Below, piece by piece: positions 1-64,000 of a stretch of DNA of 64,000 nucleotides. Under the pieces are notes generated by a model, which searched no databases, had not been told where the DNA came from, and saw only the letters and a program-made list of their open reading frames with translations. Origin of the DNA: Hyphomicrobiales bacterium (GTDB taxonomy: Bacteria; Pseudomonadota; Alphaproteobacteria; Rhizobiales; Devosiaceae). Every line of letters starts with the position of its first letter. The stretch's first letter is position 1. Location: assembly GCA_004144345.1 (NCBI GenBank), contig SEEL01000010.1:41718-105717 (forward strand), written 5' to 3'. The translations under genes and the position numbers were made by a program.

Positions 1-666
1 GATCTCGCCGTCGCGGATTTCGATGATGCGCTCGGCCTGCTGCGCGACGTTGGCGTCGTGCGTTACGATGATGATCGTGTGGCCCTCGGCGTGCAGTTCC
101 TTGAGGAGCGCCATCAGTTCGGCGCCGCTGCGGGAATCGAGGGCGCCGGTGGGCTCGTCCGCGAGGATCACCTCGCCGCCATTCATCAGGGCGCGAGCGA
201 CGCTGACACGCTGCTGCTGGCCGCCGGAAAGGGCGGCCGGCCGGTTGCGGAGGCGGTCGCCCAGCCCGAGGCGTTGCAGCAGTTGGGTGGCGCGCGCATT
301 GCGCGTCGAGCCATCGATGCCGGCATAGATGGCGGGCACGGCGGCGTTCTCGACGGCGCTGAGATCGCCCAGCAGCTGATAGCGCTGGAAGATGAAACCG
401 AAATGCTCGCGGCGGAGCTCGGCAAGCTCATCGGGGCCAAGCCGGCTGATGTCGCGCCCGGCGAAAAAGTACGTGCCCTCGCTGGCCCGATCGAGGCAGC
501 CGAGGATGTTCATCAGCGTCGACTTGCCCGAGCCCGACTGGCCGATGATCGCGATCATCTCGCCGGGATGGATGTCGAGGTTGACGTCGCGAAGGACCGT
601 GACGGTCTCGGCCCCGGTCACGAAGCGCCGGGTGAGGCCGCGCAGCGAGATCAGCGGCTGCGCCAT
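1..666 (-). CDS. macB: MacB-like ABC transporter ATPase domain (partial, runs off left edge)
   Basis: This is the N-terminal 222 codons of an ATP-binding protein of the LolD/MacB class. It would energise a tripartite efflux or macrolide/peptide export pump in the inner membrane. Reading leftward from the ATG at 666-664 there are no stops. Visible motifs are a Walker A (GQSGSGKST), the Q-loop (FQRYQLL), an ABC signature (LSGGQQQR) and a Walker B followed by DEPTGALD, then the switch histidine in IVTHD. The gene starts one base after the stop of the MacA-like adaptor, so the two are co-transcribed. A fused MacB-type permease domain is expected beyond the window edge but cannot be seen, so a free LolD-like ATPase remains possible. 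Confidence 0.88.
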
Positions 667-667
667 A

Positions 668-1891
668 TCAGCCGCCCCCCGGGCGGCCACCCATCATCGG
701 TCCGCCGAGCAGGGCGCCGCCGGCACGCGCATTGCCGCCACGTGCCCCGCCGGTGGCAGCGAGGGCCGCACCGCCGGCGACGACGAGATCGCCATCGTTG
801 AGGCCGCTGACGATCTCGGCCGTGATGTTGTTGTTGAGGCCGACCTGCACCTCGGCCGGGCGCGTCTGGCCGCTCTGCGGGTCGTAGACCGAGACCATGT
901 AATTGCCGCCGCGGCCGGCCTGGCCGAGCACCGAGGCGGGGAGGGTCAGCACGTCATCGACCGATCGGATGGTGATGGTGACCTGCGCCGTCATGGCGAT
1001 GCGCAGCTTGTGGTCCGGGTTCGCGACCGAGAAGATGCCGTTGTAGTAGATGGCATTGTCGCTGCCGAGGCCGGTATCGGCCGTGGCGATGGCGTCGGGC
1101 GCCGGTTCGACCGATTGCAGCACCGCGTCGATGCGGGTGCGGGGATCGCCGAGGATGGTGAAGGTCGCATGCTGGCCGGGTTCGACCTTGGTGATGTCGG
1201 CTTCCGAGATCTGCGCCTTGATCAGCATGGTGTCGAGATCGGCGATCTTGACGAGAGTGGGCGCCGATTGCTGCGCGCTGACGCTCTGGCCTTCGGTGAC
1301 CAGTACGGCGACGACGGTGCCACTGACGGGCGCCATGATGCGCGTGCGCTCCAGGTTGAGCTGGGCGGCATCGACGGCGAGTTCGGACTGGCTGATCTGC
1401 GCCTCGAGCGAGGCAATGGCGGCCTGCGCGGAGGCGAGGCTGGCTTCGGCGGTCAACTGGTCGGCTTCCGACAGCAGGCTCTGCGCCTTGAGCTTGTCGG
1501 CGCGGGCGAGGGCGGCCTGCGCGAGCTTGAGATCGGCCTGCCGGGCGCTCAACTGAGCCTGCATGTTGGCGAGCGAGGCCTGGGCCGACTTCACGGCGTT
1601 CTGCTGATCGACGGAGTCGATCTCGGCGATGAGGTCGCCCCTCTCCACGGTGTCGCCGAGCTTGACCGAGAGGGTCTGGATGCGGCCCGACACTTCGGCG
1701 CCGACGCTGGTTATCGACTGGGCCTGCAGGGCACCCGAGGCGAGAACGGTCTGATCGACGCTGCCGCGGGTAACGGGAATGGTGGTCGGCTCTACGGCGG
1801 CCTGCGACGGCGCCCACAGCGTCCAGCCGGCGGCCACTGCGCCACCGATCGCCACAAGTGCAACGACAATCCAAATTGTGAGCTTCTTCAT
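668..1891 (-). CDS. macA: MacA-like periplasmic adaptor (HlyD/RND family) protein
   Basis: This 407-residue protein is the membrane-fusion subunit of a MacAB-type pump, linking the inner-membrane ABC transporter to an outer-membrane channel. It begins with a single membrane anchor (about residues 5-25). A biotinyl-lipoyl half motif ([24 protein letters not shown]) follows, then a long Ala/Gln-rich coiled-coil hairpin (about 95-190). The second lipoyl half ([19 protein letters not shown]) and the beta-barrel and membrane-proximal domains complete it. The C-terminus is Gly-rich, ending in a run of Gly/Arg/Met, which is a low-complexity oddity. It lies immediately upstream of the MacB-like ATPase. 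Confidence 0.9.
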
Positions 1892-2092
1892 TGCCCCGGC
1901 CCGTCCAGTTTTCTACCCGTCCCCAGCGTCCTATATGGGCGCGGCCGGAGGCAAAGTAATCTTATCAATCAGTAATGTAGCTCACGGTTTGGTAATCTGG
2001 CCGGAGGCCGATATCCACCGGGCGAAAGCTCCTGTGCGTAATCGCCACCGGGCGATACGAAGCGGGTGGCGCGATGCTAGCGTTGACACGTT

Positions 2093-2386
2093 GTGGGGTT
2101 ATTGGCGGGCCTGAGCGTGGCGACTACGGCGCTTTACATAGTGATTCAGAGTAGAGGTAAGTGGTGGGTGGACTTCGAAGGTCGCGGCCACGGACCTCAT
2201 GATACGCGTGAGGGAGCGGCGCTCGAGGCCCGCAACCAGGCGCAGTTCATGGCCCATATGAACCGGCCGGCAGAAGTGCTGGTGCCGGACGACGAGGGCA
2301 AGTTCTGGGTAGTCTGGAACAGCCGCGACGCGGCCGCCGGCGTGCCCAAGCCGCTGAGCTCTCCCGGATCGGCCCGCGCCGCCTGA
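2093..2386 (+). CDS. Small DUF2188-like protein
   Basis: A small protein of at most 97 residues. The core (WWVDFEGRGHGPHDTREGAA, then an alpha-helical stretch and a FWVVWNS strand) resembles the short DUF2188 fold, in which a beta-hairpin reads out an amino acid string followed by AxxAR-type helix residues. I cannot assign a function. The start is uncertain. GTG at 2093 gives a hydrophobic N-terminus (LLAGLSVATTALYIVI), while GTG at 2141 would give a soluble protein closer to the family's normal length. Neither has a clear ribosome-binding site. It is a monocistronic gene facing away from macA. Confidence 0.5.
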   Translation: MGLLAGLSVATTALYIVIQSRGKWWVDFEGRGHGPHDTREGAALEARNQAQFMAHMNRPAEVLVPDDEGKFWVVWNSRDAAAGVPKPLSSPGSARAA

Positions 2387-2508
2387 TTTTCCGTTTTCGC
2401 CCCCGCGCGAGACGCACCGACGCCATGGCAATGTGCCGGCGGCGGGCGTAAGGTCACGACGTAGACAGACTATGCACTTCGACGATCATCGATCCGAGGG
2501 GAGTGACT

Positions 2509-2928
2509 ATGTCGAGATACGCCCTAGCCGCCGCGCTGTGCCTTGGCCTGCTGACCGGCACACCGGCAACTGCCCTGAGACTTGACGAAATCACCGCCGA
2601 CGGCGCCTGGGACTGCAAGGACCCCGGCGGCGGCGTAGCGGGCACGCTGGTGCTCGCCGAAAAGACCTACGCCTTCATCAAGACCGATGGCCGTCTCGGC
2701 GGCTATGGGAAGCTGTTCCTGATCCGCGAGAATTTCGACCTGCCGCATTTCGCGATCATTGACGGCTATCTCAAGGACGAGCTGAAGTCGCAGGGCATCG
2801 GCATGCGCGGCCCGCGCGACAATCCGCACGAACTGCGCGGGCAGATCTTCGTGAACCTGATCTTTTCGGCCGACGGCGCCGGCGCGCTCGACTGGGAATG
2901 CGTCCGGCGCGAGGCGCCCGCGGCCTAG
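2509..2928 (+). CDS. Secreted hypothetical protein
   Basis: A 139-residue exported protein of unknown function. An N-terminal signal peptide (MSRYALAAALCLGLLTGTPATA) is evident, with likely cleavage after ALA or TALR around residue 22-25. The mature part contains a CxxPGGG segment (WDCKDPGGGVAG) near the start and a second cysteine near the C-terminus (WECVRR), which could form a disulfide. The ATG at 2509 is chosen because a strong Shine-Dalgarno (GAGGGGAG at 2496-2503) sits five bases upstream; the GTG two codons earlier lacks this spacing. It converges on and overlaps the next minus-strand gene by four bases. Confidence 0.8.
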   Translation: MSRYALAAALCLGLLTGTPATALRLDEITADGAWDCKDPGGGVAGTLVLAEKTYAFIKTDGRLGGYGKLFLIRENFDLPHFAIIDGYLKDELKSQGIGMRGPRDNPHELRGQIFVNLIFSADGAGALDWECVRREAPAA

Positions 2929-3770
2929 CCGCCGAGGCGCGAGACGATGAAGTCGCGTTCGATGGCGAGGCCGGACAATTCGTTCGGCGTTTCGCTGTCG
3001 AAGATGAGCGTGTAGGGGCCGGTGTAGCCGGCCGCTTCCGCGAGGTCGACGCATTTGCCGTAATCGGCCGCGTCGAGATCGCCATCGATGAAGCCGGCTT
3101 TGGCGTGGCAGAGTTCGGCGCGGCCGAAGATCTGCGCGAGGTCGGCATATTTGCCGTCGCCCCGCCAATTGCCGAAATCGCCCAAGAGCCCGAGCTCGCC
3201 GCCCAGCGCGTCGAGCACATAGTTCACTTCCTGCGGCGAGGGCAGGAGATCGAACCAGTTCTCGGTGGTGAGGCGCACGGTGGAGCCGGCATTGTGGTCG
3301 AGGAGGCGGCGGAGCGCGGCGACTGAGCGGTCGAGCGTTTCGCGGCTCGGCTTCTGCTTGCCGGCGATGATGCGGGCATGCTGGGCGCCGAGGGCATTGG
3401 CGATGTCGATCCAGCTGGCGATCCAGGCTTCGTCGCGCGCGCCATATTCGGGGTGGGTGATGTCGCCGGCGTCGATCAGGAGGGTCTGCAGCGTGACATT
3501 GCAGGTGTCGAGCTGGTCGCGCAGTTCGCCCAGATAGACCGGGTCGCGGCTGGGCAGGTGGAACGACACCAGCTCCATGCGGCCATAGCCGTGATTGTTG
3601 AGAACGGAGGGGATGTCGAGCAGCGATTCCACGCCTTCGCCGTAGGTTTCCTGCACTTCGCTGATGGCGGTGGTGCTCAGATCATGCGGGTAGGTGGTGC
3701 CGAGGAGGCGATGCAGCGACCACGTCGAAACCGCGATCCGCTCCTGTGTGGGGGTCGGCATCTCAAGCAC
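2925..3770 (-). CDS. Sugar phosphate isomerase/epimerase family TIM-barrel protein
   Basis: A 281-residue xylose-isomerase-like (AP endonuclease 2 superfamily) TIM barrel. The N-terminal strand reads ISTWSLHR-like (AVSTWSLHR), and acidic metal-ligand positions are visible in LTTENWFD, LLGDFGNWRGDG and LIFDSET. These proteins isomerise or epimerise sugars or polyols, or act in inositol catabolism; the substrate cannot be read from sequence. The C-terminus ends IERDFIVSRLGG as in family members. The gene stands alone, converging with the secreted hypothetical gene and lying downstream of tRNA-Glu. Confidence 0.8.
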   Translation of the reverse strand: MLEMPTPTQERIAVSTWSLHRLLGTTYPHDLSTTAISEVQETYGEGVESLLDIPSVLNNHGYGRMELVSFHLPSRDPVYLGELRDQLDTCNVTLQTLLIDAGDITHPEYGARDEAWIASWIDIANALGAQHARIIAGKQKPSRETLDRSVAALRRLLDHNAGSTVRLTTENWFDLLPSPQEVNYVLDALGGELGLLGDFGNWRGDGKYADLAQIFGRAELCHAKAGFIDGDLDAADYGKCVDLAEAAGYTGPYTLIFDSETPNELSGLAIERDFIVSRLGG

Positions 3771-3793
3771 CTCGCATCAATTTGGGGGGACTC

Positions 3794-3868
3794 TGGCACG
3801 CCCAAGGGGAATCGAACCCCTGTTCCCGCCGTGAGAGGGCGGTGTCCTGACCGCTAGACGATGGGCGC
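3794..3868 (-). tRNA. tRNA-Glu (anticodon CUC)
   Basis: A 75-nt cloverleaf on the minus strand including an encoded CCA (3794-3796). The seven-base acceptor stem ends with a G-U pair at 1-72. The anticodon stem CCGCC/GGCGG encloses the loop CUCUCAC, giving anticodon CUC, which reads GAG. The T-arm contains GGTTCGATTCC. A second Glu tRNA with anticodon UUC occurs at 50757-50831. Confidence 0.95.
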
Positions 3869-3921
3869 GCGGAGACGGGGCTCAGTACCTTGGATCGGTC
3901 CGCGCCGTCAACGGGGTCGGC

Positions 3922-4929
3922 TCAACTCCCGTATTTCTCCACCCAGGCGGGCACCGGATCGTTCGGCGCCGGGCGGGCGGCATAGATGCCGCGGGCAATG
4001 GCGCGGGCGAGGCAGACCGCCACGGCGTGGCCGAGATGGATGATGTCGACGATCGGGTCCGCAACCGGCCTCGTCCCGGTCGAGACGGCAAAGACGATGT
4101 CGCCATCGACCAGCGCATGGGCGGGGTTCACGGCCCGGGCGATGCCGTCCTGCGCGGCGACGGCGAGGCGCTTGAGCTGCGCTTTGGTCAGATCGGCGTC
4201 GGTGGCGACGATGGCGATGGTGGTGTTGGCGATAGGGTTGTTGGCGTAGTCGCGCTTGGTGAGGCTCGATTCGAGGAACGGGATCGGGTGCGGCCAGGTC
4301 CCCAGCCCGCCGAACTCGGCATCCATCTCATAGGGCGCGGCCCAGAAATTGGCGCGCTCGCCCGCAGTGACCGTGCCGGTGCCATTGGCGCCGACGAGGG
4401 TGCCGACGGTGTGGCCGGTGCGCAGCACCATCGACGCCGAGCCGAGGCCACCCTTGAGATTGGCCGTGAGCGCGCCGGTGCCGGCGCCTGCGGTGCCGAT
4501 CTCGAACGACGTTCTGGCGTTGTCGAGGGCGCGGCGGCCGAGCGCGCGATAGGGGTTGTTGGCCCAGCCCTTGTCGCCGCCATTGATGAGATCGAAGAGG
4601 ATGGCGGAGGGCACGATGGGCACCGTGACATCGGCGACCGGGAAGCCGCGGCCCATGGCGCGCAGGCCATCGCTGACGCCGGAGGCGGCGTCGAGGCCGA
4701 AGGCGGAGCCGCCCGAGAGGACGATCGCGTCAATGTCCTCGACCAGCTTGTCGGGCGCCAGCAATTCGGTTTCGCGCGTGCCGGGCGAGCCGCCCATCAC
4801 ATCGAACGACGCGCGGAACGGCCGGTCGCCGACGAGCACGGTGCTGCCGGTCTTGATGTGATGGTCCTCGGCATTGCCGACGCGGAGGCCGGCAACATCG
4901 GTGATCAGGTTCAGTGGTCCGGTCTTCAT
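3922..4929 (-). CDS. P1 family peptidase (DmpA/NylC-type N-terminal nucleophile hydrolase)
   Basis: A 335-residue member of the P1 (DmpA/NylC) Ntn-hydrolase family, whose members are aminopeptidases or amidases matured by self-cleavage. Family hallmarks include the start TGPLNLITDVAGLRVGNA, the LSGGSAFGLDAASGV motif, GxGTGALTANLKGG (about 149-161) and PIANTTIAIVATDADLTK. In NylC-type enzymes the chain is cut before a Thr, and here the Asn235-Thr236 junction in ANTT is the probable site. The ATG at 4929 overlaps the stop of the TPR gene as ATGA, so the two are translationally coupled. A longer reading from 5034 would only add an Arg-rich, non-homologous stretch. Confidence 0.88.
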   Translation of the reverse strand: MKTGPLNLITDVAGLRVGNAEDHHIKTGSTVLVGDRPFRASFDVMGGSPGTRETELLAPDKLVEDIDAIVLSGGSAFGLDAASGVSDGLRAMGRGFPVADVTVPIVPSAILFDLINGGDKGWANNPYRALGRRALDNARTSFEIGTAGAGTGALTANLKGGLGSASMVLRTGHTVGTLVGANGTGTVTAGERANFWAAPYEMDAEFGGLGTWPHPIPFLESSLTKRDYANNPIANTTIAIVATDADLTKAQLKRLAVAAQDGIARAVNPAHALVDGDIVFAVSTGTRPVADPIVDIIHLGHAVAVCLARAIARGIYAARPAPNDPVPAWVEKYGS

Positions 4930-6245
4930 GCGGCGGCTAGTCCATTGCGTACGAGGGCGAGATCGCGATGGAGCGGCACGCCGTCGGGATCCCAGATGCG
5001 GCGCATTTCGAGCATCTGCTCGGCGACGCGCCAATTGCCAAGCTTCAGATGCGCATCGAGCAGGATCTGGCCGAACAGATCGCGCTGTGCGTGGCTGCCG
5101 CCGATCTCGGTCATGCGCGGATTGGCGATGCCGAGATAGCGCGCCGCGTCGGCCCAGTTGCGCCGCGCATGGGCGAGCACGCCGCGCGCCGCGGGCAGGG
5201 CGACGTCGCGCCAGACGATGCGGTCATAGGCTTCTGAGGTGGCGGCCTTGTCCTCGATGGCCGCCATCAGCTGGTCGGCCTCGGCGAAATCGGCGCGGGC
5301 GAGGCCGTAGAGATATTGCAGCGTGAGGAAGGGGAGGATGGTGTCTTGCGCCCGCGGCTTGAGATAGGTCGCGAGCTGCTGCCAGCGCTCGCCGACATCG
5401 AGGCCGGCGATCTCCATGCGGGCAAGCAGCGACACGGCGCCCACCTGGTCCTGCGAATAGGTCGGCTCGATCCCCCAGACGTGATTGTCATAGGCATCGA
5501 AGACGGCGGCATTGTCGCCGGCACTGATGTGGAACAGCGCTTTATGCCACCAATTGTGGGTGTACATGAACGAGTTGAGATCGGTCCAGGTCTGCTGCGC
5601 CTCGCCGAGGAAGGCGATGCCTTCGCGGACGCGGCCGGTGCCGAGCATGACATGCGCCAGCGCATGCTGGGCCCACGGCTCCTTGTGCTTGAGCTCGAGC
5701 GCGCGGCGGGCAGAGCGCTCGGCCTGCCCGAGGTCGTGCATCTGCTCATAGCCAAAGGCGAGCATGCCATGGAGGTGCGGATTGTCGGGGTTGGCGGCTT
5801 CGACCGATTTGGCGATGGCCAGCATCGAGGCGGCGTCGCCGCGGTTGAAGCTGAAATATTGGTGGAGCTTTGCCGAGGCGAGGTCGCGCGGGAACTGCCT
5901 CGCGATCTCGGCGCCGAGCGCCTGCACGGCGGGGATGTCGCCTGATATCCAGCGCTCGAGCTGGCGCAGCAGCAGTTTTTCGCGCGCATTGGCGGTTGTG
6001 GCGATCTTTTCCGCGCGGGCGAGATAGAGGCGGGCGCGGTCTTCGGCGCCGGCGGCTTCGAGGAACATCCAGGTGAAGCCGGCATAGATGTTGGCGAGCG
6101 CGGCTTCCGGGTCGGCATCGGCCGCGGCGAGGATGTGGCCAGCCTTGTTCTCATAGCCGAGGAAGCCGGTGACGAAGTCGTCGACGCCTTGGAGCGTCGA
6201 TCCGTTCGTGCCGCTCACTTCATTTCCGAGGGCGTCCTGTGCCAT
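4926..6245 (-). CDS. Tetratricopeptide repeat protein, TTC38/StaR-like family
   Basis: A roughly 439-residue all-helical TPR protein. It has the TTC38-type features: the early GYENKAGHILAAADADPE segment, the central ALELKHKEPWAQHALAHVM helix pair and the FMYTHNWWHKALFHIS motif that typifies this family. Function is generally unknown; such proteins are thought to be scaffolds. The ATG at 6245 (MAQDALGNEV) is preferred because the longer frame adds a Cys-rich tail with no homology. Its start lies 43 bases from the divergent hydrolase gene, and its stop overlaps the P1 peptidase start, suggesting a joint role. Confidence 0.82.
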   Translation of the reverse strand: MAQDALGNEVSGTNGSTLQGVDDFVTGFLGYENKAGHILAAADADPEAALANIYAGFTWMFLEAAGAEDRARLYLARAEKIATTANAREKLLLRQLERWISGDIPAVQALGAEIARQFPRDLASAKLHQYFSFNRGDAASMLAIAKSVEAANPDNPHLHGMLAFGYEQMHDLGQAERSARRALELKHKEPWAQHALAHVMLGTGRVREGIAFLGEAQQTWTDLNSFMYTHNWWHKALFHISAGDNAAVFDAYDNHVWGIEPTYSQDQVGAVSLLARMEIAGLDVGERWQQLATYLKPRAQDTILPFLTLQYLYGLARADFAEADQLMAAIEDKAATSEAYDRIVWRDVALPAARGVLAHARRNWADAARYLGIANPRMTEIGGSHAQRDLFGQILLDAHLKLGNWRVAEQMLEMRRIWDPDGVPLHRDLALVRNGLAAA

Positions 6246-6288
6246 GACAGAAAGATAGCCACAGCAATCGCTTACGGGAAGGCCCAGC

Positions 6289-7065
6289 ATGCCGCAGTTC
6301 GACCACCAGAGGGCAAGCATTCACTACGAGATCGCTGGGGCGGGCAAACCGCTGCTGCTGATCGCGGGAACGGCGAGCGACAGCGCCAGCTGGGGACCGC
6401 TCCTGCCGCTGCTGGCGGGCCGGCAGCTGATCCTGATCGACAATCGCGGCTCGGGTCGCACCAGGGTCGAGGGGCCGCTCGATCATGTCGAGATGGCCGA
6501 TGATTGCGCGGCGCTGATCCGGCATCTGGGGCTCGGGCCGGTCGACGTGGTCGGCCATTCGCTGGGCGGCTATCTCGGGCTGCTGCTGGCGGCGCGGGCG
6601 CCGGCGCTGGTGCGGAGGCTGGTGACCCTGACGGCGGGCGGCATGGATGCCAAGAGCCGCGTGCTGTTCGAGGATATGGCGCGGCTCTATTTCACCATGG
6701 TGCCGCAGGATTGGTTCCGGCTGTTCTACCAGTGGCTGTTCTCGGCGCCGTTCTTTGCCAATGAAGCGGTGATCGGGGCGGCGGCCGAGGGCTCGACTAA
6801 TTATCCCCACCGGCAGAGCCCCGGCGATTTCGCGCGGCAGATCGCGGCGGCGGCGCGCCCCACCGATGTCGATCTGTCGAAGGTGGCGTGCCCGGTGCTG
6901 GCCGTGGCGGCGGAGCTCGATCTGCTGACGCCGATGCCCTTCGTTCAGGCGCTGCACCAGAAGGTGGCGCAGGCCGAATACGCCACCGTCGCCGGCGCGG
7001 CGCATTCGATCCATTGGGAAAAGCCGGCGGAAACCGCCGGCCTCATCAATGGCTTTCTCGGCTAG
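6289..7065 (+). CDS. Alpha/beta-fold hydrolase
   Basis: A 258-residue alpha/beta hydrolase. The nucleophile elbow is GHSLGG with Ser91. The likely acid is Asp211 (AAELDLLTP) and the likely histidine is His239 (AGAAHSIHWEKP). The oxyanion-region LLIAGTASD replaces the usual HGxP. Family members hydrolyse esters, lactones or C-C bonds; the substrate is unknown. There is no signal peptide, so it is cytoplasmic. It is divergent from the TPR gene and converges with the SDR gene, overlapping it by four bases. Confidence 0.85.
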   Translation: MPQFDHQRASIHYEIAGAGKPLLLIAGTASDSASWGPLLPLLAGRQLILIDNRGSGRTRVEGPLDHVEMADDCAALIRHLGLGPVDVVGHSLGGYLGLLLAARAPALVRRLVTLTAGGMDAKSRVLFEDMARLYFTMVPQDWFRLFYQWLFSAPFFANEAVIGAAAEGSTNYPHRQSPGDFARQIAAAARPTDVDLSKVACPVLAVAAELDLLTPMPFVQALHQKVAQAEYATVAGAAHSIHWEKPAETAGLINGFLG

Positions 7066-7805
7066 ATCACGCGGCCGCCATCGACCTCGAGGGCGACGCC
7101 CGTGATCATGCTGGCTTCGTCCGAGCAGAGGAAGCAAGCGGCATTGCCCATGTCCTCGGGCGTCGAGAAGCGGCCGATCGGGATGGTCGAAAGGAATTTC
7201 GCGCGCATCTCGGGCGTGTCCTCGCCCATGAAGGTCTTGAGCAGTGGCGTCTCGCCGGCCACCGGATTGATGGCGTTGACGCGAACGCCGAGCGGCGCGA
7301 GCTCGACCGCCATCGATTTGGTAGCAGTGACCATCCAGCCCTTACTGGCATTGTACCAGCTGAGGCGCGGACGCGGGCTCACCGCCGCGGTCGAGGCGAC
7401 GTTGAGGATGACGCCGGTCTTGCGCGCCTTGAAGTGCGGCACCAGATGGCGCGCGGTCAGATAGACCGACTTCATGTTGACGTTGAACACCCGGTCGAAA
7501 TCGGCTTCCGAGATTTCATCGAGCGCTGCGGGCTGGTGCGAGACGCCGGCATTGTTGACGAGGATATCGACCTTGCCGAAGGCCATCAGCGCCACAGCCG
7601 CCAGCTGATTGACGCTTGCATCCTTGCTGACATCGACATGGCCGGCCTTCTGGCCGAGCTCGCGCGCCAGCGCCTCGGCGCCGTCGACATTGATGTCGGC
7701 GATCAGGACCTGCGCGCCTTCGGCGGCGAATTTGCGGACGATGCCGGCGCCGAAACCCGAGGCGCCGCCGGTGACGATTGCCGTCTTGCCACTCAGCCGT
7801 GCCAT
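7062..7805 (-). CDS. Short-chain dehydrogenase/reductase (SDR)
   Basis: A 247-residue classical SDR oxidoreductase. The Rossmann motif TGGASGFGAG is near the N-terminus and NNAG is at the centre of strand 4. The catalytic Ser lies in NVASTAAV, followed by YNASK with the Tyr-x-x-x-Lys pair. The LIADIN acidic residue after strand 2 favours NAD over NADP. The C-terminus ends in the usual ALEVDGGRVI. The ATG at 7805 lies inside the end of the aldehyde dehydrogenase gene (13-base overlap), so the two form a coupled alcohol/aldehyde oxidation module. The substrate is unknown. Confidence 0.88.
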   Translation of the reverse strand: MARLSGKTAIVTGGASGFGAGIVRKFAAEGAQVLIADINVDGAEALARELGQKAGHVDVSKDASVNQLAAVALMAFGKVDILVNNAGVSHQPAALDEISEADFDRVFNVNMKSVYLTARHLVPHFKARKTGVILNVASTAAVSPRPRLSWYNASKGWMVTATKSMAVELAPLGVRVNAINPVAGETPLLKTFMGEDTPEMRAKFLSTIPIGRFSTPEDMGNAACFLCSDEASMITGVALEVDGGRVI

Positions 7806-9265
7806 GCCGCTACCGTCTTCAAAGTCGAGAACCCGTACAACGCTTCCATACCCTTTTCGCGGCCGAAGCCGGACTTGCCGGTGCCGCCGAACGGCAGCTC
7901 GACGCCGCCAGCGGCGCCGTAATTGTTGATGAACACCTGGCCCGAACGGATTGCCTTGGCGAGCCGCATCTGCCGCCCGCCATCCGCCGTCCATACACCT
8001 GCGACGAGACCGAATTCGGTACCATTGGCGATGGCCACCGCCTCCGCATCGTCGTCGAACGGAATGACCACCTGCACGGGGCCAAAGATCTCGTCCTGCG
8101 CCAGCTTGTGGTCGGCCGTGACCTTGGCGATCAGCGCCGGGGCGAGGTAGTGGCCGCCATCGGGGGCGTCGGCATCGACCTTTCCGCGCGCGGCGATCTC
8201 GGCAGTGCCGACATGGCCGAGGAAGCCCTCGACGATCTCGCGCTGGCGGGCGGACACCAGCGGGCCGACATCGCGGTCCGCAATGGCGGGGCCGACAGTC
8301 AACGCGCCATAGCGCGCGGCCATGCGGCCGAGCAGTTCGTCATGGATCGAGCGATGAACGAGAATGCGCGAGCTGGCCGAGCAGGTCTGGCCGGCATTCT
8401 GGATGCCGGCATTGACGAGGAAGGGCAGCGCCCGGTCGAGATCGGCATCGGCGAACACCAGCTGCGGCGACTTACCGCCGAGCTCGAGCGTCACCGGAAC
8501 GATGTTCTGGGCGGCGGCGCGCTGGATGATCTGGCCCACCGGCACCGAGCCGGTGAAGGAGATGTGGTGGATACCCGGATGGGAGGTGAGCGCGGCGCCG
8601 GCTTCTTCGCCCAGCCCCGGCACGACGTTCAGCGCACCGGCGGGCAGGCCCGCTTCCTCGGCGATCCTGGCGAAGGCGATGGCAGTGAGGCAGGCCTCCT
8701 CGGCCGGCTTCAGCACCGCGGCATTGCCCATGGTCAGCGCGGCGCCCACCGAGCGCCCGAGGATCTGCATGGGGTAGTTCCAGGGGATGATGTGGCCGGT
8801 CACGCCATGCGGTTCGCGCAGCGTGTAGACCGTGTAGCCGTCGAGGAAGGGGATGGTCTGGCCCATCAGCTTGTCGGCGGCGCCGCCATAGAATTCCATG
8901 TAGCGGGCGAGCGCGATGGCGTCGGCCTTGGCCTGCTTGAGCGGCTTGCCGACATCGAGCGCTTCTAGCCGCGCCAGTTCGTCGGCGCGCTCCAGTACCA
9001 GCCGGCCGATGCGGCTGAGGACGCGGCCGCGATCCGCCGCAGTCATCTTGCCCCATTCGCCCTTGAGGGCGGCTTCGGCAGCAGCGACCGCGGCATCGAT
9101 ATCGGCTTTCCCGCCGCGCGGAATTTTCCCGATCACCGTGCCGTCCGACGGGTTCTCGATATCGAGATAATCGCCGCTCGCCGGCGCGACCCAGCGGCCG
9201 CCGATGAAGCATTTGGTGGAGTCGAAGAAGGAGGCTGTGAGATGTGCGTTCATGGCTTCGGGCAT
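7793..9265 (-). CDS. NAD(P)-dependent aldehyde dehydrogenase
   Basis: A full-length 490-residue ALDH superfamily enzyme oxidising an aldehyde to its acid. The coenzyme-binding region has IPWNYPM and FTGSVPVG, the general base Glu is in VTLELGGKSP and the catalytic Cys is in NAGQTCSASSR. The C-terminal PFGGTGKSGFGREKG is typical of betaine or gamma-aminobutyraldehyde-type enzymes, but the substrate cannot be fixed from motifs. Two starts are possible, 9265 or 9253 (MNAHLTASF); neither has a strong ribosome-binding site. It is the first gene of the two-gene unit with the SDR. Confidence 0.92.
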   Translation of the reverse strand: MPEAMNAHLTASFFDSTKCFIGGRWVAPASGDYLDIENPSDGTVIGKIPRGGKADIDAAVAAAEAALKGEWGKMTAADRGRVLSRIGRLVLERADELARLEALDVGKPLKQAKADAIALARYMEFYGGAADKLMGQTIPFLDGYTVYTLREPHGVTGHIIPWNYPMQILGRSVGAALTMGNAAVLKPAEEACLTAIAFARIAEEAGLPAGALNVVPGLGEEAGAALTSHPGIHHISFTGSVPVGQIIQRAAAQNIVPVTLELGGKSPQLVFADADLDRALPFLVNAGIQNAGQTCSASSRILVHRSIHDELLGRMAARYGALTVGPAIADRDVGPLVSARQREIVEGFLGHVGTAEIAARGKVDADAPDGGHYLAPALIAKVTADHKLAQDEIFGPVQVVIPFDDDAEAVAIANGTEFGLVAGVWTADGGRQMRLAKAIRSGQVFINNYGAAGGVELPFGGTGKSGFGREKGMEALYGFSTLKTVAAWHG

Positions 9266-9297
9266 AGACCCGCGCGCCGCGCCGCCGCAAGGGGCAG

Positions 9298-9534
9298 TTA
9301 GTGTCGCGGGGCGTGTGGAGAGCCGAGCACGGCCTTGGCTTCGTCGCCCGTCTGGTCGATCCAGGCCACCAGATCGTCGCCATCAAGGCCGGAATTCTCG
9401 CCGGTCATCAGCACGGCCATGGCGAGGGCGGAGCGGATGGCGGGCAGGCTGGCGCCGGCGAGCGCTGCCATCAGCCCGAGATAGAGCGTGGTGATTTCGC
9501 GGCTGCGGTCGGCTGGGTCGCTGATCGTGTCCAT
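9298..9534 (-). CDS. Small hypothetical protein
   Basis: A 78-residue acidic, helical protein starting MDTISDPADRSREITTLYLG and ending SPHAPRH. I do not recognise it. The middle (LMAALAGASLPAIRSALAMAVLMT) is amphipathic to weakly hydrophobic but not a clear membrane segment. It lies between the repressor operators and the aldehyde dehydrogenase and is transcribed away from the repressor. The tandem operators at 9604-9644 may therefore control it as well. The start at 9534 is chosen because the upstream extension is Cys/Leu-rich and overlaps the operator region. Confidence 0.45.
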   Translation of the reverse strand: MDTISDPADRSREITTLYLGLMAALAGASLPAIRSALAMAVLMTGENSGLDGDDLVAWIDQTGDEAKAVLGSPHAPRH

Positions 9535-9603
9535 GGCGCGCCATTTGGCTTTGGCACCGAAGCAGCGTAAACCTGCGGCGGGGCACAACAATAACGGCAG
9601 ACT

Positions 9604-9623
9604 ATGCAATCAATTGTTTGCAT
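9604..9623. promoter_or_regulatory. Near-perfect 20-bp palindrome, probable repressor operator 1
   Basis: ATGCAATCAATTGTTTGCAT is symmetric at every base pair except one. It lies 35 bases upstream of the S24-like repressor gene, in the divergent interval with the small minus-strand gene. This is the expected position and shape for a CI-type autoregulatory operator. Confidence 0.6.
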
Positions 9624-9624
9624 C

Positions 9625-9644
9625 TTGCCAATAATCGTTCGCAT
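9625..9644. promoter_or_regulatory. Second, degenerate copy of the operator (operator 2)
   Basis: TTGCCAATAATCGTTCGCAT matches the first palindrome at 14 of 20 positions in register. Its centre is exactly 21 bp from the first, about two helical turns. That spacing would suit cooperative binding by adjacent repressor dimers. The site ends 14 bases before the repressor ATG. Confidence 0.5.
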
Positions 9645-9658
9645 CGTCAAGGTTGCTC

Positions 9659-10366
9659 ATGGCTGAGCCCGAGGGCAGGCCCGGCTTTGCCATGACGCTG
9701 GATGAACGCATCGCCCAGCTCGTGACCCTGGTCGGCGGACCGGTGCGGGCGGCCGCGATCATCGGCAAGACGCGCACCCATATCGACAATATGCGCAAGC
9801 CAAATGCGCCTCTGCGCCTCGACGATGCGCTGGCGCTGGCGCGCGAGGCGGGCGTGACGCTGGACTGGGTGGCGACCGGCTATCATGTGCGGCCCGACCT
9901 GGCGGAGCGGCCGGACCTCGAGGACGCCTCGGCGACCGGCTTCGGTTCACTGCCGGGCTTTTCGCGGCTGCTGCCGCTCAAGCCGGAGATGGTGGTGGCC
10001 GGCGGGCGCAGCATTGAACGCTGGACGCCGTCGGATATCGCGGTCAGCGCGCAATGGCTCAATAATGCTTTCGGGCTCACCGGCGACACGGCGCGCTATG
10101 CCGCGGCGGGCGATGGCGGGATGGCGCCGCTGATCGGCAAGGGCACGCTGCTGATCGTCGATACGCGGCCGGCGCGCACCCTGCGGACCGGTCTCTACCT
10201 CGTCAATGTCGGCGACGAACTGCTGCCGCGCCGCCTCAACCGGCTGCCCGGTGGCAATGCCGAACTGATCGCCGATGCCGATCCGCGCTGGCACTATCAG
10301 CTGCCGGAGCCGCCCGAACCCGGACCGGAACTCTACCGCATCGTCTGGTCGGGGCAGACGGTCTAG
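9659..10366 (+). CDS. HTH transcriptional repressor with S24 peptidase-like C-terminal domain
   Basis: A 235-residue CI/C2-like regulator. The N-terminal part (about residues 12-60) has a helix-turn-helix around AAIIGKTRTHIDNMRKPNA, followed by LDDALALAREAGVTLDWVATG, a common ending in XRE-type regulators. The C-terminal part (about 135-235) resembles the S24/LexA-like dimerisation fold (GKGTLLIVDTRP, GLYLVNVGDELLPRRL). The classical Ser-Lys autocleavage dyad is not obvious, so RecA-stimulated cleavage is doubtful. No phage genes surround it, so it is probably a chromosomal regulator. Start ATG 9659 is favoured over TTG 9653; an AAGG lies upstream. Confidence 0.8.
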   Translation: MAEPEGRPGFAMTLDERIAQLVTLVGGPVRAAAIIGKTRTHIDNMRKPNAPLRLDDALALAREAGVTLDWVATGYHVRPDLAERPDLEDASATGFGSLPGFSRLLPLKPEMVVAGGRSIERWTPSDIAVSAQWLNNAFGLTGDTARYAAAGDGGMAPLIGKGTLLIVDTRPARTLRTGLYLVNVGDELLPRRLNRLPGGNAELIADADPRWHYQLPEPPEPGPELYRIVWSGQTV

Positions 10367-11955
10367 GCGCCGGCCATCGACCGTTCGAGGCTGGGCGTCG
10401 CCGCCAGCAGTTCCTGCGTGTAGGGGTGCTGCGGATCGCGGAACACGTCCTCGGTCTTGCCGCTCTCGACGATCTTGCCCGATTTCATCACCAGCACCCG
10501 GTCGGTGATCGAACGGACGACGCTGAGATCGTGCGAGATGAAGAGGTAGGAGATTTCGAGCCGGTCCGATAGCTCGGCGAGCAGGTCGAGGATCTGCGCG
10601 CGGATCGAGACGTCGAGCGCCGATACCGCCTCGTCGAGAATGATCAGCGACGGCTCGATGATCAGGGCCCGCGCGATGGCGATGCGCTGGCGCTGGCCGC
10701 CCGAAAATTCGTGGATGTATTTGTGCGCGTCCGACGGGCTGAGACCGACATCGGTCAGCGCCTTGTCGATGCGCCGCTGGCGCTCTTCGCCACGCGGTGC
10801 CGCGCCGCCGAGCAGATGGAACGGCTCGGTGATCAGCGTATCGACGCGCTGCCGCGGGTTGAACGAACCATAGGGGTCCTGGAACACCACCTGCAGCTTG
10901 CGGCGCGCTTCGAGGTCGGTGTCGCTGAGCGGCTTGCCGTCGAGCGTGATGGTGCCGGCCTGCACGGCCTCGAGCGCCATCAGCGCACGGGCGAGGGTGG
11001 ATTTGCCGCTGCCGCTTTCACCGACAAGGCCGACATTCTCGCCGCGCTCGATGGTGAAGCTGACATCGTCCACGGCGCGGAAGGCGCCGGCGGGTCCAAA
11101 CATCCGGGTGGGCGCGATGCGATAATCGCGCACGACGCCGCTGACTTCGAGCACCGGCGGACCGCCGGGCAGGGACGGGTCGCGTGGCGGCACATGCGAG
11201 GACGCCTCGAACAGCGCCTTCGTATAGGGGTGGGCCAGCGTGCGGAACACCTCGCGGGTCGGACCGGCCTCGACCACATCGCCCTGCCGCATCACGGCGA
11301 CAGCGTCGGCAAGATCGGCGACCACGGCGAGGTCGTGGGTGATGAACATCAGCCCCATGCCGTCTTCGTCGACGAGGCGGCGCAGCAATTCGAGTATGCG
11401 CGCCTGGGTGGTGACGTCGAGCGCGGTCGTCGGCTCGTCGGCGATCAGCAGTTTTGGCTTAAGCGCGATGGCCGAGGCGATCACGACGCGCTGGCGCTGG
11501 CCGCCGGACAATTCATGCGGGAAGCGATCGCGCGGGAAGCGGTCGCGGGGCAGGCCGACGCGTTCGAGCACGCGGTCGGCTTCGGCATAGGCGTCGCGGC
11601 GGCTGGCGGCGCCATGGACCAGAATGGTCTCGGCGACCTGGTGGCCGATGGTCTTGAGCGGATCGAGCGCCGTCATCGGCTCCTGGAACACCATGCCGAT
11701 TTCGCGGCCGCGGATGGCGTTCATCTCGCGCTCGGATTTCTGCAACAGCTCTTCGCCGTTGAGCAGGATCGAGCCGCCGCGCTGCGCCGCCTGCGGCAGC
11801 AGATTCATCACGCTGAGCGCGGTCATCGACTTGCCCGAGCCGGACTCGCCGATGATGCCGAGCACCTTGCCGGCATCGAGGCTGAGGTCGATGTCCTTGA
11901 GGATTTCGACATCGCCGATCGAGAGGCGCAGATCCTTGATGGTGAGCAGGGTCAT
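10363..11955 (-). CDS. Oligopeptide ABC transporter, fused double ATPase (DppD-DppF type)
   Basis: A 530-residue protein with two complete nucleotide-binding domains in one chain. Each has a Walker A ([10 protein letters not shown] and [10 protein letters not shown]), an ABC signature (LSGGQRQR and FSGGQRQR) and a Walker B ([12 protein letters not shown] and [12 protein letters not shown]). It powers uptake of di/oligopeptides or similar solutes. The upstream operon has separate D and F proteins instead. It is the last gene of the unit SBP-permease-permease-ATPase. Its ATG (11955) overlaps the permease stop as ATGA. It converges on the repressor gene, overlapping by four bases. Confidence 0.93.
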
Positions 11956-12827
11956 CGGCGACCCCGCTGCAGGCGGGGATCGAAGATGTCGCGCAGGCCA
12001 TCGCCCAACAGGTTGAGGCCGAGCACCGTGAGGATGATGCAGAGGCCCGGGATGATGGCGAGATGCGGCGCGAGCGCGATCAGCGTCTGGCTGTCGGCCA
12101 GCATCTTGCCCCAGCTGGGGATCGGCGGCTGCGCGCCGAGGCCGACATAGGCCAGTGCGGCTTCGGCGAGAATGCCGAGCGAGAACTGGATGGTGATCTG
12201 GACCACGAGCGTGTTGAGGATGTTGGGCAGGATGTGTTCGGCCGAGATGCGGGCGGCGCCCTTGCCGGCAACGCGGGCAGACAGAATGAAGTCGCGGGTC
12301 CACAGGCTTATCGCGGCCGCGCGGGTGAGGCGGGCGAAGACGGGGATGTTGAAGATGCCGATGGCGATGACCGCATTGGTGGCGCTCGGTCCGAAGATGG
12401 CGGTGATCAAGACGGCGATCAGCAGGGCCGGGAAGGCGAACACCAGATCGTTGGCGCGCATGATCACTTCATCAAGCAGCGTGCCGCGCCGCGCCGCGGC
12501 CCAGAGGCCGAGCGGCACGCCGATCATGACGCCAAGGCCGACGGCGATTACCGCCACGGCGATGGAGGTGCGGGCGCCCACGAGGATCATCGAGAACACG
12601 TCGCGGCCATACTGGTCGGTGCCGAACCAGTTGGCGGCATTCATGCCCTTGAGCTTGTTGGGGATGTTCTGCGCCGCATAATCGTAGGGCGTCCACACGA
12701 ACGAGCCCAGCGCGATGATGACGAAGATGCCGGCAATAATAGCGCCGGCCATGAAGCTGGGCGAGCGCAGCGCCTGGTAGAGCCAGCCGGCGCGGCGGGT
12801 ATCGGCGGTGGTTGCGGGCGCGGTCAT
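11952..12827 (-). CDS. Oligopeptide ABC transporter permease, DppC type
   Basis: A 291-residue inner-membrane subunit. It has an N-terminal OppC leader helix (SPSFMAGAIIAGIFVIIALG), the periplasmic NWFGTDQYGRDVFSMILVGA motif that defines DppC/OppC, and an EAA loop (ILSARVAGKGAARISAEHILPN). Six membrane segments are evident. The ATG at 12827 overlaps the stop of the preceding DppB gene (ATGA). The longer upstream frame in this strand is only Arg/His-rich noise. Confidence 0.92.
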   Translation of the reverse strand: MTAPATTADTRRAGWLYQALRSPSFMAGAIIAGIFVIIALGSFVWTPYDYAAQNIPNKLKGMNAANWFGTDQYGRDVFSMILVGARTSIAVAVIAVGLGVMIGVPLGLWAAARRGTLLDEVIMRANDLVFAFPALLIAVLITAIFGPSATNAVIAIGIFNIPVFARLTRAAAISLWTRDFILSARVAGKGAARISAEHILPNILNTLVVQITIQFSLGILAEAALAYVGLGAQPPIPSWGKMLADSQTLIALAPHLAIIPGLCIILTVLGLNLLGDGLRDIFDPRLQRGRR

Positions 12828-13771
12828 GCGCGCCTCCGCAGCCGCGGGTCGATCGCCACATAGGCGACGTCGACGAGGAAGTTGACGAGGATCACCGCGA
12901 ACACCAGCAGCATCACCACCGACTTCACCACGATGAGATCGCGCTGGCCGATGGCCTGGAAGATCAGCCGGCCGAGGCCGGGCAATGAAAAGACGTTCTC
13001 GATGATGATGGTTCCGGCGAGAAGGAAGGCGAATTGCAGGCCGATGATGGTGAGCACCGGGATCAGCGCATTGCGCAGCGCATGGCCCCACAGCGCCTGC
13101 CGACGGCTGAGGCCGCGGGCGCGGGCCGTGCGGATGTAGTCCTCGTCGAGCGTATCGAGCAGCGCCGAGCGCATGACGCGGGCGAGGATCGAGGCCTGCG
13201 GCAGAGCGAGCGCAATCGAGGGCAGGACGAGCGAGCGGAGGCCGGGCCACAGGCCCTTGTTCCAGCCGCCGAAGCCGCCGGCCGAGAACCAGTGCAGGGT
13301 CACGGCGAAGACGTAGACGAGGATGATGGCGAACCAGAAGTTCGGCACGGCGACGCCGATCTGGGTAACGCCCATGACGCCGACATCGGTGAGCGAGTTG
13401 CGCTTGGACGCCGCAAGGATGCCGGCCGGGAAGGCGATCAGCAGGGTCAGCGTCAGCGAGATGATGGCGAGCGGCAGCGACACGCCGATGCGCTGCATGA
13501 TCAGTTCGGAGACCGGCACGCGATAGGTGTAGCTGAGGCCGAAATCGCCATGCAGCATGCCGAACAGCCAGTTGAAATAGCGCAGCAGCGGCGGGGCATC
13601 GAGGCCGAGCTGGGTGCGCAGGGCCGCGAGCGTGTCGGGCCGCGCATTCATGCCGAGGATGAACTGCGCCGGATCGCCGGGCAGCACTTCCATGACAAGG
13701 AAGATGATGATGCTGGCAGCCAGCAGGCTCAGGGCAACCGAGAGCAATCGACCGGCGAGAAAACGGATCAT
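12824..13771 (-). CDS. Oligopeptide ABC transporter permease, DppB type
   Basis: A 315-residue permease with the canonical DppB layout. It begins MIRFLAGRLLSVALSLLAAS, continues FLVMEVLPGDPAQFILG, and has the EAA loop DEDYIRTARARGLSRRQALWGHALRNALIP followed by ENVFSLPGLGRL near the end. It pairs with the DppC-type permease to form the translocation channel. It starts 67 bases after the binding-protein gene, an interval holding a strong hairpin. Its N-terminus is the reference used here to judge the odd start of the second DppB at 19958-20914. Confidence 0.93.
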   Translation of the reverse strand: MIRFLAGRLLSVALSLLAASIIIFLVMEVLPGDPAQFILGMNARPDTLAALRTQLGLDAPPLLRYFNWLFGMLHGDFGLSYTYRVPVSELIMQRIGVSLPLAIISLTLTLLIAFPAGILAASKRNSLTDVGVMGVTQIGVAVPNFWFAIILVYVFAVTLHWFSAGGFGGWNKGLWPGLRSLVLPSIALALPQASILARVMRSALLDTLDEDYIRTARARGLSRRQALWGHALRNALIPVLTIIGLQFAFLLAGTIIIENVFSLPGLGRLIFQAIGQRDLIVVKSVVMLLVFAVILVNFLVDVAYVAIDPRLRRRA

Positions 13772-13789
13772 TCAGGCGTCGCTAGAAGC

Positions 13790-13817
13790 GATGGGGAAGC
13801 CCGAAGGCTCCCCCATC
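13790..13817 (-). other. 12-bp UUCG-capped intercistronic hairpin
   Basis: On the minus-strand transcript this forms a 12-bp stem (one G-U pair) closed by a UUCG tetraloop between the binding-protein gene and dppB. It has no U-run after it, so it is more likely an mRNA-stabilising or differential-expression element than a full terminator. Such elements commonly keep binding-protein mRNA in excess over permease mRNA. Confidence 0.75.
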
Positions 13818-13838
13818 TGAAGGCTAAAGTCCATATCC

Positions 13839-15332
13839 TCACTCGGCCCAGGACAGGGCAGCGAGTTCGGTGATCGGCTGCGGCGCATTTTCCCACAGGC
13901 CCTGGACGTCCTTGTTGGCGACGGTGATGTTGGCGAACTCGAACAGATAGCCGGCGGCGAAATCGTTCGCGAGCTGGCGCTGGATGTCCTGCTTGAGCGC
14001 GATCTGCTTGGCCGGATCGGTGGTGGCGTTGAGCTGGGTCACCAGCGCGTTGAGCGCGTCAGCCTTGTAGTTGATGTAGTAGCCGGGCTTGCCGAAGGCG
14101 GCGAAGTCATTGGCTTCCACATGGCTGACCATGGTCAGGTCGTAGTCATAGGCGCCCTGGAAGACGTTGGCGATCCAGTCGGCCCATTCGACATTGGTGA
14201 TATTGACCGTGATGCCGACATTGGCCAGCTGCTGCTGGATGATCGGCGCGGCGGCGCGGGCATAGGAGGCCGGCGGCACCTTGAATTCGAGCGTCGGGTT
14301 GGGGACGCCCGCTTCGGCGAGCAGGGCCTTGGACTTCTCGGGGTCGAAGTTCGAGATGTCGGTCAGGTCCACGTAAGCCGGATCGTTGGGCGGGAAGAAG
14401 CTGCCGATCGGGGTGCCGTAGCCGAACTGCGCGCCGTCGATGATCGCCTGGCGATCGATGGCGTGCGACACGGCCTCACGCACCTTGATGTTGTCGAGCG
14501 GCGGACGGCCATTGTTGTAGGCGAGGATGGTTTCGCCCTGGGTCGTACCGACCAGCACCTGGAGGTTCGGATCCGCCTTGAACTGCTCGAGCAGTTCGGG
14601 CGCCGGGAAGCCCGAGAACACGTCGACGTCACCCGCCATGACCGCGGCGCTGGCGGCGCTCGGGTCGGAGATGAACTTGAAGGTGACGTTTTCGAGCGAG
14701 GGCTTGTCGCCGGTGTAGTTCGGGTTGGGCACGAGGGTCAGGTGATCGGCCTTCACCCATTCGCCCAGCTGGTAGGGGCCGGTGCCGACCGGATTGGTCA
14801 AATTGGTCTCGGCAGTCTTGGGCGAGACGATCACGGCGTCGCCCCAGCCGAGGCCATAGACGAAATCGCCCTGCGGCTGGGTGAGGGTGATCTTGACGGT
14901 AGCCGGATCGACGACATCGACGGCAGCGATGTTGGTGAACAGCTGCTTCTGCGCGCTCAGCGAGTCCGGCGCGCGGTTGCGGTCGAGCGTCCACTTGACG
15001 TCGTCGGCGGTGAACGGCGTGCCGTCGCTGAAGGTGATGCCCGTCTTGAGATGGAACGTATAGGTCAGGCCGTCCTCGGAGATATCCCAGCTGGTGGCGA
15101 GGTCCGGCTGCACGGCGCCGTCCTTATCGATCCGGGTGAGGCCGTTGAAGATGTTCAGCACCGTGACGGTGCGGATCGCGGCGGGCGCGCCGCCGGTGGT
15201 CGGGTCGAGGTTGGTCGGCTCGAGCTGGATACCGATGGTCAGATCGGTCCGCGCCTGGGCGAGGGCCGGCGTGATGGCGGTGGTGGAAGCGAGGACGCCG
15301 GCGAGTGCCAGCAGAAGCAGTGATTTGCGCAT
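13839..15332 (-). CDS. Oligopeptide ABC transporter substrate-binding protein (SBP family 5)
   Basis: A 497-residue periplasmic binding protein of the DppA/OppA class. It has an Ala-rich signal peptide (MRKSLLLLALAGVLASTTAI, cleavage near ALAQA) followed by the family 5 signature region GLTYTFHLKTGITFSDGTPFTADDVKWTLDR. It lacks a lipobox, so it is soluble in the periplasm. It is the first gene of the second transporter operon, with a GAAGGGA ribosome-binding site ahead of the ATG. The ligand (peptide, sugar or opine) cannot be determined. It lies 100 bases downstream of the M20 peptidase. Confidence 0.93.
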   Translation of the reverse strand: MRKSLLLLALAGVLASTTAITPALAQARTDLTIGIQLEPTNLDPTTGGAPAAIRTVTVLNIFNGLTRIDKDGAVQPDLATSWDISEDGLTYTFHLKTGITFSDGTPFTADDVKWTLDRNRAPDSLSAQKQLFTNIAAVDVVDPATVKITLTQPQGDFVYGLGWGDAVIVSPKTAETNLTNPVGTGPYQLGEWVKADHLTLVPNPNYTGDKPSLENVTFKFISDPSAASAAVMAGDVDVFSGFPAPELLEQFKADPNLQVLVGTTQGETILAYNNGRPPLDNIKVREAVSHAIDRQAIIDGAQFGYGTPIGSFFPPNDPAYVDLTDISNFDPEKSKALLAEAGVPNPTLEFKVPPASYARAAAPIIQQQLANVGITVNITNVEWADWIANVFQGAYDYDLTMVSHVEANDFAAFGKPGYYINYKADALNALVTQLNATTDPAKQIALKQDIQRQLANDFAAGYLFEFANITVANKDVQGLWENAPQPITELAALSWAE

Positions 15333-15432
15333 GACTGTCCCTTCTAGATCGGCCGTTCCGGAGGCCTTGGATGGAAGTCTAGGATGCTTTGCGTCCGATA
15401 GGGAATGCCCCTTCTTCGCGACAAAACACCAA

Positions 15433-16719
15433 TTACGACCGGCCCAGTAGATTATTCAGCGCCAAAGCCATGACCTTGGCGGAATCCAGCATATCGGTGA
15501 TGCCGACATACTCGTCGGGCTGATGCGCCAGATCGAGGATGCCGGGACCATAGGCAATGCAATTGTGCAGCCGCCCGATGCGGTCGATGTGCTTCTGGTC
15601 ATAGGTGCCGGGCGAGACGACATAGTCGGGCGTGAGGCCGAGTACCTCGCCGATCGCCTGATCGACGGCGCGCACCACCGGCGCATCGCGCTCGGTCATG
15701 GTGGGTGGGATGGTCCAGAGGTCGCGCAATTCGTAGCTGAAGCCCGGCCGCGTCGCCTTGAGCTTTTCGAGGAGGTCGACGACTTCCTGCCGTACGGCAG
15801 CAGGCGTCTCCTCGATCAGATAGCGCCGGTCGATGACGATGCGGGCCGAGTGGGCGACCACGGGCGCGGGGAACCCCGTATAGCCGGCTTCGGGCTCGGG
15901 CTGGCCGCCATGGATGGAATTGATGTTGAGCGTCGATTGCCGCGCCAGAGGCGGCACCACCGGCATGGCGGTCTGGCGTGAGGCGAGCGCCGGGTAGAGC
16001 GTCTCTTCGATTTCGCCGAGCAGCGCCGCCATGTGGCGGATGGCGCTATCGCCGAGGAACGGCATCGAGCCATGGGCGATGCGGCCATGCGTCTCGATCT
16101 CCGCCCACCACACGCCGCGATGACCGAGGCAGATGCGGTTCTTGTTGAGCGGCTCGGGGATGATGACGTGCTGCACGCGCTCGGGCGAGAAATAGCCCTG
16201 TTCGGCCATCCAGGCGACGCCGCCATAGCCGCCGGTTTCTTCGTCGGCGGTGGCGGAGATTTCGATATTGCCGCGGAAATCGGGGACGACATCGGCAAAG
16301 GTTTCGGCGGCGATGATCGAAGCGGCCAGACCGCCCTTCATGTCGCAGGCGCCGCGGCCATAGACCTTGTCGTCCTTCACTTCGCCGCCGAACGGATCGA
16401 CGGTCCAGCCGCGGCCGACCTCCACCACGTCATGGTGCGAATTGAAATGCACCGTCTCACCCGGCGAAGCGCCCTCGCGACGGGCAAGGACGTTCCAGCG
16501 CGGATGCTTGTCGCTGTCGCCGCGCGCGCCTTCGGCCCGCAGCAATTCGCAGGTGAAGCCGCGTTTGCGCAGGCGGTTCGCCACATACTCGCAGATGTCC
16601 CGATAGTAATCGCCCGGCGGATTCACCGTGGGAAAGCGGATCAGATCGGCGGTGAGCGTGACGAGATCGTCGCGGCGGGCGTCGATCTCGGTACGGAGGC
16701 GGTCGGTGATATCGGTCAT
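15433..16719 (-). CDS. M20 family metallopeptidase (ArgE/DapE-like deacylase)
   Basis: A 428-residue zinc hydrolase of the ArgE/DapE/succinyl-diaminopimelate group. Metal-binding motifs are present: NSHHDVVEVG (His, Asp), YGRGACDMKGG (Asp), ADEETGGYG (Glu-Glu) and the dimerisation-domain GRIAHGSMPFLG. A late His is in the GTYDQKHI region. The family cleaves amide bonds of N-acyl amino acids or dipeptides. Its place at the end of an oligopeptide-uptake operon suggests it processes an imported acylated amino acid or peptide; that link is inference. It has no signal peptide. Confidence 0.88.
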   Translation of the reverse strand: MTDITDRLRTEIDARRDDLVTLTADLIRFPTVNPPGDYYRDICEYVANRLRKRGFTCELLRAEGARGDSDKHPRWNVLARREGASPGETVHFNSHHDVVEVGRGWTVDPFGGEVKDDKVYGRGACDMKGGLAASIIAAETFADVVPDFRGNIEISATADEETGGYGGVAWMAEQGYFSPERVQHVIIPEPLNKNRICLGHRGVWWAEIETHGRIAHGSMPFLGDSAIRHMAALLGEIEETLYPALASRQTAMPVVPPLARQSTLNINSIHGGQPEPEAGYTGFPAPVVAHSARIVIDRRYLIEETPAAVRQEVVDLLEKLKATRPGFSYELRDLWTIPPTMTERDAPVVRAVDQAIGEVLGLTPDYVVSPGTYDQKHIDRIGRLHNCIAYGPGILDLAHQPDEYVGITDMLDSAKVMALALNNLLGRS

Positions 16720-16761
16720 GATGGCGCCAGCCTGCGATGCGGCTTGGCGCAGGTCAATGCG

Positions 16762-17553
16762 TCACGCCAGCCGCTTTTCACCGGCCTCGATCCGAACCGG
16801 CAGCACGTTCTCCGGCGGCGGCAGCGGGCACACCGCGAACTGCGTAAAAGCGCAGGGCGGGTTGATGGCCTTGTTGAAGTCGAGGACGATCGTCTTGTCC
16901 GTGACGCTCTCGCCATAGACGAAGCGCGAGGCCGGATAGGTGGTGTCCTTTGAGGTCAGGTCGCGGATGACGAATTGCGGCGCTTCGGGCGTGCCATGCG
17001 TGGCGATCAGTTCGTAATGATGGCCATCCTTGTCGAACACCGCCTTGTGGGTCGCTTCGACTTCGGTGTCGATTTCGCCGGTGGTGCCGACGGTGAGGCC
17101 AAGCGGCGTTTCGAACGGCACCCAGTCGGCAACGATGCGCCAGTTCGGCTTGACGTCGAAATAGCGCAGCGGCTCAAGCTCATCCGGCGCGGTGGAATTG
17201 GTGTCGCGCACGCGCAAGGCGTTGCGGCCGTTGATGGTGGTGATCTCGAGCAGCAGGCCGGCGAGCAGGAAACGCGGCGGATGCTTCTTGTCGGGTTCGA
17301 CCGTGATCGCCGGCGAGCCATCGGCCGGCACGAAGGTGACGCTGCCGGTCGCCGACTGAGTGAGCGTCCCAAGCGATTCCGGCCCGGCCGCGAGCACGAT
17401 GTCATTGTCCTCGCCATTGCCGACGGTGACCGTACCGGTTTCGAGCCAGGTGCGGCCGATGATGTTGAGCCAGCCTTCGGGCGCCTTGAGATTGGCGAGG
17501 CGCTTGGCCTTCCAGGCATCGAGCTGGGCGAGGTAGTTGGCGGGGGCGGTCAT
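16762..17553 (-). CDS. DUF1684 domain protein
   Basis: A 263-residue cytoplasmic protein of the DUF1684 family. The diagnostic C-terminal block is clear: [38 protein letters not shown]. The N-terminal half reads like an FHA-like beta domain ([20 protein letters not shown]). The family function is not established to my knowledge. The gene starts one base after the DppF-type ATPase stop and 42 bases before the M20 peptidase, so it is co-transcribed with peptide uptake genes. A role in handling the imported compound is plausible but unproven. Confidence 0.88.
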
Positions 17554-17554
17554 G

Positions 17555-18312
<758 letters not shown>

Positions 18313-18316
<4 letters not shown>

Positions 18317-19119
18317 GCCACACCCTCCAGTGCCGCGTCGAACGCCTGCGCCGCCGCAACCAGCGCTTGTGTGTACGGGTGCTGCGGCCGGGCGAACACG
18401 TCGCCGACGGAACCGGATTCCACGGCGATGCCGCGCTGCAGCACCACGACGCGATCGACCACTTTCGCCACAACCGGCAGATCGTGGCTGATGAACAGCA
18501 ACGCCATGCCGCGGTCACGCACCAGACCGTCGAGCAGCTTCAGGATCTCGGCCTGTGTGGTGACATCTAGCGCCGTGGTCGGCTCGTCCGCAATCAGCAC
18601 ATCGGGCCGGCAGGCGAGCGCCATGGCGATGGCGACGCGCTGGCGCTGGCCGCCGGAGATTTCGTGCGGATAGGCGCGGGCGATGCGAACCGGATCGGGC
18701 AGCGCGACCTGTTCGAGCAATTCGCCGATGGCCAGATCCAGCGCCCGGCCGCGGAGCGGCTTGCCGTCGCGGGCGGCGCGCCGCTGCAGCGGTTCGGCGA
18801 GCTGCCGGCCGATCCGCATCAGCGGGTCGAGCGCGGTCAGCGGTTCCTGGAACACGGTGGCGGTTACCGTGCCGCGAAGAGAGTTGAGGGTGCGCTCGCT
18901 CGCCCCGATGATCTGTTGGCCCGCAAGCTCGATCGAGCCGGTGGCACTGATGGCTGGCGGCAGGAGGCCGATCGCGGCGAGCGCTGTCAGCGATTTGCCC
19001 GAACCGGACTCGCCGATGAGGCCCAGCCTTTCGCCGGGCGCGAGGGTCAATGACAGATCGCTGACCAGCACAGTTTCGGCGGCGCGCAGCGTCAGTCCGT
19101 TGATGGCGAGGAGGCTCAT
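18313..19119 (-). CDS. Oligopeptide ABC transporter ATPase, DppD type
   Basis: A 268-residue nucleotide-binding subunit. It has Walker [15 protein letters not shown]-loop [16 protein letters not shown], signature ISGGQRQR and Walker [13 protein letters not shown]. The C-terminal [14 protein letters not shown] segment is the peptide-importer extension. The start overlaps the DppC-type permease stop (ATGA). It acts on the cytoplasmic face as partner of the DppF-type ATPase. Confidence 0.92.
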
Positions 19120-19961
19120 GCGCGGCCCCGCTGCGTCGGGTCGATGAGGCTGCGCAACCCGTCAGCCAGAAGATTGACGCCGATGGCGAGGGTGACCAGC
19201 GCGAGGCCCGGCGCGATGGCCCCGATGGGCGCGGTGTAGACCGTGCCCTGTGCTTCCTGCAGCAGGCGGCCCCAGCTGGCATTGGGCGGCGGCGCGCCGA
19301 GACCGAGATAGCTGAGCGAGGCTTCGGCAATCACCGCGAGCCCGAATTGCAGCGCGAAATTCACCGCCAGCGTCGGCCAGATGTTGGGCAGCACATGCTC
19401 GATGACGATGGCCGGCCATGAGGCGCCGGAGGTGCGCGCCGCGGTGATGTAGTCGAGCAGTAGCACGCGCTTGGCGAGGATGCGGGTCAGCCGCGCAACG
19501 ATGGCGCTGAGCGCAATGCCGAGCGCGAGGATGGCGGTGAAGAGGCTGGCGCTGTCGCTCGCCGCAACCACCAGCATGGCGATCAGCAGCGTCGGAAAGG
19601 CGATGAGGATGTCGAGTGTCGCCGCCAGGGCATCATCGAGCAGCTTCGTGGCGAAGGCGGCGATGATGCCGATCGTGACGCCGATGAGCGCGCCGATCAG
19701 CACTGCGCCGCTGCCGACGATCAGCGCGATGCGCGAGCCGATCATCACCTGGGTGAAGAAGTCGCGGCCGAGCCGGTCGGTGCCGGCCCAATGCTCCCAT
19801 GAGGGCGGCGAGAGACGGCCACCGGTCATGCTCGAGGGATCGTAGGGCAGCCACACCAGCGTCAGCAGCCCGACGGCCACATGCAGCCCCACCAGCACGA
19901 GGCCGACCCAGAGCGTGAGCGAGGCGCGCGGGCGGCGCGTATCGGCGGCGACGGCGCTCAT
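19116..19961 (-). CDS. Oligopeptide ABC transporter permease, DppC type
   Basis: A 281-residue permease. It has a first membrane helix at about 15-35 and then the DppC hallmark HWAGTDRLGRDFFTQVMIGSRIA. The EAA loop is YITAARTSGASWPAIVIEHVLPN, and it ends [21 protein letters not shown]. It overlaps both neighbours by four bases (ATGA), so the whole block is one translationally coupled unit. Confidence 0.92.
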   Translation of the reverse strand: MSAVAADTRRPRASLTLWVGLVLVGLHVAVGLLTLVWLPYDPSSMTGGRLSPPSWEHWAGTDRLGRDFFTQVMIGSRIALIVGSGAVLIGALIGVTIGIIAAFATKLLDDALAATLDILIAFPTLLIAMLVVAASDSASLFTAILALGIALSAIVARLTRILAKRVLLLDYITAARTSGASWPAIVIEHVLPNIWPTLAVNFALQFGLAVIAEASLSYLGLGAPPPNASWGRLLQEAQGTVYTAPIGAIAPGLALVTLAIGVNLLADGLRSLIDPTQRGRA

Positions 19962-20914
19962 GAGTGCACCCGGCCGCGCAGTCGCGGATCGATCAGCCGC
20001 TGCAGCAGGTCGGCGGCGAAGCCGATCAGCAGCACGAGCAGCGTCGAGATGAACAGCACGCCCTGCACATTGGGATAGTCGCGCTGCTGGATGGCGAGCA
20101 GCAGCATCGAGCCGAGGCCGGGGAGGGCGTAGACCTTCTCGACCACCACGGCGCCGAGGAATGTGGTCGCGAGTTCGATGCCGAGGATCGAGACGACCGG
20201 CACCGCGCCATTGCGGACGCCGTGGCGGATCAGCGCCTCGCCGAAGCCGGAGCCGAGGGCGCGGGCGGTGCGCAGATAGTCGGAGCCGAGCACATCGAGC
20301 GTCGCGGCGCGGACATAGCGGATGAGCGACGCCGCGATCACCAGCGCCACGGTCAGCACCGGCAATGCCAGTGCGATGGCGGCCTCGCCGAAATTGCTCC
20401 AGCCCTTGAGCGGGAAGCCGCCCGAGGGAAAGAGGCGGAGATTGATGGCAAAGATGGTCACCAAGAGGATGCCCAGCCAGAACACCGGAATGGCGATGCC
20501 GAGCTGCGAGACGATGGAGATGGCCGCGCCATACCAGCGGTTCGATCTGACGGCCGCGACGATGCCGAGCGGCAGCGCGATGATGATGGCGAGGAGGAAG
20601 CCGAGGATGGTGAGCGGCAGCGTCACGCTCATCCGGTTGCCGATCTCGGTGAGGACGCTCGCCTTGCTGACGAAGGAGGTGCCGAGGTCAAAGCGGGCGA
20701 GGTTGCCGAGGAAATTGACGAACTGAACATAGAGCGGCTGGTCGGAGCCGAGCTGCGCCCGGGCGGCCTCGATCTGCGCCTCGGTGGCGCCGACGCCGAG
20801 CAGTGCATTGGCCGGGTCGCCCGGCAACAGGCGCAACAGGACGAACAGAACCACTGCCGCGATGACCAGCGACAGGGCAAGAATAAGCAGGCGACGGGCG
20901 AGATAAGCGAGAAT
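19958..20914 (-). CDS. Oligopeptide ABC transporter permease, DppB type, apparent ATT start codon
   Basis: A DppB-type permease with the EAA loop LGSDYLRTARALGSGFGEALIRHGVRNG and the ending LLQRLIDPRLRGR. The first conventional start (GTG at 20854) would remove the N-terminal half of the first membrane helix. Reading upstream in frame, the sequence from ATT at 20914-20912 (ILAYLARRLLILALSLVIAA) aligns residue for residue, without gaps, with the Met-start of the other DppB (12824-13771). A GAAGG lies nine bases before the ATT. No ATG, GTG or TTG exists between the in-frame upstream stop (20953-20951) and 20854. I therefore place the start at ATT, giving 318 residues. A sequencing error or an ATG-to-ATT mutation is the alternative. 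Confidence 0.8.
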   Translation of the reverse strand: MLAYLARRLLILALSLVIAAVVLFVLLRLLPGDPANALLGVGATEAQIEAARAQLGSDQPLYVQFVNFLGNLARFDLGTSFVSKASVLTEIGNRMSVTLPLTILGFLLAIIIALPLGIVAAVRSNRWYGAAISIVSQLGIAIPVFWLGILLVTIFAINLRLFPSGGFPLKGWSNFGEAAIALALPVLTVALVIAASLIRYVRAATLDVLGSDYLRTARALGSGFGEALIRHGVRNGAVPVVSILGIELATTFLGAVVVEKVYALPGLGSMLLLAIQQRDYPNVQGVLFISTLLVLLIGFAADLLQRLIDPRLRGRVHS

Positions 20915-20940
20915 GGCGGACGGCCTTCGGAAAACAGCGA

Positions 20941-21002
20941 GCGCCGCAGCTTATCGCGCGGCGCCCGTTACGTCATGGCAGAGAACGGAATTGAGTCCGT
21001 TC
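20941..21002 (-). other. Two intercistronic hairpins between binding-protein and permease genes
   Basis: Within the 94-base gap are GCGCCGC/GCGGCGC (20941-20947 with 20958-20964, 10-base loop) and GAACGGA/TCCGTTC (20983-20989 with 20996-21002, 6-base loop). Neither is followed by a U-run. They occupy the same place as the UUCG hairpin in the other transporter operon, so they probably serve mRNA stability or partial attenuation. Confidence 0.5.
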
Positions 21003-21008
21003 AGGTGC

Positions 21009-22493
21009 TTAGTTCGCCTTCTTGATGCCGTAGGCGAAGAATTGCGAGTTGAGGCCGTTCACCGGATAGCCGGTGACATTGGCGGCCGAAACGACGATCT
21101 GCGGGTAGAGGTAAAGCCAGTTGCTGGCAGCGTCTTCCGCGATGATCTTGTTGGCTTCGGTGAGCTTGGCGGTCTGCTCGTCGACGCTGTTGGCGGCTTC
21201 GGCATCGGCCACCAGCTTCACCACGTCGGGGTTGTTGTAGCCCCAGTAGAAGTCCGGGTTGCCGTAGAACACGATGTCACGGTGATTGACGTGTTCCTGC
21301 AGCGTCGCCTGGAAGTTCTTCTCCTGGTAGACCTTGGTGTACCATTCATTGGCGGTGATGATGTTGATGTTCACCTTGACGCCGATCTTGGCATATTCGG
21401 CCTGCAGGAACTGCGCGACGATCGGATGCGGATCGTAGTCGGGCGTATCGAGCGTGAACTCGAATCCATCTGGATAGCCGGCCTCGGCGAGCAGCGCCTT
21501 GGCGCTCTCGACGTCATAGGCATCGACGCCGGTGAGATCGACATACCAGGGGTCGGTCGGCGGCACGAAGGAGCCGATCAGCGTGCCGTAGTCGCCCCAG
21601 ATGGAGTTCAGCAGCCGGGCCTTGTCGGTAGCGCGGGCGAGAGCCTTGCGGACCTTCACATTGTCGAAGGGCGCGACGCGGTCGTTATAGGCGAGCAGTT
21701 CCTTCGTGGTCGAAGCGCCTTCGGTCACGGTGTAGGCGGCATTGCCGGTGAACTGGGCCAGCGAGTCCGGGCTCTGCACCGAGGTGATGACGTCCACCGC
21801 ATTGGTCAGCAGCGCATTGTTGAGCGCAGTCGCGTCGGTGAAATAGGTGTAGACCACGTCGCCATTGGTCGGCGCATCGCCCCAATAGCCATCGTTAGGG
21901 GCCAGCGCGAGAGCCGAGCCACGGCGCCATTCGCTGAGCTTGTAGGGGCCGGTGCCGTCTTCGGTCGCCGTGATGTCGGCAGCGGCGTCGTTGACCACCC
22001 AGACATAGGAGAGGTTGTAGGGCAGCGAGATCGACTTGGCCGAGAGCGTGATGACAACCGTCTGGTCGTCCGGCGTCTCTATGCCGGTGATCGTCGACAG
22101 GCTGCGCTTGCGCGAGCTCTTCGAGGCTTCCGCGGTGACCCGCTCGATCGAGTACTTCACGTCAGCGGCGGTCAGCGGGTCGCCCGAGTGGAAGGTGACG
22201 CCCGGCTTCAGCTTGAAGGTGTAGGTGAGGCCGTCGGCGCTGGCTTCGTAGCTCTCGACGAGCTTGGGCTCGACGGTACCGGCATCGGTCAGCTGGAACA
22301 GGGCTTCGTAGACATTGCCGTTGAAGGCTTCGTTGATGCCCTGGCCGGCGCCGGCCGTGTTGTCGAGGTTCTGCGGCTCATAGAGCGAGCCGATGCGGAT
22401 GCTGGCGTTGGCGTCGAAATCCTGCGCCAGGACGGGGGTAAGCGCGGTGCCGGCGACGAGCGCGGCCGCGAACAGAAGGCCTTTGATCTGCAT
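21009..22493 (-). CDS. Oligopeptide ABC transporter substrate-binding protein (SBP family 5)
   Basis: A 494-residue periplasmic binding protein with signal peptide MQIKGLLFAAALVAGTALTP (cleavage near VLAQD). The family 5 signature is present (GLTYTFKLKPGVTFHSGDPLTAADVKYSIER). It heads the seven-gene unit SBP-DppB-DppC-DppD-DppF-DUF1684-M20. The ATG at 22493 is chosen because a GGAG lies just upstream (AAATCGGAGTTACAA) and the signal peptide follows directly; an earlier in-frame Met at 22559 has neither. It is divergent from coaBC. The ligand is unknown, but the downstream M20 enzyme hints at an acylated amino acid or peptide. Confidence 0.93.
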   Translation of the reverse strand: MQIKGLLFAAALVAGTALTPVLAQDFDANASIRIGSLYEPQNLDNTAGAGQGINEAFNGNVYEALFQLTDAGTVEPKLVESYEASADGLTYTFKLKPGVTFHSGDPLTAADVKYSIERVTAEASKSSRKRSLSTITGIETPDDQTVVITLSAKSISLPYNLSYVWVVNDAAADITATEDGTGPYKLSEWRRGSALALAPNDGYWGDAPTNGDVVYTYFTDATALNNALLTNAVDVITSVQSPDSLAQFTGNAAYTVTEGASTTKELLAYNDRVAPFDNVKVRKALARATDKARLLNSIWGDYGTLIGSFVPPTDPWYVDLTGVDAYDVESAKALLAEAGYPDGFEFTLDTPDYDPHPIVAQFLQAEYAKIGVKVNINIITANEWYTKVYQEKNFQATLQEHVNHRDIVFYGNPDFYWGYNNPDVVKLVADAEAANSVDEQTAKLTEANKIIAEDAASNWLYLYPQIVVSAANVTGYPVNGLNSQFFAYGIKKAN

Positions 22494-22631
22494 TTGTAAC
22501 TCCGATTTGCAGTTTGGCCGCAATCTAGTCTTGCTCGTCGGGATACTCCACTGAAGCACTCGACATTGTTATGCGGACTTCTGCCGGGTTGAGGTATAGC
22601 GTTCCGCAGTTTTGACGGAATGTGAAAGTCC

Positions 22632-23843
22632 ATGTCCGAGACTGGGAAGAGCATGAGCGGCAAGCTGATCGCGCTGGCGGTTGGCGGCGGAATCGCCGCC
22701 TACAAGACGCCGGAGCTGGTGCGCCGGCTGATGGAGCAGGGGGCGACTGTCCGGTGCCTGGTGACGACCGCTGCGCAGCAATTCGTGACGCCGCTCAGCC
22801 TCGCGACCGTGTCGCGCCATCCGGTCGCGACCGATCTGTTCTCGGCCGAGGGCGCCGCCAGCCATATCCGGCTCGCCCGTGAAGCCGATCTCATCATCGT
22901 GGCGCCGGCCACCGCCGATCTCATCGCCAAATTCGCCAATGGCCATGCCGGCGATCTGGTTTCGGCCACCGTGCTGGCGAGCGACCGGCCCATCCTCCTC
23001 GCGCCGGCGATGAACAGTTCCATGTGGGCGGCAGCACCCGCGCAGCGCAATGTCGAACAACTGCGCCGCGACGGCTTCCATTTCTCCGGTCCCGCCAGTG
23101 GCGAGCTGGCGGAAGCCGGTGAAGCGGGCATGGGCCGCATGTCGGAGCCGCCGGAAATTGTCGCAGCTGCCGCCGACCTGCTGGCGCCACAGGCCAAACC
23201 CCTTCGCGGCCAGCGGATCATCGTCACGTCCGGACCGACGCGCGAGCCGCTCGATCCGATCCGGTTCATCTCCAACCGCTCCTCCGGCCAGCAGGGGCAC
23301 GCCATCGCGGGCGCACTGGCGGCGCTCGGGGCCGAAGTGCATCTGGTCAGCGGCCCGGTGACCATCGCCGACCCCGTTGGTGTCACCATGCATCGCGTCG
23401 AGTCCGCCCTCGACATGGAGGCCGCCGTCGCTGCACTGCTGCCGGCCGATGCCGCGATCTTTGCCGCCGCCGTTGGCGACTGGCGCGCCGCCAGCATCGC
23501 CAGCGGCAAGATCAAGAAGCAGGGCCCGCCACCGGCCCTCGAACTGGTCGAGAACCCGGACATTCTGGCGGGCGTCGCCAAGGGGCCGAAGCGCCCGCGC
23601 CTCGTCATCGGCTTTGCCGCGGAGACCGACGACCTCCTCGCCAATGCCGGCGCCAAGCTGGCCCGGAAGGGCGCCGACCTCATCGTCGCCAATGATATCG
23701 GCACGCATGCCATGGGCGGCGCGCGCAACCGTGTGTCGCTGGTCAGCGCGGCCGGCATCGAGCCCTGGGACGAGATGGACAAGGCCGAGGTCGCGAGGCG
23801 GCTCGCCAAACTCGTCGCCGACCGGCTGGGGGCGATTTCGTGA
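22632..23843 (+). CDS. coaBC: Bifunctional phosphopantothenoylcysteine decarboxylase / phosphopantothenate-cysteine ligase
   Basis: A 403-residue enzyme performing two steps of coenzyme A synthesis: ligation of cysteine to 4'-phosphopantothenate and FMN-dependent decarboxylation. The CoaC half has GGGIAAYKTPELVRRL, the active-site His in ASHIRLA and the PAMNSSMW motif. The CoaB half begins near residue 195 (IIVTSGPTREPLDPIRFISNRSSGQQG) and has KIKKQG. The flexible-flap cysteine of E. coli Dfp (xCGxxGxGRM) is Ala here (AEAGEAGMGRM), which matches the alphaproteobacterial form as I recall it. ATG 22653, preceded by GGGAAG, may be the true start. It is overlapped by the aminotransferase. Confidence 0.93.
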   Translation: MSETGKSMSGKLIALAVGGGIAAYKTPELVRRLMEQGATVRCLVTTAAQQFVTPLSLATVSRHPVATDLFSAEGAASHIRLAREADLIIVAPATADLIAKFANGHAGDLVSATVLASDRPILLAPAMNSSMWAAAPAQRNVEQLRRDGFHFSGPASGELAEAGEAGMGRMSEPPEIVAAAADLLAPQAKPLRGQRIIVTSGPTREPLDPIRFISNRSSGQQGHAIAGALAALGAEVHLVSGPVTIADPVGVTMHRVESALDMEAAVAALLPADAAIFAAAVGDWRAASIASGKIKKQGPPPALELVENPDILAGVAKGPKRPRLVIGFAAETDDLLANAGAKLARKGADLIVANDIGTHAMGGARNRVSLVSAAGIEPWDEMDKAEVARRLAKLVADRLGAIS

Positions 23844-24994
23844 AGCCGACCAATGCCGTCTACACCGGGCTGCCGACCACCATCTTCGAGGTGATGTCGC
23901 GGCTTGCCCGCGAACACAACGCCATCAATCTGGGGCAGGGCTTTCCGGACACGGACGGGCCGGAGGATGTGCGCCGCGCCGCCGCCGAGGCGCTGCTGTC
24001 GAGCTCGAACCAGTATCCGCCGATGCTCGGCCTCCCTGCCTTGCGGCAGGGGGTGGCAGACGCCAACAAGCGCTTCTACGGCCTCGATGTCGACTGGCAG
24101 ACCGAAGTGCTCGTGACTTCCGGCGCCACCGAAGCGCTGGCCGATTGCTTTTCAGCGCTGCTCGAGCCCGGTGACGAGGTGATCGTCTTCGAGCCGCTCT
24201 ACGACTGCTACCTGCCGCTTATCCGCCGCGCCGGCGGCGTGCCGCGCCTCGTACGGCTCGAGCCGCCGCACTGGAATGTGGATTCAGCTGCGCTGGCCGC
24301 TGCCTTCTCGCCGCGCACCAAGGCGGTGCTGCTCAACAATCCGCTGAACCCTGCGGCCAAGCTCTTCTCCGCCGGCGAACTTGCGACGCTGGCCCGGCTG
24401 ATCGTCGAGCATGATGCCCTCGCCATCTGCGACGAGGTCTATGAGCACATCGCCTTCGATGGGCGGGCGCATATCCCGCTGATGACGCTGCCCGGCATGC
24501 GCGAACGCACCGTTCGCATCGGCTCGGCCGGCAAGACGCTGTCGCTGACCGGCTGGAAGGTCGGCTATGTCACGGCGCCGCCGCATCTGCTTGAGCCAAT
24601 CGCCAAGGCGCATCAGTTCACCACCTTCACCACGCCGCCCAATCTGCAACAGGCCGTCGCCTTCGGCCTGAGCAAGGGCGACGACTATTATGCGGCGCTG
24701 ATTTCCGACCTCACGGCGAAGCGCGACCGGCTGGCGGCCGGCCTGACGCGTCTCGGCTATGGCGTGGCGGAAAGCCAGGGCACCTATTTCCTCGCGGCGG
24801 ATATTTCGGCGCTCAGCGGCGAGGACGATGTCGCCTTCTGCCGCCGCGTGACCATCGAAGCCGGCGTCACCGCCATACCGCTGTCGGCCTTCTATGAAGG
24901 CGACGGACCGCGCAACTTCATCCGCTTCTGCTTTGCCAAGCAGTTCGGCGTGTTGGACGAAGCGCTGGCCCGCCTCGCTGCCTGGCAGCGCTAG
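23840..24994 (+). CDS. PLP-dependent class I/II aminotransferase
   Basis: A 384-residue fold-type I aminotransferase related to YbdL/kynurenine and methionine aminotransferases. It contains NLGQGFPDTDGP at the N-terminus, the PLP-contacting TSGATEALADC and the NNPLNPAAK motif. CDEVYEHIAFDG follows, and the Schiff-base Lys is in GSAGKTLSLTGWKVGY. The arginine for the alpha-carboxylate is in RFCFAKQ. It begins with GTG overlapping the coaBC stop (GTGA), so it is coupled to CoA biosynthesis genes. The amino donor is unknown; methionine or glutamine would suit the subfamily. Confidence 0.9.
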   Translation: MKPTNAVYTGLPTTIFEVMSRLAREHNAINLGQGFPDTDGPEDVRRAAAEALLSSSNQYPPMLGLPALRQGVADANKRFYGLDVDWQTEVLVTSGATEALADCFSALLEPGDEVIVFEPLYDCYLPLIRRAGGVPRLVRLEPPHWNVDSAALAAAFSPRTKAVLLNNPLNPAAKLFSAGELATLARLIVEHDALAICDEVYEHIAFDGRAHIPLMTLPGMRERTVRIGSAGKTLSLTGWKVGYVTAPPHLLEPIAKAHQFTTFTTPPNLQQAVAFGLSKGDDYYAALISDLTAKRDRLAAGLTRLGYGVAESQGTYFLAADISALSGEDDVAFCRRVTIEAGVTAIPLSAFYEGDGPRNFIRFCFAKQFGVLDEALARLAAWQR

Positions 24995-25118
24995 AGAGCC
25001 TTGGTCTTCCCAATTTTCGGCCCAATCCGAGGATCATCCGTTCGGATGACGCGGCCTATTCCCGTTCCTGTCAAAAGCACGTCCATCGCCGGGGGGTGAT
25101 TGGAACCGGACTTTTGCA

Positions 25119-25289
25119 ATGACCGACGACCCCACCTCGCCCGCGAACCGGGTCCGCAGCCGTAGCTGGCTGTCGGGCCTGCTTCGCCCCAACCGCATGC
25201 CGTCTGCCGCCGACCTGCCGCCCTATCTGCGCCGGGACATCGGTGTCACCGAGGACTTCTTCGACGCCCTGATGCGGCATCGCCGCTAG
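25119..25289 (+). CDS. 56-residue small protein, DUF1127-like motif
   Basis: An open frame encoding 56 residues, Arg-rich and positively charged. It starts MTDDPTSPANRVRSRSWLSG and ends with LPPYLRRDIGVTEDFFD followed by ALMRHRR. The LRRDIG core resembles the DUF1127 small-protein motif (LxDIGL), members of which in Rhizobiales include RNA-linked regulators of phosphate and carbon metabolism. The resemblance is short and the family call tentative. It has a weak upstream ribosome-binding site (GGAACCGG, about 20 bases away). Confidence 0.5.
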   Translation: MTDDPTSPANRVRSRSWLSGLLRPNRMPSAADLPPYLRRDIGVTEDFFDALMRHRR

Positions 25290-25357
25290 CAGCCTGCTTC
25301 CCGCTGCACGCCCGCGCCGCGATCCGTCGCGGCGCTGGCTTTTTCTGGACCACCCAA

Positions 25358-25597
25358 ATGGACATGCTGATCAATCTGGCGAACGGCCTCTATGTCGTCG
25401 CCTATTTCACCACCAACATGCTGCGCCTCCGGCTGCTGACGCTGGCGGGCGCCGCCTGCCTCGCGCTCTACTTCGCAACGCGCCCCGAGCCGCTCTGGAC
25501 GGTCGTGGCGCGGAACGTCTTCTTCCTGCTGCTCAACCTCGTGCAGGTGGCGCGGCTGCTCATCGCCGGTCAACGGCGCGTGCGGCCCGCCCCCTGA
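25358..25597 (+). CDS. Small inner-membrane protein
   Basis: A 79-residue protein with three predicted membrane helices (about 5-22, 25-41 and 46-70). The segment LRLLTLAGAACLALYFATRP, followed by PLWTVVARNVFFLLLNLVQVARLL, resembles the short membrane module seen in Popeye-like or cyclic-nucleotide-associated membrane proteins (YgjV-like). No function can be assigned. It stands alone between two other very small genes. Confidence 0.65.
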   Translation: MDMLINLANGLYVVAYFTTNMLRLRLLTLAGAACLALYFATRPEPLWTVVARNVFFLLLNLVQVARLLIAGQRRVRPAP

Positions 25598-25800
25598 CGC
25601 GCAGGCAGGCCGGTGGCGGCTCATCTGCATCGTGAGGTATGACTACGATGTCATTGATGGCGTTGTGACTTTCCTGGCGGCCACTCGCACGCTGCGTCCG
25701 GCGCCCGGAAAACGCAATTTCTCGCCTTTTGACGCGGTTTTTGGTAACACTCCGATGTGACTATGCGTTGAGGGCTCGCGCCAGGAGGCAACGCCGTACC

Positions 25801-25980
25801 GTGTCGAAAGAATCCAGCAAACCGATCGCGCCCGCGCATCTCGCGTCCGACGACGCCCGCGCCAATGGCTCGTGGTGGTCCCGCGTGCCGCGCGGCTGGA
25901 TATTCCTCCTGCTGTTCGTGCTCTCCTGGCTCGCCGTGTTCCTGATCTGGAACGGTGTTGCATTCGTCACGGGCCGCTGA
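25801..25980 (+). CDS. Small single-pass membrane protein
   Basis: A 59-residue protein starting at GTG, with AGGAGG centred about 15 bases upstream. The N-terminal half is polar (SKESSKPIAPAHLASDDARA). The C-terminal half is one hydrophobic helix (GWIFLLLFVLSWLAVFLIWN) preceded by WWSRVPR, so it is probably inserted with the N-terminus in the cytoplasm. Function is unknown. The in-frame ATG further upstream (25729) would add an Arg-rich segment without homology and is not preferred. Confidence 0.5.
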   Translation: MSKESSKPIAPAHLASDDARANGSWWSRVPRGWIFLLLFVLSWLAVFLIWNGVAFVTGR

Positions 25981-26069
25981 ACCCCATCTATCCCCGCTAG
26001 TGTTGCGCTTCCTGCATGACTGTCATGTCGGGGTGCTGTTGCCGCGTCCGGGCAACCGTGTTCTCGTTC

Positions 26070-26083
26070 TTAACGGCAGTTAA
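26070..26083. promoter_or_regulatory. TTAAC-4-GTTAA inverted repeat upstream of exoY
   Basis: TTAACGGCAGTTAA is a five-base inverted repeat with a four-base spacer, 174 bases before the exoY start and in the only AT-richer patch of this intergenic region. It could be a regulator site for the polysaccharide operon. No regulator is identified. Confidence 0.3.
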
Positions 26084-26257
26084 CCGTGTCGATCCAACTA
26101 TAGGACCGGCCGCCGCCAATGAAGGTCGCTCGATGTAGTTGGTTCGACTGCATCTGCCTTGCCCTTCGTGCACAAGATTTGTGCGGATCGCCGATGGTGT
26201 CGCCGGGCTTGCCCGGCGGTGGGTCGCCCAGATGGGCATGCTGGTTCGGAGCGCGAG

Positions 26258-26929
26258 ATGTCGATACTCAATGCTGGACTGGGTGGAGCTGCAGTCGCCA
26301 CTGCCGGGCGCGGGCCGCGCGGCGGTACGCTGAAGCGGGCGTTCGATTTCACCTGTGCGCTGCTCATGTTGATCGCCTTCCTGCCGCTGATGGGGTTCGT
26401 GGCGCTCCTGATGCAATCGTTCGATCGCGGGCCGGTGCTGTTCGGTCATTCGCGCATCGGCTTCAACGGCCGCGTTTTCAAATGCCTGAAATTCCGCTCC
26501 ATGGTGCCCGATGCCGCAGAGGTGCTGGAGCGCCATCTGGCGGAAAACCCGGCGGCGCGGGCCGAGTGGGACGCGTCGCAAAAGCTCCGCGACGATCCGC
26601 GGGTAACGGCGCTCGGCCGGTTCCTGCGCAGCACCAGCCTCGATGAACTGCCGCAGCTCATCAATGTGCTGCGCGGCGACATGAGCCTCGTCGGGCCGCG
26701 CCCGATCGTCCATGCCGAACTGCCCCGCTATGGCAGCGATGTCGAAGCCTACATGGCGGCGCGTCCCGGCATCACCGGTCTCTGGCAGGTGAGCGGCCGC
26801 AGCGATACCGATTATGATCGCCGCGTGCAGCTCGACAGCGAATATGTGCAGAACTGGTCGCTGTTCGGCGATGTCGCCATCCTGCTGCGCACGGTCAAGG
26901 TCGTGTTCTCGCGTTCGGGCAGCTATTGA
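26258..26929 (+). CDS. exoY: Undecaprenyl-phosphate sugar phosphotransferase, ExoY-like
   Basis: A 223-residue initiating sugar transferase (bacterial sugar transferase family). It moves a sugar-1-phosphate, galactose in the Sinorhizobium counterpart, onto undecaprenyl phosphate. An N-terminal membrane hairpin (LLMLIAFLPLMGFVALLMQ) is followed by the catalytic core KCLKFRSMVPDA, TSLDELPQLINVLRGDMSLVGPRP and RPGITGLWQVSGRS. The ATG at 26258 is chosen; a longer frame from 26159 adds a Cys/Arg-rich segment. It is the first gene of the three-gene plus-strand unit exoY-GT2-exoQ, overlapping the next gene as TTGA. Confidence 0.92.
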   Translation: MSILNAGLGGAAVATAGRGPRGGTLKRAFDFTCALLMLIAFLPLMGFVALLMQSFDRGPVLFGHSRIGFNGRVFKCLKFRSMVPDAAEVLERHLAENPAARAEWDASQKLRDDPRVTALGRFLRSTSLDELPQLINVLRGDMSLVGPRPIVHAELPRYGSDVEAYMAARPGITGLWQVSGRSDTDYDRRVQLDSEYVQNWSLFGDVAILLRTVKVVFSRSGSY

Positions 26930-28176
26930 CCGATCCGGCACCGCTGGACGCCGTGACGATGCCCCCCACCAATATCCTGCTGCGCGATGAAGCCCTGGTC
27001 GGCTCAAGCACCGAGGCAAAGGCTCCGCGCCCCGACCGTCCCACCGTCTCGGTGATCGTTGCCAATTACAATGGCGAGCGGACCATCGGCGCGACGCTGG
27101 CCTCGCTGCTCGGCCAGTCGCTCAGCGCGCTCGAGATCATCGTTGTCGACGACGCCTCGAGCGATGCCAGTTGCGCCATCGTGCGCCAGCTGCAGCAGCG
27201 CGACCCGCGCGTCCGCCTCATCGCCAGTGCCGCCAATGGCGGGCCGGCGCGGGCGCGCAACCGGGCGCTCGACGCCGCCCGCGGCGAGTGGATCGCCATC
27301 GTCGATGCCGACGATCTCGTCCATCCGGAGCGGTTCGAGCGTCTCGTGGCCGCCGCCGGGCAGCTCGATGCCGATATCGTCGCCGACGATCTGCTGTTCT
27401 TTTACGAGGACGGAACCCCGTCCTCGCTGCTCCTGCCAAGCGGGCAGGAGGGGGCGTTCGAGATCACGCCCACCAGCTGGGTGCTGGCCGGCCGGTCCGT
27501 CGGGCCGCCGCTCGGCTATCTGAAGCCGCTGGTCCGCTCGCACTGGCTGGCGACGCTGCGCTATGACGAGACGCTCGGCATCGGCGAGGATTTCGATCTG
27601 ATCCTCCGGCTGCTGCTCGATGGCGCCCGCATGCAGGTGGTGGCCGAGCCCTGGTATCTCTACCGGCGCCACGCCGCGTCCTACTCACACCGGCAATCCG
27701 CCACGCATATCGAGGCCATGATCGAGAGCCAGCGGCGGCTCGAGCGCTCATTGAGTCCGGTGCCGCCGGCGCTGGCCGAGGCGTTTCGCGCCCGGCAGCG
27801 CGATCTCGAAAACTTCCTCGCCTTCCAGCATCTCGTCGCTGCTCTCAAGGGGCGCAACCTCGCGCGGGCCAGCCGGATGATACTGACGAAGCCAGCGCTC
27901 TTGCTGCCGCTCGCGAAAGCGTTCGGCGAGCATGTTGCGGCGCGGCGCGGCGCTGTGCCGGTCAGCTCCCGCGCAGCCACACCCGAGCCGCCGGCCTATG
28001 TGCCCGCGCACATCGCCCAATGGGGCGGCGAGTCACGCCGTCGCCTCTGGCTGCGCTTCGCCGATCTGGTGGACGACGGCGACAATGGTTCGCGCGGCGT
28101 CGCATCCGCCTACGCCGCCGGCTTCCGCCATCGCGCCTGGCGCGACAGGCCCAAGCCGGATGTGATGTCGCCATGA
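26926..28176 (+). CDS. Family 2 glycosyltransferase, ExoO/ExoU-like
   Basis: A 416-residue GT-A glycosyltransferase. It has the donor-binding VSVIVANYNGERTIGATLAS, VVDDASSDAS, the DxD-type IVDADDLVHPERF and the acceptor-side GIGEDFDLILRLL. The GYLKPLVRSHWL segment resembles succinoglycan ExoO/ExoU enzymes and recurs in the gene at 34109. A C-terminal extension of about 120 residues is poorly conserved. The start appears to be TTG overlapping the exoY stop as TTGA; ATG 26959 is the alternative. It probably adds a glucose to the growing repeat unit. Confidence 0.88.
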   Translation: MTDPAPLDAVTMPPTNILLRDEALVGSSTEAKAPRPDRPTVSVIVANYNGERTIGATLASLLGQSLSALEIIVVDDASSDASCAIVRQLQQRDPRVRLIASAANGGPARARNRALDAARGEWIAIVDADDLVHPERFERLVAAAGQLDADIVADDLLFFYEDGTPSSLLLPSGQEGAFEITPTSWVLAGRSVGPPLGYLKPLVRSHWLATLRYDETLGIGEDFDLILRLLLDGARMQVVAEPWYLYRRHAASYSHRQSATHIEAMIESQRRLERSLSPVPPALAEAFRARQRDLENFLAFQHLVAALKGRNLARASRMILTKPALLLPLAKAFGEHVAARRGAVPVSSRAATPEPPAYVPAHIAQWGGESRRRLWLRFADLVDDGDNGSRGVASAYAAGFRHRAWRDRPKPDVMSP

Positions 28177-29426
28177 GCATGCCGGGGACGGCCCGCATCG
28201 CCCAGCGAAATCTCGTCGCCATCGACATCGACGCGATCCTCTGTTTCCTGCCGATTGCGGCGTTGGCCCTGATCCCGGTTCTCGGTTCGCTGGGCGCGCT
28301 GCTGTTCCTCGCCTTTGGCGGCCTGCTCATCGCGTCGCGCCCGCTTCATTCGATCCGCTCGCTGGTCGATTGGTGGCCGCTGCTGCTGCTGCCGGCCTAT
28401 TGCGTCGCCTCGATCCTGTGGTCGCAATATCCGGGCGAGAGTCTGCGCTACGGGATCCAGCTCTCGATCACCCTCGCCATCGCCATCGTCATGGCGCAGC
28501 GGATCACGGCGGCGCAGATGGTGCGTTGCCTGTTCGCCGCCCTCGGGCTCGTCGCGATCCTCTGCCTGCTGGCCGGTCGCACGAGGGCCGACGGCACGTG
28601 GCTGGGTGTGTTTGAATCGAAGAACGATTTCGCTGTCTTCGTTGCCGTCTTCGCCATCCTCTCCGCTGGCGTCCTGATCGACGCCCGCAACAAGGGATGG
28701 CTCCGCGCGCTGGGCTTTGCCGGCCTCGTGATCGCGCCGATGCTGCTGCTGCGGGCGCAATCGGCGGGCGCGACGGCCGCAACCGCGCCAGCTGTCGCCG
28801 CGACCTTCGCTGCCCTGTTGATCGGGCGCCTGACCTACGCGCAGAAGGTGTTCGTCATCGCGGCCGGCCTGATCGTCGCCGCGGCGACGGCGCTGGTGTT
28901 CGTCACCTATGGCGGCGAATTGCTGGCCCTCCTGCTCGAATCGTCCGGCAAGGACGCGACGCTGACCGGGCGCACCGAGCTATGGGCAGCGGGCTTTGCC
29001 TATATCGCGGAGAACCCCTGGCTGGGTGTCGGCTTCCATGCCTTCTGGGTCGAAGGCAACGGGCCGGCCGAGCAGCTCTGGCAGATGTTCGATCAGCGCT
29101 CGGGCGCCGGCTTCAGCTTCCACAATCTTTACATCTCCAACACGGTGGAGCTCGGCCTCGTCGGCATCGTGCTGCAGCTCTTCGCCATCTATGGCGCGAT
29201 CGGCATGCTGACCTTCCTGGCGCTGCGCCGGTTCGATGCCGCCACCGCGACCTTTCTCGGCTTCATGGTCCTGATCGTCCTCCGCAGCTTTCTCGAAGTC
29301 GACGTGTTCATCGAGTTCAATCTGCGTGGAATGATGGTCTATTTCGCGTTCATCTATGCGGTTCGCGCCAATGCGCAATTGGCCGGCGAGACCCATCGCC
29401 GCGCCACGTCCGCTTCGGGGACCTAA
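28173..29426 (+). CDS. exoQ: O-antigen ligase/polymerase family protein, ExoQ-like
   Basis: A 417-residue polytopic membrane protein with about ten hydrophobic segments. The large periplasmic loop carries the O-antigen ligase/Wzy signature: LTGRTELWAAGFAYIAENPW, GVGFHAFW and HNLYISNTVELGLVGI. In the Sinorhizobium system ExoQ polymerises the octasaccharide units. ATG 28173 overlaps the preceding stop (ATGA). The gene converges on the minus-strand glycosyltransferase, overlapping by four bases. Being next to exoY fits the role of polymerase. Confidence 0.85.
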   Translation: MSMPGTARIAQRNLVAIDIDAILCFLPIAALALIPVLGSLGALLFLAFGGLLIASRPLHSIRSLVDWWPLLLLPAYCVASILWSQYPGESLRYGIQLSITLAIAIVMAQRITAAQMVRCLFAALGLVAILCLLAGRTRADGTWLGVFESKNDFAVFVAVFAILSAGVLIDARNKGWLRALGFAGLVIAPMLLLRAQSAGATAATAPAVAATFAALLIGRLTYAQKVFVIAAGLIVAAATALVFVTYGGELLALLLESSGKDATLTGRTELWAAGFAYIAENPWLGVGFHAFWVEGNGPAEQLWQMFDQRSGAGFSFHNLYISNTVELGLVGIVLQLFAIYGAIGMLTFLALRRFDAATATFLGFMVLIVLRSFLEVDVFIEFNLRGMMVYFAFIYAVRANAQLAGETHRRATSASGT

Positions 29427-30343
29427 CTCCGGGCGCCCGGAACGGTAGACCGCACCGCCCAGAAATAATAGTCGATCGCGCCTTTCACGACATCGAAATG
29501 CGAGATGTCGTATTCACTGCTGACCCGTGTGCCGCCGACCAGCTCGCGAACGGAATCGCGCACGTGCCAGTAGAGGGGCCGCAGCCATCGAGCGTCGCGG
29601 AGCGAGTGCTTGGCATAGAGCGCGCCACTGCCGATGGTGTAGCCCTGGATCAGCTTGCGCCCTTCCTCCTTGAGCTTGCGGCCATGGAAATGGTGGATGA
29701 CCATGTCCGGCGCGTACTCGATCGTCAGCCCTGCCGCATAGACGCGATAGAGATAGTCGAACTCCTCGCCGCCGGGAAAGCGCGCGCCGGCGCCAAAGGC
29801 TGTATCGAACGGCCCGATCCGGTCGGCCAGCTCGCGCCGCATCATCAGATTGGCGCCGATGATCACCGTGTCGAGCATGCCCATCGCCTTGGGGTGCGAG
29901 CGCGCGTTCCAGCGCCCGAGCTCCTTGATGTCGCGATAGCTGACGCGCAGATCCGTCGGATCGCCGAGCAGCACCATGCCGCTGCGGAAGATCAGCTCAT
30001 CGCCATCAGCGCGGTCGCGGGCCAGCGCCGCCACGAAGTAATCGGGCTCCATCCGGCAATCGTCATCGGTGAAGAAGATGAGCCGTCCGCTGGACGCGGC
30101 GATGCCCTTGTTGCGCGCGCGCGACAGGCCCTTGGCGGGTTCATCGACCAGCCGCACGGGAATGCTCGAACGCGCCGCGAACGCTCTGACGATGGCCGCG
30201 GTATCATCGGTCGAGCCATTGTTAACGACCAGCAGCTCAGCCTCGACCGGCTGCACCTGCTCGAGCGCCGCAACGATCGATGCAAGGCTCCCCTCGATCG
30301 CCTTGCTCCGGTTGCGCGTACAGACGATGGCCGAGATCTCCAT
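29423..30343 (-). CDS. Family 2 glycosyltransferase
   Basis: A 306-residue GT2 enzyme. It has ISAIVCTRNRSKAIEGSLAS, VVNNGSTDDT, the DDD motif in RLIFFTDDDCRMEPDY and FPGGEEFDYLYRVYAAG as acceptor/catalytic base region. The central GANLMMRRE segment is typical of rhamnosyl- or glucosyltransferases in exopolysaccharide loci. A hydrophobic C-terminal region may bind the membrane. It lies 12 bases after the neighbouring GT2 gene in a four-gene minus-strand unit. Confidence 0.88.
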   Translation of the reverse strand: MEISAIVCTRNRSKAIEGSLASIVAALEQVQPVEAELLVVNNGSTDDTAAIVRAFAARSSIPVRLVDEPAKGLSRARNKGIAASSGRLIFFTDDDCRMEPDYFVAALARDRADGDELIFRSGMVLLGDPTDLRVSYRDIKELGRWNARSHPKAMGMLDTVIIGANLMMRRELADRIGPFDTAFGAGARFPGGEEFDYLYRVYAAGLTIEYAPDMVIHHFHGRKLKEEGRKLIQGYTIGSGALYAKHSLRDARWLRPLYWHVRDSVRELVGGTRVSSEYDISHFDVVKGAIDYYFWAVRSTVPGARS

Positions 30344-30355
30344 ACTGGTCTCCTG

Positions 30356-31336
30356 CTATTCGGTCGTCGTTGTCAGGTGGCGGAGCGGGAAGCGTCGCAG
30401 GACGCTTTGCATGACCACCGATGAGACGGTCAGGCTCATCAGGCGGACCGCCAGCCAGAGGAAGCCGGGGAGGTGTTCGCTTCCTGCGCGGCGCAGATAG
30501 GCGAAGCCGGATACGATCTCGCGGAATTTGTGATCGATCGCGGCGGGGTAGGCCGAGCGTCGAGCCGCAGCCAACCAGGTTTGCCGATAAGTCGCGCCGC
30601 TGTCAGGCCCAAAGGCGAACTTCGCCAAGTAGGCGCCGCGCCCACGATCGTAAGACCGCATCAGTTCGGTGCGGTGAGCTTCGGTCCTTCGATGGTCGTG
30701 CTGCACGCGCGGCCGGGGGTCGAAGACGGCGTCGAAACCGGCCCAGACGATCCGTGCGACCGCATCCACGTCCTCACAGGGAAACGGCGTGCCCGCACCA
30801 AGGAGGGGATCGATGCCGCCGACAGCTTCCAGTGCAGCGCGACGAAATGCGAGGTTGGCTCCGTGCAGTGCGCCGGTCGGCACGAAACTGCGGGGGACGA
30901 TGGTTTCAAGGTCCGTTCGCTCATCGATCGTCACGCGGATATGCTGCGCATTGAATTGTTCGATGCGCCCGCCAATGCAACCCGCGGTGGGGTGGTCGGC
31001 AAAAGCCGCCACCAGCGCATCGACAAAGTCGGGGGCGACAAGGCAGTCATCGTCGGTGAAAGCGACGATCCGGCCCTTGGTCCGTCGCCATCCGTGATCG
31101 CGCGCGGCGCCAAGTCCAATGCGCGCGCAATGGGTCCAGGCGATACGATCATCCCGCTCGGCATAGCCACGCAGGACCGCTTCCGTCTCGTCGGTCGAGG
31201 CGTTGTCGACGATGATCGCCTCCCAGTTGAAGCGCGACTGGAGGCTGCGAAGCGAGTCGATTGTTCCGGCCAAGGCGGTCGCCCGGTTGCGGGTGCAGAT
31301 GACAATGCTCACATCGACGGCGGGCGGGGCGGTCAA
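30356..31336 (-). CDS. Family 2 glycosyltransferase
   Basis: A 326-residue GT2 enzyme. It has VSIVICTRNRATALAGTIDS, VDNASTDETEAVL, the DDD metal site in GRIVAFTDDDCLVAPDF and CEDVDAVARIVWAGFD. The C-terminal helix (HLPGFLWLAVRLMSLTVSSV) is probably membrane-associated. The start is taken as TTG at 31336, which overlaps the TGA of the pyruvyl transferase gene as TTGA. An ATG at 31363 would require a 31-base overlap and a Cys-rich extension with no homology. Confidence 0.85.
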   Translation of the reverse strand: MTAPPAVDVSIVICTRNRATALAGTIDSLRSLQSRFNWEAIIVDNASTDETEAVLRGYAERDDRIAWTHCARIGLGAARDHGWRRTKGRIVAFTDDDCLVAPDFVDALVAAFADHPTAGCIGGRIEQFNAQHIRVTIDERTDLETIVPRSFVPTGALHGANLAFRRAALEAVGGIDPLLGAGTPFPCEDVDAVARIVWAGFDAVFDPRPRVQHDHRRTEAHRTELMRSYDRGRGAYLAKFAFGPDSGATYRQTWLAAARRSAYPAAIDHKFREIVSGFAYLRRAGSEHLPGFLWLAVRLMSLTVSSVVMQSVLRRFPLRHLTTTTE

Positions 31337-32409
31337 CGGGCGGCACCATGGGCAGCAAGCCAATCGTGCGCGATCCCGACCGCTTCATTCAGGTTCTGGG
31401 CCGAGGAGCAGCCGGTCCATTTGGTGGAGAAGGCAGCAGAGAAGCGGCTGATCTTGCCGTAGGAATTGTCGAGGAAGCAGTGCGGAATGCCCATCAGCGT
31501 CGAGAGGATGTGCACGTGCAGGCGGTCGGTGATGATGTAGCGGGCGCGCGATAGCTGGCTCAGGCCGCGTTTCATGCGGTTGGCGATCAGGCTCTCTTGC
31601 CGGTAGTGCCGCCTAACGAAGCGATCGCCCCCGCGGACTCTTAGCTGCGCGACTGCCCGCAGCACCGACGTCAGCTTGGTCCGCGGATAGATCAGGCGGT
31701 CGTCGTCGAGCCAGTCCTCGATCGACCATCCGGGGGGCAGCGCTTGCGTCATGCGCGAGCTGTCGATGCCTTCCTTGTCGCCCCGCAGCAAGAGCAGGAC
31801 GTCGATCTGCGGCGCCCCGATGCGTTCGAGCGGGCCAAGTGCGAAAGCCATGTCGGGGCAGAGCGCTACCGTGCAGTCGAAGTTGGCATTTGCGAACTCG
31901 AAACTGGGAAGATCGCGCACCAGCAGCGTGAGCTGCCGGGCTCTTGCGACTGCCGATCTCGCGCTCTCGACTGACTCAGGTCTGTCGAAATGGATCGACT
32001 GCGGTAGCTGCATGATCGGGCGATGCCGGCCGAAATGCGAGTAAACGTTCTCGCGGAAACCCTGCAGGGTCTCCCACAGATCGCCGAAATTGCCACCGCC
32101 CGAGAGGAGGATGGGACCGTCGGCCAGATCCCTCTCCAGGGTAGAAACCTCGGTGCGGTGATCGCACGTATAGGTTGGTGCCGACTGGACCGAGCGGCGC
32201 AGCCAGGCCAACTGGCCCGCCCAGATCGCGCTGTCGCCGACATTGGGATAATCGGGAAAATCGAGCAGGCTGAAGGGCGTCTCCTGCAGCTGTGCAACGA
32301 AGGGTCGCGTCACGTCGTCGATCTTCGCCTGCAACCGGCGGATGACGTCGATGTGGGTCTCGGTCGCACGGCTCCGGGCCGGCCGTTCATCGAGTGTCGC
32401 ATCATTCAT
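31333..32409 (-). CDS. Polysaccharide pyruvyl transferase family protein
   Basis: A 358-residue member of the ExoV/GumL/CsaB family, which transfers pyruvate from phosphoenolpyruvate to a sugar of the repeat unit as a ketal. It shows FPDYPNVGDSAIWAGQLAWL, ILLSGGGNFGDLW, HRPIMQLPQSIHF, ITDRLHVHILSTLMGIPH and a conserved DNSYGKISRFSAAF. The C-terminal region is intact. It predicts a pyruvylated, acidic polysaccharide. The ATG at 32409 overlaps the flippase stop (ATGA). Confidence 0.88.
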   Translation of the reverse strand: MNDATLDERPARSRATETHIDVIRRLQAKIDDVTRPFVAQLQETPFSLLDFPDYPNVGDSAIWAGQLAWLRRSVQSAPTYTCDHRTEVSTLERDLADGPILLSGGGNFGDLWETLQGFRENVYSHFGRHRPIMQLPQSIHFDRPESVESARSAVARARQLTLLVRDLPSFEFANANFDCTVALCPDMAFALGPLERIGAPQIDVLLLLRGDKEGIDSSRMTQALPPGWSIEDWLDDDRLIYPRTKLTSVLRAVAQLRVRGGDRFVRRHYRQESLIANRMKRGLSQLSRARYIITDRLHVHILSTLMGIPHCFLDNSYGKISRFSAAFSTKWTGCSSAQNLNEAVGIAHDWLAAHGAAR

Positions 32410-33881
32410 GTCGTGGATCCTCGTCTGGCCATGACCGAGGCGATAACGTCGCCGATCTGGCGGAGTTGACCACGGCCGAGCAGGATGATCAGCGCGGTGT
32501 AGACCAGCGCGCCGAAGATGACGGCCGTCAGGGCGCTCGTCCAACTGATGCCATAGACAGCAAGCAGCTCAAGGACCGCGAGCCGGACGGCGATGGCCAT
32601 GAGGGTCGCGCTGGCGAGCGCGGGCCAGACCGCCCGCACCACTGACGGAAACGTCGTGCCGGTGTGCTTGAACAGATTGTACTGCTGCAGCGGCATCGTC
32701 AGGTAGGCGCGCACGACATAGGCGACGGCGACGGCAACCAGTCCGTAGGGCACCAATAGCCAGGTCAGCAGCAGCATCGTGACGACCTGAAAGGCGGCGA
32801 CCATCAACACCGCCTGTGGCCGGTTGACCGCGGTTAGGGCAGGGCCGGCGAAGAAGTTGAAGACGAACGGGATGACCATCAGTGTCAGCGCTTGCGCGAC
32901 CGGCGCCGCGCTCCACCATTCGGGGCCGAACACCAGCGGGATCGCGATGTCGGAGACGGCGCCGAAGCCGAGCAGCATCGGGAAGGTGATGAGCGATGCC
33001 GTGCCGACGACGCGGCTGTAGACGGCGGCGAGGCGCGGCTTGTCGTCCTGGAGGTTGGCGAAGGTGACGAGCGAGACGCCGGCCAGTGGCGACAGGAACG
33101 ACTGCGCGACGAGCTCGATCATCCGCCACGCGACGCGATAGGTGCCGACCGCCTCCGAACCGTACCAGCGGCCGATGAAGACGTCCTGGATGCGGACAAG
33201 CAGCATCCAGAGCAGTTGTGTCAGCGACATGCTGATGCTGAAGCTTGCGAGTTCGCGGATCAGGCTTGCCCTGAACCGCAGTCCCGGCACCCAGGGCATG
33301 TACCACCAGGCGAACAGGGTGGTCAGCAGGCTGCCGGTGGCGGCCTGGGCAACGAGCGCCCAGATACCGAGTCCCTGCCAGGCGAGGATGACGGCGATGC
33401 CCGAGGAAACAAGGCTGGTCGCGATGGCCAGCATGGCGAGGCGCGAATGCTTGAACTCGCGGGCCAGTCTTGCGCCATGGATGGCGCCGAGGCTGCCGAG
33501 CGGCAGGGTGAACGCCAGCACCTGGAGGACGAGCGTCAACTCCGGCTCCTGCATGAACTGCGCATAGAGCGGCGCCAGCAGGAACATCGCGGCGCCCATC
33601 AGGACGCTGAGCGCCATCGTGGCCCAGAAGGCCGTGTCGAGGAAACTCGCGTCGAGGTCCTTGCGGCGGATGACGGCATCGCCGAGGCCGGCTGCGGCGA
33701 GGGTGCGCGCCACTTCGACCATCACGCTGGCGAGGGCAAACAGGCCAAAGTCGCGTGGGCCCAGCAGGCGGGCCATGACGATGAAGAGTACGAGGGTGGC
33801 AACGCTGCCCCAGGCCGAGCGGATCACCGACCAGACGGTCGCAACAAAGGTCTTCCGCTTGAGGTCCGGGTCCGCGCTCAT
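32406..33881 (-). CDS. Wzx-type polysaccharide flippase (MOP superfamily)
   Basis: A 491-residue polytopic membrane protein of the polysaccharide transport/Wzx group, with about 12-14 hydrophobic segments. The N-terminal cue is KRKTFVATVWSVIRSAWGSV with VMARLLGPRDFGLFALASV, and GAAGLGDAVIRR-like helix ends (AAAGLGDAVIRRKDL) are typical of WcaJ/Wzx flippases. It would flip undecaprenyl-linked repeats to the periplasm for ExoQ-like polymerisation. The ATG at 33881 is used. It is the first gene of the flippase-pyruvyltransferase-GT2-GT2 unit. Confidence 0.88.
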   Translation of the reverse strand: MSADPDLKRKTFVATVWSVIRSAWGSVATLVLFIVMARLLGPRDFGLFALASVMVEVARTLAAAGLGDAVIRRKDLDASFLDTAFWATMALSVLMGAAMFLLAPLYAQFMQEPELTLVLQVLAFTLPLGSLGAIHGARLAREFKHSRLAMLAIATSLVSSGIAVILAWQGLGIWALVAQAATGSLLTTLFAWWYMPWVPGLRFRASLIRELASFSISMSLTQLLWMLLVRIQDVFIGRWYGSEAVGTYRVAWRMIELVAQSFLSPLAGVSLVTFANLQDDKPRLAAVYSRVVGTASLITFPMLLGFGAVSDIAIPLVFGPEWWSAAPVAQALTLMVIPFVFNFFAGPALTAVNRPQAVLMVAAFQVVTMLLLTWLLVPYGLVAVAVAYVVRAYLTMPLQQYNLFKHTGTTFPSVVRAVWPALASATLMAIAVRLAVLELLAVYGISWTSALTAVIFGALVYTALIILLGRGQLRQIGDVIASVMARRGSTT

Positions 33882-34108
33882 GCGGTCTGCCGCGCGGGGG
33901 CAGTCAGCCGGCCCCTGTAGAACGCTATGCCAAAGGCAGTATGCATCGCCTGTTCCCGGTTCAAGCCGGCGCCGCGCCAATTGTGCGCACAGCCGGCCTC
34001 TGGAACTGGAAGTCTAGACGGCAGGGGAGCGTCGGCAATACTGGATCGGCATGAGGGCTATGCGTCCGCCGCTTAGCCGAATGGCGCCTGTCGCGTTAGT
34101 GTCTCGTC

Positions 34109-35071
34109 ATGGACGCAAGGACAGCCGGTTCGATCGACGTCGTCATCGCGGCATGGAACAGCGCGGGCACCATTGCGCGGGCCGTGCGCTCGGTGCTGGC
34201 CGATCCGGCGGTGCGGCGCGTCATTGTCATCGACGATGCCTCGAGCGATGCGACGGCGGCCGCCGCGCGAGACGCCGATGATGGCAGCCATCGCCTCGTG
34301 GTCGAGAGGCTGGCGGCAAATGCCGGTCCGGCCGCGGCGCGCAACCGCGCCATGGCGCTGGGCGATGCCGAGTGGATCGCCATCCTCGATGCCGACGATT
34401 TTGTCGAGGACGGGCGCATGGGCCGGCTGCTGCACTGGGCGGCCGATGCCGATTTCGTGGCCGACGATCCGTTGCAGGTGCGCGAAGACGAGCTCGATCG
34501 TGTCGCGCCGGCCGCCATCCTTGGCGTCAACGAGAACTGGACGCTCAGCTTCGAGCAGTTTGTCGAGGGCAACATCAGTGTCGCCGGCCGTTCGCGCAAG
34601 GAACTGGGTTTCCTCAAGCCGATCATGCGTCGCGCTTTCCTCGCCCAACATGGCCTTGCCTATATCGAGCATCTGCGGCTCGGCGAGGATTTCGCGCTCT
34701 ATGCCGCCGCCTTGCTGAAGGGCGCGCGCTTTCGCATCGTGCCGGCACAGGGCTATGTCGCCGTGGTGCGCGAGGGATCGCTCAGCGGCAATCACAGCCA
34801 GCAGGATCTGATCAACCTCCGCGACCACGACCATCTCCTTATGGAAGATGATGGACTGACGCCCGCCGAGATGGCGCTGCTCGCGCGGCACTATCGCTCG
34901 CTCGATGCGCGCATCCAGTGGCTAGAAGTCATCGCCGCAACGAAGGCCCGCGATCTGCGGCGCGGTCTCGCGCCATTCCTGCGCTCGGCGGATGTCTCGT
35001 CATTCCTCGTGCAGCGCCTGTCCGAGCAAATCTGGCTGCGGTCGCGGCGGGCGCTGCTGCGCAGCCGCTAG
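34109..35071 (+). CDS. Family 2 glycosyltransferase, ExoO/ExoU-like
   Basis: A 320-residue GT2 enzyme. It has DVVIAAWNSAGTIARAVRS, IDDASSDATAAAARD, ILDADDFVEDGRM as DxD site and LRLGEDFALYAAALLKGA. The ELGFLKPIMRRAFLAQHG segment matches ExoO/ExoU-type enzymes and the paralogue at 26926-28176. It is a solitary plus-strand gene divergent from the flippase and converging, with four-base overlap, on exoK. It probably adds a glucose to the repeat unit; the exact step is not readable. Confidence 0.87.
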   Translation: MDARTAGSIDVVIAAWNSAGTIARAVRSVLADPAVRRVIVIDDASSDATAAAARDADDGSHRLVVERLAANAGPAAARNRAMALGDAEWIAILDADDFVEDGRMGRLLHWAADADFVADDPLQVREDELDRVAPAAILGVNENWTLSFEQFVEGNISVAGRSRKELGFLKPIMRRAFLAQHGLAYIEHLRLGEDFALYAAALLKGARFRIVPAQGYVAVVREGSLSGNHSQQDLINLRDHDHLLMEDDGLTPAEMALLARHYRSLDARIQWLEVIAATKARDLRRGLAPFLRSADVSSFLVQRLSEQIWLRSRRALLRSR

Positions 35072-35829
35072 TCGAGGCCGCCACAGGTGATCGATTGCGG
35101 GAAGAGACAGGTCTCGCCCGGCGCCGTGTAGGCGACCCAGTCGACGCTCATGGTCAGCGGTCCCGGCGGTTCGACGAACGGGCCGAGCCAGTCGTTCAGC
35201 GTCTCGGTGCCCCACAGGCTGAAGAACAGTTTCTGCGGCTGGTCCGGAACAGGGGCGGGCGCCTCGATCACATGACCAAGCTTGCCGTCGACGTAGTAGC
35301 GTACGCGACCGGGTTCCCACACGAAGGCGTAGTCGACATAGCCATCGTCCTGCTCAAGCGGCAGCGGGATCATGGCGGGTTTCACGCTCTTGCCGCGCAC
35401 AAAACCCGCGGCCTGCACCTTGCTCGGGTCTTTCAGCAGCACTTCGAAGTCGATCTCGTCGTGGATGTCGTTGTGCGGCTTGCCGGTGTAGCTGAAGAAG
35501 GCGGCGTTCAGCCCCGATCCGGACGGCGTCTTGAAGCGCGCCTCGTAGGTTCCGTAGGAGAAGAAGCCGTTCGACTGGATCTCGCCGCAGCGATAGGCGC
35601 GGTCCTGGGTGCCGGGCGCCTTGGTGAACATCAGTTCGAGGAAGCCATCGGCGATGCGGACTTCCTTGTTGGACCAGGAGCAGTTCTGGTGATCGCCATT
35701 GGTCCAGCCGTCCGACACGTACCAGCGCGAGCTGTCGAGCCGGTTGAAGTCGTCGAAGAAGCTGGTACCCGCCGCGAGTGCCGCGGGACTGGCGCAGAGC
35801 GCAAGAGCGACGAGGACGGTGCGTTTCAT
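35068..35829 (-). CDS. exoK: Glycoside hydrolase family 16 endoglycanase, ExoK-like
   Basis: A 253-residue secreted enzyme. It has a signal peptide (MKRTVLVALALCASPAALAA), a GH16 beta-jellyroll and the catalytic motif HDEIDFEV with Glu125, Asp127 and Glu129. SYGTYEARFKTPSGSGLNAAFF precedes it as in lichenases. ExoK trims the extracellular polysaccharide to control its length. Two C-terminal cysteines (ETCLFPQSITCGG) could form a disulfide. It overlaps the exoF-like gene as ATGA. Confidence 0.9.
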   Translation of the reverse strand: MKRTVLVALALCASPAALAAGTSFFDDFNRLDSSRWYVSDGWTNGDHQNCSWSNKEVRIADGFLELMFTKAPGTQDRAYRCGEIQSNGFFSYGTYEARFKTPSGSGLNAAFFSYTGKPHNDIHDEIDFEVLLKDPSKVQAAGFVRGKSVKPAMIPLPLEQDDGYVDYAFVWEPGRVRYYVDGKLGHVIEAPAPVPDQPQKLFFSLWGTETLNDWLGPFVEPPGPLTMSVDWVAYTAPGETCLFPQSITCGGLD

Positions 35830-37046
35830 AGAGTCGCCTCGGCAGTCGAGATGCTCACCGTCACGACATCGCCCGGTTGCACCACATCGTTCTGGCCGAC
35901 GGCAAGCTCGGCGCCGGCGCGCGTGACCATGTAGCGATAGGCAATGGCGCCGAACTCGCTTTCGGGCAACTCGTCGAGCGTGGCGGCTTCACCGATCAGC
36001 TGCAATTGCGTGGTCAGCCGCTGTTCGAGGTCCGACAGGTCGCTATCCACCTGCCGGCGCTCACGCGACGCCAGCAGGAACTGCTCCGACGACACGCCCG
36101 TCCGGGCGAGCGCCGCATTGCTCCGGTCCTGCTGGGCGCGCAGTTTTGCGGTTTCGAGATCGAGCAGCCGCGACTCGAGATCGGCAATCGCGGTCTGCGT
36201 CGTCGAGGCGCGCGTTTCGACGGCGAGACCGCTGTCGACGAGGCCCTGGATTTTCTCGAGCTGCGCGCGCATCTGTTCAAGCTGGGCGGTCGTCGACAGG
36301 CGCTTCTGCTCCAGCGCCTCAAGCGTCGCATCGATCAGGCTTTCTTGCGCGGCATAGGTCGCGATGCGGTTGTCGGCCTGCTGCATCTGCACTTTCAGTT
36401 CGGCGGCTTCCGCGGCGACGAGATCGGCGACGGAGGCGGCTTCGAGCCCGGCCGGCGCCACCATCTCGCCGCTGCCATTGATCAGCGCATCGAGGCGGGC
36501 CCGCCGCACCAGCAGGCGCACGCGCTGTTCGCGCAGCACATTGTAGGTGCCTTGCAGCGTGATGAGGTCGCGACCGGTGGCGGTGGCGCCGTCGCCGCGG
36601 CGAAGACCTCCGGCGAGACTGATGCTCTGCAGCACGGTGAGGCGCGGCGAAAAGGGATAGGCGCCGGGCTGGCTGACTTCGCCGGTGACATAGACGGCGC
36701 CGAAATTGACGATCTCGACCGTCACATCGGGTGGATTGCTGAGCCCGAGCGACAGTCGCAGGCCGGAGCGCAGCTCCTTGGCGAGATCCACCGGCGTCTT
36801 GCCGATGGCCGCCATCGGCGGCATGAACGGGAAGGCGATCGCGCCATCGGGGCCGACGGCATACTCGCCTGAAACGGCGCTCCAGCGATTGACGGTGGCC
36901 TCGGCGTCCTGCCAGTCGATGACGCGGATGGACAGGCGATCCGACGGGCCGACGCGATAGGGTTCCACCGCTGCTGCGGGAACAACCATTGCCGTGAGTA
37001 TGGTAACAAAGGCGAGCAGCAGCGAAAGCGCAGGCAGCCTATTCAT
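35826..37046 (-). CDS. exoF: Polysaccharide export outer-membrane family protein, ExoF-like
   Basis: A 406-residue periplasmic export protein of the Wza/ExoF group. After a signal peptide (MNRLPALSLLLAFVTILTAM) come the poly-export domain (YRVGPSDRLSIRVIDW, then SLGLSNPPDVTVEI) and SLBB-like GEVSQPGAYPFSPRLTVLQSISLAGG. A long coiled coil (about 205-345, Gln/Ala/Leu-rich) follows, ending QPGDVVTVSIS. It lacks a lipobox Cys, like ExoF and unlike Wza. It would couple ExoP-driven assembly to export. It lies 109 bases downstream of the lasso kinase gene on the same strand. Confidence 0.88.
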   Translation of the reverse strand: MNRLPALSLLLAFVTILTAMVVPAAAVEPYRVGPSDRLSIRVIDWQDAEATVNRWSAVSGEYAVGPDGAIAFPFMPPMAAIGKTPVDLAKELRSGLRLSLGLSNPPDVTVEIVNFGAVYVTGEVSQPGAYPFSPRLTVLQSISLAGGLRRGDGATATGRDLITLQGTYNVLREQRVRLLVRRARLDALINGSGEMVAPAGLEAASVADLVAAEAAELKVQMQQADNRIATYAAQESLIDATLEALEQKRLSTTAQLEQMRAQLEKIQGLVDSGLAVETRASTTQTAIADLESRLLDLETAKLRAQQDRSNAALARTGVSSEQFLLASRERRQVDSDLSDLEQRLTTQLQLIGEAATLDELPESEFGAIAYRYMVTRAGAELAVGQNDVVQPGDVVTVSISTAEATL

Positions 37047-37155
37047 CCGGTCGGGCTCCTCGGCACGCGGAACGACTATCGGTCGAAATTAGCAGCTTGA
37101 GGCGGGTGCATAACCCCGATGGGCTCAAGGCAGGCCTGCGCTGGGAGGGTAACCA

Positions 37156-38109
37156 TCAGGGCGAGGGCGTTGCCGCGAGGTCGGCCTCCACCAGCGGCGC
37201 GATTTCGCCGAGGCGGTCGAGGCCGAGCGGGTTGACCAGCTTGCGCACCATGCCCTGGCCCGCCAGCCAGCCGGCGCGCGCAAAATAGTCCTGCAGGCGG
37301 TCGCCGAATCCGGCTTCGCCGCGCTTGGCCTGATAGGAAAAGCGCAGCAACAGGCTGACCGATTGCGCGGCATCGATGGGCTCGATGCGGGGCTGTTCGG
37401 CGCGATTGAGCAGATAGATGCGGCGCAGCGGCGTGGCGGCCGGGGCCGTTGGCTGGAGCAGCGGAAAACTGGCCTTGTCGATCGCCTCGTGCCAGCGGGC
37501 GCCTTGCCCGAGCGGCAGCGTTGCGAGTGCGGCGGCGCTATCCGGCCAGAGCTTCAATTGCGAGATGGCCGGGAGGATCAGCGGCCGCAGCGGGTCGGAA
37601 AAATCCAACGCCACCAGATCGTCCGACACCAGCTGGTGACCACCGGCCACAAGGCTCGCCGCCGTGGTCGATTTGCCCGCGCCCTTGTCGCCGAGCAGGG
37701 CCACGCCGGCGCCGTTCACGGCGAGCGCGCTCGCATGCAGCAGGAACAGGCCACGCCGATGGAGCAGGGCGGCGAACACCGCGCCGAGCAGCGGCTGCGA
37801 CGCGAGGAGATCGTCGACGTCGTCATTCAGCTCGACCTCGATGCGGTCGTCGCTGACGACGTAGAACGCACCAACCTGTGGCCAGGACAGGCGCTGCGTG
37901 CGGCCGTCATTGACATAGTCCGAGTCCGATGGCGCCACATCGGGCGCCGGTCTCGGGGGGCGGCGGATGATCGAGACGGTGCCGCCCGACCCACCGCCGC
38001 TCGCCGCGCTCACACCGGCCAGCTCGATGTCCGAGACGACGTCGAGGTCGAACAGGCGATAAATGCGGGGTGTGTCCGCCATCGGTGTCCGGTTCGCGGC
38101 CTGATTCAT
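37156..38109 (-). CDS. HPr-kinase-like lasso peptide kinase
   Basis: A 317-residue protein with the HprK C-terminal kinase fold. LFLLHASALAVNGAGVALLG leads into the P-loop GDKGAGKST (about 140-148), followed by GGHQLVSDDLVALD. It lacks the N-terminal HprK domain. Its ATG overlaps the cyclase stop (ATGA), so it belongs to the lasso cluster. Homologues in paeninodin-type clusters phosphorylate a serine at the C-terminal end of the lasso precursor; here the only core serine is Ser24, second to last. Phosphorylation of Thr8, Thr16 or Thr22, or a role outside lasso maturation, cannot be excluded. The C-terminal part beyond residue 220 is variable. Confidence 0.85.
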   Translation of the reverse strand: MNQAANRTPMADTPRIYRLFDLDVVSDIELAGVSAASGGGSGGTVSIIRRPPRPAPDVAPSDSDYVNDGRTQRLSWPQVGAFYVVSDDRIEVELNDDVDDLLASQPLLGAVFAALLHRRGLFLLHASALAVNGAGVALLGDKGAGKSTTAASLVAGGHQLVSDDLVALDFSDPLRPLILPAISQLKLWPDSAAALATLPLGQGARWHEAIDKASFPLLQPTAPAATPLRRIYLLNRAEQPRIEPIDAAQSVSLLLRFSYQAKRGEAGFGDRLQDYFARAGWLAGQGMVRKLVNPLGLDRLGEIAPLVEADLAATPSP

Positions 38110-39950
38110 GCCGCGGCCCTCCGCGCATGGCGCCGGCGGTCATCGAGCCACATGCCGAGCATGGCAATGCGCGTCAGCATCAGCACGTCGCTGCCCTCGA
38201 TTGCTTCGGGGTTGCGGCGCATATCGTCCAGCAGTTTCCGCACCCCCGGTAAATCGACATAGCCTGCAAGCGGCGAGCCGGGGGCGATGAGGTCGGGCAG
38301 CAGATCGTCTTCTGCCATGCGCGCGCCGAGTTCCTTACTGAAATCGATCTTGGTCCGCCGCGTGCGGACTTGCTCGGGCAGGATGCCGCGCATTGCCTCC
38401 CGCAGCGTGACGCGCGTCCAGCCGTTGCGCAGCAGTCCCGATTCCGGGATGGCCAGCGCATAGGTCACGAGCCGGTGGTCGTAGAAGGGAAAGCGGATTT
38501 CGACGCCACCGGCCGTGGCAGCGCGGTTCATGATCTCGAGCGCCCGCGCCACCATCGGCGATGTCAGGCTCCACACGTGCTCGCTGGTGGCGCTGCGCTG
38601 CTGCGAGCGGGCGTGCGCCTGCCACGTCGCCAGCCGCTCGCCCAGCCGGTGCTTGTCGATGAAGGCGGGATCGACGAGACCGCCCACGGCGCGGCTCGGC
38701 GTCCGCGCGAGCCGCAACAGCCACTGCCGCGGCAGTGCCTGCCGCAGGCGATAGGGCAGGCCGTACTGGATGAAATAGGATGCGAACAGGCTCGTGATCG
38801 ACTGGCCGTAAATGGACCGCACGCCCGCCAGTTCGCGAAGCAATGCCGGCCATCTGTGCGCGCGCGCCAGTTCGCCCAGCCGGCCGAAACCGTGCGAGGC
38901 GACTTCATCGCCGCCATGTCCATCGAGAATGACGTCGACGCCCTGGCCCCTCGCGGCATTGAGCACGCGCCCGAGTTTCGCCAGCCCCGGCGCAAAGATC
39001 AGATCGTCATTGCCGTCGACGAGCGGCATCAATTCACGAAAGGGGGCGAGGCCGGACATGTCGACCAGCTGCGGCGACAGGGGATAGGCCGCGGCCACTG
39101 CGCGTGCATAGGGCCATTCCGACAGCGGCGAACTCTCGGGATAGCCGAAGGTGAAGGTCGGCATCGGCGGCCGGCTGCCTCGCAAGGGCCCTGCGGCGAG
39201 CGAGACGATCGACGATGAATCGAGCCCGCCGCTGAGCATGGCGCCGACGCGGCGGTTCCCCGAAGTGCTGTCGGCGACCGAGCGCGTCAGCCGCTCGCGA
39301 AATCCCGCCGCGAAGTCCTCGTTGGCCGGGAGTTCGTCCGGCGCGCACAGCCAGTAGCGGGAGATCATCGGCTCGCTACCGATCGACCAGAGCATTTTGT
39401 GGGCCGGCGGCAGGCGCTGGATCGCGCTGAAGATCGTCGTGCTGGTGCTGTCGAGGATGCCGCCGAGGAAGGCGGCAATCTGTGCCTCGTCGACTGCGTC
39501 ATCGGCATGGCTGAGCGCGCTGACGGTCGAGGCGAATTCGAAGGCTTCGCGCGTCTGCCGGTAGCAGAGCGGCCGGATGCCCATGCGGTCGCGCGCGCAA
39601 AAGATCGTGTTGCGCTCGGCGTCCCAGATGGCGAAGGCGAAGTCGCCATCGATTTGCTCAAGGCACGCCTCGCCCCAGTGGCGATAGGCTTCGACAATCA
39701 GGGCCGTGTCGGTGACGCGGCTCGCGGCGAGGCCGAGCCTGCCGGCCAGGTCAGTGCGCCCAGCGAGGCGCGCATCGGCAAGCCCGACCAGTGTTCGTCC
39801 GCCGGCGATCTCTGAGCGGTGCAGCAGCGGCTCATGTCCGGTGCCGCTCCAACTGAGGGTCGCCGTGCCGTCGGAGAAATGCCGGCCCGGCTCCATTGCC
39901 TGCGGCCGAAGCAGCTTGTCCCTCGCAACGCGGCCCGCAATCTCTGCCAT
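38106..39950 (-). CDS. Lasso peptide cyclase (asparagine synthetase-like, C protein)
   Basis: A 614-residue homologue of asparagine synthetase B acting as the ATP-dependent lasso macrolactam synthetase. The N-terminal GATase-like domain runs to about 165 (EACLEQIDGDFAFAIWDAER, ARDRMGIRPLCYRQ). It lacks the nucleophilic Cys2 (Met-Ala-Glu), as expected for an enzyme that uses a peptide carboxylate rather than glutamine ammonia. The ATP-pyrophosphatase loop SGGLDSSS is at 240-247, with DGHGGDEVASHG later. It activates Asp9 of the core and joins it to Gly1. Its start shares one base with the B2 stop (TGATG). Confidence 0.93.
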   Translation of the reverse strand: MAEIAGRVARDKLLRPQAMEPGRHFSDGTATLSWSGTGHEPLLHRSEIAGGRTLVGLADARLAGRTDLAGRLGLAASRVTDTALIVEAYRHWGEACLEQIDGDFAFAIWDAERNTIFCARDRMGIRPLCYRQTREAFEFASTVSALSHADDAVDEAQIAAFLGGILDSTSTTIFSAIQRLPPAHKMLWSIGSEPMISRYWLCAPDELPANEDFAAGFRERLTRSVADSTSGNRRVGAMLSGGLDSSSIVSLAAGPLRGSRPPMPTFTFGYPESSPLSEWPYARAVAAAYPLSPQLVDMSGLAPFRELMPLVDGNDDLIFAPGLAKLGRVLNAARGQGVDVILDGHGGDEVASHGFGRLGELARAHRWPALLRELAGVRSIYGQSITSLFASYFIQYGLPYRLRQALPRQWLLRLARTPSRAVGGLVDPAFIDKHRLGERLATWQAHARSQQRSATSEHVWSLTSPMVARALEIMNRAATAGGVEIRFPFYDHRLVTYALAIPESGLLRNGWTRVTLREAMRGILPEQVRTRRTKIDFSKELGARMAEDDLLPDLIAPGSPLAGYVDLPGVRKLLDDMRRNPEAIEGSDVLMLTRIAMLGMWLDDRRRHARRAAA

Positions 39951-40396
39951 CAGGGCGACGGTCCGAAGGTGGCGATGACCCGGAAGTTCGCTAGGTCCGG
40001 GCCGGCGCCCGTCACCAGCCTGCCGTCGACAATCAGCCAGGCATGCGAACGGAGCGATCGCGAGCCGCTCCCTTGCACGCCGAGGAACAGCACGGCGTGA
40101 ATGCCTCGATTGGCGAGGATGATCTGGCAGGCCTGCGCCTGGGTGAGGCACGAGGCGAACGGCACGAAATACGAGACGAACGCGACCGCCTTGCCGACGC
40201 GCCGCGCTGCCCAAAAGTCGGTAGTGGCCGGCAGTGCCTCTGGCAGCAGGCGGGCGCGCACGGCGTTCAGGCCGCCAAAGCTCAGGCCAAGGCGTACCCG
40301 CGCAACCATTGCCGCAATGGCCACGCCGCTCCGCAGCGACCGCCACAAGCTCAGCGAAATGCCGCTATTCGGCGTGCTGCTGGTCAACAATGACAA
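39950..40396 (-). CDS. Lasso peptide leader peptidase (B2, transglutaminase-like)
   Basis: A 148-residue cysteine protease that removes the lasso leader. The catalytic triad is visible: Cys83 in ASCLTQAQACQI, His118 in SLRSHAWLIVDG and Asp124. The N-terminal helical region (SLWRSLRSGVAIAAMVARVR) is typical of B2. It starts with TTG at 40396, preceded at six bases by a full AAGGAGG (40403-40409) located inside the B1 gene, so start choice is firm. It overlaps B1 by 32 bases and the cyclase by one. Confidence 0.92.
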   Translation of the reverse strand: MSLLTSSTPNSGISLSLWRSLRSGVAIAAMVARVRLGLSFGGLNAVRARLLPEALPATTDFWAARRVGKAVAFVSYFVPFASCLTQAQACQIILANRGIHAVLFLGVQGSGSRSLRSHAWLIVDGRLVTGAGPDLANFRVIATFGPSP

Positions 40397-40640
40397 GCGC
40401 GGCCTCCTTGAGCTCGCCCAGCAGCTGATCCACGTCAGCGCTGCACAGCTCGGGCGTCACCTCATATTCGCGCACGACCGCGTCGACGAGGTCGTTGCGG
40501 CTCATGGGCGTATCCATCTGGCTCCACAGGAAGGCGCCGACATCGTTGAGGCTGAAATAGGTGTTGCTGGTCAGGTCCAGCAGGGCCAGACCATTCCCCA
40601 GATCGGTCGACACAACATTGGCCGAACGCGCGAGCCGCAT
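40365..40640 (-). CDS. Lasso RiPP recognition protein (B1, PqqD-like)
   Basis: A 91-residue PqqD-family RiPP recognition element that binds the leader of the precursor and presents it to B2 and the cyclase. The PqqD pattern is clear: VVSTDLGNGLALLDLTSNTY, FSLNDVGAFLWSQMDTP and a C-terminal helix DVDQLLGELKEAALVIV. A GAGG lies seven bases ahead of the ATG. It follows the precursor after 70 bases that contain a hairpin. B1 and B2 are split proteins, as in several Gram-positive and a subset of proteobacterial lasso clusters. Confidence 0.92.
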   Translation of the reverse strand: MRLARSANVVSTDLGNGLALLDLTSNTYFSLNDVGAFLWSQMDTPMSRNDLVDAVVREYEVTPELCSADVDQLLGELKEAALVIVDQQHAE

Positions 40641-40671
40641 TTACCTGCCTCGAAGTCCGAGTTCAGTAGTT

Positions 40672-40702
40672 GGCCGCCGACAGACAGAATCCGCCGGCGG
40701 CC
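40672..40702 (-). other. Hairpin between lasso precursor and B1 genes
   Basis: An 8-bp perfect stem GGCCGCCG/CGGCGGCC (40672-40679 with 40695-40702) with a 15-base loop. No U-run follows. It sits between the precursor and the enzyme genes, where such elements commonly let more precursor than enzyme be made. Confidence 0.65.
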
Positions 40703-40710
40703 GATACCCG

Positions 40711-40854
40711 TCAATCCGAGAACGTCAGTTCGTTCTGCGGAGTCTTCGGGGGGAAAAGCGCGTCGGTAAACGCGCCGTCCGCGGCACCCTTCGTGATCTT
40801 CTCGACGGAGCCGTGAGCGGTCAGACGCGGAGTGGAGTATGTACGCTTCTTCAT
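40711..40854 (-). CDS. Lasso peptide precursor (A)
   Basis: A 47-residue gene, not obvious among longer frames. The leader (22 residues) contains YSTPRLTAHGSVEKITK, matching the lasso leader pattern Y-x2-P-x-L-x3-G-x5-T with Thr at -2. The predicted core begins GAADGAFTD, so Gly1 and Asp9 would form a nine-residue macrolactam ring. The tail is ALFPPKTPQNELTFSD. Bulky plug candidates are Phe12, Lys15, Gln18, Asn19 and Phe23. Ser24 is the likely kinase target. There is no Cys, so it would be a class II lasso. A GGAG lies eight bases before the ATG, and B1, B2, cyclase and kinase follow on the same strand. Exact cleavage and ring size are predictions. Confidence 0.9.
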   Translation of the reverse strand: MKKRTYSTPRLTAHGSVEKITKGAADGAFTDALFPPKTPQNELTFSD

Positions 40855-41045
40855 CTTCCAGTCTCCAAGTGAGGATTGTGTCTCCGGCAGAGTTCGTCTG
40901 TCGTTTGCACAATCGCCATCTGCCTATCGCCGGTTTTTCAAGTCAAGGCGACGGCGATCACGCATTGCCGCTATGACGGTTGCTGACTTGCACATTTTTT
41001 CATCATCACCTTAGCTGGACGGCGACGACAAGACCGTCGTTCTAA
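40855..41045. promoter_or_regulatory. Divergent promoter region for lasso operon and nucleotidyltransferase
   Basis: This 191-bp interval must drive the lasso operon leftward and the nucleotidyltransferase rightward. A TTGACT (minus strand, 40946-40941) could be a -35 for the precursor, but no convincing -10 follows at 16-18 bp. A T-rich run (40992-41001 region) and the inverted ACGAC/GTCGT (41025-41040) are also present. The exact promoters are not resolved. Confidence 0.35.
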
Positions 41046-42143
41046 ATGATCGGTTCTGTGATGGCGCCCACGCCCGGCGAGTCTGATCTTGCCCTCGCTC
41101 ATCTGACGCAATGTCTGCGCGCGCAACTCGCGGGCGCGGCAGCGCCCGAACCGCCCCCCGCCGGCGTCGCCGACCTGGCCGTTTCCATCGCCCTGTCAGC
41201 CAAGCTGCCTAGCCTGGCGGGCCGCTATCTCGATGTGACAGGTCAACGGTCGGCAGCGCTCGCCCAATATGCCGCCGCAACAATGTCGCGCAATGCCGAA
41301 GCGTGCCGCGAAATAAGTTCCGTATCTCGCGCGCTGACCGCAAGAAATATTGATTTTATTACTATAAAAGGACCGCTGCAGCATTTTGATTTATACGGAA
41401 GTTACTTCGTACGAAGATCGTCTGACATAGATTTAGTCGTAAGGCGCGCCGATTTCGCGACAGCAAAATCTTCAATATCCGACCTCGGATACTTGCTATC
41501 GACAGTGTCATATTGGTGGGAAGCGGTGCTGGGCGAAGTCCATTTCGAGCGCGCCGAGCCAGTGCGGGGCGCCATCGATCTGCATTGGCATACGCACCAG
41601 CCGGGCGTGCCCAGCGTGCGCAGCGAGACCGTGTTCTTCAAGCGAACGGCGAACGCCATTCTGGACGGTCAGCAGATCCCCATCCTCGACCGGGACGGCA
41701 CCCGGTTGCTGATCGTTATCAGTATCGCCAAAGCGCTCTACAATCGGGAGCCCAGTGCTGCCTATATTTGTGACTTATTCCAAAGCCTCATACCTGCCTC
41801 TCCCGGGGCGATTAACTCATTCTTAACCGATGCGGACCGGCAGGGGGTGGGCGGTCACGCCGCCATCGCCCTGCGGCTCGTGAAGGCGATGTTCGGCGAT
41901 GCCTTCCCCTATGATCCGGCGAGTGCGCCGGTGCTGACATCGTGGTCATCGGACGATCTGCTCAGAATGGCGTTCTTGCCGCGAGCCGAAAGTACGGCCT
42001 GGCCGCGGCGGCGAGAGCTGGTGTGGCAGTTCTGCGGGCGCTCACCCCTGCGCTATGCCCAGGAATTTGCGCTCATCGGCCTCTCGGAGATCGTGCGGCG
42101 CATCTTCGAGCGCGGCACGGCGCGCGCCGCGCATCGGGACTGA
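41046..42143 (+). CDS. Nucleotidyltransferase (PF14907-type), probable lasso tailoring enzyme
   Basis: A 365-residue member of the uncharacterised nucleotidyltransferase family (NTP_transf_5). The catalytic motif is ITIKGPLQHFDLYG followed by RRSSDIDLVVRR with Asp127 and Asp129. AIDLHWHTHQPG downstream is also family-typical. In paeninodin and pseudomycoidin-type lasso clusters a protein of this family accompanies the kinase and modifies the phosphate. Divergent placement 191 bp from the precursor supports that here. The stretch 41336-41520 is clearly more AT-rich than its surroundings, hinting at recent acquisition. The start may instead be ATG 41061. Confidence 0.8.
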   Translation: MIGSVMAPTPGESDLALAHLTQCLRAQLAGAAAPEPPPAGVADLAVSIALSAKLPSLAGRYLDVTGQRSAALAQYAAATMSRNAEACREISSVSRALTARNIDFITIKGPLQHFDLYGSYFVRRSSDIDLVVRRADFATAKSSISDLGYLLSTVSYWWEAVLGEVHFERAEPVRGAIDLHWHTHQPGVPSVRSETVFFKRTANAILDGQQIPILDRDGTRLLIVISIAKALYNREPSAAYICDLFQSLIPASPGAINSFLTDADRQGVGGHAAIALRLVKAMFGDAFPYDPASAPVLTSWSSDDLLRMAFLPRAESTAWPRRRELVWQFCGRSPLRYAQEFALIGLSEIVRRIFERGTARAAHRD

Positions 42144-42166
42144 GCCCTTCAGTTCCTGCCGCACAG

Positions 42167-42193
42167 CATAGCAGTCTCGCGCGCAGTGCTATG
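42167..42193. other. Inverted repeat between nucleotidyltransferase and galU
   Basis: CATAGCA (42167-42173) and TGCTATG (42187-42193) form a 7-bp inverted repeat with a 13-base GC-rich loop. It could be a terminator-like hairpin for the nucleotidyltransferase transcript or an operator for galU. There is no T-run. Confidence 0.35.
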
Positions 42194-42251
42194 GACGGGT
42201 CCATGGGACTATGCGGCTATCAGTCATCGATGCCGCACACGGAGAACCGAA

Positions 42252-43163
42252 TTGGTCAAGCGCGTCAGAACGGCAGTATTTCCCGTCGCCGGTCTTGGAA
42301 CGAGATTCCTGCCCGCCACCAAGGCGATGCCGAAGGAAATGCTCACGGTCGTAGATCGTCCCCTCATCCAGTATGCCGTGAACGAAGCACTGGAAGCGGG
42401 GATCGAGCATCTGGTCTTTGTTACGGGCCGCAACAAGGGCATCATCGAAGATCATTTCGACCGGCAGTATGAACTCGAGCAGACGCTCGAACGCCGCGGC
42501 AAGCTCGGGCCGCTGGCCGAACTGCAGAAGGAACTGCCCTCGGCCGGCCGCACCAGCTTCACCCGCCAGCAGGAGCCGCTGGGCCTCGGCCACGCCGTCT
42601 GGTGCGCGCGCGAGCTGGTGGGCGATCAACCGTTCGCGCTGCTGCTCCCCGACATGCTGTTCCGCGGCACGCCGGGCGTCCTCAAGCAGATGATGGACAC
42701 CTATGAAGTCACCGGCGGCAATGTGATCGCCGTCGAGGAAGTGCCGCGCGATGCCGTCAGTTCCTATGGCGTGGTCGGGCGCGGCGCGGGCGAGGACAAT
42801 GCCTTCCGCATCACGGCGATGGTTGAAAAGCCCAAGCCCGAAGTGGCGCCGTCCAATCTCATCATCTCGGGGCGCTATATCCTCCAGCCGAGCATCTTTA
42901 GTCTCCTCGCCGATCAGCCCAAGGGCGCCGGCGGCGAGATCCAGCTGACCGATGCGATGGTCACGCTGATGGGGCAGGAGCCTTTCGTCGGGGTGAAGTA
43001 TGAGGGGACGTCGTTCGACTGCGGCAGCAAGATCGGCTTTCTTGCCGCCAACGTCTCCTACGCGCTCGATCGCGACGACATCCGTGGGGCGTTCCTCGAC
43101 GAACTCGACACCCGCAATCTGCTCGATGCCATGATCGAGCCGGACCGCCGCGCCGCCGAATAG
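42252..43163 (+). CDS. exoN: UTP-glucose-1-phosphate uridylyltransferase (ExoN/GalU)
   Basis: A 303-residue enzyme making UDP-glucose, the donor for the polysaccharide. The nucleotide-binding loop is [23 protein letters not shown], with [21 protein letters not shown] and [26 protein letters not shown] near the C-terminus is diagnostic. The start is TTG at 42252, with GGAGAA seven bases upstream; the upstream frame has no homology. Its symbol could be galU or exoN; exo context favours exoN. It converges on exoP. Confidence 0.93.
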
Positions 43164-43186
43164 CGGCGCGGGTCCTTGCCGTCCGC

Positions 43187-45466
43187 CTAGATTTTGGCGG
43201 GCGGCGCCGGGCGGAAGTAATTGCCATAGGCACCCATGTAGCGCTCGGCCTCGCCCATCTCGCTGTAGCGCGAGAGCTTTGGCAAATTCACCTTGTTGAG
43301 CACGGCGCCGATGACGCTGGCCTCGATCTGGGCGTCCTGCTCGAGCGTCGTGCGCACCAGGCGGCGCGGCGTGCGGCCCCATTCCACCACCAGCATCACG
43401 CCATCGGTATAGGGGATGATCGAGCGCGCATCGACGATCGGCCCGAGTGGCGGCAGGTCGACGATGACGAAGTCGAACTCATCGCGCGCCTCGCGCAGCA
43501 GTTCCGCCAGCTGGCTCGACACCAGCCCATCGGTACCGGCGCGCGGCGCCGTCGTCACCGCCGGCAGCACCGACAGGCTGCTGCCCTCGGCGCGATGCAG
43601 CATGTTGCGCCACGGCATGCCGTTGAGCGCTTCGACCAGCCCGCTCACCGCATAGGGCGCGGCGATGCGGCTCGTCGCGGGATGCCGCAGGTCGCCGTCG
43701 ATCAAGAGGACCTGCTGGCCGGTCAGCGACATCAGTTCGGCGAGCGCGATCGCATAGGTCGTCTTGCCCTCGCCGGGCAGGATCGACGAAATGCCGATCA
43801 CCACGCCGCGGCCGTGATGCCGCTGTGCCTGGATAAGCATTTTTCCTGTCTTCAGCGTTTCGACGAAAGTGGCCACGGCAAAATCCGGGCTCGCCTCGAT
43901 CATATGCTTGCGCAAAGTCTGGTGCAGTTGATCCTCGGGCAGGGTCGCACCCAGCTTGATGCCGCGTCCGCGCCGCAGGCGCAGATCCGGCAGATAACCG
44001 GCGAAGCGGACGCCGAGGTCGCGGGTAACCTGGCTGCCCAGCCGGAACGAGCGTTCGCGCAATTCATTGATCGCGCCGAAGCAGAGGCCGAGGAAGGCGC
44101 CGAACAGCGTCGCGCCGACCAGCGTGAAGGTCGAGCGCGGGCTGATGGCGCCACCGGGCACGGTCGGCGCGGTAATCAGCCGGGCCGAGGTGATCGGGAA
44201 GGATTGCCGGCGGATCGCTTCCTCATAGGAGGTGAGGAAGGAATTATAGAGCGTTTCCAGCGCCGAGGCCTTCTGCGCGAGCTGCGCCAGTTCCACCTGC
44301 GACTGCGTGGTGAGTGCCGAGCGCTCGCCTTCGCTCTGCACATCGGCGCGCAATTGCGTCTCGCGGCCCTCGGCGACGCGCAGCGCATTGGCGTAGCGCT
44401 CGCCGAGCTGCTGCAGCTGGGTGAAGATGGCGCTGCTCTTTTCGTCGAGCTGGCGCTGCAACACCGCGATCTGCGGATGGTCGGCGCCGAACGTAGCCGT
44501 CACTTCGACGATGCGGCGGTCGATGGCCGAATAGTCATTGAGCAGTGCGGCCGTCGTCGGGTCGGCATCGCCGGTGAGCAGCACCGAGGCATTGGCGCCG
44601 GCGGCGGCCGGACCTTCGGCCACGGCGCGCTGCACCTGTTCGTTGAGCGCCCGGGCGCGGGCGGTCTCCGATTGCGCCACGACCAGTTGCGCGGTCAGGC
44701 CGTCGAGCCGCTGCTGGAACAGGCGCTGGTCCTGCGCCACCGAATGGCCGCTCGACAGGCGGAAGGCCTCGACGGCATCCGACGCCTGGCGGCGGCTGGC
44801 GCTCAATTGCACCAGCTGGTCCTGCAGCCAGCTCGTCGCCTGCGAGGCGATATCGCCATTGAGCTGCTCGCGGGTGAACGCCTGCGCATAGGCAGAGGCG
44901 ATGCGCTGCGCCAGTTCGGGCGAATGCGACATGTAGCCGACGCTGAGCACGGAGCTGCGGCCGACACGCCCGACGACGAGCCCGCCCTTCAGATATTCGG
45001 TCGCGTCCTCGACGGAGATTTCCGTCAGCTGCCGCCGCTCGCCGCCACCGAAAGGCCCGAGCACGATCTGCCGCAGCCGGCCCGTGAAGGAGGGCGGCGG
45101 GTTGAGGAAGGTGACGTCGGTATTGAGCCCCTCGGCTTCCACCACGGAGCGGGCGACGCGGCTCGAACGCAGCAATTCGCTCTGGTTGGAAAGCTCGGAC
45201 TCGATCGTCGCGACGCTGGTCTGGTTCATCACATCGCTGACCATGCCCTGGACGTTCTGGTCGATCAGGATGGCGCCTTCAGAGTAATAGAGACGCGGCG
45301 CGAGGCTCAGATAGACCACGCCCAGCATCAGGCCGATGCCGATGCAGATCGCGAAGATGCGCCATTGCCGGAGCAGGGCGCTGAGCAGGCGGTCGAGATC
45401 GAGGAACCGGACATCGCGGCCGGGCACGCGCTCGGCGAGTCCCTGCGACTGACTTTTCTCAAGCAT
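43187..45466 (-). CDS. exoP: Polysaccharide co-polymerase tyrosine autokinase, ExoP/Wzc-like
   Basis: A 759-residue inner-membrane protein controlling chain length. The N-terminal Wzz domain has a first membrane helix (IFAICIGIGLMLGVVYLSL) and a periplasmic coiled coil (about 190-410). A second helix (TFTLVGATLFGAFLGLCFG) follows. The cytoplasmic BY-kinase has Walker A PGEGKTT, Walker A' LLIDGDLRHP and Walker B FVIVDLPPLG. A tyrosine cluster ends the protein (YSEMGEAERYMGAYGNYFR). The ATG at 45466 overlaps the preceding glycosyltransferase gene by eight bases. Phosphorylation state would set polymer length. Confidence 0.94.
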   Translation of the reverse strand: MLEKSQSQGLAERVPGRDVRFLDLDRLLSALLRQWRIFAICIGIGLMLGVVYLSLAPRLYYSEGAILIDQNVQGMVSDVMNQTSVATIESELSNQSELLRSSRVARSVVEAEGLNTDVTFLNPPPSFTGRLRQIVLGPFGGGERRQLTEISVEDATEYLKGGLVVGRVGRSSVLSVGYMSHSPELAQRIASAYAQAFTREQLNGDIASQATSWLQDQLVQLSASRRQASDAVEAFRLSSGHSVAQDQRLFQQRLDGLTAQLVVAQSETARARALNEQVQRAVAEGPAAAGANASVLLTGDADPTTAALLNDYSAIDRRIVEVTATFGADHPQIAVLQRQLDEKSSAIFTQLQQLGERYANALRVAEGRETQLRADVQSEGERSALTTQSQVELAQLAQKASALETLYNSFLTSYEEAIRRQSFPITSARLITAPTVPGGAISPRSTFTLVGATLFGAFLGLCFGAINELRERSFRLGSQVTRDLGVRFAGYLPDLRLRRGRGIKLGATLPEDQLHQTLRKHMIEASPDFAVATFVETLKTGKMLIQAQRHHGRGVVIGISSILPGEGKTTYAIALAELMSLTGQQVLLIDGDLRHPATSRIAAPYAVSGLVEALNGMPWRNMLHRAEGSSLSVLPAVTTAPRAGTDGLVSSQLAELLREARDEFDFVIVDLPPLGPIVDARSIIPYTDGVMLVVEWGRTPRRLVRTTLEQDAQIEASVIGAVLNKVNLPKLSRYSEMGEAERYMGAYGNYFRPAPPAKI

Positions 45467-46412
45467 CCGATGCCTCCGCTCTGGCGTGGTCGAGGTGATT
45501 GTTGTTGGGGTCTCTGCCGCCATAGATCGCGGCCTGGCGCGTGCCGGCGAGGCCGCCGAGCACGCCCAGATGCAGCGTCGCGCGCAGCAGATTGCGCCGC
45601 CACGCCACGGGCGAGGGCAGGGTCAGCGCTGTTATCGTGAGGCAGTAGGCGATCTTGGCGAGCGCGAGCGCGCCCGTTCGCGCGGCTTGCGCCGGACGGC
45701 CACGCCGCGCCTGCGCGCCATGCGTCTGTCCGGCCCGCAGCCGCCTTTGCAGCAGCCAGCCGAAACTGGCGCGCCCCGCCGGCACGGGCTCGCGCACCAA
45801 GGCATCGGGCGCAAAGACAAGACGGCCGCCCCGTTCATAGAGCCGGGTGAAATAGTCGGTGTCCTCGCCGCCGCTGGTGCCGAGGCCGATGTCGAAGCGC
45901 AACGGCCGCGACAGCTCGCTGCGCCGGATCAGCACGTTGCAGGTGTAGCCGGTGAGGATCTCGCCCTTCACAATCACCGGGAGGGTCGAGTGAAAGTCGC
46001 CGCGCCGCATCCAGTCCGGTGTCGACGGATCGTAGACGGCCTCGACCGGCCCGAGCACGGCATCGGCGCCCGTTCGCAGCGCCTCGGCGTAGAGCGCCAG
46101 CAGCCAGGTCGGGGTCACGGTCTCGTCGTCATCAACGAAGGCAATGAACTCGGCATCGGCGGCATCGAGGCACGCATTTCGCGCGACCGAGATGTTGCGC
46201 GCCGGTCCATGAACATAGTGCACGGCGAAAGGGAGGGCCGGCCGCAGCGCATCGACCAGCGCAGCCGCCGACGGCGTGTCATCATTGTCGGCAATGACGA
46301 TCCTGACGGTCAGCCCGTCCACCTCCAGCGCGGCGAGCGATTTCAGGGTCTCGGCCAGATAGGGCCGGCGGAAGGTGCAGACGCACACATCGAGGCGCGC
46401 GATGGCCGTCAA
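45459..46412 (-). CDS. exoM: Succinoglycan-type glucosyltransferase, ExoM-like
   Basis: A 317-residue GT2 enzyme very like ExoM. It has LDVCVCTFRRPYLAETLKSL, IADNDDTPSAAALVDALRP, ARNACLDAADAEFIAFVDDD, WMRRGDFHSTLPVIVKGEI and GLGTSGGEDTDYF. ExoM adds a glucose to the lipid-linked intermediate. The start is TTG at 46412, overlapping the stop of the next upstream gene as TTGA. The longer frame adds an Arg-rich N-terminus without homology. The C-terminal LRAGQTHGAQARRG and membrane-like helix are retained. Confidence 0.9.
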   Translation of the reverse strand: MTAIARLDVCVCTFRRPYLAETLKSLAALEVDGLTVRIVIADNDDTPSAAALVDALRPALPFAVHYVHGPARNISVARNACLDAADAEFIAFVDDDETVTPTWLLALYAEALRTGADAVLGPVEAVYDPSTPDWMRRGDFHSTLPVIVKGEILTGYTCNVLIRRSELSRPLRFDIGLGTSGGEDTDYFTRLYERGGRLVFAPDALVREPVPAGRASFGWLLQRRLRAGQTHGAQARRGRPAQAARTGALALAKIAYCLTITALTLPSPVAWRRNLLRATLHLGVLGGLAGTRQAAIYGGRDPNNNHLDHARAEASDA

Positions 46413-47431
46413 TTGCTGGCCTGCCTTCGGCCGATGGTGCGGGCGAGTTGTGTCCAGAAACCCAGCGACCAGGCGAAATGCATGATCATCGCGGCGAGCC
46501 CGACCAGCGGCACGCCGCCAACCGGCACGCTCTGCACTTGCCGATGTTCCATTGCGGCGAGGCCGCCAAGCGCGAGGCAGAGCAGGGCCCAGCACAGCAG
46601 CGGCAGCGCCGCGCTCCAGTGGAACACCGAGAGCACCGCCAGCGCGGCGGCCGGCACCACGGCGAGCGGCGCCAGTTGCCGGATGCGCGGCATGGCGCGA
46701 TGCTTGAGCACATTGCGGGCGCGCCCGCGGCCATAGTTCAGATATTGGCGGAACAGCGCCGCCGGGCTCGATCGCGGGTAGTACGCCATGTGCGTGCCGG
46801 CCGTCAGCCAGATGTGATAGCCCGCCTGGCGCAGCCGGAAGTCCAGCTCGGCATCTTCATTGGCGCGGAACGTCTCGTCATAGCCGCCGATCTGTTCGAA
46901 GGCGGCAATCGACATCAGCGCATGGTGGCCGTGCTCGACCCATTTGCCGCCATTGCCAGTGCGGTGCGAGGCGCCACCGGTGCCGACCATGGAGTTCTGC
47001 GCCGTGGCCACGGCGCTCTGGAACAGGCCGAAGCCGACGGTCTTCATCGGCACGACGACGGAATCGGCGCCCATCGTCTCGGCTTCGCGCAGCAGCGCCC
47101 GGCAATAATCCCGCGGGTAGCCGCCATGCGCGTCGATGCGGATGACATATCGGCGCCCGGCGCCCAGTTCGCGCACCGCGAGGTTCATCGCCGCGCTCTG
47201 CAGCCGGCGCGGATTGTGGAGCAGCGACACGATCTCATGCCGCTCGGCATAGCCGGCGGCAATCGCTGCCGTGCTGTCGGTGCTGCCGCCATCGACGACG
47301 ACGATATGGCCGCCCAGCAGGCGGGCCTCGGTCATCAGCAGTTCGAGCAGCGGGCCGATATTGCGCGCTTCGTTGAGCGTCGGGATGACGATCAGCGGAC
47401 CGGTACGGGTCGGCGGCGCGGCATCATTCAT
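46409..47431 (-). CDS. exoA: Succinoglycan-type glucosyltransferase, ExoA-like
   Basis: A 340-residue GT2 enzyme with C-terminal membrane helices. It has PLIVIPTLNEARNIGPLLEL, VVDGGSTDSTAAIAAG, IRIDAHGGYPRDYC, GNGGKWVEHGHHALMSI and FRANEDAELDFRLRQAGYHI. The latter blocks are strongly ExoA-like. Three hydrophobic segments follow from about 250. ExoA adds the first beta-1,3 glucose in the Sinorhizobium pathway. The ATG at 47431 overlaps the ExoL-like stop (ATGA). Confidence 0.9.
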   Translation of the reverse strand: MNDAAPPTRTGPLIVIPTLNEARNIGPLLELLMTEARLLGGHIVVVDGGSTDSTAAIAAGYAERHEIVSLLHNPRRLQSAAMNLAVRELGAGRRYVIRIDAHGGYPRDYCRALLREAETMGADSVVVPMKTVGFGLFQSAVATAQNSMVGTGGASHRTGNGGKWVEHGHHALMSIAAFEQIGGYDETFRANEDAELDFRLRQAGYHIWLTAGTHMAYYPRSSPAALFRQYLNYGRGRARNVLKHRAMPRIRQLAPLAVVPAAALAVLSVFHWSAALPLLCWALLCLALGGLAAMEHRQVQSVPVGGVPLVGLAAMIMHFAWSLGFWTQLARTIGRRQASN

Positions 47432-48591
47432 GCGGCCAGCTTCCGTTCCGCTGGCGGGGCCATGGCGTATTCGGCGAGCCGGGCGACGAGGTCGCGGCAA
47501 TCGCTCTGGCTGTGGGCAAACAGGCTTGCCGGCTTGGCGGCGACGTCGCCCGCCAGCCGCGCGATCTTCTCCGGGCTCAGCACGCCGAGCCGGCCGATCA
47601 GCGTCTCGACCTCGATATCGGGCACGACCACGCCGATGCCATTGGCGATCAGCATGTCGGCGGTCGCCGTGCCCCGCAGCGCCACCGGCACCGCGCCATG
47701 CAGCGAGCCCTCATAGATGCGGTTGGGCAGCAGCCAGGCGGAGTTCTGCCCGGCCTCGAAATAATCGATGGCCCAGGCAAGGTGCACGTCCGAATAGATC
47801 GCCGCCAGATCCTCGGGGTTGCGATAGGCCCCCTCGAAGCTGAGATAGGGCTCGCCGGCGACGAAGCCGTGGAAATCGTCGAAGGCGCTGAGCGCCGGGC
47901 GTCCGCGCAGCACGATCTCCACCCGGCCATCCATGGCGCGCGAGAATGCCGCCAGCGCCTGCAGCGAGCGGTTGCAGCGCAGCGCGCCGAACCAGCCGAT
48001 GCGCAGCGTCTCCATACTATTGCTGCCGTGCAGGGCAGGGTTGGTGCCGCGACCGGCGCTCGGCCCGTGCACCTTGTTCTCGATCAGCAGCGAGGGCAGG
48101 CGGGCCTGCTCATAGGCCTCGAAATACTGATGGAGGAAAGCCGGCGAGCTGGTCAGCAGCACGCGCGCATCCTGCACCAGCCGCCGTTCGACGCCGCGTA
48201 GCAGGCGGCCGATGACATCCTCGCGCAGCAGCAGCCGATGGATGTCGAGGCACTCATAGGCAATGGCGGGCTTGCCCTGCCACACGCCGCGCAGGCGCTG
48301 GGCGAGGAACAGCATTTCGAGATTGCGGGCGATGATGATGTCGGGCGCCGGACGGTTCCGGAACCGCGCCGCGAGACCACCGGTGGCGCGGCCGATGGCC
48401 ATCAGCCGCTGCAGGAATTTCGCGTCGAACGTCGTCCCGAGTTCGGTGACCACGATGTCTTCGGGCAGATTGTCCTGGCCGCGGCGGAAGCCGGCAAGCG
48501 CTACATCGGCCCCGCCGTCGCGCAGCATGGCAATGCGGCGGGCCACTGCCGGGTCGGCAATGTCGTGCACAAGATACAGTACGTTGAGCAA
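47428..48591 (-). CDS. exoL: Glycosyltransferase, ExoL-like
   Basis: A 387-residue GT-B-fold glycosyltransferase of the ExoL type. It starts LNVLYLVHDIADPAVARRIA and contains IIARNLEMLFLAQRL, LLTSSPAFLHQYFE, IGWFGALRCNRSL and the donor-site NRIYEGSLHGAVPVALRGTAT. TTG at 48591 is taken as start because GGGAGG (48597-48602) lies five bases ahead and the protein then begins exactly at the family N-terminus. Its promoter shares the 259-bp divergent interval with the ABC exporter. Confidence 0.87.
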   Translation of the reverse strand: MLNVLYLVHDIADPAVARRIAMLRDGGADVALAGFRRGQDNLPEDIVVTELGTTFDAKFLQRLMAIGRATGGLAARFRNRPAPDIIIARNLEMLFLAQRLRGVWQGKPAIAYECLDIHRLLLREDVIGRLLRGVERRLVQDARVLLTSSPAFLHQYFEAYEQARLPSLLIENKVHGPSAGRGTNPALHGSNSMETLRIGWFGALRCNRSLQALAAFSRAMDGRVEIVLRGRPALSAFDDFHGFVAGEPYLSFEGAYRNPEDLAAIYSDVHLAWAIDYFEAGQNSAWLLPNRIYEGSLHGAVPVALRGTATADMLIANGIGVVVPDIEVETLIGRLGVLSPEKIARLAGDVAAKPASLFAHSQSDCRDLVARLAEYAMAPPAERKLAA

Positions 48592-48850
48592 GTCCGCCTC
48601 CCGTGCTGTTGCGCATGCCGCGATGATCTCGGCCTCATGGGTCGAGGAGCGGGCAAGCAATGGCCTGTCGATAGGATCGACGGCACCGGGGAGGGTCAAT
48701 CGGCCGTGCCGCTTGTCAGGTCTGCGGGGCGCGCATGACTTCGCCAATAGTGCGCAAGACTGCCATTCCACGAATATCCGGCATGCAGCATTGGCGTAAG
48801 CCGGGGCGGGTGCCGAGCGCTAGTCTCAGGGCAGGCGAGGACAATTCATC

Positions 48851-50692
48851 ATGCCGGTTGCCTCCACCCCCCGCGCCAGCCGCTGGGCATCGCTGACGTC
48901 GTTGTTTGCCGCGTTCGGTTCGCTCGGGCCGTTCGCGCCCTTCATCTACAGGCACCGGCTCGAGCTGGCGGGCGCCCTCATCTTCCTTGTCGGCTCCACC
49001 GTCGCCACGCTCGCCATTCCGCTCGGTATCGGCCATTTCATTGATCGCGGCCTGCTCGAGCGCAGCCTCGAAGGCTTCGGCCAGTCGGCCGGCTTCGTCC
49101 TCATTGCGGCGGCCCTCGCGGCCATTGCCAGCGGGCTGCGCTTCTATCTCGTCAGCCGGCTCGGCGAACTTATCATCCGCGACCTCCGCCAGGCGGTCTT
49201 CGCCAAGCTGATCTCGCTCGATGTCGCCTTCTATGACTCCCATCGCGTCGGCGAACTCACCGCACGCCTCACCAGCGACGCGGCGGCCGTGCGCGGCATC
49301 GTCGCGACGGTCGTGACGCAGGCGGTGCGCGCCGGCATCACCATTACCGGCGCCCTCGTCATGATGGCGGTGATGAGCCTGCCGCTCACCCTCGCGGTCG
49401 TCGCCGCCGGGCCCGTGGTGCTTCTCCCCATCATCATTGTCGCCCGGCGCCTGCGCCACATGGCGCGGCAGGCGCAGGACGCCAATGCCGAACTCTCGGC
49501 CATGGCGACCGAAGTGCTGGGCGCCAACCGCACCGTCAAATCCTTCGTCCAGGAGGACGCGCAGCTCCAACGCTACGCCGCCAGGAGCGATGACAATTTC
49601 CGCGCCGAGACCAGCAAGCTCGGCACCCGTGCCATCATCGTCACCGCCATCACCTTCATTTCCGCCGCCGCCATGGTCGGGCTGGTGCTGCTGGGCTCGA
49701 CCGAAGTGCTGGCGGGGCGGCTGAGCCCGGGGCAACTGACGCAGTTCCTCGTCTATGCCTTCATCGCCGCGGGCTCGCTCACCGGCCTCTCCGAGATCGT
49801 CGGCTCGCTCAATACGCTCAGCGGCGCCACCGAGCGCCTGTCGGAACTCTTCGCGCTAAAGCCCGCCATCGCCGCGACGGGCGAGGAGACGCCGCTCCGG
49901 GCGCCGGTCACCCGGATCGCCTTCGATCGCGTCGTCTTCGCCTACCATCCGGACGACGCGCCCGCTCTCAACCGGCTCAGCTTTTCGCTGCGCGCCGGGC
50001 AGACCCTGGCGCTGGTTGGCCCCTCGGGCGCCGGCAAATCGACCATCTTCTCGCTGCTGCAGCGCTTCTACGATCCGACCGCAGGCAGCATCACCATCAA
50101 CAATGTCGACATTCGCAGCCTCGATCCCCGCGAACTGCGCGGGCTGATCGCCGCGGTCGAGCAGGAACCGACCGTCTTTGCCGGCACCATCCGCGACAAT
50201 CTGCGCTTCGGCCGGGTCGGCGCCAGCGACGCCGATATCCGGCGGGCGGCCGATCTCGCCCTGATCAGCGAATTCGCCGACAGCCTGCCGCGCGGCCTCG
50301 ATACGATTGTGGGCGAGCGGGGTGTCCGGCTCTCCGGCGGCCAGAAGCAGCGCCTCGCCATCGGCCGCGCCTTGCTCAAGGAGGCGCCGATCCTGCTGCT
50401 CGACGAGGCGACCAGCGCCCTCGACACCGCCAATGAGCGGCTGCTGCAGGCGGCGCTGGCGCAATTGCGCAAGAACAGCACCACGCTGGTCATCGCCCAC
50501 CGGCTCTCGACCATCCAGTCGGCCGACAAGATCATCGTCGTCGAAAAGGGCCGAATCGTCGAACGCGGCAAGCACGACACGCTGCTCGCCTATCGCGGTC
50601 ATTACGAGAAACTGGTCCGCATGCAGTTCTCGCCCACCGACCTGCCGCTGCACGGCCCGGCAAAGCCCCGCGACCCGGCGCTTCTGTCCTGA
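48851..50692 (+). CDS. exsA: ExsA/MsbA-like ABC exporter (fused permease-ATPase)
   Basis: A 613-residue half transporter. Six membrane helices lie within residues 25-330, followed by an ATPase domain. That domain has Walker A GPSGAGKST, Q-loop EQEPTVFAGTIRDNL, signature RLSGGQKQR, Walker B ILLLDEATSALD and His in IAHRLST. It would act as a homodimer in the inner membrane, exporting lipid or polysaccharide-linked substrates. Sinorhizobium ExsA sits beside the exo genes in the same way, so I use that symbol with moderate certainty. It belongs to the same broad exporter class as lasso D proteins, so lasso export is a possible alternative role. Confidence 0.85.
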   Translation: MPVASTPRASRWASLTSLFAAFGSLGPFAPFIYRHRLELAGALIFLVGSTVATLAIPLGIGHFIDRGLLERSLEGFGQSAGFVLIAAALAAIASGLRFYLVSRLGELIIRDLRQAVFAKLISLDVAFYDSHRVGELTARLTSDAAAVRGIVATVVTQAVRAGITITGALVMMAVMSLPLTLAVVAAGPVVLLPIIIVARRLRHMARQAQDANAELSAMATEVLGANRTVKSFVQEDAQLQRYAARSDDNFRAETSKLGTRAIIVTAITFISAAAMVGLVLLGSTEVLAGRLSPGQLTQFLVYAFIAAGSLTGLSEIVGSLNTLSGATERLSELFALKPAIAATGEETPLRAPVTRIAFDRVVFAYHPDDAPALNRLSFSLRAGQTLALVGPSGAGKSTIFSLLQRFYDPTAGSITINNVDIRSLDPRELRGLIAAVEQEPTVFAGTIRDNLRFGRVGASDADIRRAADLALISEFADSLPRGLDTIVGERGVRLSGGQKQRLAIGRALLKEAPILLLDEATSALDTANERLLQAALAQLRKNSTTLVIAHRLSTIQSADKIIVVEKGRIVERGKHDTLLAYRGHYEKLVRMQFSPTDLPLHGPAKPRDPALLS

Positions 50693-50706
50693 GCACAGGC
50701 GTGCGG

Positions 50707-50727
50707 ACAGGCCCTTTCGGGGCCTGT
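50707..50727. terminator. Hairpin between exsA-like gene and tRNA-Glu
   Basis: A perfect 8-bp stem ACAGGCCC/GGGCCTGT with a five-base loop lies 15 bases past the exporter stop and 30 bases past the tRNA end on the other strand. It is followed by AAAT but not by a T-run, so termination is probable rather than certain. Confidence 0.55.
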
Positions 50728-50756
50728 AAATCGCGCAAATATCAGGGAAAAACTGC

Positions 50757-50831
50757 TGGTACGCCCTAGGGGAGTCGAACCCCTCTCTGCACCGTGAAAG
50801 GGTGCCGTCCTAACCGATAGACGAAGGGCGC
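50757..50831 (-). tRNA. tRNA-Glu (anticodon UUC)
   Basis: A 75-nt cloverleaf including the encoded CCA (50757-50759). The anticodon stem GCACC/GGTGC encloses CUUUCAC, giving UUC. The acceptor stem has a G-U pair at 1-72, as in the other tRNA-Glu of this window. T-arm GGTTCGACTCC is regular. Confidence 0.95.
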
Positions 50832-50903
50832 CTCCGGCAGTGCGGCGTCTATAAAGTCCCCAACCGGCGGGTGCAAGCCTCTAATTCGCCTTCCGGTCGC
50901 TTG

Positions 50904-51350
50904 TCAGCATCCCGAGAAGGTGACGGGGCGATTCCAGCCGCGCGGACGGTCGCGCACATCGATATGGATGAACTGGCGGCCGGGGTAGCAACCAAGCCCG
51001 CCCACGAGGCCTTCGCGGTAGGCCACGGCGATCAGGCTGCGCTTGCTGACGCCCGGAATGAAGATGTCCGCGGCCATGCATTTGGTGTGGTAGCTGCCAT
51101 CGGCGCCGCCCACATCGGCATTGTGGAACGGGTTGCGATAGCCGGAACTGACGACGACCTTGCGGCCGAATCGGCCCTCGATCGCGGCGATGGCGAAGCG
51201 CAGCTTCGGCGCGAGGCAGAAGGTATCCACTTCGCTGTTGGCGACATAGGTGCCGAAATTCTGCTTATAGGGGGCGTAGAGGTCCCGCGGGGCAATGGCG
51301 CAGCCGGAAAGCAGGGCGACGCATGCCAGCGCAACGAGGATAAGCCGCAT
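50904..51350 (-). CDS. M15-family D-Ala-D-Ala carboxypeptidase-like lipoprotein
   Basis: A 148-residue lipoprotein. The signal peptide ends in a lipobox (LLSGC), so it is lipid-anchored. The mature part is a Peptidase_M15_3 (DUF882-like) domain, with VVVSSGYRNPFHNADVGGAD, SYHTKCMAADIFIPG and FIHIDVRDRPRGW. His and Asp zinc ligands are present in SYH, AAD and HID. It probably trims peptidoglycan cross-links. It is a solitary gene downstream of tRNA-Glu. Confidence 0.87.
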   Translation of the reverse strand: MRLILVALACVALLSGCAIAPRDLYAPYKQNFGTYVANSEVDTFCLAPKLRFAIAAIEGRFGRKVVVSSGYRNPFHNADVGGADGSYHTKCMAADIFIPGVSKRSLIAVAYREGLVGGLGCYPGRQFIHIDVRDRPRGWNRPVTFSGC

Positions 51351-51449
51351 CGGGGCGCTCCGAGAATTTGACTCGAAAGCTAGCCAATCGCGGTGAATTG
51401 CGGCCTAAGCCGCGTGGTTAAGGAAGTCCTGCGCGGCGCCGGGCGGCTG

Positions 51450-51866
51450 CTACCACTTGCCGGTGTTGGCCATCGACAGCCACGGCTCTTTGGGCTCAAG
51501 CGTGCCGTCCTGGATCAACTCCACCGAGATGCCGTCGGGCGAGCGCACGAACGCCATGCGGCCATCGCGCGGCGGCCGGTTGATGGTGATGCCCATGTCC
51601 ATCAGATGCTGGCACAGCGCGTAAATGTCGTCGGTGCGATAGGCGAGGTGGCCGAAATTGCGGCCGCCCGTATAGACCTCGGGGTCCCAGTTGAAGGTGA
51701 GTTCCACCTGCGCGTCCTCGTCGCCGGGCGCGGCGAGAAACACCAGCGTGAAGCGGCCCGCTTCATTCTCGTTGCGGCGCACTTCCTTGAGGCCAAGTCC
51801 ATCGCAATAGAAGCGCTTGCTGGCTTCGATGTCGGTGACGCGAACCATGGTGTGGAGGTACTTCAT
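51450..51866 (-). CDS. gloA: Lactoylglutathione lyase (glyoxalase I), VOC family
   Basis: A 138-residue VOC metalloenzyme that isomerises the methylglyoxal-glutathione adduct. Metal ligands are in HTMVRVTD (His5), QVELTF (Glu), FGHLAYR (His) and ISVELIQ (Glu). RFYCDGLGLKEVRRNENEAG is typical of GloA. The ATG at 51866 has GAAGGAAG eight bases upstream; the longer frame adds Cys/Ser-rich residues from the neighbouring intergenic region. A cold-shock gene lies divergently upstream. Confidence 0.9.
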   Translation of the reverse strand: MKYLHTMVRVTDIEASKRFYCDGLGLKEVRRNENEAGRFTLVFLAAPGDEDAQVELTFNWDPEVYTGGRNFGHLAYRTDDIYALCQHLMDMGITINRPPRDGRMAFVRSPDGISVELIQDGTLEPKEPWLSMANTGKW

Positions 51867-52067
51867 CGCGCGGCTTCCTTCGGGTTCGTTGCAAAGGTCA
51901 GCGGACGACATTGCGCCATCGCTGCAACACTGTTGTGAATTGGCACGCGGGGTGCCCACGAAATTCGAAAGCACTCCTTAACTTTTGAATCTGAATCGGC
52001 CAAGGTGAGTCCATTCACTGCGTACCCGGGTTTGCGACCGGGCAATGTTCGAAGAGGCGTTGGGGGC

Positions 52068-52673
52068 ATGGCGGCTAAACTTCCGGCCGATGGCGACAAG
52101 CCCGGTGTCCGTCCGCTTGAGAGCGGCGCCGATCTTACTGAATCGACTCCCACTCTAGACGTCATCGAGATCGCTGGTGCGATCAAATGGTTCGATGCGT
52201 CGAAGGGTTTTGGCTTCATCGTTCCCGACGATGGCAAGGCCGATGTGCTGCTGCATGTCACCTGCCTCCGTCGCGATGGCTACCAGACCGCCTATGAGGG
52301 CGCGCGGGTGGTCGTCGAGGCGCTGAACCGTCCGGGTGGTCTGCAGGCTTTCCGCATCCTCTCGATGGACGAATCGACGGCGCGTCACCCGGCCCAGATG
52401 CCGGCGCCGCGCACCCACGTCACGGTCGAGCCGACCAGCAAGCTCGAGCGGCTCGAAGTGAAGTGGTTCAACCGCATCCGCGGCTTCGGTTTCCTGTCCG
52501 CCGGCGACAGCGCCCCCGACGTTTTCGTGCACATGGAAACGCTGCGCCGCTTCGGCATCACCGAGCTGCGCCCCGGCCAGTACGTCCTCGTGCGCTATGG
52601 CAACGGCCCCAAGGGCCTGATGGTCGCCGAGATCCGGCCGGATGGCTGGGGCGACGCACCGTCCTCGCACTAA
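52068..52673 (+). CDS. Tandem double cold-shock domain protein
   Basis: A 201-residue RNA/DNA-binding protein with two cold-shock domains. Domain 1 (about 35-95) has GAIKWFDASKGFGFIVPDDG with RNP1 KGFGFI. Domain 2 (about 130-195) has LEVKWFNRIRGFGFLSAGDS and VFVHMETL. Domain 2 is followed by GPKGLMVAEIRP. Two-domain CspA-type proteins are characteristic of Rhizobiales and Caulobacter relatives. The start is ATG 52068 behind a GGGGG; a GTG at 52005 would give a Gly/Arg-rich extension. A 201-bp gap to gloA could form a cold-responsive leader. Confidence 0.88.
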   Translation: MAAKLPADGDKPGVRPLESGADLTESTPTLDVIEIAGAIKWFDASKGFGFIVPDDGKADVLLHVTCLRRDGYQTAYEGARVVVEALNRPGGLQAFRILSMDESTARHPAQMPAPRTHVTVEPTSKLERLEVKWFNRIRGFGFLSAGDSAPDVFVHMETLRRFGITELRPGQYVLVRYGNGPKGLMVAEIRPDGWGDAPSSH

Positions 52674-52686
52674 GCCGCTCATTTCC

Positions 52687-53175
52687 ATGATCTTTTCCCA
52701 CCTTGCGCGGCCGGCTCTGATGGCCGCCCGCATGGCGTTTGCGCTCGTCGCGCTGGCCGTCCTGAGCGCCTGCAGCGGCGCCGGCGGTACCGCCAGCGAG
52801 GACCGCGCGGTGCTCCACACCGCCAGCGGTGACTATGCCTTCAGCATCGAGATTGCCGACGATCGGGAAGAGCGCGCCAAGGGCCTGATGTTCCGCACCG
52901 AACTCAAGCCCGACGCTGGAATGCTGTTCGACTATGGCACCGAGCAATTGACGTCGTTCTGGATGCAGAACACGCTGATTCCGCTCGATATGATCTTCAT
53001 CGGCGCCGATGGCGTGGTGAAGAACATCCACGTCAACGCCCGGCCGCTCGACACGACATCGATCCCGTCCGGGGTACCGGTCCGCTTCGTGCTCGAGATC
53101 CCCGGCGGCCGCTCCCCCGAGATCGGCCTCAAGGTCGGCGACCGCATGGATCACCCGCGGGTCGTCAAACCCTAG
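52687..53175 (+). CDS. DUF192 domain lipoprotein or secreted protein
   Basis: A 162-residue exported protein. A hydrophobic N-terminus with a Cys-ending lipobox-like VLSAC precedes the DUF192 domain: FSIEIADDREERAKGLMFRT, GMLFDYGTEQLTSFWMQNTL and IPSGVPVRFVLEIPGG. The PLDMIFIGADG strand is diagnostic. Family function is unknown; a periplasmic or membrane-associated role is inferred. Starts at 52720 or 52732 are also possible. It lies 13 bases after the cold-shock gene and may be read through. Confidence 0.85.
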   Translation: MIFSHLARPALMAARMAFALVALAVLSACSGAGGTASEDRAVLHTASGDYAFSIEIADDREERAKGLMFRTELKPDAGMLFDYGTEQLTSFWMQNTLIPLDMIFIGADGVVKNIHVNARPLDTTSIPSGVPVRFVLEIPGGRSPEIGLKVGDRMDHPRVVKP

Positions 53176-53861
53176 AGGCGGCTGACCACCATGCAGTGGA
53201 AGATCGCCCAGAGATGAAGGCTGGCCCCGGCCACCACGAAGATGTGCCACAGCACATTCTGGAATTTCAGCCGGTCCCACAGATGGAAGATGATGCCGGC
53301 CGAATAGGCGATGCCGCCGGCCACGATCAGCCACATGGTCATGGCGGGCAGGGTGGCCACCAGCGTCTGGAACACGAGAACGCCGCTCCAGCCAATGCCG
53401 AGGTAAAGCAGGATCGCCAGCCGTCCGAACCGCTCCGGCACGATCAGTTTCAGCGCCATGCCGACCAGTGCGGCGCCCCAGACCAGAACCGTCATCAGTT
53501 GCCCGGCAGGCGTGCCGCCGATGACAGCGAGGAATGGGGTGTAGGTGCCCGCGATGAGCAGGAAGATCGCCGCCTGGTCGAGCCGCGCCATGACCCGGCG
53601 CAGCGCCGACATCGGCCCGGCGAGGTTGAACGCCAGCGACACGCCCAGCACCGTCAGCAGCGTCACCACATAGAGGATGATGGCGGGCAGTTCGGTGCGG
53701 GCCGACCCCATGGCGGCAAAGACGATCAGCAGCGTCCCAAGGCTCAGTGCAACCACGAGGCCGATGCCATGCACCACCCCGTCGGCAATGATTTCGGCCA
53801 GCGAAAACCGGCGGCGGGGATGCCACCACGACCGGGCCGGAACGCTACGCTCACTCGTCAC
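53172..53861 (-). CDS. Hemolysin III family membrane protein
   Basis: A 229-residue seven-helix protein of the HlyIII/PAQR superfamily (YqfA-like). It has GVVHGIGLVVALSLGTLLI, SAFNLAGPMS-like SLAFNLAGPMSALRRV with DQAAIFLLIAGTYTPF, FGRLAILLYLGIGWSGVL and HLWDRLKFQNVLWHIFVVAG. The His residues at the end of helix 7 (LWHIF, SLHLWAIFHC) are the metal-binding positions of PAQR receptors. Start GTG 53861 is preferred because AGGTG lies five bases upstream. It converges on the DUF192 gene, with four-base overlap. Confidence 0.9.
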   Translation of the reverse strand: MTSERSVPARSWWHPRRRFSLAEIIADGVVHGIGLVVALSLGTLLIVFAAMGSARTELPAIILYVVTLLTVLGVSLAFNLAGPMSALRRVMARLDQAAIFLLIAGTYTPFLAVIGGTPAGQLMTVLVWGAALVGMALKLIVPERFGRLAILLYLGIGWSGVLVFQTLVATLPAMTMWLIVAGGIAYSAGIIFHLWDRLKFQNVLWHIFVVAGASLHLWAIFHCMVVSRL

Positions 53862-53974
53862 AACAACACCTCGATATGCAGCATGCCACAAAACCGGGGA
53901 TTATGGCTTAACGCCGGGCGCGGGCCCGGGCAAATGGTCGCTCCCGGCGCGGTAAACCGGGCGGCGGGGGCACG

Positions 53975-54493
53975 TCAGGCCCGCAGATTCAGCCGCCAGA
54001 TATTGTGCGGCGACCACACGCCCTTGGGATATTCCGCCTCCTCGACGCCGGTCAGCTCGAAGCCGAGCTTGCGGCAGATGCCGTTCGAGCCGGGATTGTC
54101 GGGGGTCGGGAAGGCGTAGACATAGTCGTGCCGCGCCAAGGGCTTGAGCCGTCCCAGCAGTTGGCCGACCGCCGTCGCGCCGATGCCCTGGCCATGCTGG
54201 CCCGCAACCACTTCCCAGCCCGTCTCATAGGCCGGTGTGCCGCGCCACGCACTCTCCCAATAGCCGGTGGAGCCGACGATCGCGCCGTCGCGCTCGATCA
54301 TCACCATCTCGGTCTCGCCCGGCCGGTGATAGGTGAGATAGCGCCCGTGGCGCTCGTCCATCTTCTCCGCCGTCTCGATGCCGCCGAGGTAGCGCTTCTG
54401 CTCCGGCGTGTTCATGGCCTTGAGCAGCCCCAGCCCGCGCTCGTCCCAGGGCAGCAATCTCAGATCGGGTGCGGAGATGGGACGCCTCATCAT
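53975..54493 (-). CDS. GNAT family N-acetyltransferase
   Basis: A 172-residue acetyltransferase of the RimJ/RimL type. The acetyl-CoA loop appears as GQHGQGIGATAVGQLL, preceded by AYETGWEVVAGQHG; the C-terminal NPGSNGICRKLGFELTGVEE motif is typical. The substrate is unknown, with protein N-termini or small amines possible. It lies just upstream of tRNA-Arg on the same strand. Confidence 0.85.
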   Translation of the reverse strand: MMRRPISAPDLRLLPWDERGLGLLKAMNTPEQKRYLGGIETAEKMDERHGRYLTYHRPGETEMVMIERDGAIVGSTGYWESAWRGTPAYETGWEVVAGQHGQGIGATAVGQLLGRLKPLARHDYVYAFPTPDNPGSNGICRKLGFELTGVEEAEYPKGVWSPHNIWRLNLRA

Positions 54494-54500
54494 GATGGGA

Positions 54501-54576
54501 TGGCGACCCCGGGAGGAATCGAACCTCCAGCCAACAGCTTAGAAGGCTGCTGCTCTATCCATTGAGCTACGGGGCC
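54501..54576 (-). tRNA. tRNA-Arg (anticodon UCU)
   Basis: A 76-nt cloverleaf with encoded CCA (54501-54503). The acceptor stem is GGCCCCG paired with CGGGGTC, containing one G-U pair. Anticodon loop CUUCUAA gives UCU, which reads AGA. The T-arm is GGAGGTTCGATTCC. AGA is rare in this GC-rich coding, so this is a minor tRNA. Confidence 0.95.
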
Positions 54577-54609
54577 GTGCGGTTCCTCTAGCGGAAGTCG
54601 GGCGCCGTG

Positions 54610-55647
54610 TCAGCCGGAGCCGAGCCGCGCCGTGCTTTCGCGCACCACCAGTTCCGATTGCAGCACGACGCGCACCGGTTCGCGCGACCGGACCTCGCTT
54701 TCGAGCAGGCCGATCAGCGTTTCCGTGGCGATGCGGCCGATCCGCTCGCGCGGCTGGCGCATCGTGGTGAGGGGCGGGGCGTAGTGTTCGGCGACGCCGA
54801 TATCGTCAAAGCCGATCACCGAAATGTCGCGCGGGCAGGTGATTCCCACGGTCTTGAGCGCCGACAGCATGCCGATCGCCATCTCGTCATTGGCCGAAAA
54901 CACTGCCGTCGGGCGCTCCGCCAGCCCGCCGAAATGCCGGCCCGCGGCAAGGCCGCTGTCCATGGTGTAGTCGCCGGGCACGATCCATTCCTCGCGCACT
55001 TCGAGCCGATGCTCGAACATCGCCTTGCGGAACCCGACCAGCCGCTCATTGGGGAAGGTGTTACGCGACGGGCCGCTGATATGGCCGATCCGCCGGTGCC
55101 CCAGATCATAGAGATGGCGCACGGCGCGCTCGGCGGCCTGGAGGTTGTCGGTGATGACCGAGTTGATCTGGGGGTCGGGCAGTTCGTCATAGGCGGCGAC
55201 CAGCGGCATCTGCGCATTGGCGCCGGTGATGCCGTGCAGCTTGCGCGTCTCGAGGAAGCCGTCGAACAGCAGCAGGCCATCGGCCCGGTTGGACTGGTAG
55301 TAGTCAGACAACCAGCGCGCCGGATCGTCGCCGAGACGCCCGGCGACCAGCACGCCGTAGCCGCGCGAGGTGGCCGTCGTCACCACCGCGTCGAGGATCG
55401 TCGAATAGAACGGATTGCCGATCCCGGGCATCGCCGTCAGAATCGTCCTCGCCCTCTGCATGCGCAGGGAACGGGCCGCCTGGTTGATGGTGTAACCGGT
55501 TTCTTCGACCGCTTTGGTGACGCGGTCGCGCGTCGCCTCGGTCACCCGCTCCGGCGAGCTCAACACCCGGCTGACAGTGGCGGCCGAGACTTGGGCCGCG
55601 CGCGCAACATCTTGAATCGTCGGTGTTTTTCTGGGCTCGTCCATCAT
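54610..55647 (-). CDS. LacI family transcriptional repressor
   Basis: A 345-residue repressor. The helix-turn-helix is TIQDVARAAQVSAATVSRVLS with hinge QAARSLRMQR. The effector domain (about 65-340) resembles GalR/LacI (TAMPGIGNPFYSTILDAVV, VIGFDDIGVAEHYAPPLTT). It is divergent from the sugar ABC operon, and two CG-centred palindromes in the 211-bp gap are its expected sites. It probably responds to the sugar carried by that operon, or to a metabolite of the downstream isomerase and dehydrogenase. Start 55647; an AAGGGG lies eight bases upstream. Confidence 0.92.
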   Translation of the reverse strand: MMDEPRKTPTIQDVARAAQVSAATVSRVLSSPERVTEATRDRVTKAVEETGYTINQAARSLRMQRARTILTAMPGIGNPFYSTILDAVVTTATSRGYGVLVAGRLGDDPARWLSDYYQSNRADGLLLFDGFLETRKLHGITGANAQMPLVAAYDELPDPQINSVITDNLQAAERAVRHLYDLGHRRIGHISGPSRNTFPNERLVGFRKAMFEHRLEVREEWIVPGDYTMDSGLAAGRHFGGLAERPTAVFSANDEMAIGMLSALKTVGITCPRDISVIGFDDIGVAEHYAPPLTTMRQPRERIGRIATETLIGLLESEVRSREPVRVVLQSELVVRESTARLGSG

Positions 55648-55695
55648 CGACAGCGCCCCTTTTCGCCGCCGTTAGGCAATGTGTCTAAATCGATC

Positions 55696-55724
55696 TTGAC
55701 AGGGGTGCAAGGATAGTCTGAATT
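55696..55724 (+). promoter_or_regulatory. Candidate sigma-70-like promoter of sugar ABC operon
   Basis: A consensus TTGACA (55696-55701) is followed after 17 bp by TGAATT (55719-55724), a moderate -10. Transcription from here would begin within operator 1, giving direct repressor blocking. Only the -35 is convincing. Confidence 0.45.
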
Positions 55725-55725
55725 C

Positions 55726-55741
55726 ATGCAATCGATTGCAT
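55726..55741. promoter_or_regulatory. LacI-family operator 1
   Basis: ATGCAATCGATTGCAT is a perfect 16-bp palindrome centred on CG, the usual LacI/GalR symmetry. It overlaps the expected transcription start. Confidence 0.85.
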
Positions 55742-55761
55742 TGATCTTGAGGAAGATTTTT

Positions 55762-55775
55762 TGTAATCGATTACA
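55762..55775. promoter_or_regulatory. LacI-family operator 2
   Basis: TGTAATCGATTACA is a perfect 14-bp palindrome sharing the AATCGATT core of operator 1, centre-to-centre 35 bp away. It would sit in the 5' leader of the binding-protein gene. Confidence 0.85.
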
Positions 55776-55858
55776 CGCTGCCGGACCGGAAGGAGATCCG
55801 GTTGTCGGTGGCGAGGGCCGGGGCATGTGCTTCTGGTCAACGTTGGGAGGACAACACT

Positions 55859-57097
55859 ATGAAGAAGTTTACAGTGGTCGCCGGCATGGCGGCCGCTCTG
55901 ATGCTCGGCACGTCCGCTTTTGCGACCGACGTCGAAGTGACCCACTGGTGGACGTCCGGCGGCGAAGCTGCTGCCGTGGCCGAATTCGCCAAGGCCTTCG
56001 ATGCGACCGGCAACAAGTGGGTTGACGGTGCGATCGCCGGTTCCGGCGACACCGCGCGCCCGATCATCATCAGCCGCATCCTTGGTGGTAACCCGATGGG
56101 CGCCACCCAGCTCAACCCGGGCAAGGACGCCGACGATCTGATCGCCGCCGACCTGATGCTCGACCTGAGCGAGCTGGCCACCCAGGAAGACTGGAAGTCG
56201 ATCATCAATCCGACTTCGCAGCTCGACTCCTGCACCTACAATGGCAAGGTCTACTGCGTCCCGGTGAACCTGCATTCGGGCCAGTGGATGTGGCTGAACC
56301 GCAAGGTCTATGAAGACAACGGCCTCGCCGTCCCGACCAACTGGAACGAGTTCGTGGCTTCGGCCGGCGACATCCAGGCCAAGGGCATCATTCCGCTGTC
56401 CATGGCGAATGGCTGGGCCGTCGGTGCCGCTCTCGGCCCGATCGAAATCGCCGTTTCGGGCGTCGACAACTACGTCAAGATCCGCAAGGACCGTGACATC
56501 GAGCTGGCCGCTGGCCCCGAAGGCCGCAAGGTCTGGGAAGCGCTGGACGCGACCCGTAAGCTCGTCGATCCCGCCAACATTGTTCCCCAGTGGAACGATG
56601 CTGTCGCTCAGGTGATCCGTGGCGAAGCCGCCGCGAACATCATGGGTGACTGGGCCGGTGGCGAGTTCGCCGTGGCCGGCCTGGTTGCCGGTAAGGACTT
56701 CGACTGCTTGCCGGGTCTCGGCCTGGCGCCGGTGCTCGATACCGGTGGCGACGTCTTCTACTTCCCGAAGAATGCTGATCCGGAAGTGACCAAGGCCCAG
56801 CTCGTGCTGGCCTCGACGCTCCTCAAGAAGGAAACGCAGGTTGCGTTCAACCTCAAGAAGGGCTCGCTGCCGATCCGTCTCGACATCGATATCTCGACCG
56901 CCAACGACTGCATGCAGAAGGGCCTCGAGATCCTGAAGTCGGGCGCCGCGTTCCCGTCGGGTTCGCAGATGCTCGATCGTGACTCGCTGAACCAGATCAC
57001 CGACCTGCAGAACAACTTCTTCGCCGATCAGAACGTGACCGTCGATGAAGCCCAGGCTCAGTTCGTCGAGATCATCAAGAACGCGCCGCCGCTCTGA
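55859..57097 (+). CDS. Sugar ABC transporter substrate-binding protein (SBP family 1)
   Basis: A 412-residue periplasmic carbohydrate-binding protein. Signal peptide MKKFTVVAGMAAALMLGTSA cleaves near FATD. The mature chain begins VEVTHWWTSGGEAAAVAEFA, typical of glucose/oligosaccharide binding proteins. NLHSGQWMWLNRKVYEDNGL and MGDWAGGEF follow. RBS GGGAGG is at 55845-55850 with ATG at 55859. It is the first gene of a LacI-controlled operon with two permeases and an ATPase. The sugar is not identified; the downstream isomerase and dehydrogenase suggest an unusual sugar or polyol. Confidence 0.92.
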   Translation: MKKFTVVAGMAAALMLGTSAFATDVEVTHWWTSGGEAAAVAEFAKAFDATGNKWVDGAIAGSGDTARPIIISRILGGNPMGATQLNPGKDADDLIAADLMLDLSELATQEDWKSIINPTSQLDSCTYNGKVYCVPVNLHSGQWMWLNRKVYEDNGLAVPTNWNEFVASAGDIQAKGIIPLSMANGWAVGAALGPIEIAVSGVDNYVKIRKDRDIELAAGPEGRKVWEALDATRKLVDPANIVPQWNDAVAQVIRGEAAANIMGDWAGGEFAVAGLVAGKDFDCLPGLGLAPVLDTGGDVFYFPKNADPEVTKAQLVLASTLLKKETQVAFNLKKGSLPIRLDIDISTANDCMQKGLEILKSGAAFPSGSQMLDRDSLNQITDLQNNFFADQNVTVDEAQAQFVEIIKNAPPL

Positions 57098-57195
57098 TTT
57101 GACGGCACTATTCGGTTCTTGAAATCGTAAACAGGGCCGGCTCAGCGAGAGTTGGGTCGGCCCTGACTTCATCATAACTCGGGGGAGTAGGGCAG

Positions 57196-58773
57196 ATGGC
57201 CAGTCCGGCGATCGGGTCTACGGAAGTTGGCGTCAGGCACAATCCTGCGCGCGGGTCGATGTTGCGCCTTGTCGCCGTCGCCCTTGCGGTCGCAGCCGTG
57301 GCGGCTGGTATCGCTATCGGCATGTGGGGCGAGCCGTCCCTCGGTCTAGTCAAACTCGGTGCGTTGCAGGCGGATTCAATCGCCTGGGCACTGCCGTCCA
57401 TCGCGGTTTTCGCGGTGCTGTTCATTTTCAACTACCCGCGCACCGGCGCGGCCGTGGCGACCTTCGGGCTGTTCGCCGGCGCGCTGGCGCTGCTGGGCGG
57501 CGCCTATGGCGGCGCGGCCTTCGAGGGCGACCCGATCGGGCCGATCGCCGCGGCGTCATGGCTTGCGAGCTTCCTGCTCGTCGCCATCGTCACGCTGGTC
57601 GTTGCCGTGGTGGCGCTCAGCCAGCTGGCGGTGTTCGATGCGCGCCAGACCCGCTGGGCCTTTGTCGCGGTCGCCGTGATCGCCGTGCTGTCGCTGCTCG
57701 GCATGCACACGCTGGGCAATGCGCCGGCCGAAGCCTGGACGCAGGGCGTTCCCGCCGTGCTGACCCGCGGCTACAACCCGGTGCTCATCGCCTACATCGT
57801 CCTCATCGGCGCGGCGGCAGTGGTGTCGCTCGCCTCGATCGTGGCGGCTGGCGACCTCGTGCGCGTCACCAATATGCGCAATGGCGAGACCGTCCGGCCG
57901 GACTGGATCACCCGCTTCGGCGCCGCCAAGATCGCCTCGATCCCGCTGTTCCTCGTCGTGCTCGGCGTGTTCATCGGCGGCACGATCTGGACGATCGTCT
58001 TCTCCTTCACCGGCTCCACCGGCTTCCCGCTGATGAACAAATGGGTCGGCTGGGCGCAGTATGAGCGCCTGCTGTTCCGTACTCCGCGCTGGTCGATCTC
58101 GGTCAGGAACCTCGCCGTCTATGGCGTGTTCTCGCTGAGCTTCTCGTTCATCATCGGCTTCCTCTTGGCCGTGTTCATGGACCAGAAGATCCGCTTCGAA
58201 AGCGCCTTCCGCACCATCTACCTCTATCCCTTCGCGCTGAGCTTCATCGTCACGGGCCACGTCTGGGCCTGGATCATGAACCCCAATCTCGGGCTCCAGA
58301 AAGCCGTGCGCGCCATGGGCTGGGAGAGTTTCGAGTTCGCCTGGCTGGGCGACCGCGACATGGTGATCTATGCGCTCGTCATCGCCGGCCTCTGGCAGGG
58401 CACTGGCCTGATCATGGCGCTGATGCTGGCCGGTTTGCGCGGCATCGACGAAGAAATCTGGAAGGCCGCGCGTGTCGACGGCATTCCCAAGTGGCGGACC
58501 TACATTTCCATCGTCATCCCGATGATGCGGCCGGTGCTCATCACCACGCTCGTCATCGCGGCGTCGGGCGTCGTGCGCGTCTACGACCTCGTGGTGGCGC
58601 TGACGGCCGGCGGGCCGGGGCTCTTCTCCGAAGTGCCCGCCAAATATGTCTACGACTACATGTTCCAGGGCAACCTGGCACAGGGCCTTGCGGCCTCGAC
58701 GGTCATGCTGCTCACGGTGGGGATCATCATCATCCCGTGGGCCATCGTCGAGTTCGGCGGCAAGCGCCGGTAA
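57196..58773 (+). CDS. Sugar ABC transporter permease with six-helix N-terminal extension
   Basis: A 525-residue permease, about 220-230 residues longer than the usual MalF/AglF-type. The canonical part starts near 245 (IASIPLFLVVLGVFIGGTIW), with EAA loop EEIWKAARVDGIPKWRTYISIVIP and the ending IIIIPWAIVEFGGKRR. The N-terminal addition contains roughly six hydrophobic segments (about 23-44, 60-80, 85-106, 119-146, 154-172 and 193-218) and no recognisable domain. The ATG at 57196 follows the binding protein by 98 bases. The two membrane parts are in one frame without stops. Confidence 0.9.
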   Translation: MASPAIGSTEVGVRHNPARGSMLRLVAVALAVAAVAAGIAIGMWGEPSLGLVKLGALQADSIAWALPSIAVFAVLFIFNYPRTGAAVATFGLFAGALALLGGAYGGAAFEGDPIGPIAAASWLASFLLVAIVTLVVAVVALSQLAVFDARQTRWAFVAVAVIAVLSLLGMHTLGNAPAEAWTQGVPAVLTRGYNPVLIAYIVLIGAAAVVSLASIVAAGDLVRVTNMRNGETVRPDWITRFGAAKIASIPLFLVVLGVFIGGTIWTIVFSFTGSTGFPLMNKWVGWAQYERLLFRTPRWSISVRNLAVYGVFSLSFSFIIGFLLAVFMDQKIRFESAFRTIYLYPFALSFIVTGHVWAWIMNPNLGLQKAVRAMGWESFEFAWLGDRDMVIYALVIAGLWQGTGLIMALMLAGLRGIDEEIWKAARVDGIPKWRTYISIVIPMMRPVLITTLVIAASGVVRVYDLVVALTAGGPGLFSEVPAKYVYDYMFQGNLAQGLAASTVMLLTVGIIIIPWAIVEFGGKRR

Positions 58774-58788
58774 AGGGGGACTGGACCA

Positions 58789-59721
58789 ATGACCATGGCA
58801 ATGGCTGGCACGATGACCGGCGTCGCGCCGAACGAGGCGCTCAGCGGGCCGCAGGGCAAAAAGCCCCGCCGCCTGTTCGATCCGGCGCGCATCCTGATCT
58901 ACACGGTGCTGATCGTCGCGGCGATCTTCTACCTGTTCCCGCTTTACGTGATGATCATCACCTCGGTGAAGGACATCGACGCGATCCGCTACGGCAACCT
59001 CTTCGTGCCCACCGGTTCGCCCACCTTCGAGCCCTGGCTCAAGGCCTGGGACTACGCCTGTACCGGCCTTTATTGCGAAGGCCTCAAGGTCGGCTTCTGG
59101 AACTCGGTCAAGATCACGATCCCCTCGGTGATCGTCTCGATCGCGGTGGCCTCGGTCACCGGCTACGCGCTGGCGATGTGGCCGTACAAGGGCGCCAATT
59201 TCTTCTTCACGGTGCTGCTGCTCGGCTCGTTCATCCCCTACCAGGTGATGCTCTATCCGCTCGTGATCATCACCGGCTACTTCAAGATCTTCTCGACCCT
59301 GTGGGCCGTGATCATCATCCACACCATCTTCGGCATGCCGATCCTGGTGCTGCTGTTCCGCAACTACTTCGTCTCCGTGCCACAGGAATTGTTCAAGGCG
59401 GCACGCGTTGACGGGGCAGGGTTCTGGCGCATCTACGCCCAGGTGCTGATGCCGATGTCGCTGCCGATCTTCGTGGTGGCGCTGATCCTCCAGGTCACCG
59501 GCATCTGGAACGACTTCCTGTTCGGCGTGATCTTCGCCGGCACCACCAACTTCCCGATCACCGTGCAGTTGAACAACATCGTCAACTCGCTGCAGGGCGT
59601 GAAGGAATACAATGTGGACATGGCTGCCACGATCCTCACCGGTCTCGTGCCGCTCTTCATCTACTTCGTCTCCGGCAAGTTGTTCGTCCGCGGTATCGCC
59701 GCCGGCGCAGTCAAAGGTTAA
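58789..59721 (+). CDS. Sugar ABC transporter permease (MalG/AglG type)
   Basis: A 310-residue permease. The first helix is ILIYTVLIVAAIFYLFPLYV, followed by MIITSVKD. The EAA loop is QELFKAARVDGAGFWRIYAQVLMPMSLP and the C-terminus VSGKLFVRGIAAGAVKG is standard. The N-terminus carries a polar tail of about 35 residues. It pairs with the extended permease. It is 15 bases after that gene and six before the ATPase gene. Confidence 0.93.
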   Translation: MTMAMAGTMTGVAPNEALSGPQGKKPRRLFDPARILIYTVLIVAAIFYLFPLYVMIITSVKDIDAIRYGNLFVPTGSPTFEPWLKAWDYACTGLYCEGLKVGFWNSVKITIPSVIVSIAVASVTGYALAMWPYKGANFFFTVLLLGSFIPYQVMLYPLVIITGYFKIFSTLWAVIIIHTIFGMPILVLLFRNYFVSVPQELFKAARVDGAGFWRIYAQVLMPMSLPIFVVALILQVTGIWNDFLFGVIFAGTTNFPITVQLNNIVNSLQGVKEYNVDMAATILTGLVPLFIYFVSGKLFVRGIAAGAVKG

Positions 59722-59727
59722 GTCGCT

Positions 59728-60807
59728 ATGGATAGCAGCGTTAACATCCGCGAACTTTCGGTCTCCTACGGCACCGTCAAGGTTCTGGAATCCCTCAATC
59801 TCGATATCGGGCGCGGCGAATTCATCGTGCTGCTGGGGCCGTCGGGCTGTGGCAAGTCGACCTTGCTGAACTGCATCGCGGGCCTGCTCGAACCCTCGAC
59901 TGGCCAGATCTTCATCGAGGGCAAGAACGTCACCTGGGAAGAGCCCAAGGACCGCGGCATCGGCATGGTGTTCCAGTCCTATGCGCTCTACCCGCAGATG
60001 ACGGTGGAGCGGAACCTCAGCTTCGGCCTCCGCGTCGCCGGCATGGCCAAGGAAGAGATCGCCCAGCGCGTCGCCCGCGCCGCCGAAATCCTGCAGATCC
60101 AGCCGCTGCTGCAGCGCAAGCCGATGGAACTCAGCGGCGGCCAGCGCCAGCGCGTCGCCATCGGCCGCGCGCTCGTGCGTGACGTGGACGTGTTCCTGTT
60201 CGACGAACCGCTGTCGAACCTCGACGCTAAGCTCCGCTCGGACCTGCGCGTCGAAATCAAGCGCCTCCACCAGCGCCTCAAGAACACGATGATCTACGTC
60301 ACCCACGACCAGATCGAGGCCATGACGCTGGCCGACCGTATCGCCATCATGAAGAACGGCATCATCCAGCAGCTCGACACGCCGCATGCCGTCTACAACA
60401 AGCCCGTGAACCTCTATGTCGCCGGCTTCATCGGCTCGCCGACCATGAACTTCTTCAAGGGCAACATCTCCGATTCGAGCATCGCCATCGACACGCTCAA
60501 CGTGCCGCTCAACGCCTATCAGTTCGAAAAGCCGGCGGGCGCCAATGTCGAGGGCGTGCTGGGCATTCGTCCCGAGCACATCGCGGTGGGCGAAGAAGCC
60601 CGGAAGATGCCGGTGCAGCTCGAAAGCGAGATCGAAATCGTCGAGCCGATGGGCTCGGAAACGGTGGGCTACACCAAGATCGGCGGCCAGGCTGTGACCT
60701 TCCGCTGCTCGTCGGACATTCCGCTCGAAGCCGGCCAGAAGGTCATGCTCGGCTTCGATCCGGCCCGTGGTTCGGTCTTTGACGCCCAGTCGGGCGCCCG
60801 GCTCTAA
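59728..60807 (+). CDS. Sugar ABC transporter ATPase (UgpC/MalK type)
   Basis: A 359-residue ATPase. Walker A is GPSGCGKSTLLN, Q-loop VFQSYALYPQMTVERNL, signature LSGGQRQR, Walker B VFLFDEPLSNLDAKLR and switch His VTHDQIEAM. The C-terminal regulatory OB-type domain (about 240-359) has GIRPEHIAVGEE and LGFDPARGSVFDAQSG. It energises the two permeases. The gene ends just ahead of a strong terminator hairpin. Confidence 0.93.
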   Translation: MDSSVNIRELSVSYGTVKVLESLNLDIGRGEFIVLLGPSGCGKSTLLNCIAGLLEPSTGQIFIEGKNVTWEEPKDRGIGMVFQSYALYPQMTVERNLSFGLRVAGMAKEEIAQRVARAAEILQIQPLLQRKPMELSGGQRQRVAIGRALVRDVDVFLFDEPLSNLDAKLRSDLRVEIKRLHQRLKNTMIYVTHDQIEAMTLADRIAIMKNGIIQQLDTPHAVYNKPVNLYVAGFIGSPTMNFFKGNISDSSIAIDTLNVPLNAYQFEKPAGANVEGVLGIRPEHIAVGEEARKMPVQLESEIEIVEPMGSETVGYTKIGGQAVTFRCSSDIPLEAGQKVMLGFDPARGSVFDAQSGARL

Positions 60808-60826
60808 AATCTCTCGTGTATCTGAC

Positions 60827-60855
60827 GGCCGCCGGCTCGCCCGGCGGCCGGTTTT
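60827..60855 (+). terminator. Rho-independent-type terminator or attenuator
   Basis: A 9-bp GC-only stem GGCCGCCGG/CCGGCGGCC with a five-base loop is followed by GGTTTT. It lies 20 bases after the ATPase stop. Because the isomerase and dehydrogenase follow on the same strand, it may attenuate rather than end transcription. Confidence 0.75.
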
Positions 60856-60872
60856 GCGGCAATCTCATCGCT

Positions 60873-60964
60873 AATCCTACCCGTGACCCGCTCGGCCAAA
60901 AGCCGCAGCGGGCACAAATCCTAGCCCGTGACCTGCTGCTTCGGGGCAGCAGGCACAATCCTAG
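60873..60964 (+). repeat. Tandem hairpin repeat in the isomerase 5' region
   Basis: The heptamer AATCCTA occurs three times (60873, 60917 and 60957), separating two hairpins. Both hairpins are bounded by GTGA and CAC. Hairpin 1 (60883-60915) has stem CCCGCT/AGCGGG plus inner CGGC/GCCG. Hairpin 2 (60928-60956) has stem CCTGCTGC/GCAGCAGG. Flanks are conserved while stems differ but still pair. It ends 14 bases before the isomerase ATG. Confidence 0.7.
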
Positions 60965-60977
60965 AAAGAGACGACTG

Positions 60978-61721
60978 ATGGATTTCTCCTACCAGCTGTA
61001 TAGCGCCCGCAACGAGAAGTCGCTCGACGACACGCTCAAGACCCTGAAGTCGCTGGGTTACGCCCAGGTCGAGGGCTGGGGCGGGCAGTTCGCCGATCCG
61101 GCCGCCCTGGCGCAGAGCCTCAAGAATTCGGGCCTCGTGATGCCGACCGCCCATATGGGTTTTGCGCAGCTGGTCGATACCGACGCCGCGCTCAAGATCG
61201 TCGACACCGTCGGCATCGAGACCGTCTATTGCCCGGCGCCGCCCTCGGCCGACTACCGCGAAGGCACCGGCGACTGGCAGAAATTCGCCGATGACCTCGG
61301 CACCATCGCCGCCGCCTTCAAGAAGGCCGGCAAGGGCTTTGGCTACCACAACCACCACTGGGAATTCGTCAAGCTCGCCAATGGCAAGACGCCGATCGAA
61401 CTGCTGCTCGGCTCGCCCGACATGCAGTGGGAAATGGACCTCGCCTGGGTGGTGAAGGCCGGCGAAGACCCGATCGCCTGGATGAACAAGCTGGGCAGCC
61501 GCATCACCGCCATCCACGTCAAGGACATCGCTCCGGCGGGCGAGAAGGCCGACGAAGATGGCTGGGCCGATGTCGGCACGGGCACGCTCAACTGGCAGCA
61601 GCTGCTGGCTGATGCCAAGGCCAAGACCAAGGCAAAGTTCTTCGTGATGGAGCACGACAAGCCGAGCGACGCGATCCGCTTCGCCCGCACCTCCATCGCC
61701 ACCGTCAAGCAGTGGGCATAA
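60978..61721 (+). CDS. Sugar phosphate isomerase/epimerase family TIM-barrel protein
   Basis: A 247-residue xylose-isomerase-like TIM barrel. It starts DFSYQLYSARNEKSLDDTLK and has the metal/active-site region GFGYHNHHWEFVKL with acidic ligands in MQWEMDLAWV and HVKDIAPAG, and FVMEHDKPSD near the end. Such enzymes interconvert ketoses or inosose-type compounds. It is coupled by four bases to the dehydrogenase gene. The ATG at 60978 follows AAAGAG; an upstream frame would extend into the hairpin repeat. Confidence 0.9.
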   Translation: MDFSYQLYSARNEKSLDDTLKTLKSLGYAQVEGWGGQFADPAALAQSLKNSGLVMPTAHMGFAQLVDTDAALKIVDTVGIETVYCPAPPSADYREGTGDWQKFADDLGTIAAAFKKAGKGFGYHNHHWEFVKLANGKTPIELLLGSPDMQWEMDLAWVVKAGEDPIAWMNKLGSRITAIHVKDIAPAGEKADEDGWADVGTGTLNWQQLLADAKAKTKAKFFVMEHDKPSDAIRFARTSIATVKQWA

Positions 61722-61725
61722 GCAA

Positions 61726-62868
61726 ATGGCAAAGACTTACGGCATCGGCATCATGGGTGCCGGCAATATCTCGGCGGCCTATCTGAAGCTCGCGCCCCTG
61801 TTCAAGGGGCTCGAGGTGCGCGGCGTCGCCGACATCAACCCGGCGGCCGCCAGGAAGCGGAGCGAGGAGTACAAGGTCGCGGCGATGACGCCCGACGAGC
61901 TGCTCAAGAGCTCCGAGATCGACGTCATCGTGAACCTCACCATCCCCTCGACCCATTATCAGGTGTCGCTGGACGCGGTGTCGGCCGGCAAGCACGCCTA
62001 TTCCGAAAAGCCGTTCGTGCTGTCGGTCAAGGAAGGCAAGACGCTCAAGCGGGAGGCGGACAAGCGCGGCCTCTATGTCGGCTCGGCGCCCGACACCTTC
62101 CTCGGCGGCGCGCACCAGCAGGTGCGCGACCTCATCGACAGCAAGAAGCTCGGCAAGATCACCCATGGCACCACCCATGTGATGAGCCGCGGCATGGAGC
62201 ACTGGCACCCCAATCCGGACTTCTTCTTCCAGCCCGGCGGCGGTCCCATCCTCGACCTCGGCCCGTATTACATCTCCGACCTCGTGCAGCTGCTCGGGCC
62301 GGTGGCGCGCGTTACCGCCTTCACCAACAGCGCCAAGACGCACCGCACGGTCACGACGCCCGGCGTCGCGATGACCGGCAAGAAGATCAAGGTCGGCACC
62401 CCGACCACGATCCACGGCATCCTCGAATTCGCCTCGGGCGCCATCATCACGCTCGGCGCCAGCTGGGATACGTTCAGCCACGGCCACCACAATATCGAGC
62501 TCTACGGCACCGACGGCTCGGTGTTCGTGCCCGATCCGAACTTCTTCGGTGGCGACATCTACGTCACCGACCAGTCCGGCGTGCGCAACAAGGTCGAGCC
62601 CTGGGACCATCCCTTCGGCAAGGCCAACCAGACCGGTGGCGATGGCGTGGCGCGGGCCAATTACCGCACTGCGGGCCTCGCCGACATGATCCAGTCGATC
62701 GACAAGAAGCGGCCCGCCCGCTGCGGCCTCGATCTGGCGCTGCATGTGGTCGAGGTCATGACGAGCCTGCTCAAGGCCGGCGAAACCGGCAAGGTCATCA
62801 CCCTCACCACGACTTGCGAACGCCCCAAGGCGCTCAAGCCCAAGGACGCACTGGCGCTGCTGAAGTAA
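61726..62868 (+). CDS. Gfo/Idh/MocA family oxidoreductase
   Basis: A 380-residue NAD(P)-dependent sugar/inositol dehydrogenase. The Rossmann motif is GIGIMGAGNISAAYLKLAP, followed by GVADIN. The EKP motif (HAYSEKPFVLS) supplies the catalytic Lys, and GGGPILDLGPYYISDLVQLLGP is diagnostic. Together with the isomerase it would oxidise and rearrange an imported sugar. It starts four bases after the isomerase stop and ends before a terminator hairpin. The substrate is not determined. Confidence 0.92.
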   Translation: MAKTYGIGIMGAGNISAAYLKLAPLFKGLEVRGVADINPAAARKRSEEYKVAAMTPDELLKSSEIDVIVNLTIPSTHYQVSLDAVSAGKHAYSEKPFVLSVKEGKTLKREADKRGLYVGSAPDTFLGGAHQQVRDLIDSKKLGKITHGTTHVMSRGMEHWHPNPDFFFQPGGGPILDLGPYYISDLVQLLGPVARVTAFTNSAKTHRTVTTPGVAMTGKKIKVGTPTTIHGILEFASGAIITLGASWDTFSHGHHNIELYGTDGSVFVPDPNFFGGDIYVTDQSGVRNKVEPWDHPFGKANQTGGDGVARANYRTAGLADMIQSIDKKRPARCGLDLALHVVEVMTSLLKAGETGKVITLTTTCERPKALKPKDALALLK

Positions 62869-62883
62869 GCGCCCGAATACGCC

Positions 62884-62911
62884 CCCCTCCCGTGCGTCGG
62901 GGGAGGGGTTT
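62884..62911 (+). terminator. Rho-independent-type terminator after dehydrogenase gene
   Basis: An 8-bp stem CCCCTCCC/GGGAGGGG with a nine-base loop is followed by TTTAT. It lies 15 bases after the dehydrogenase stop, closing the sugar operon. Confidence 0.75.
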
Positions 62912-62995
62912 ATGGTCAAGGTTGTTCATTGACCGGCCCTGTGCCCAGCGCCAGTTTCCTCCCACCGCTCGGCGGTCTTGATGGGGGGAAGTATC

Positions 62996-63496
62996 ATGCG
63001 ACCAGTGAAGCAGTTTGGCCTCGCCGCCGCTCTTGTGGTGGGTCTGGCCGCGCCGGCTCAGGCGCAGTGGAGCAAGGGCAGCGACAGCTACAGCCTGTTC
63101 TACGGCACCGGCGACGGTACCTATTCGCTGGAAGTCCGATGCACCTATCCCAACCAGTTCTCGGTCGGCTTCAACATCTTCGAAAACAAGATGCATGCGA
63201 GCCTGGTGCGCCGCGAGCATGTGACGCTGGTCTTCAGCATTGATGGCGGCGAGCCGTACTTCGTCCCCGCCGTGCATTTCGACAAGGGCTGGCTCGATGC
63301 GGGCATCGTCCCCATCTCGTTTCCCACGCCCTATACCATCGAGGTCGCCAAGCTCTTCGCCGGCGCCAGCCGTCAGATCACGGTAGAGCTCACCCCCGGC
63401 GGCAGCGACATCAACAAGCGCTACAACCGCGCCACCTTCTCCGCCAGCGGCTCCACCAAAGCCGTCGCCGCCACCCGCCAGGCATGCGGCTGGTAA
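62996..63496 (+). CDS. Secreted hypothetical protein
   Basis: A 166-residue exported protein. Signal peptide MRPVKQFGLAAALVVGLAAP cleaves near AQAQ. The mature part is beta-rich, beginning WSKGSDSYSLFYGTGDGTYS and ending AATRQACGW. It has a cysteine near each end (RCTYP and ACGW), which may bond. No family is recognised. GGGGGGAAG lies five bases before the ATG at 62996, deciding the start over the upstream ATG. It is monocistronic, behind a terminator. Confidence 0.75.
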   Translation: MRPVKQFGLAAALVVGLAAPAQAQWSKGSDSYSLFYGTGDGTYSLEVRCTYPNQFSVGFNIFENKMHASLVRREHVTLVFSIDGGEPYFVPAVHFDKGWLDAGIVPISFPTPYTIEVAKLFAGASRQITVELTPGGSDINKRYNRATFSASGSTKAVAATRQACGW

Positions 63497-63535
63497 CTGG
63501 CCAACACGGGGAGCGAGTCGAGTGCACCGCTCCCT

Positions 63536-63739
63536 CCCTCCCCCTCGCGGGGAGGGTAGCGAAGCTGGGGTGGGGGTTGGCGAGCCCACGCCCAGCGATG
63601 GCGACCGGGCGCCGCCACACCCACCGCGCGCCTCCCTCCCCGCAAGGGGGAGACGACTGCGAGCACCGAGTTGCACCTTGAGTGGAGCCCATCCCTCCCC
63701 ACCGGGGAGGGGGGACCGGCGAAGCCGGTGGGTGGGGCC
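63536..63739. repeat. GC-rich palindromic intergenic repeat pair (REP-like)
   Basis: Two related units. Unit 1 has CCCTCCCC/GGGGAGGG (63536-63556) followed by a GCGAAGC turn and G-rich run. Unit 2 has the same 8-bp stem with a three-base loop (63693-63711), followed by ACCGGCGAAGCCGGT and G-rich sequence. A partial related stem (TCCCC/GGGGGA) lies at 63637-63651. Such repeats are common between genes in GC-rich alphaproteobacteria. Confidence 0.6.
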
Positions 63740-64000
63740 ATAGCCCCCAAAACCGCGCTACAATTCACTAGAGAAACGCCGCCGAACCCGCTGTCCGCAC
63801 ACGCCAATCCAAGAAATATCCGGAAACTTATCCACGTCCCCCTGGAGCGCCCGCATAATGCCCCCGCTGTCGCCGACTACAGCGGCGTACCGACGAAGTG
63901 CGGGTGGCAGCAGCGGGGGCGGGGCAGTCGTGCTCTGTATGGTCCAGCCTTCGGGTACCCGTAGTTGAGCTAACCGGGCGATGTGACAGGTCGCGCCGGG
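63740..64000. other. Right-end intergenic stretch without recognisable gene
   Basis: From 63740 to the end I see no reading frame with coding character, ribosome-binding site or known family. A single TTATCCAC (63829-63836) resembles a DnaA box but stands alone. Confidence 0.6.

Follow-up and report, generated by a model that had tools for sequence, protein, structure and literature searches.

Gene content of the locus

The window analysed here is a stretch of 64,000 nucleotides from contig SEEL01000010.1 of a Hyphomicrobiales bacterium (Devosiaceae). It contains a lasso peptide gene cluster with the following features:

37156..38109, minus strand: K, HPr-type peptide kinase (Hpr_kinase_C, PF07475)
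38106..39950, minus strand: C, lasso cyclase of the Asn-synthase type, with its ATG at 39950 (PF00733)
39950..40396, minus strand: B2, transglutaminase-like leader peptidase (NF033537, 65.5 bits, cut-off 33)
40365..40640, minus strand: B1, PqqD-like leader-recognition protein (PF05402, 67.2 bits)
40711..40854, minus strand: lasso precursor A, 47 aa (NF033528 and NF033521, both above cut-off)
40789-40854, minus strand: precursor leader
40714-40788, minus strand: predicted core of 25 residues, GAADGAFTDALFPPKTPQNELTFSD
40762..40764, minus strand: codon of core Asp9, the predicted ring-closing residue
40714..40719, minus strand: codons for Ser24, predicted to be phosphorylated, and for the additional C-terminal residue Asp25
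41046..42143, plus strand: NT, nucleotidyltransferase, divergent from the precursor (PF14907)

All six genes that a preliminary description had assigned to the cluster were recovered at their places by open reading frame coordinates and family models, and B1, B2 and C, the components required of a lasso cluster, are each present in the window as judged by family models and alignments. The genes had been described as all overlapping on the minus strand, which is true of B1-B2-C-K (32 nt for B1/B2, 1 nt for B2/C and 4 nt for C/K), but the precursor does not overlap and ends 70 nt short of B1. An Rfam scan of 34-46 kb of the window gave no match.

Domain matches identify the surroundings of the cluster as a Wzx/Wzy-type exopolysaccharide (EPS) locus:

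26159..26929, plus strand: initiating sugar transferase (PF02397, 216.8 bits)
28020..29426, plus strand: Wzy-type polymerase/ligase (PF04932)
32406..33980, minus strand: Wzx-type flippase (PF13440)
34109..35071, plus strand: family 2 glycosyltransferase (homologue next to the lasso genes at all 40 Mesorhizobium loci checked)
35068..35829, minus strand: GH16 endo-glycanase, ExoK-like (NF052392, 336.6 bits, just below the cut-off of 350)
35826..37046, minus strand: polysaccharide export protein, ExoF-like (PF02563, 58.5 bits)
42186..43163, plus strand: UTP-glucose-1-phosphate uridylyltransferase, GalU (TIGR01099, above cut-off)
43187..45523, minus strand: Wzc/ExoP-like chain-length protein (TIGR01005, 379.6 bits, below the cut-off of 411.7; PF02706)
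48851..50692, plus strand: MsbA-like ABC gene, candidate exporter (homologous ABC gene adjoins K or Wzc in relatives)

ORF 25997 was rejected as a sugar transferase; it is an antisense shadow of the real gene at 26159-26929 on the plus strand. The cluster had also been called complete, and this holds for precursor, B1, B2, cyclase, kinase and NT; however, no exporter is adjacent, and the candidate ABC gene lies outside the span given for the cluster. An ABC gene is found directly downstream of the kinase in Mesorhizobium and Paracoccus.

Precursor peptide and modifying enzymes

The precursor scored 35.8 bits against the NCBIfam lasso model NF033528 (cut-off 33) and 23.5 bits against NF033521 (cut-off 19). 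A chance ORF is rejected on the basis of these curated models and 113 distinct related cores. The leader sequence Y6-S-T-P9-R-L11 fits the lasso leader motif [Y/W]xxPx[L/V/I/A/F/Y] as given in PMC13381572. Thr at the penultimate leader position is a feature of lasso precursors according to a published abstract, and in 52 aligned precursors this residue, Thr21, is invariant, as is Pro9; Tyr6 is conserved in at least 90%.

Position 1 of the 113 distinct cores is Gly in 94, Ala in 17, Ser in one and His in one. Lasso cores typically have a small residue at position 1 and Asp or Glu near positions 7-9, and Gly1 and Asp9 of the window core are in agreement. All 113 distinct aligned cores contain Asp9, although this residue was demanded by the core-search pattern, with P0079 the one tail-bearing sequence that does not fit. 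The counts are based on 154 sequences, 14 of which did not fit the pattern and were dropped (12 leader-only matches with other cores, one truncated sequence and P0079). The window core lacks Cys, consistent with a class II lasso peptide, which has no disulfide. Overall, the ring portion of the core (Gly1-Asp9) varies, whereas the tail is conserved as D-A-x-F-P-x-x-T-P-x-x-x-L-T-F-S, a conservation that is partly built in because the sequences were gathered by similarity to a precursor profile. Within the Mesorhizobium precursor genes (n=41; one of 42 loci, L115, was left out for its TTG start), pN/pS was 0.04 for the leader, 0.50 for the ring and 0.20 for the tail. Judged from these ratios, the tail is under purifying selection.

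Ser is the C-terminal residue of 100 of the 113 cores, and Ser or Thr of 106; 80 cores end in LTFS and four in LTFSD. One of the counted sequences, P0040, has a differing end. The window precursor ends in Ser-Asp, such that Ser24 is penultimate and followed by Asp25. P0071, P0093 and P0001 share this ending, the last of them having almost the same sequence as the precursor of the window.

Kinase K has the PEPCK/HPrK fold, and residues H125, K146, D163 and D164 are invariant in 24 of 24 aligned sequences, corresponding to the His-Lys-Asp-Asp motif described for lasso HPr-type kinases of the paeninodin/pseudomycoidin type in a review (PMC9266682 or PMC8498205). Assignment of K to HprK-related kinase A (TIGR04352) was rejected (33.7 bits versus a cut-off of 200). 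The NT triad D127, D129 and D178 is invariant in 22 of 22 aligned sequences, and the NT fold resembles MenT1 and ANT(2''), with a weaker likeness to FKRP. Searched against PDB sequences, the NT profile returned no match; it does match NT genes in the Paenibacillus/Cohnella lasso loci L019 and L023. Cys83 and His118 of B2 are conserved in 10 of 10 aligned sequences, and the SGGLDS motif of the cyclase is conserved in a 41-row alignment.

Distribution and linkage to EPS genes

The precursor profile matches 106 of 146 genomes of the GTDB genus of Mesorhizobium amorphae (103 full-length, 3 leader-only). The kinase is encoded in 103 of the 146 genomes, exactly those with a full-length precursor. 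The precursor frame, whose loss in relatives would have refuted the preliminary description, is thus conserved wherever the kinase occurs in this genus. Among Devosiaceae, the precursor is found in 4 of 136 genomes, all within the 37 that have a Wzc-like gene (hypergeometric P 0.005), and in the window's own genus no genome but that of the window has either gene. Surveys with the precursor profile gave the window plus one leader-only match in 385 genomes of the class, 11 matches (one leader-only) in 397 genomes of the order, and 24 matches in 396 genomes of Sphingomonadales, with full-length precursors in 7 genomes. At a threshold of 1e-20, three of 151 relatives have the kinase.

EPS nesting had been described for a single genome, which understates it. 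EPS genes adjoin all 56 complete tail-type clusters whose surroundings were read (54/54 in a recount that leaves out query ORF 25997, and 2/2 in a genus met later). The 56 clusters comprise 4 from Devosiaceae, 42 from Mesorhizobium, 2 from another genus of the order, 1 from a Paracoccus plasmid and 7 from Sphingomonadales; the linkage thus spans three orders, with gene order changing. Forty of the Mesorhizobium loci were a selection among the 103 that favoured long contigs and a range of E-values; L014 and L015 were added. NT is present in 53 of 56 clusters, with no match within the stretch read in the other three (L168, L216, L217). In Paracoccus, the lasso cluster and EPS genes reside together on one 41.8-kb plasmid. 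A Wzc-like gene is the sole EPS match at two of the 56 clusters, L165 and L168. L164 is an orphan precursor, with no lasso cluster and no EPS match within 20 kb of it.

As a control, 21 loci with a kinase, a cyclase and B1 or B2 were taken from 56 non-tail loci (52 from at least 54 listed and four from genome G099). Among the matches listed, an EPS match occurs at 1 of these 21 other lasso-kinase loci, a control that is weak for distant taxa; nine of the 21 are from Alphaproteobacteria. The single positive, L025, is one of these nine and has two ORFs matching one glycosyltransferase profile. A Fisher comparison made with 47 positives presupposes independent loci and is given no weight here. 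The positive loci served as the source of the EPS profiles, which have no match in the Bacilli loci L019 and L023, members of a group often capsule-linked according to published work, and are therefore weak for distant taxa. Six Devosiaceae EPS loci have no lasso-gene match but retain Wzc together with the same series of glycosyltransferase genes; no Poly_export match was found in the stretch read.

Discussion

The preliminary description, in which lasso genes with a kinase, an NT and a core of the Gly1-Asp9 type are nested in an EPS locus, is supported by family models and neighbouring genes. On balance, it seems probable that the cluster directs synthesis of a 25-residue threaded peptide closed between Gly1 and Asp9, that is likely phosphorylated at Ser24, likely capped with sugar on the phosphate, and likely exported to act with EPS. 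The product, its phosphorylation and the EPS link are predictions. B1 would recognise the leader by its Y6xxP9xL11 motif, and the kinase, by analogy to PadeK, would phosphorylate the linear precursor prior to folding. B2 would cleave after Thr21-Lys22, and the cyclase would link Gly1 to the Asp9 side chain. NT would decorate the phosphate with a sugar, either directly or after first attaching a nucleotide, in line with what has been reported for PsmN and pseudomycoidin. Since much of the EPS gene set is retained in relatives that lack the cluster, the lasso genes may be an optional module for modifying or decorating a coat, rather than part of the machinery that makes the polymer. That EPS genes adjoin every complete cluster examined suggests a joint role for the peptide and the coat.

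Alternatively, two traits concerned with the cell surface or with conflict may have hitch-hiked together. The majority of characterised lasso peptides are natural products that diffuse freely, and this one may likewise be an ordinary secreted antibiotic or signal similar to paeninodin or pseudomycoidin. The EPS locus would then be no more than a preferred site of insertion or a shared regulon, without any chemical or functional link to the polysaccharide. The variable ring (pN/pS 0.50), the patchy presence of the cluster in Devosiaceae (4/136) and its plasmid location in Paracoccus are consistent with this explanation, as is the gain-loss history of related Bacilli systems, described as typical of biological conflicts (PMC13381572). 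However, linkage in 56 of 56 clusters across three orders with changing gene order, a tail under apparent purifying selection, and retention of the cluster in 103 of 146 Mesorhizobium genomes all argue against it. Moreover, no immunity gene, isopeptidase or TonB receptor was found among the neighbouring window genes scanned, a subset of the ORFs. A diffusible antibiotic or signal is possible but rather unlikely. It is very improbable that the cluster has decayed or is carried silently; the window genome is the only carrier of its genus in the family set, yet all frames are open, B1-B2-C-K overlap and the catalytic residues are intact.

The assignment of the cluster to the phosphorylated type holds with regard to the kinase, which is present with its catalytic residues kept, but not with regard to the defining terminal Ser, which in the window is followed by Asp. 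Paeninodin-type kinases act on a C-terminal Ser (reviewed in PMC9266682 and PMC8498205), and one of these reviews (PMC9266682 or PMC8498205) describes this Ser as specifically recognised. With Asp25 as the new C-terminus, the kinase of the window strain may no longer modify the peptide, and the lasso would be made unphosphorylated; the same ending recurs in three other precursors. We regard loss of phosphorylation as improbable, given that kinase and NT retain all catalytic residues, and a recurring Ser-Asp ending would be odd if it disabled a retained enzyme. In addition, a related LPP kinase phosphorylates internal Ser3, as reported in PMC13381572, and a terminal position is therefore not obligatory for the enzyme class. 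Phosphorylation of the window peptide is predicted to be likely, although the terminal Ser typical of kinase substrates is displaced.

The Ser-Asp ending provides a natural test of the kinases' need for a terminal Ser. Mesorhizobium is a genus of nitrogen-fixing symbionts. Published abstracts indicate that rhizobial EPS matters for nodulation; therefore, a conserved peptide encoded in the Mesorhizobium EPS locus could contribute to the chemistry of the coat or of symbiosis in a way that has been overlooked. For Bacilli, PMC13381572 (2026) describes the function of kinase-type lasso peptides as an open question. The family described here offers a tractable case, with one precursor type shared by 103 of the 146 Mesorhizobium genomes, EPS genes adjacent wherever read, and natural lasso-less EPS loci for comparison.

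The preliminary description also knew of no described product with this core, which fits the literature: four strings of the window core and six strings of relatives' tails are absent from open-licence PMC papers. Titles and abstract openings on lasso peptides with EPS, Mesorhizobium or nucleotidyltransferase contain nothing on the window locus, and no report of EPS-embedded paeninodin-like clusters in Alphaproteobacteria was found among open-licence PMC literature. The precursor scores above the cut-off of the NCBIfam model 'lasso_cyano' (NF033528) over residues 3-31, but the match stops at core Asp9, ahead of the conserved tail. Like the pseudomycoidin (psm) cluster of Bacillus pseudomycoides, as described, the window combines lasso genes with a putative kinase and an annotated nucleotidyltransferase. 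Pseudomycoidin is summarised in reviews (PMC9266682, PMC8498205) as phosphorylated on its C-terminal Ser and carrying one or two hexoses, although a host enzyme as the hexose source could not be excluded according to one of them (PMC9266682 or PMC8498205). Unlike the window, psm is from Bacillota and its precursor ends in Ser, not Ser-Asp; the window set lies inside an alphaproteobacterial EPS locus, and its core tail, D-A-x-F-P...LTFS, is conserved. The HPr-type kinase with His-Lys-Asp-Asp is shared with the paeninodin and SyanA/SyanK (Sphingobium yanoikuyae) types, whose precursors, according to published descriptions, end in Ser. Similarity is also seen to paeninodin-like lasso and LPP clusters of Bacilli, reported in PMC13381572 (2026) as embedded in capsule/polysaccharide loci and including an RRE, an HprK-like kinase, an NTP transferase and an MsbA-like transporter. 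According to that report, their role is unknown, with biofilm put forward as the authors' speculation. However, those clusters are mostly from Bacillota, and the LPPs among them are linear peptides that depend on a SipW-like peptidase (PMC13381572). EPS-embedded paeninodin-like clusters are already known for Bacilli, and the window cluster would represent an alphaproteobacterial variant with a conserved tail.

Gene content and surroundings of the cluster

The lasso-peptide cluster of the window comprises a precursor gene followed by genes for a PqqD-like protein (B1), a leader peptidase (B2), a lasso cyclase and an HPr-type kinase, with a PF14907 nucleotidyltransferase on the other side. NCBIfam and Pfam assign an identity to every part.

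40711-40854, minus strand, lasso precursor, MKKRTYSTPRLTAHGSVEKITKGAADGAFTDALFPPKTPQNELTFSD
41046-42143, divergent from the precursor, nucleotidyltransferase

The preliminary description had all minus-strand genes overlapping; this holds for the frames of B1, B2, cyclase and kinase but not for the precursor, which lies 70 nt upstream of the B1 start. Its placement of the cluster within an exopolysaccharide (EPS) locus is borne out. The surrounding genes encode an initiating sugar transferase, glycosyltransferases, Wzy, Wzx, a pyruvyl transferase, an ExoK-like GH16, Poly_export, GalU, a Wzc/ExoP-like protein and an MsbA-like ABC protein, with Poly_export on one side of the lasso module and GalU/Wzc on the other. 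The sugar-transferase gene (26159-26929, plus) has a long antisense shadow ORF at 25997-27019 (minus), which can mislead homology counts.

Linkage to EPS genes in three orders of Alphaproteobacteria

At least one EPS gene accompanies each of the 56 clusters examined that contain precursor, B1, B2, cyclase and kinase (4 + 42 + 2 + 1 + 7; 54 of 54 recounted, then two of two in a further genus), and the nucleotidyltransferase is present in 53. As a control, 56 loci lacking the conserved C-terminal part of the core (D-A-x-F-P-x-x-T-P-x-x-x-L-T-F-S, the tail) were taken among the matches listed; 21 have kinase, cyclase and B1 or B2. One of these 21 (L025) has an EPS-profile match, a figure limited for distant taxa, where profiles derived from the positive loci are weak.

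Among 136 Devosiaceae genomes, four carry the precursor: that of the window, and three others (G064, G544 and G556) that share the order ABC, Wzc, nucleotidyltransferase, precursor, B1, B2, cyclase, kinase, Poly_export, GH16. All four are among the 37 with a Wzc-like gene. Six Devosiaceae relatives (L201-L206) gave no match to lasso genes; all retain Wzc and the same glycosyltransferase run, five retain Wzx, Wzy and the sugar-transferase site (the sixth is a 10.5-kb contig end), and three retain GalU adjoining Wzc. Poly_export was not found in the stretch read of any of the six.

Of 146 genomes in the GTDB genus to which Mesorhizobium amorphae belongs, 106 match the precursor profile, 103 at full length and three in the leader only. 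The genomes with the kinase are exactly those 103, which upholds the precursor frame as conserved in relatives that have the kinase. Surroundings were examined for 42 of the 103 (40 loci plus L014 and L015), and all 42 have the nucleotidyltransferase, precursor, B1, B2, cyclase, kinase and ABC gene in EPS surroundings, including one (L115) whose TTG-started precursor was found at core alignment. Each of the 40 loci has at least two EPS families (GT2 in 40, GH16 in 39, flippase in 38).

A 41.8-kb Paracoccus plasmid carries a lasso cluster and EPS genes together, its precursor being a 45-aa gene annotated 'hypothetical'. Full-length matches occur in seven of 396 Sphingomonadales genomes, at eight places, seven of which hold precursor, B1, B2, cyclase, kinase and an EPS gene. 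At L165 and L168 Wzc was the only EPS gene matched, and the stretch read at L168 gave no nucleotidyltransferase match. G1072 carries, besides its complete cluster (L165), an orphan precursor (L164, ending ..DLTCGLEDGLS) with no B1, B2, cyclase, kinase or EPS-profile match within 20 kb. When 397 newly drawn genomes of the window's own order were subsequently surveyed, 11 matched the precursor profile: two known Devosiaceae, six of one genus (by equal coordinates, genomes already in the 146-genome survey), two of a further genus and one leader-only. The loci of this further genus, L216 (G1137) and L217 (G1170), have precursor, B1, B2, cyclase, kinase and ABC gene within a rich EPS locus; the nucleotidyltransferase was not found within 20 kb of either.

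Other kinase and lasso loci were seen. L027 (Blastomonas aquatica, 8500-10918) is a kinase and nucleotidyltransferase pair in an EPS locus with no detectable B1, B2 or cyclase, and is perhaps a non-lasso phosphopeptide system. L081 (Antarctobacter heliothermus plasmid pSMS3-2, 10940-31363) is a different lasso-type set amid glycosyltransferases, with a precursor candidate lacking the DATFP tail. In G099, from the window's order, HPr-type kinases and Asn-synthase-like cyclases occur together at four loci (L009-L012); the L009 ORF at 9259-10824 is, by motif, presumably sulfotransferase-like.

The precursor family

A profile search gave 111 related proteins, or 154 sequences once loci were added; 140 match the core pattern, yielding 113 distinct cores, and P0079 is the sole tail-bearing sequence outside it. 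Position 1 is Gly in 94 cores, Ala in 17, and Ser and His in one each. Asp9, Phe12 and Thr16 occur in all 113, Asp9 and Thr16 being pattern requirements, and the tail is further conserved at Pro13 (108), Pro17 (107), Leu21 (104), Thr22 (108) and Phe23 (101); positions 2-7 vary. The pN/pS ratio, computed over 41 distinct precursor genes of Mesorhizobium, is 0.04 in the leader, 0.50 at ring positions 1-8 and 0.20 at positions 9-24, which fits a conserved tail function and a freer ring.

The C-terminal residue is Ser in 100 cores, Thr in six and Asp in four; 80 end in LTFS and four, including the window core, in LTFSD. P0071 and P0093, of other precursor lineages, share with the window core the extra Asp after the final Ser. 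In an Erythrobacter-like branch (P0076, P0089-P0092, P0094-P0096, P0098, P0100, P0102; L163, L165), Cys4 and Cys23 suggest a ring-tail disulfide bridge. L169 (G1104, about 9.7-10.0 kb) holds a tandem precursor pair, the first with a different core ending in DMTFS.

Proposed pathway and relation to known systems

Read from genes, residues, conservation and linkage, the most likely course is that the leader would be bound by B1, the linear precursor phosphorylated and cut after Thr-Lys, the ring closed between Gly1 and Asp9, the phosphate capped with a sugar, and the peptide exported to act together with EPS. Sugar capping is the least general step, since the nucleotidyltransferase was not detected in three clusters.

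According to two reviews, the kinase and nucleotidyltransferase of pseudomycoidin place a phosphate and then a hexose on the C-terminal Ser, and the paeninodin and Syan kinases likewise target the C-terminal Ser of the precursor (PMC9266682, PMC8498205). The preliminary description had assigned the window cluster to this phosphorylated type. The gene set is alike, and the cluster probably resembles that type in its working, but the precursor ends in Ser-Asp, lacks a strictly C-terminal Ser and is therefore not filed under it. In Bacilli, paeninodin-like lasso and LPP clusters are embedded in capsular polysaccharide loci, with a role there given as unknown (PMC13381572). Embedding in a polysaccharide locus is thus shared with the window cluster, and EPS embedding is not by itself new. 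As far as the literature searches go, the new features are a family in the Alphaproteobacteria whose tail is conserved, the constancy of this family in Mesorhizobium and the natural Ser-Asp ending.
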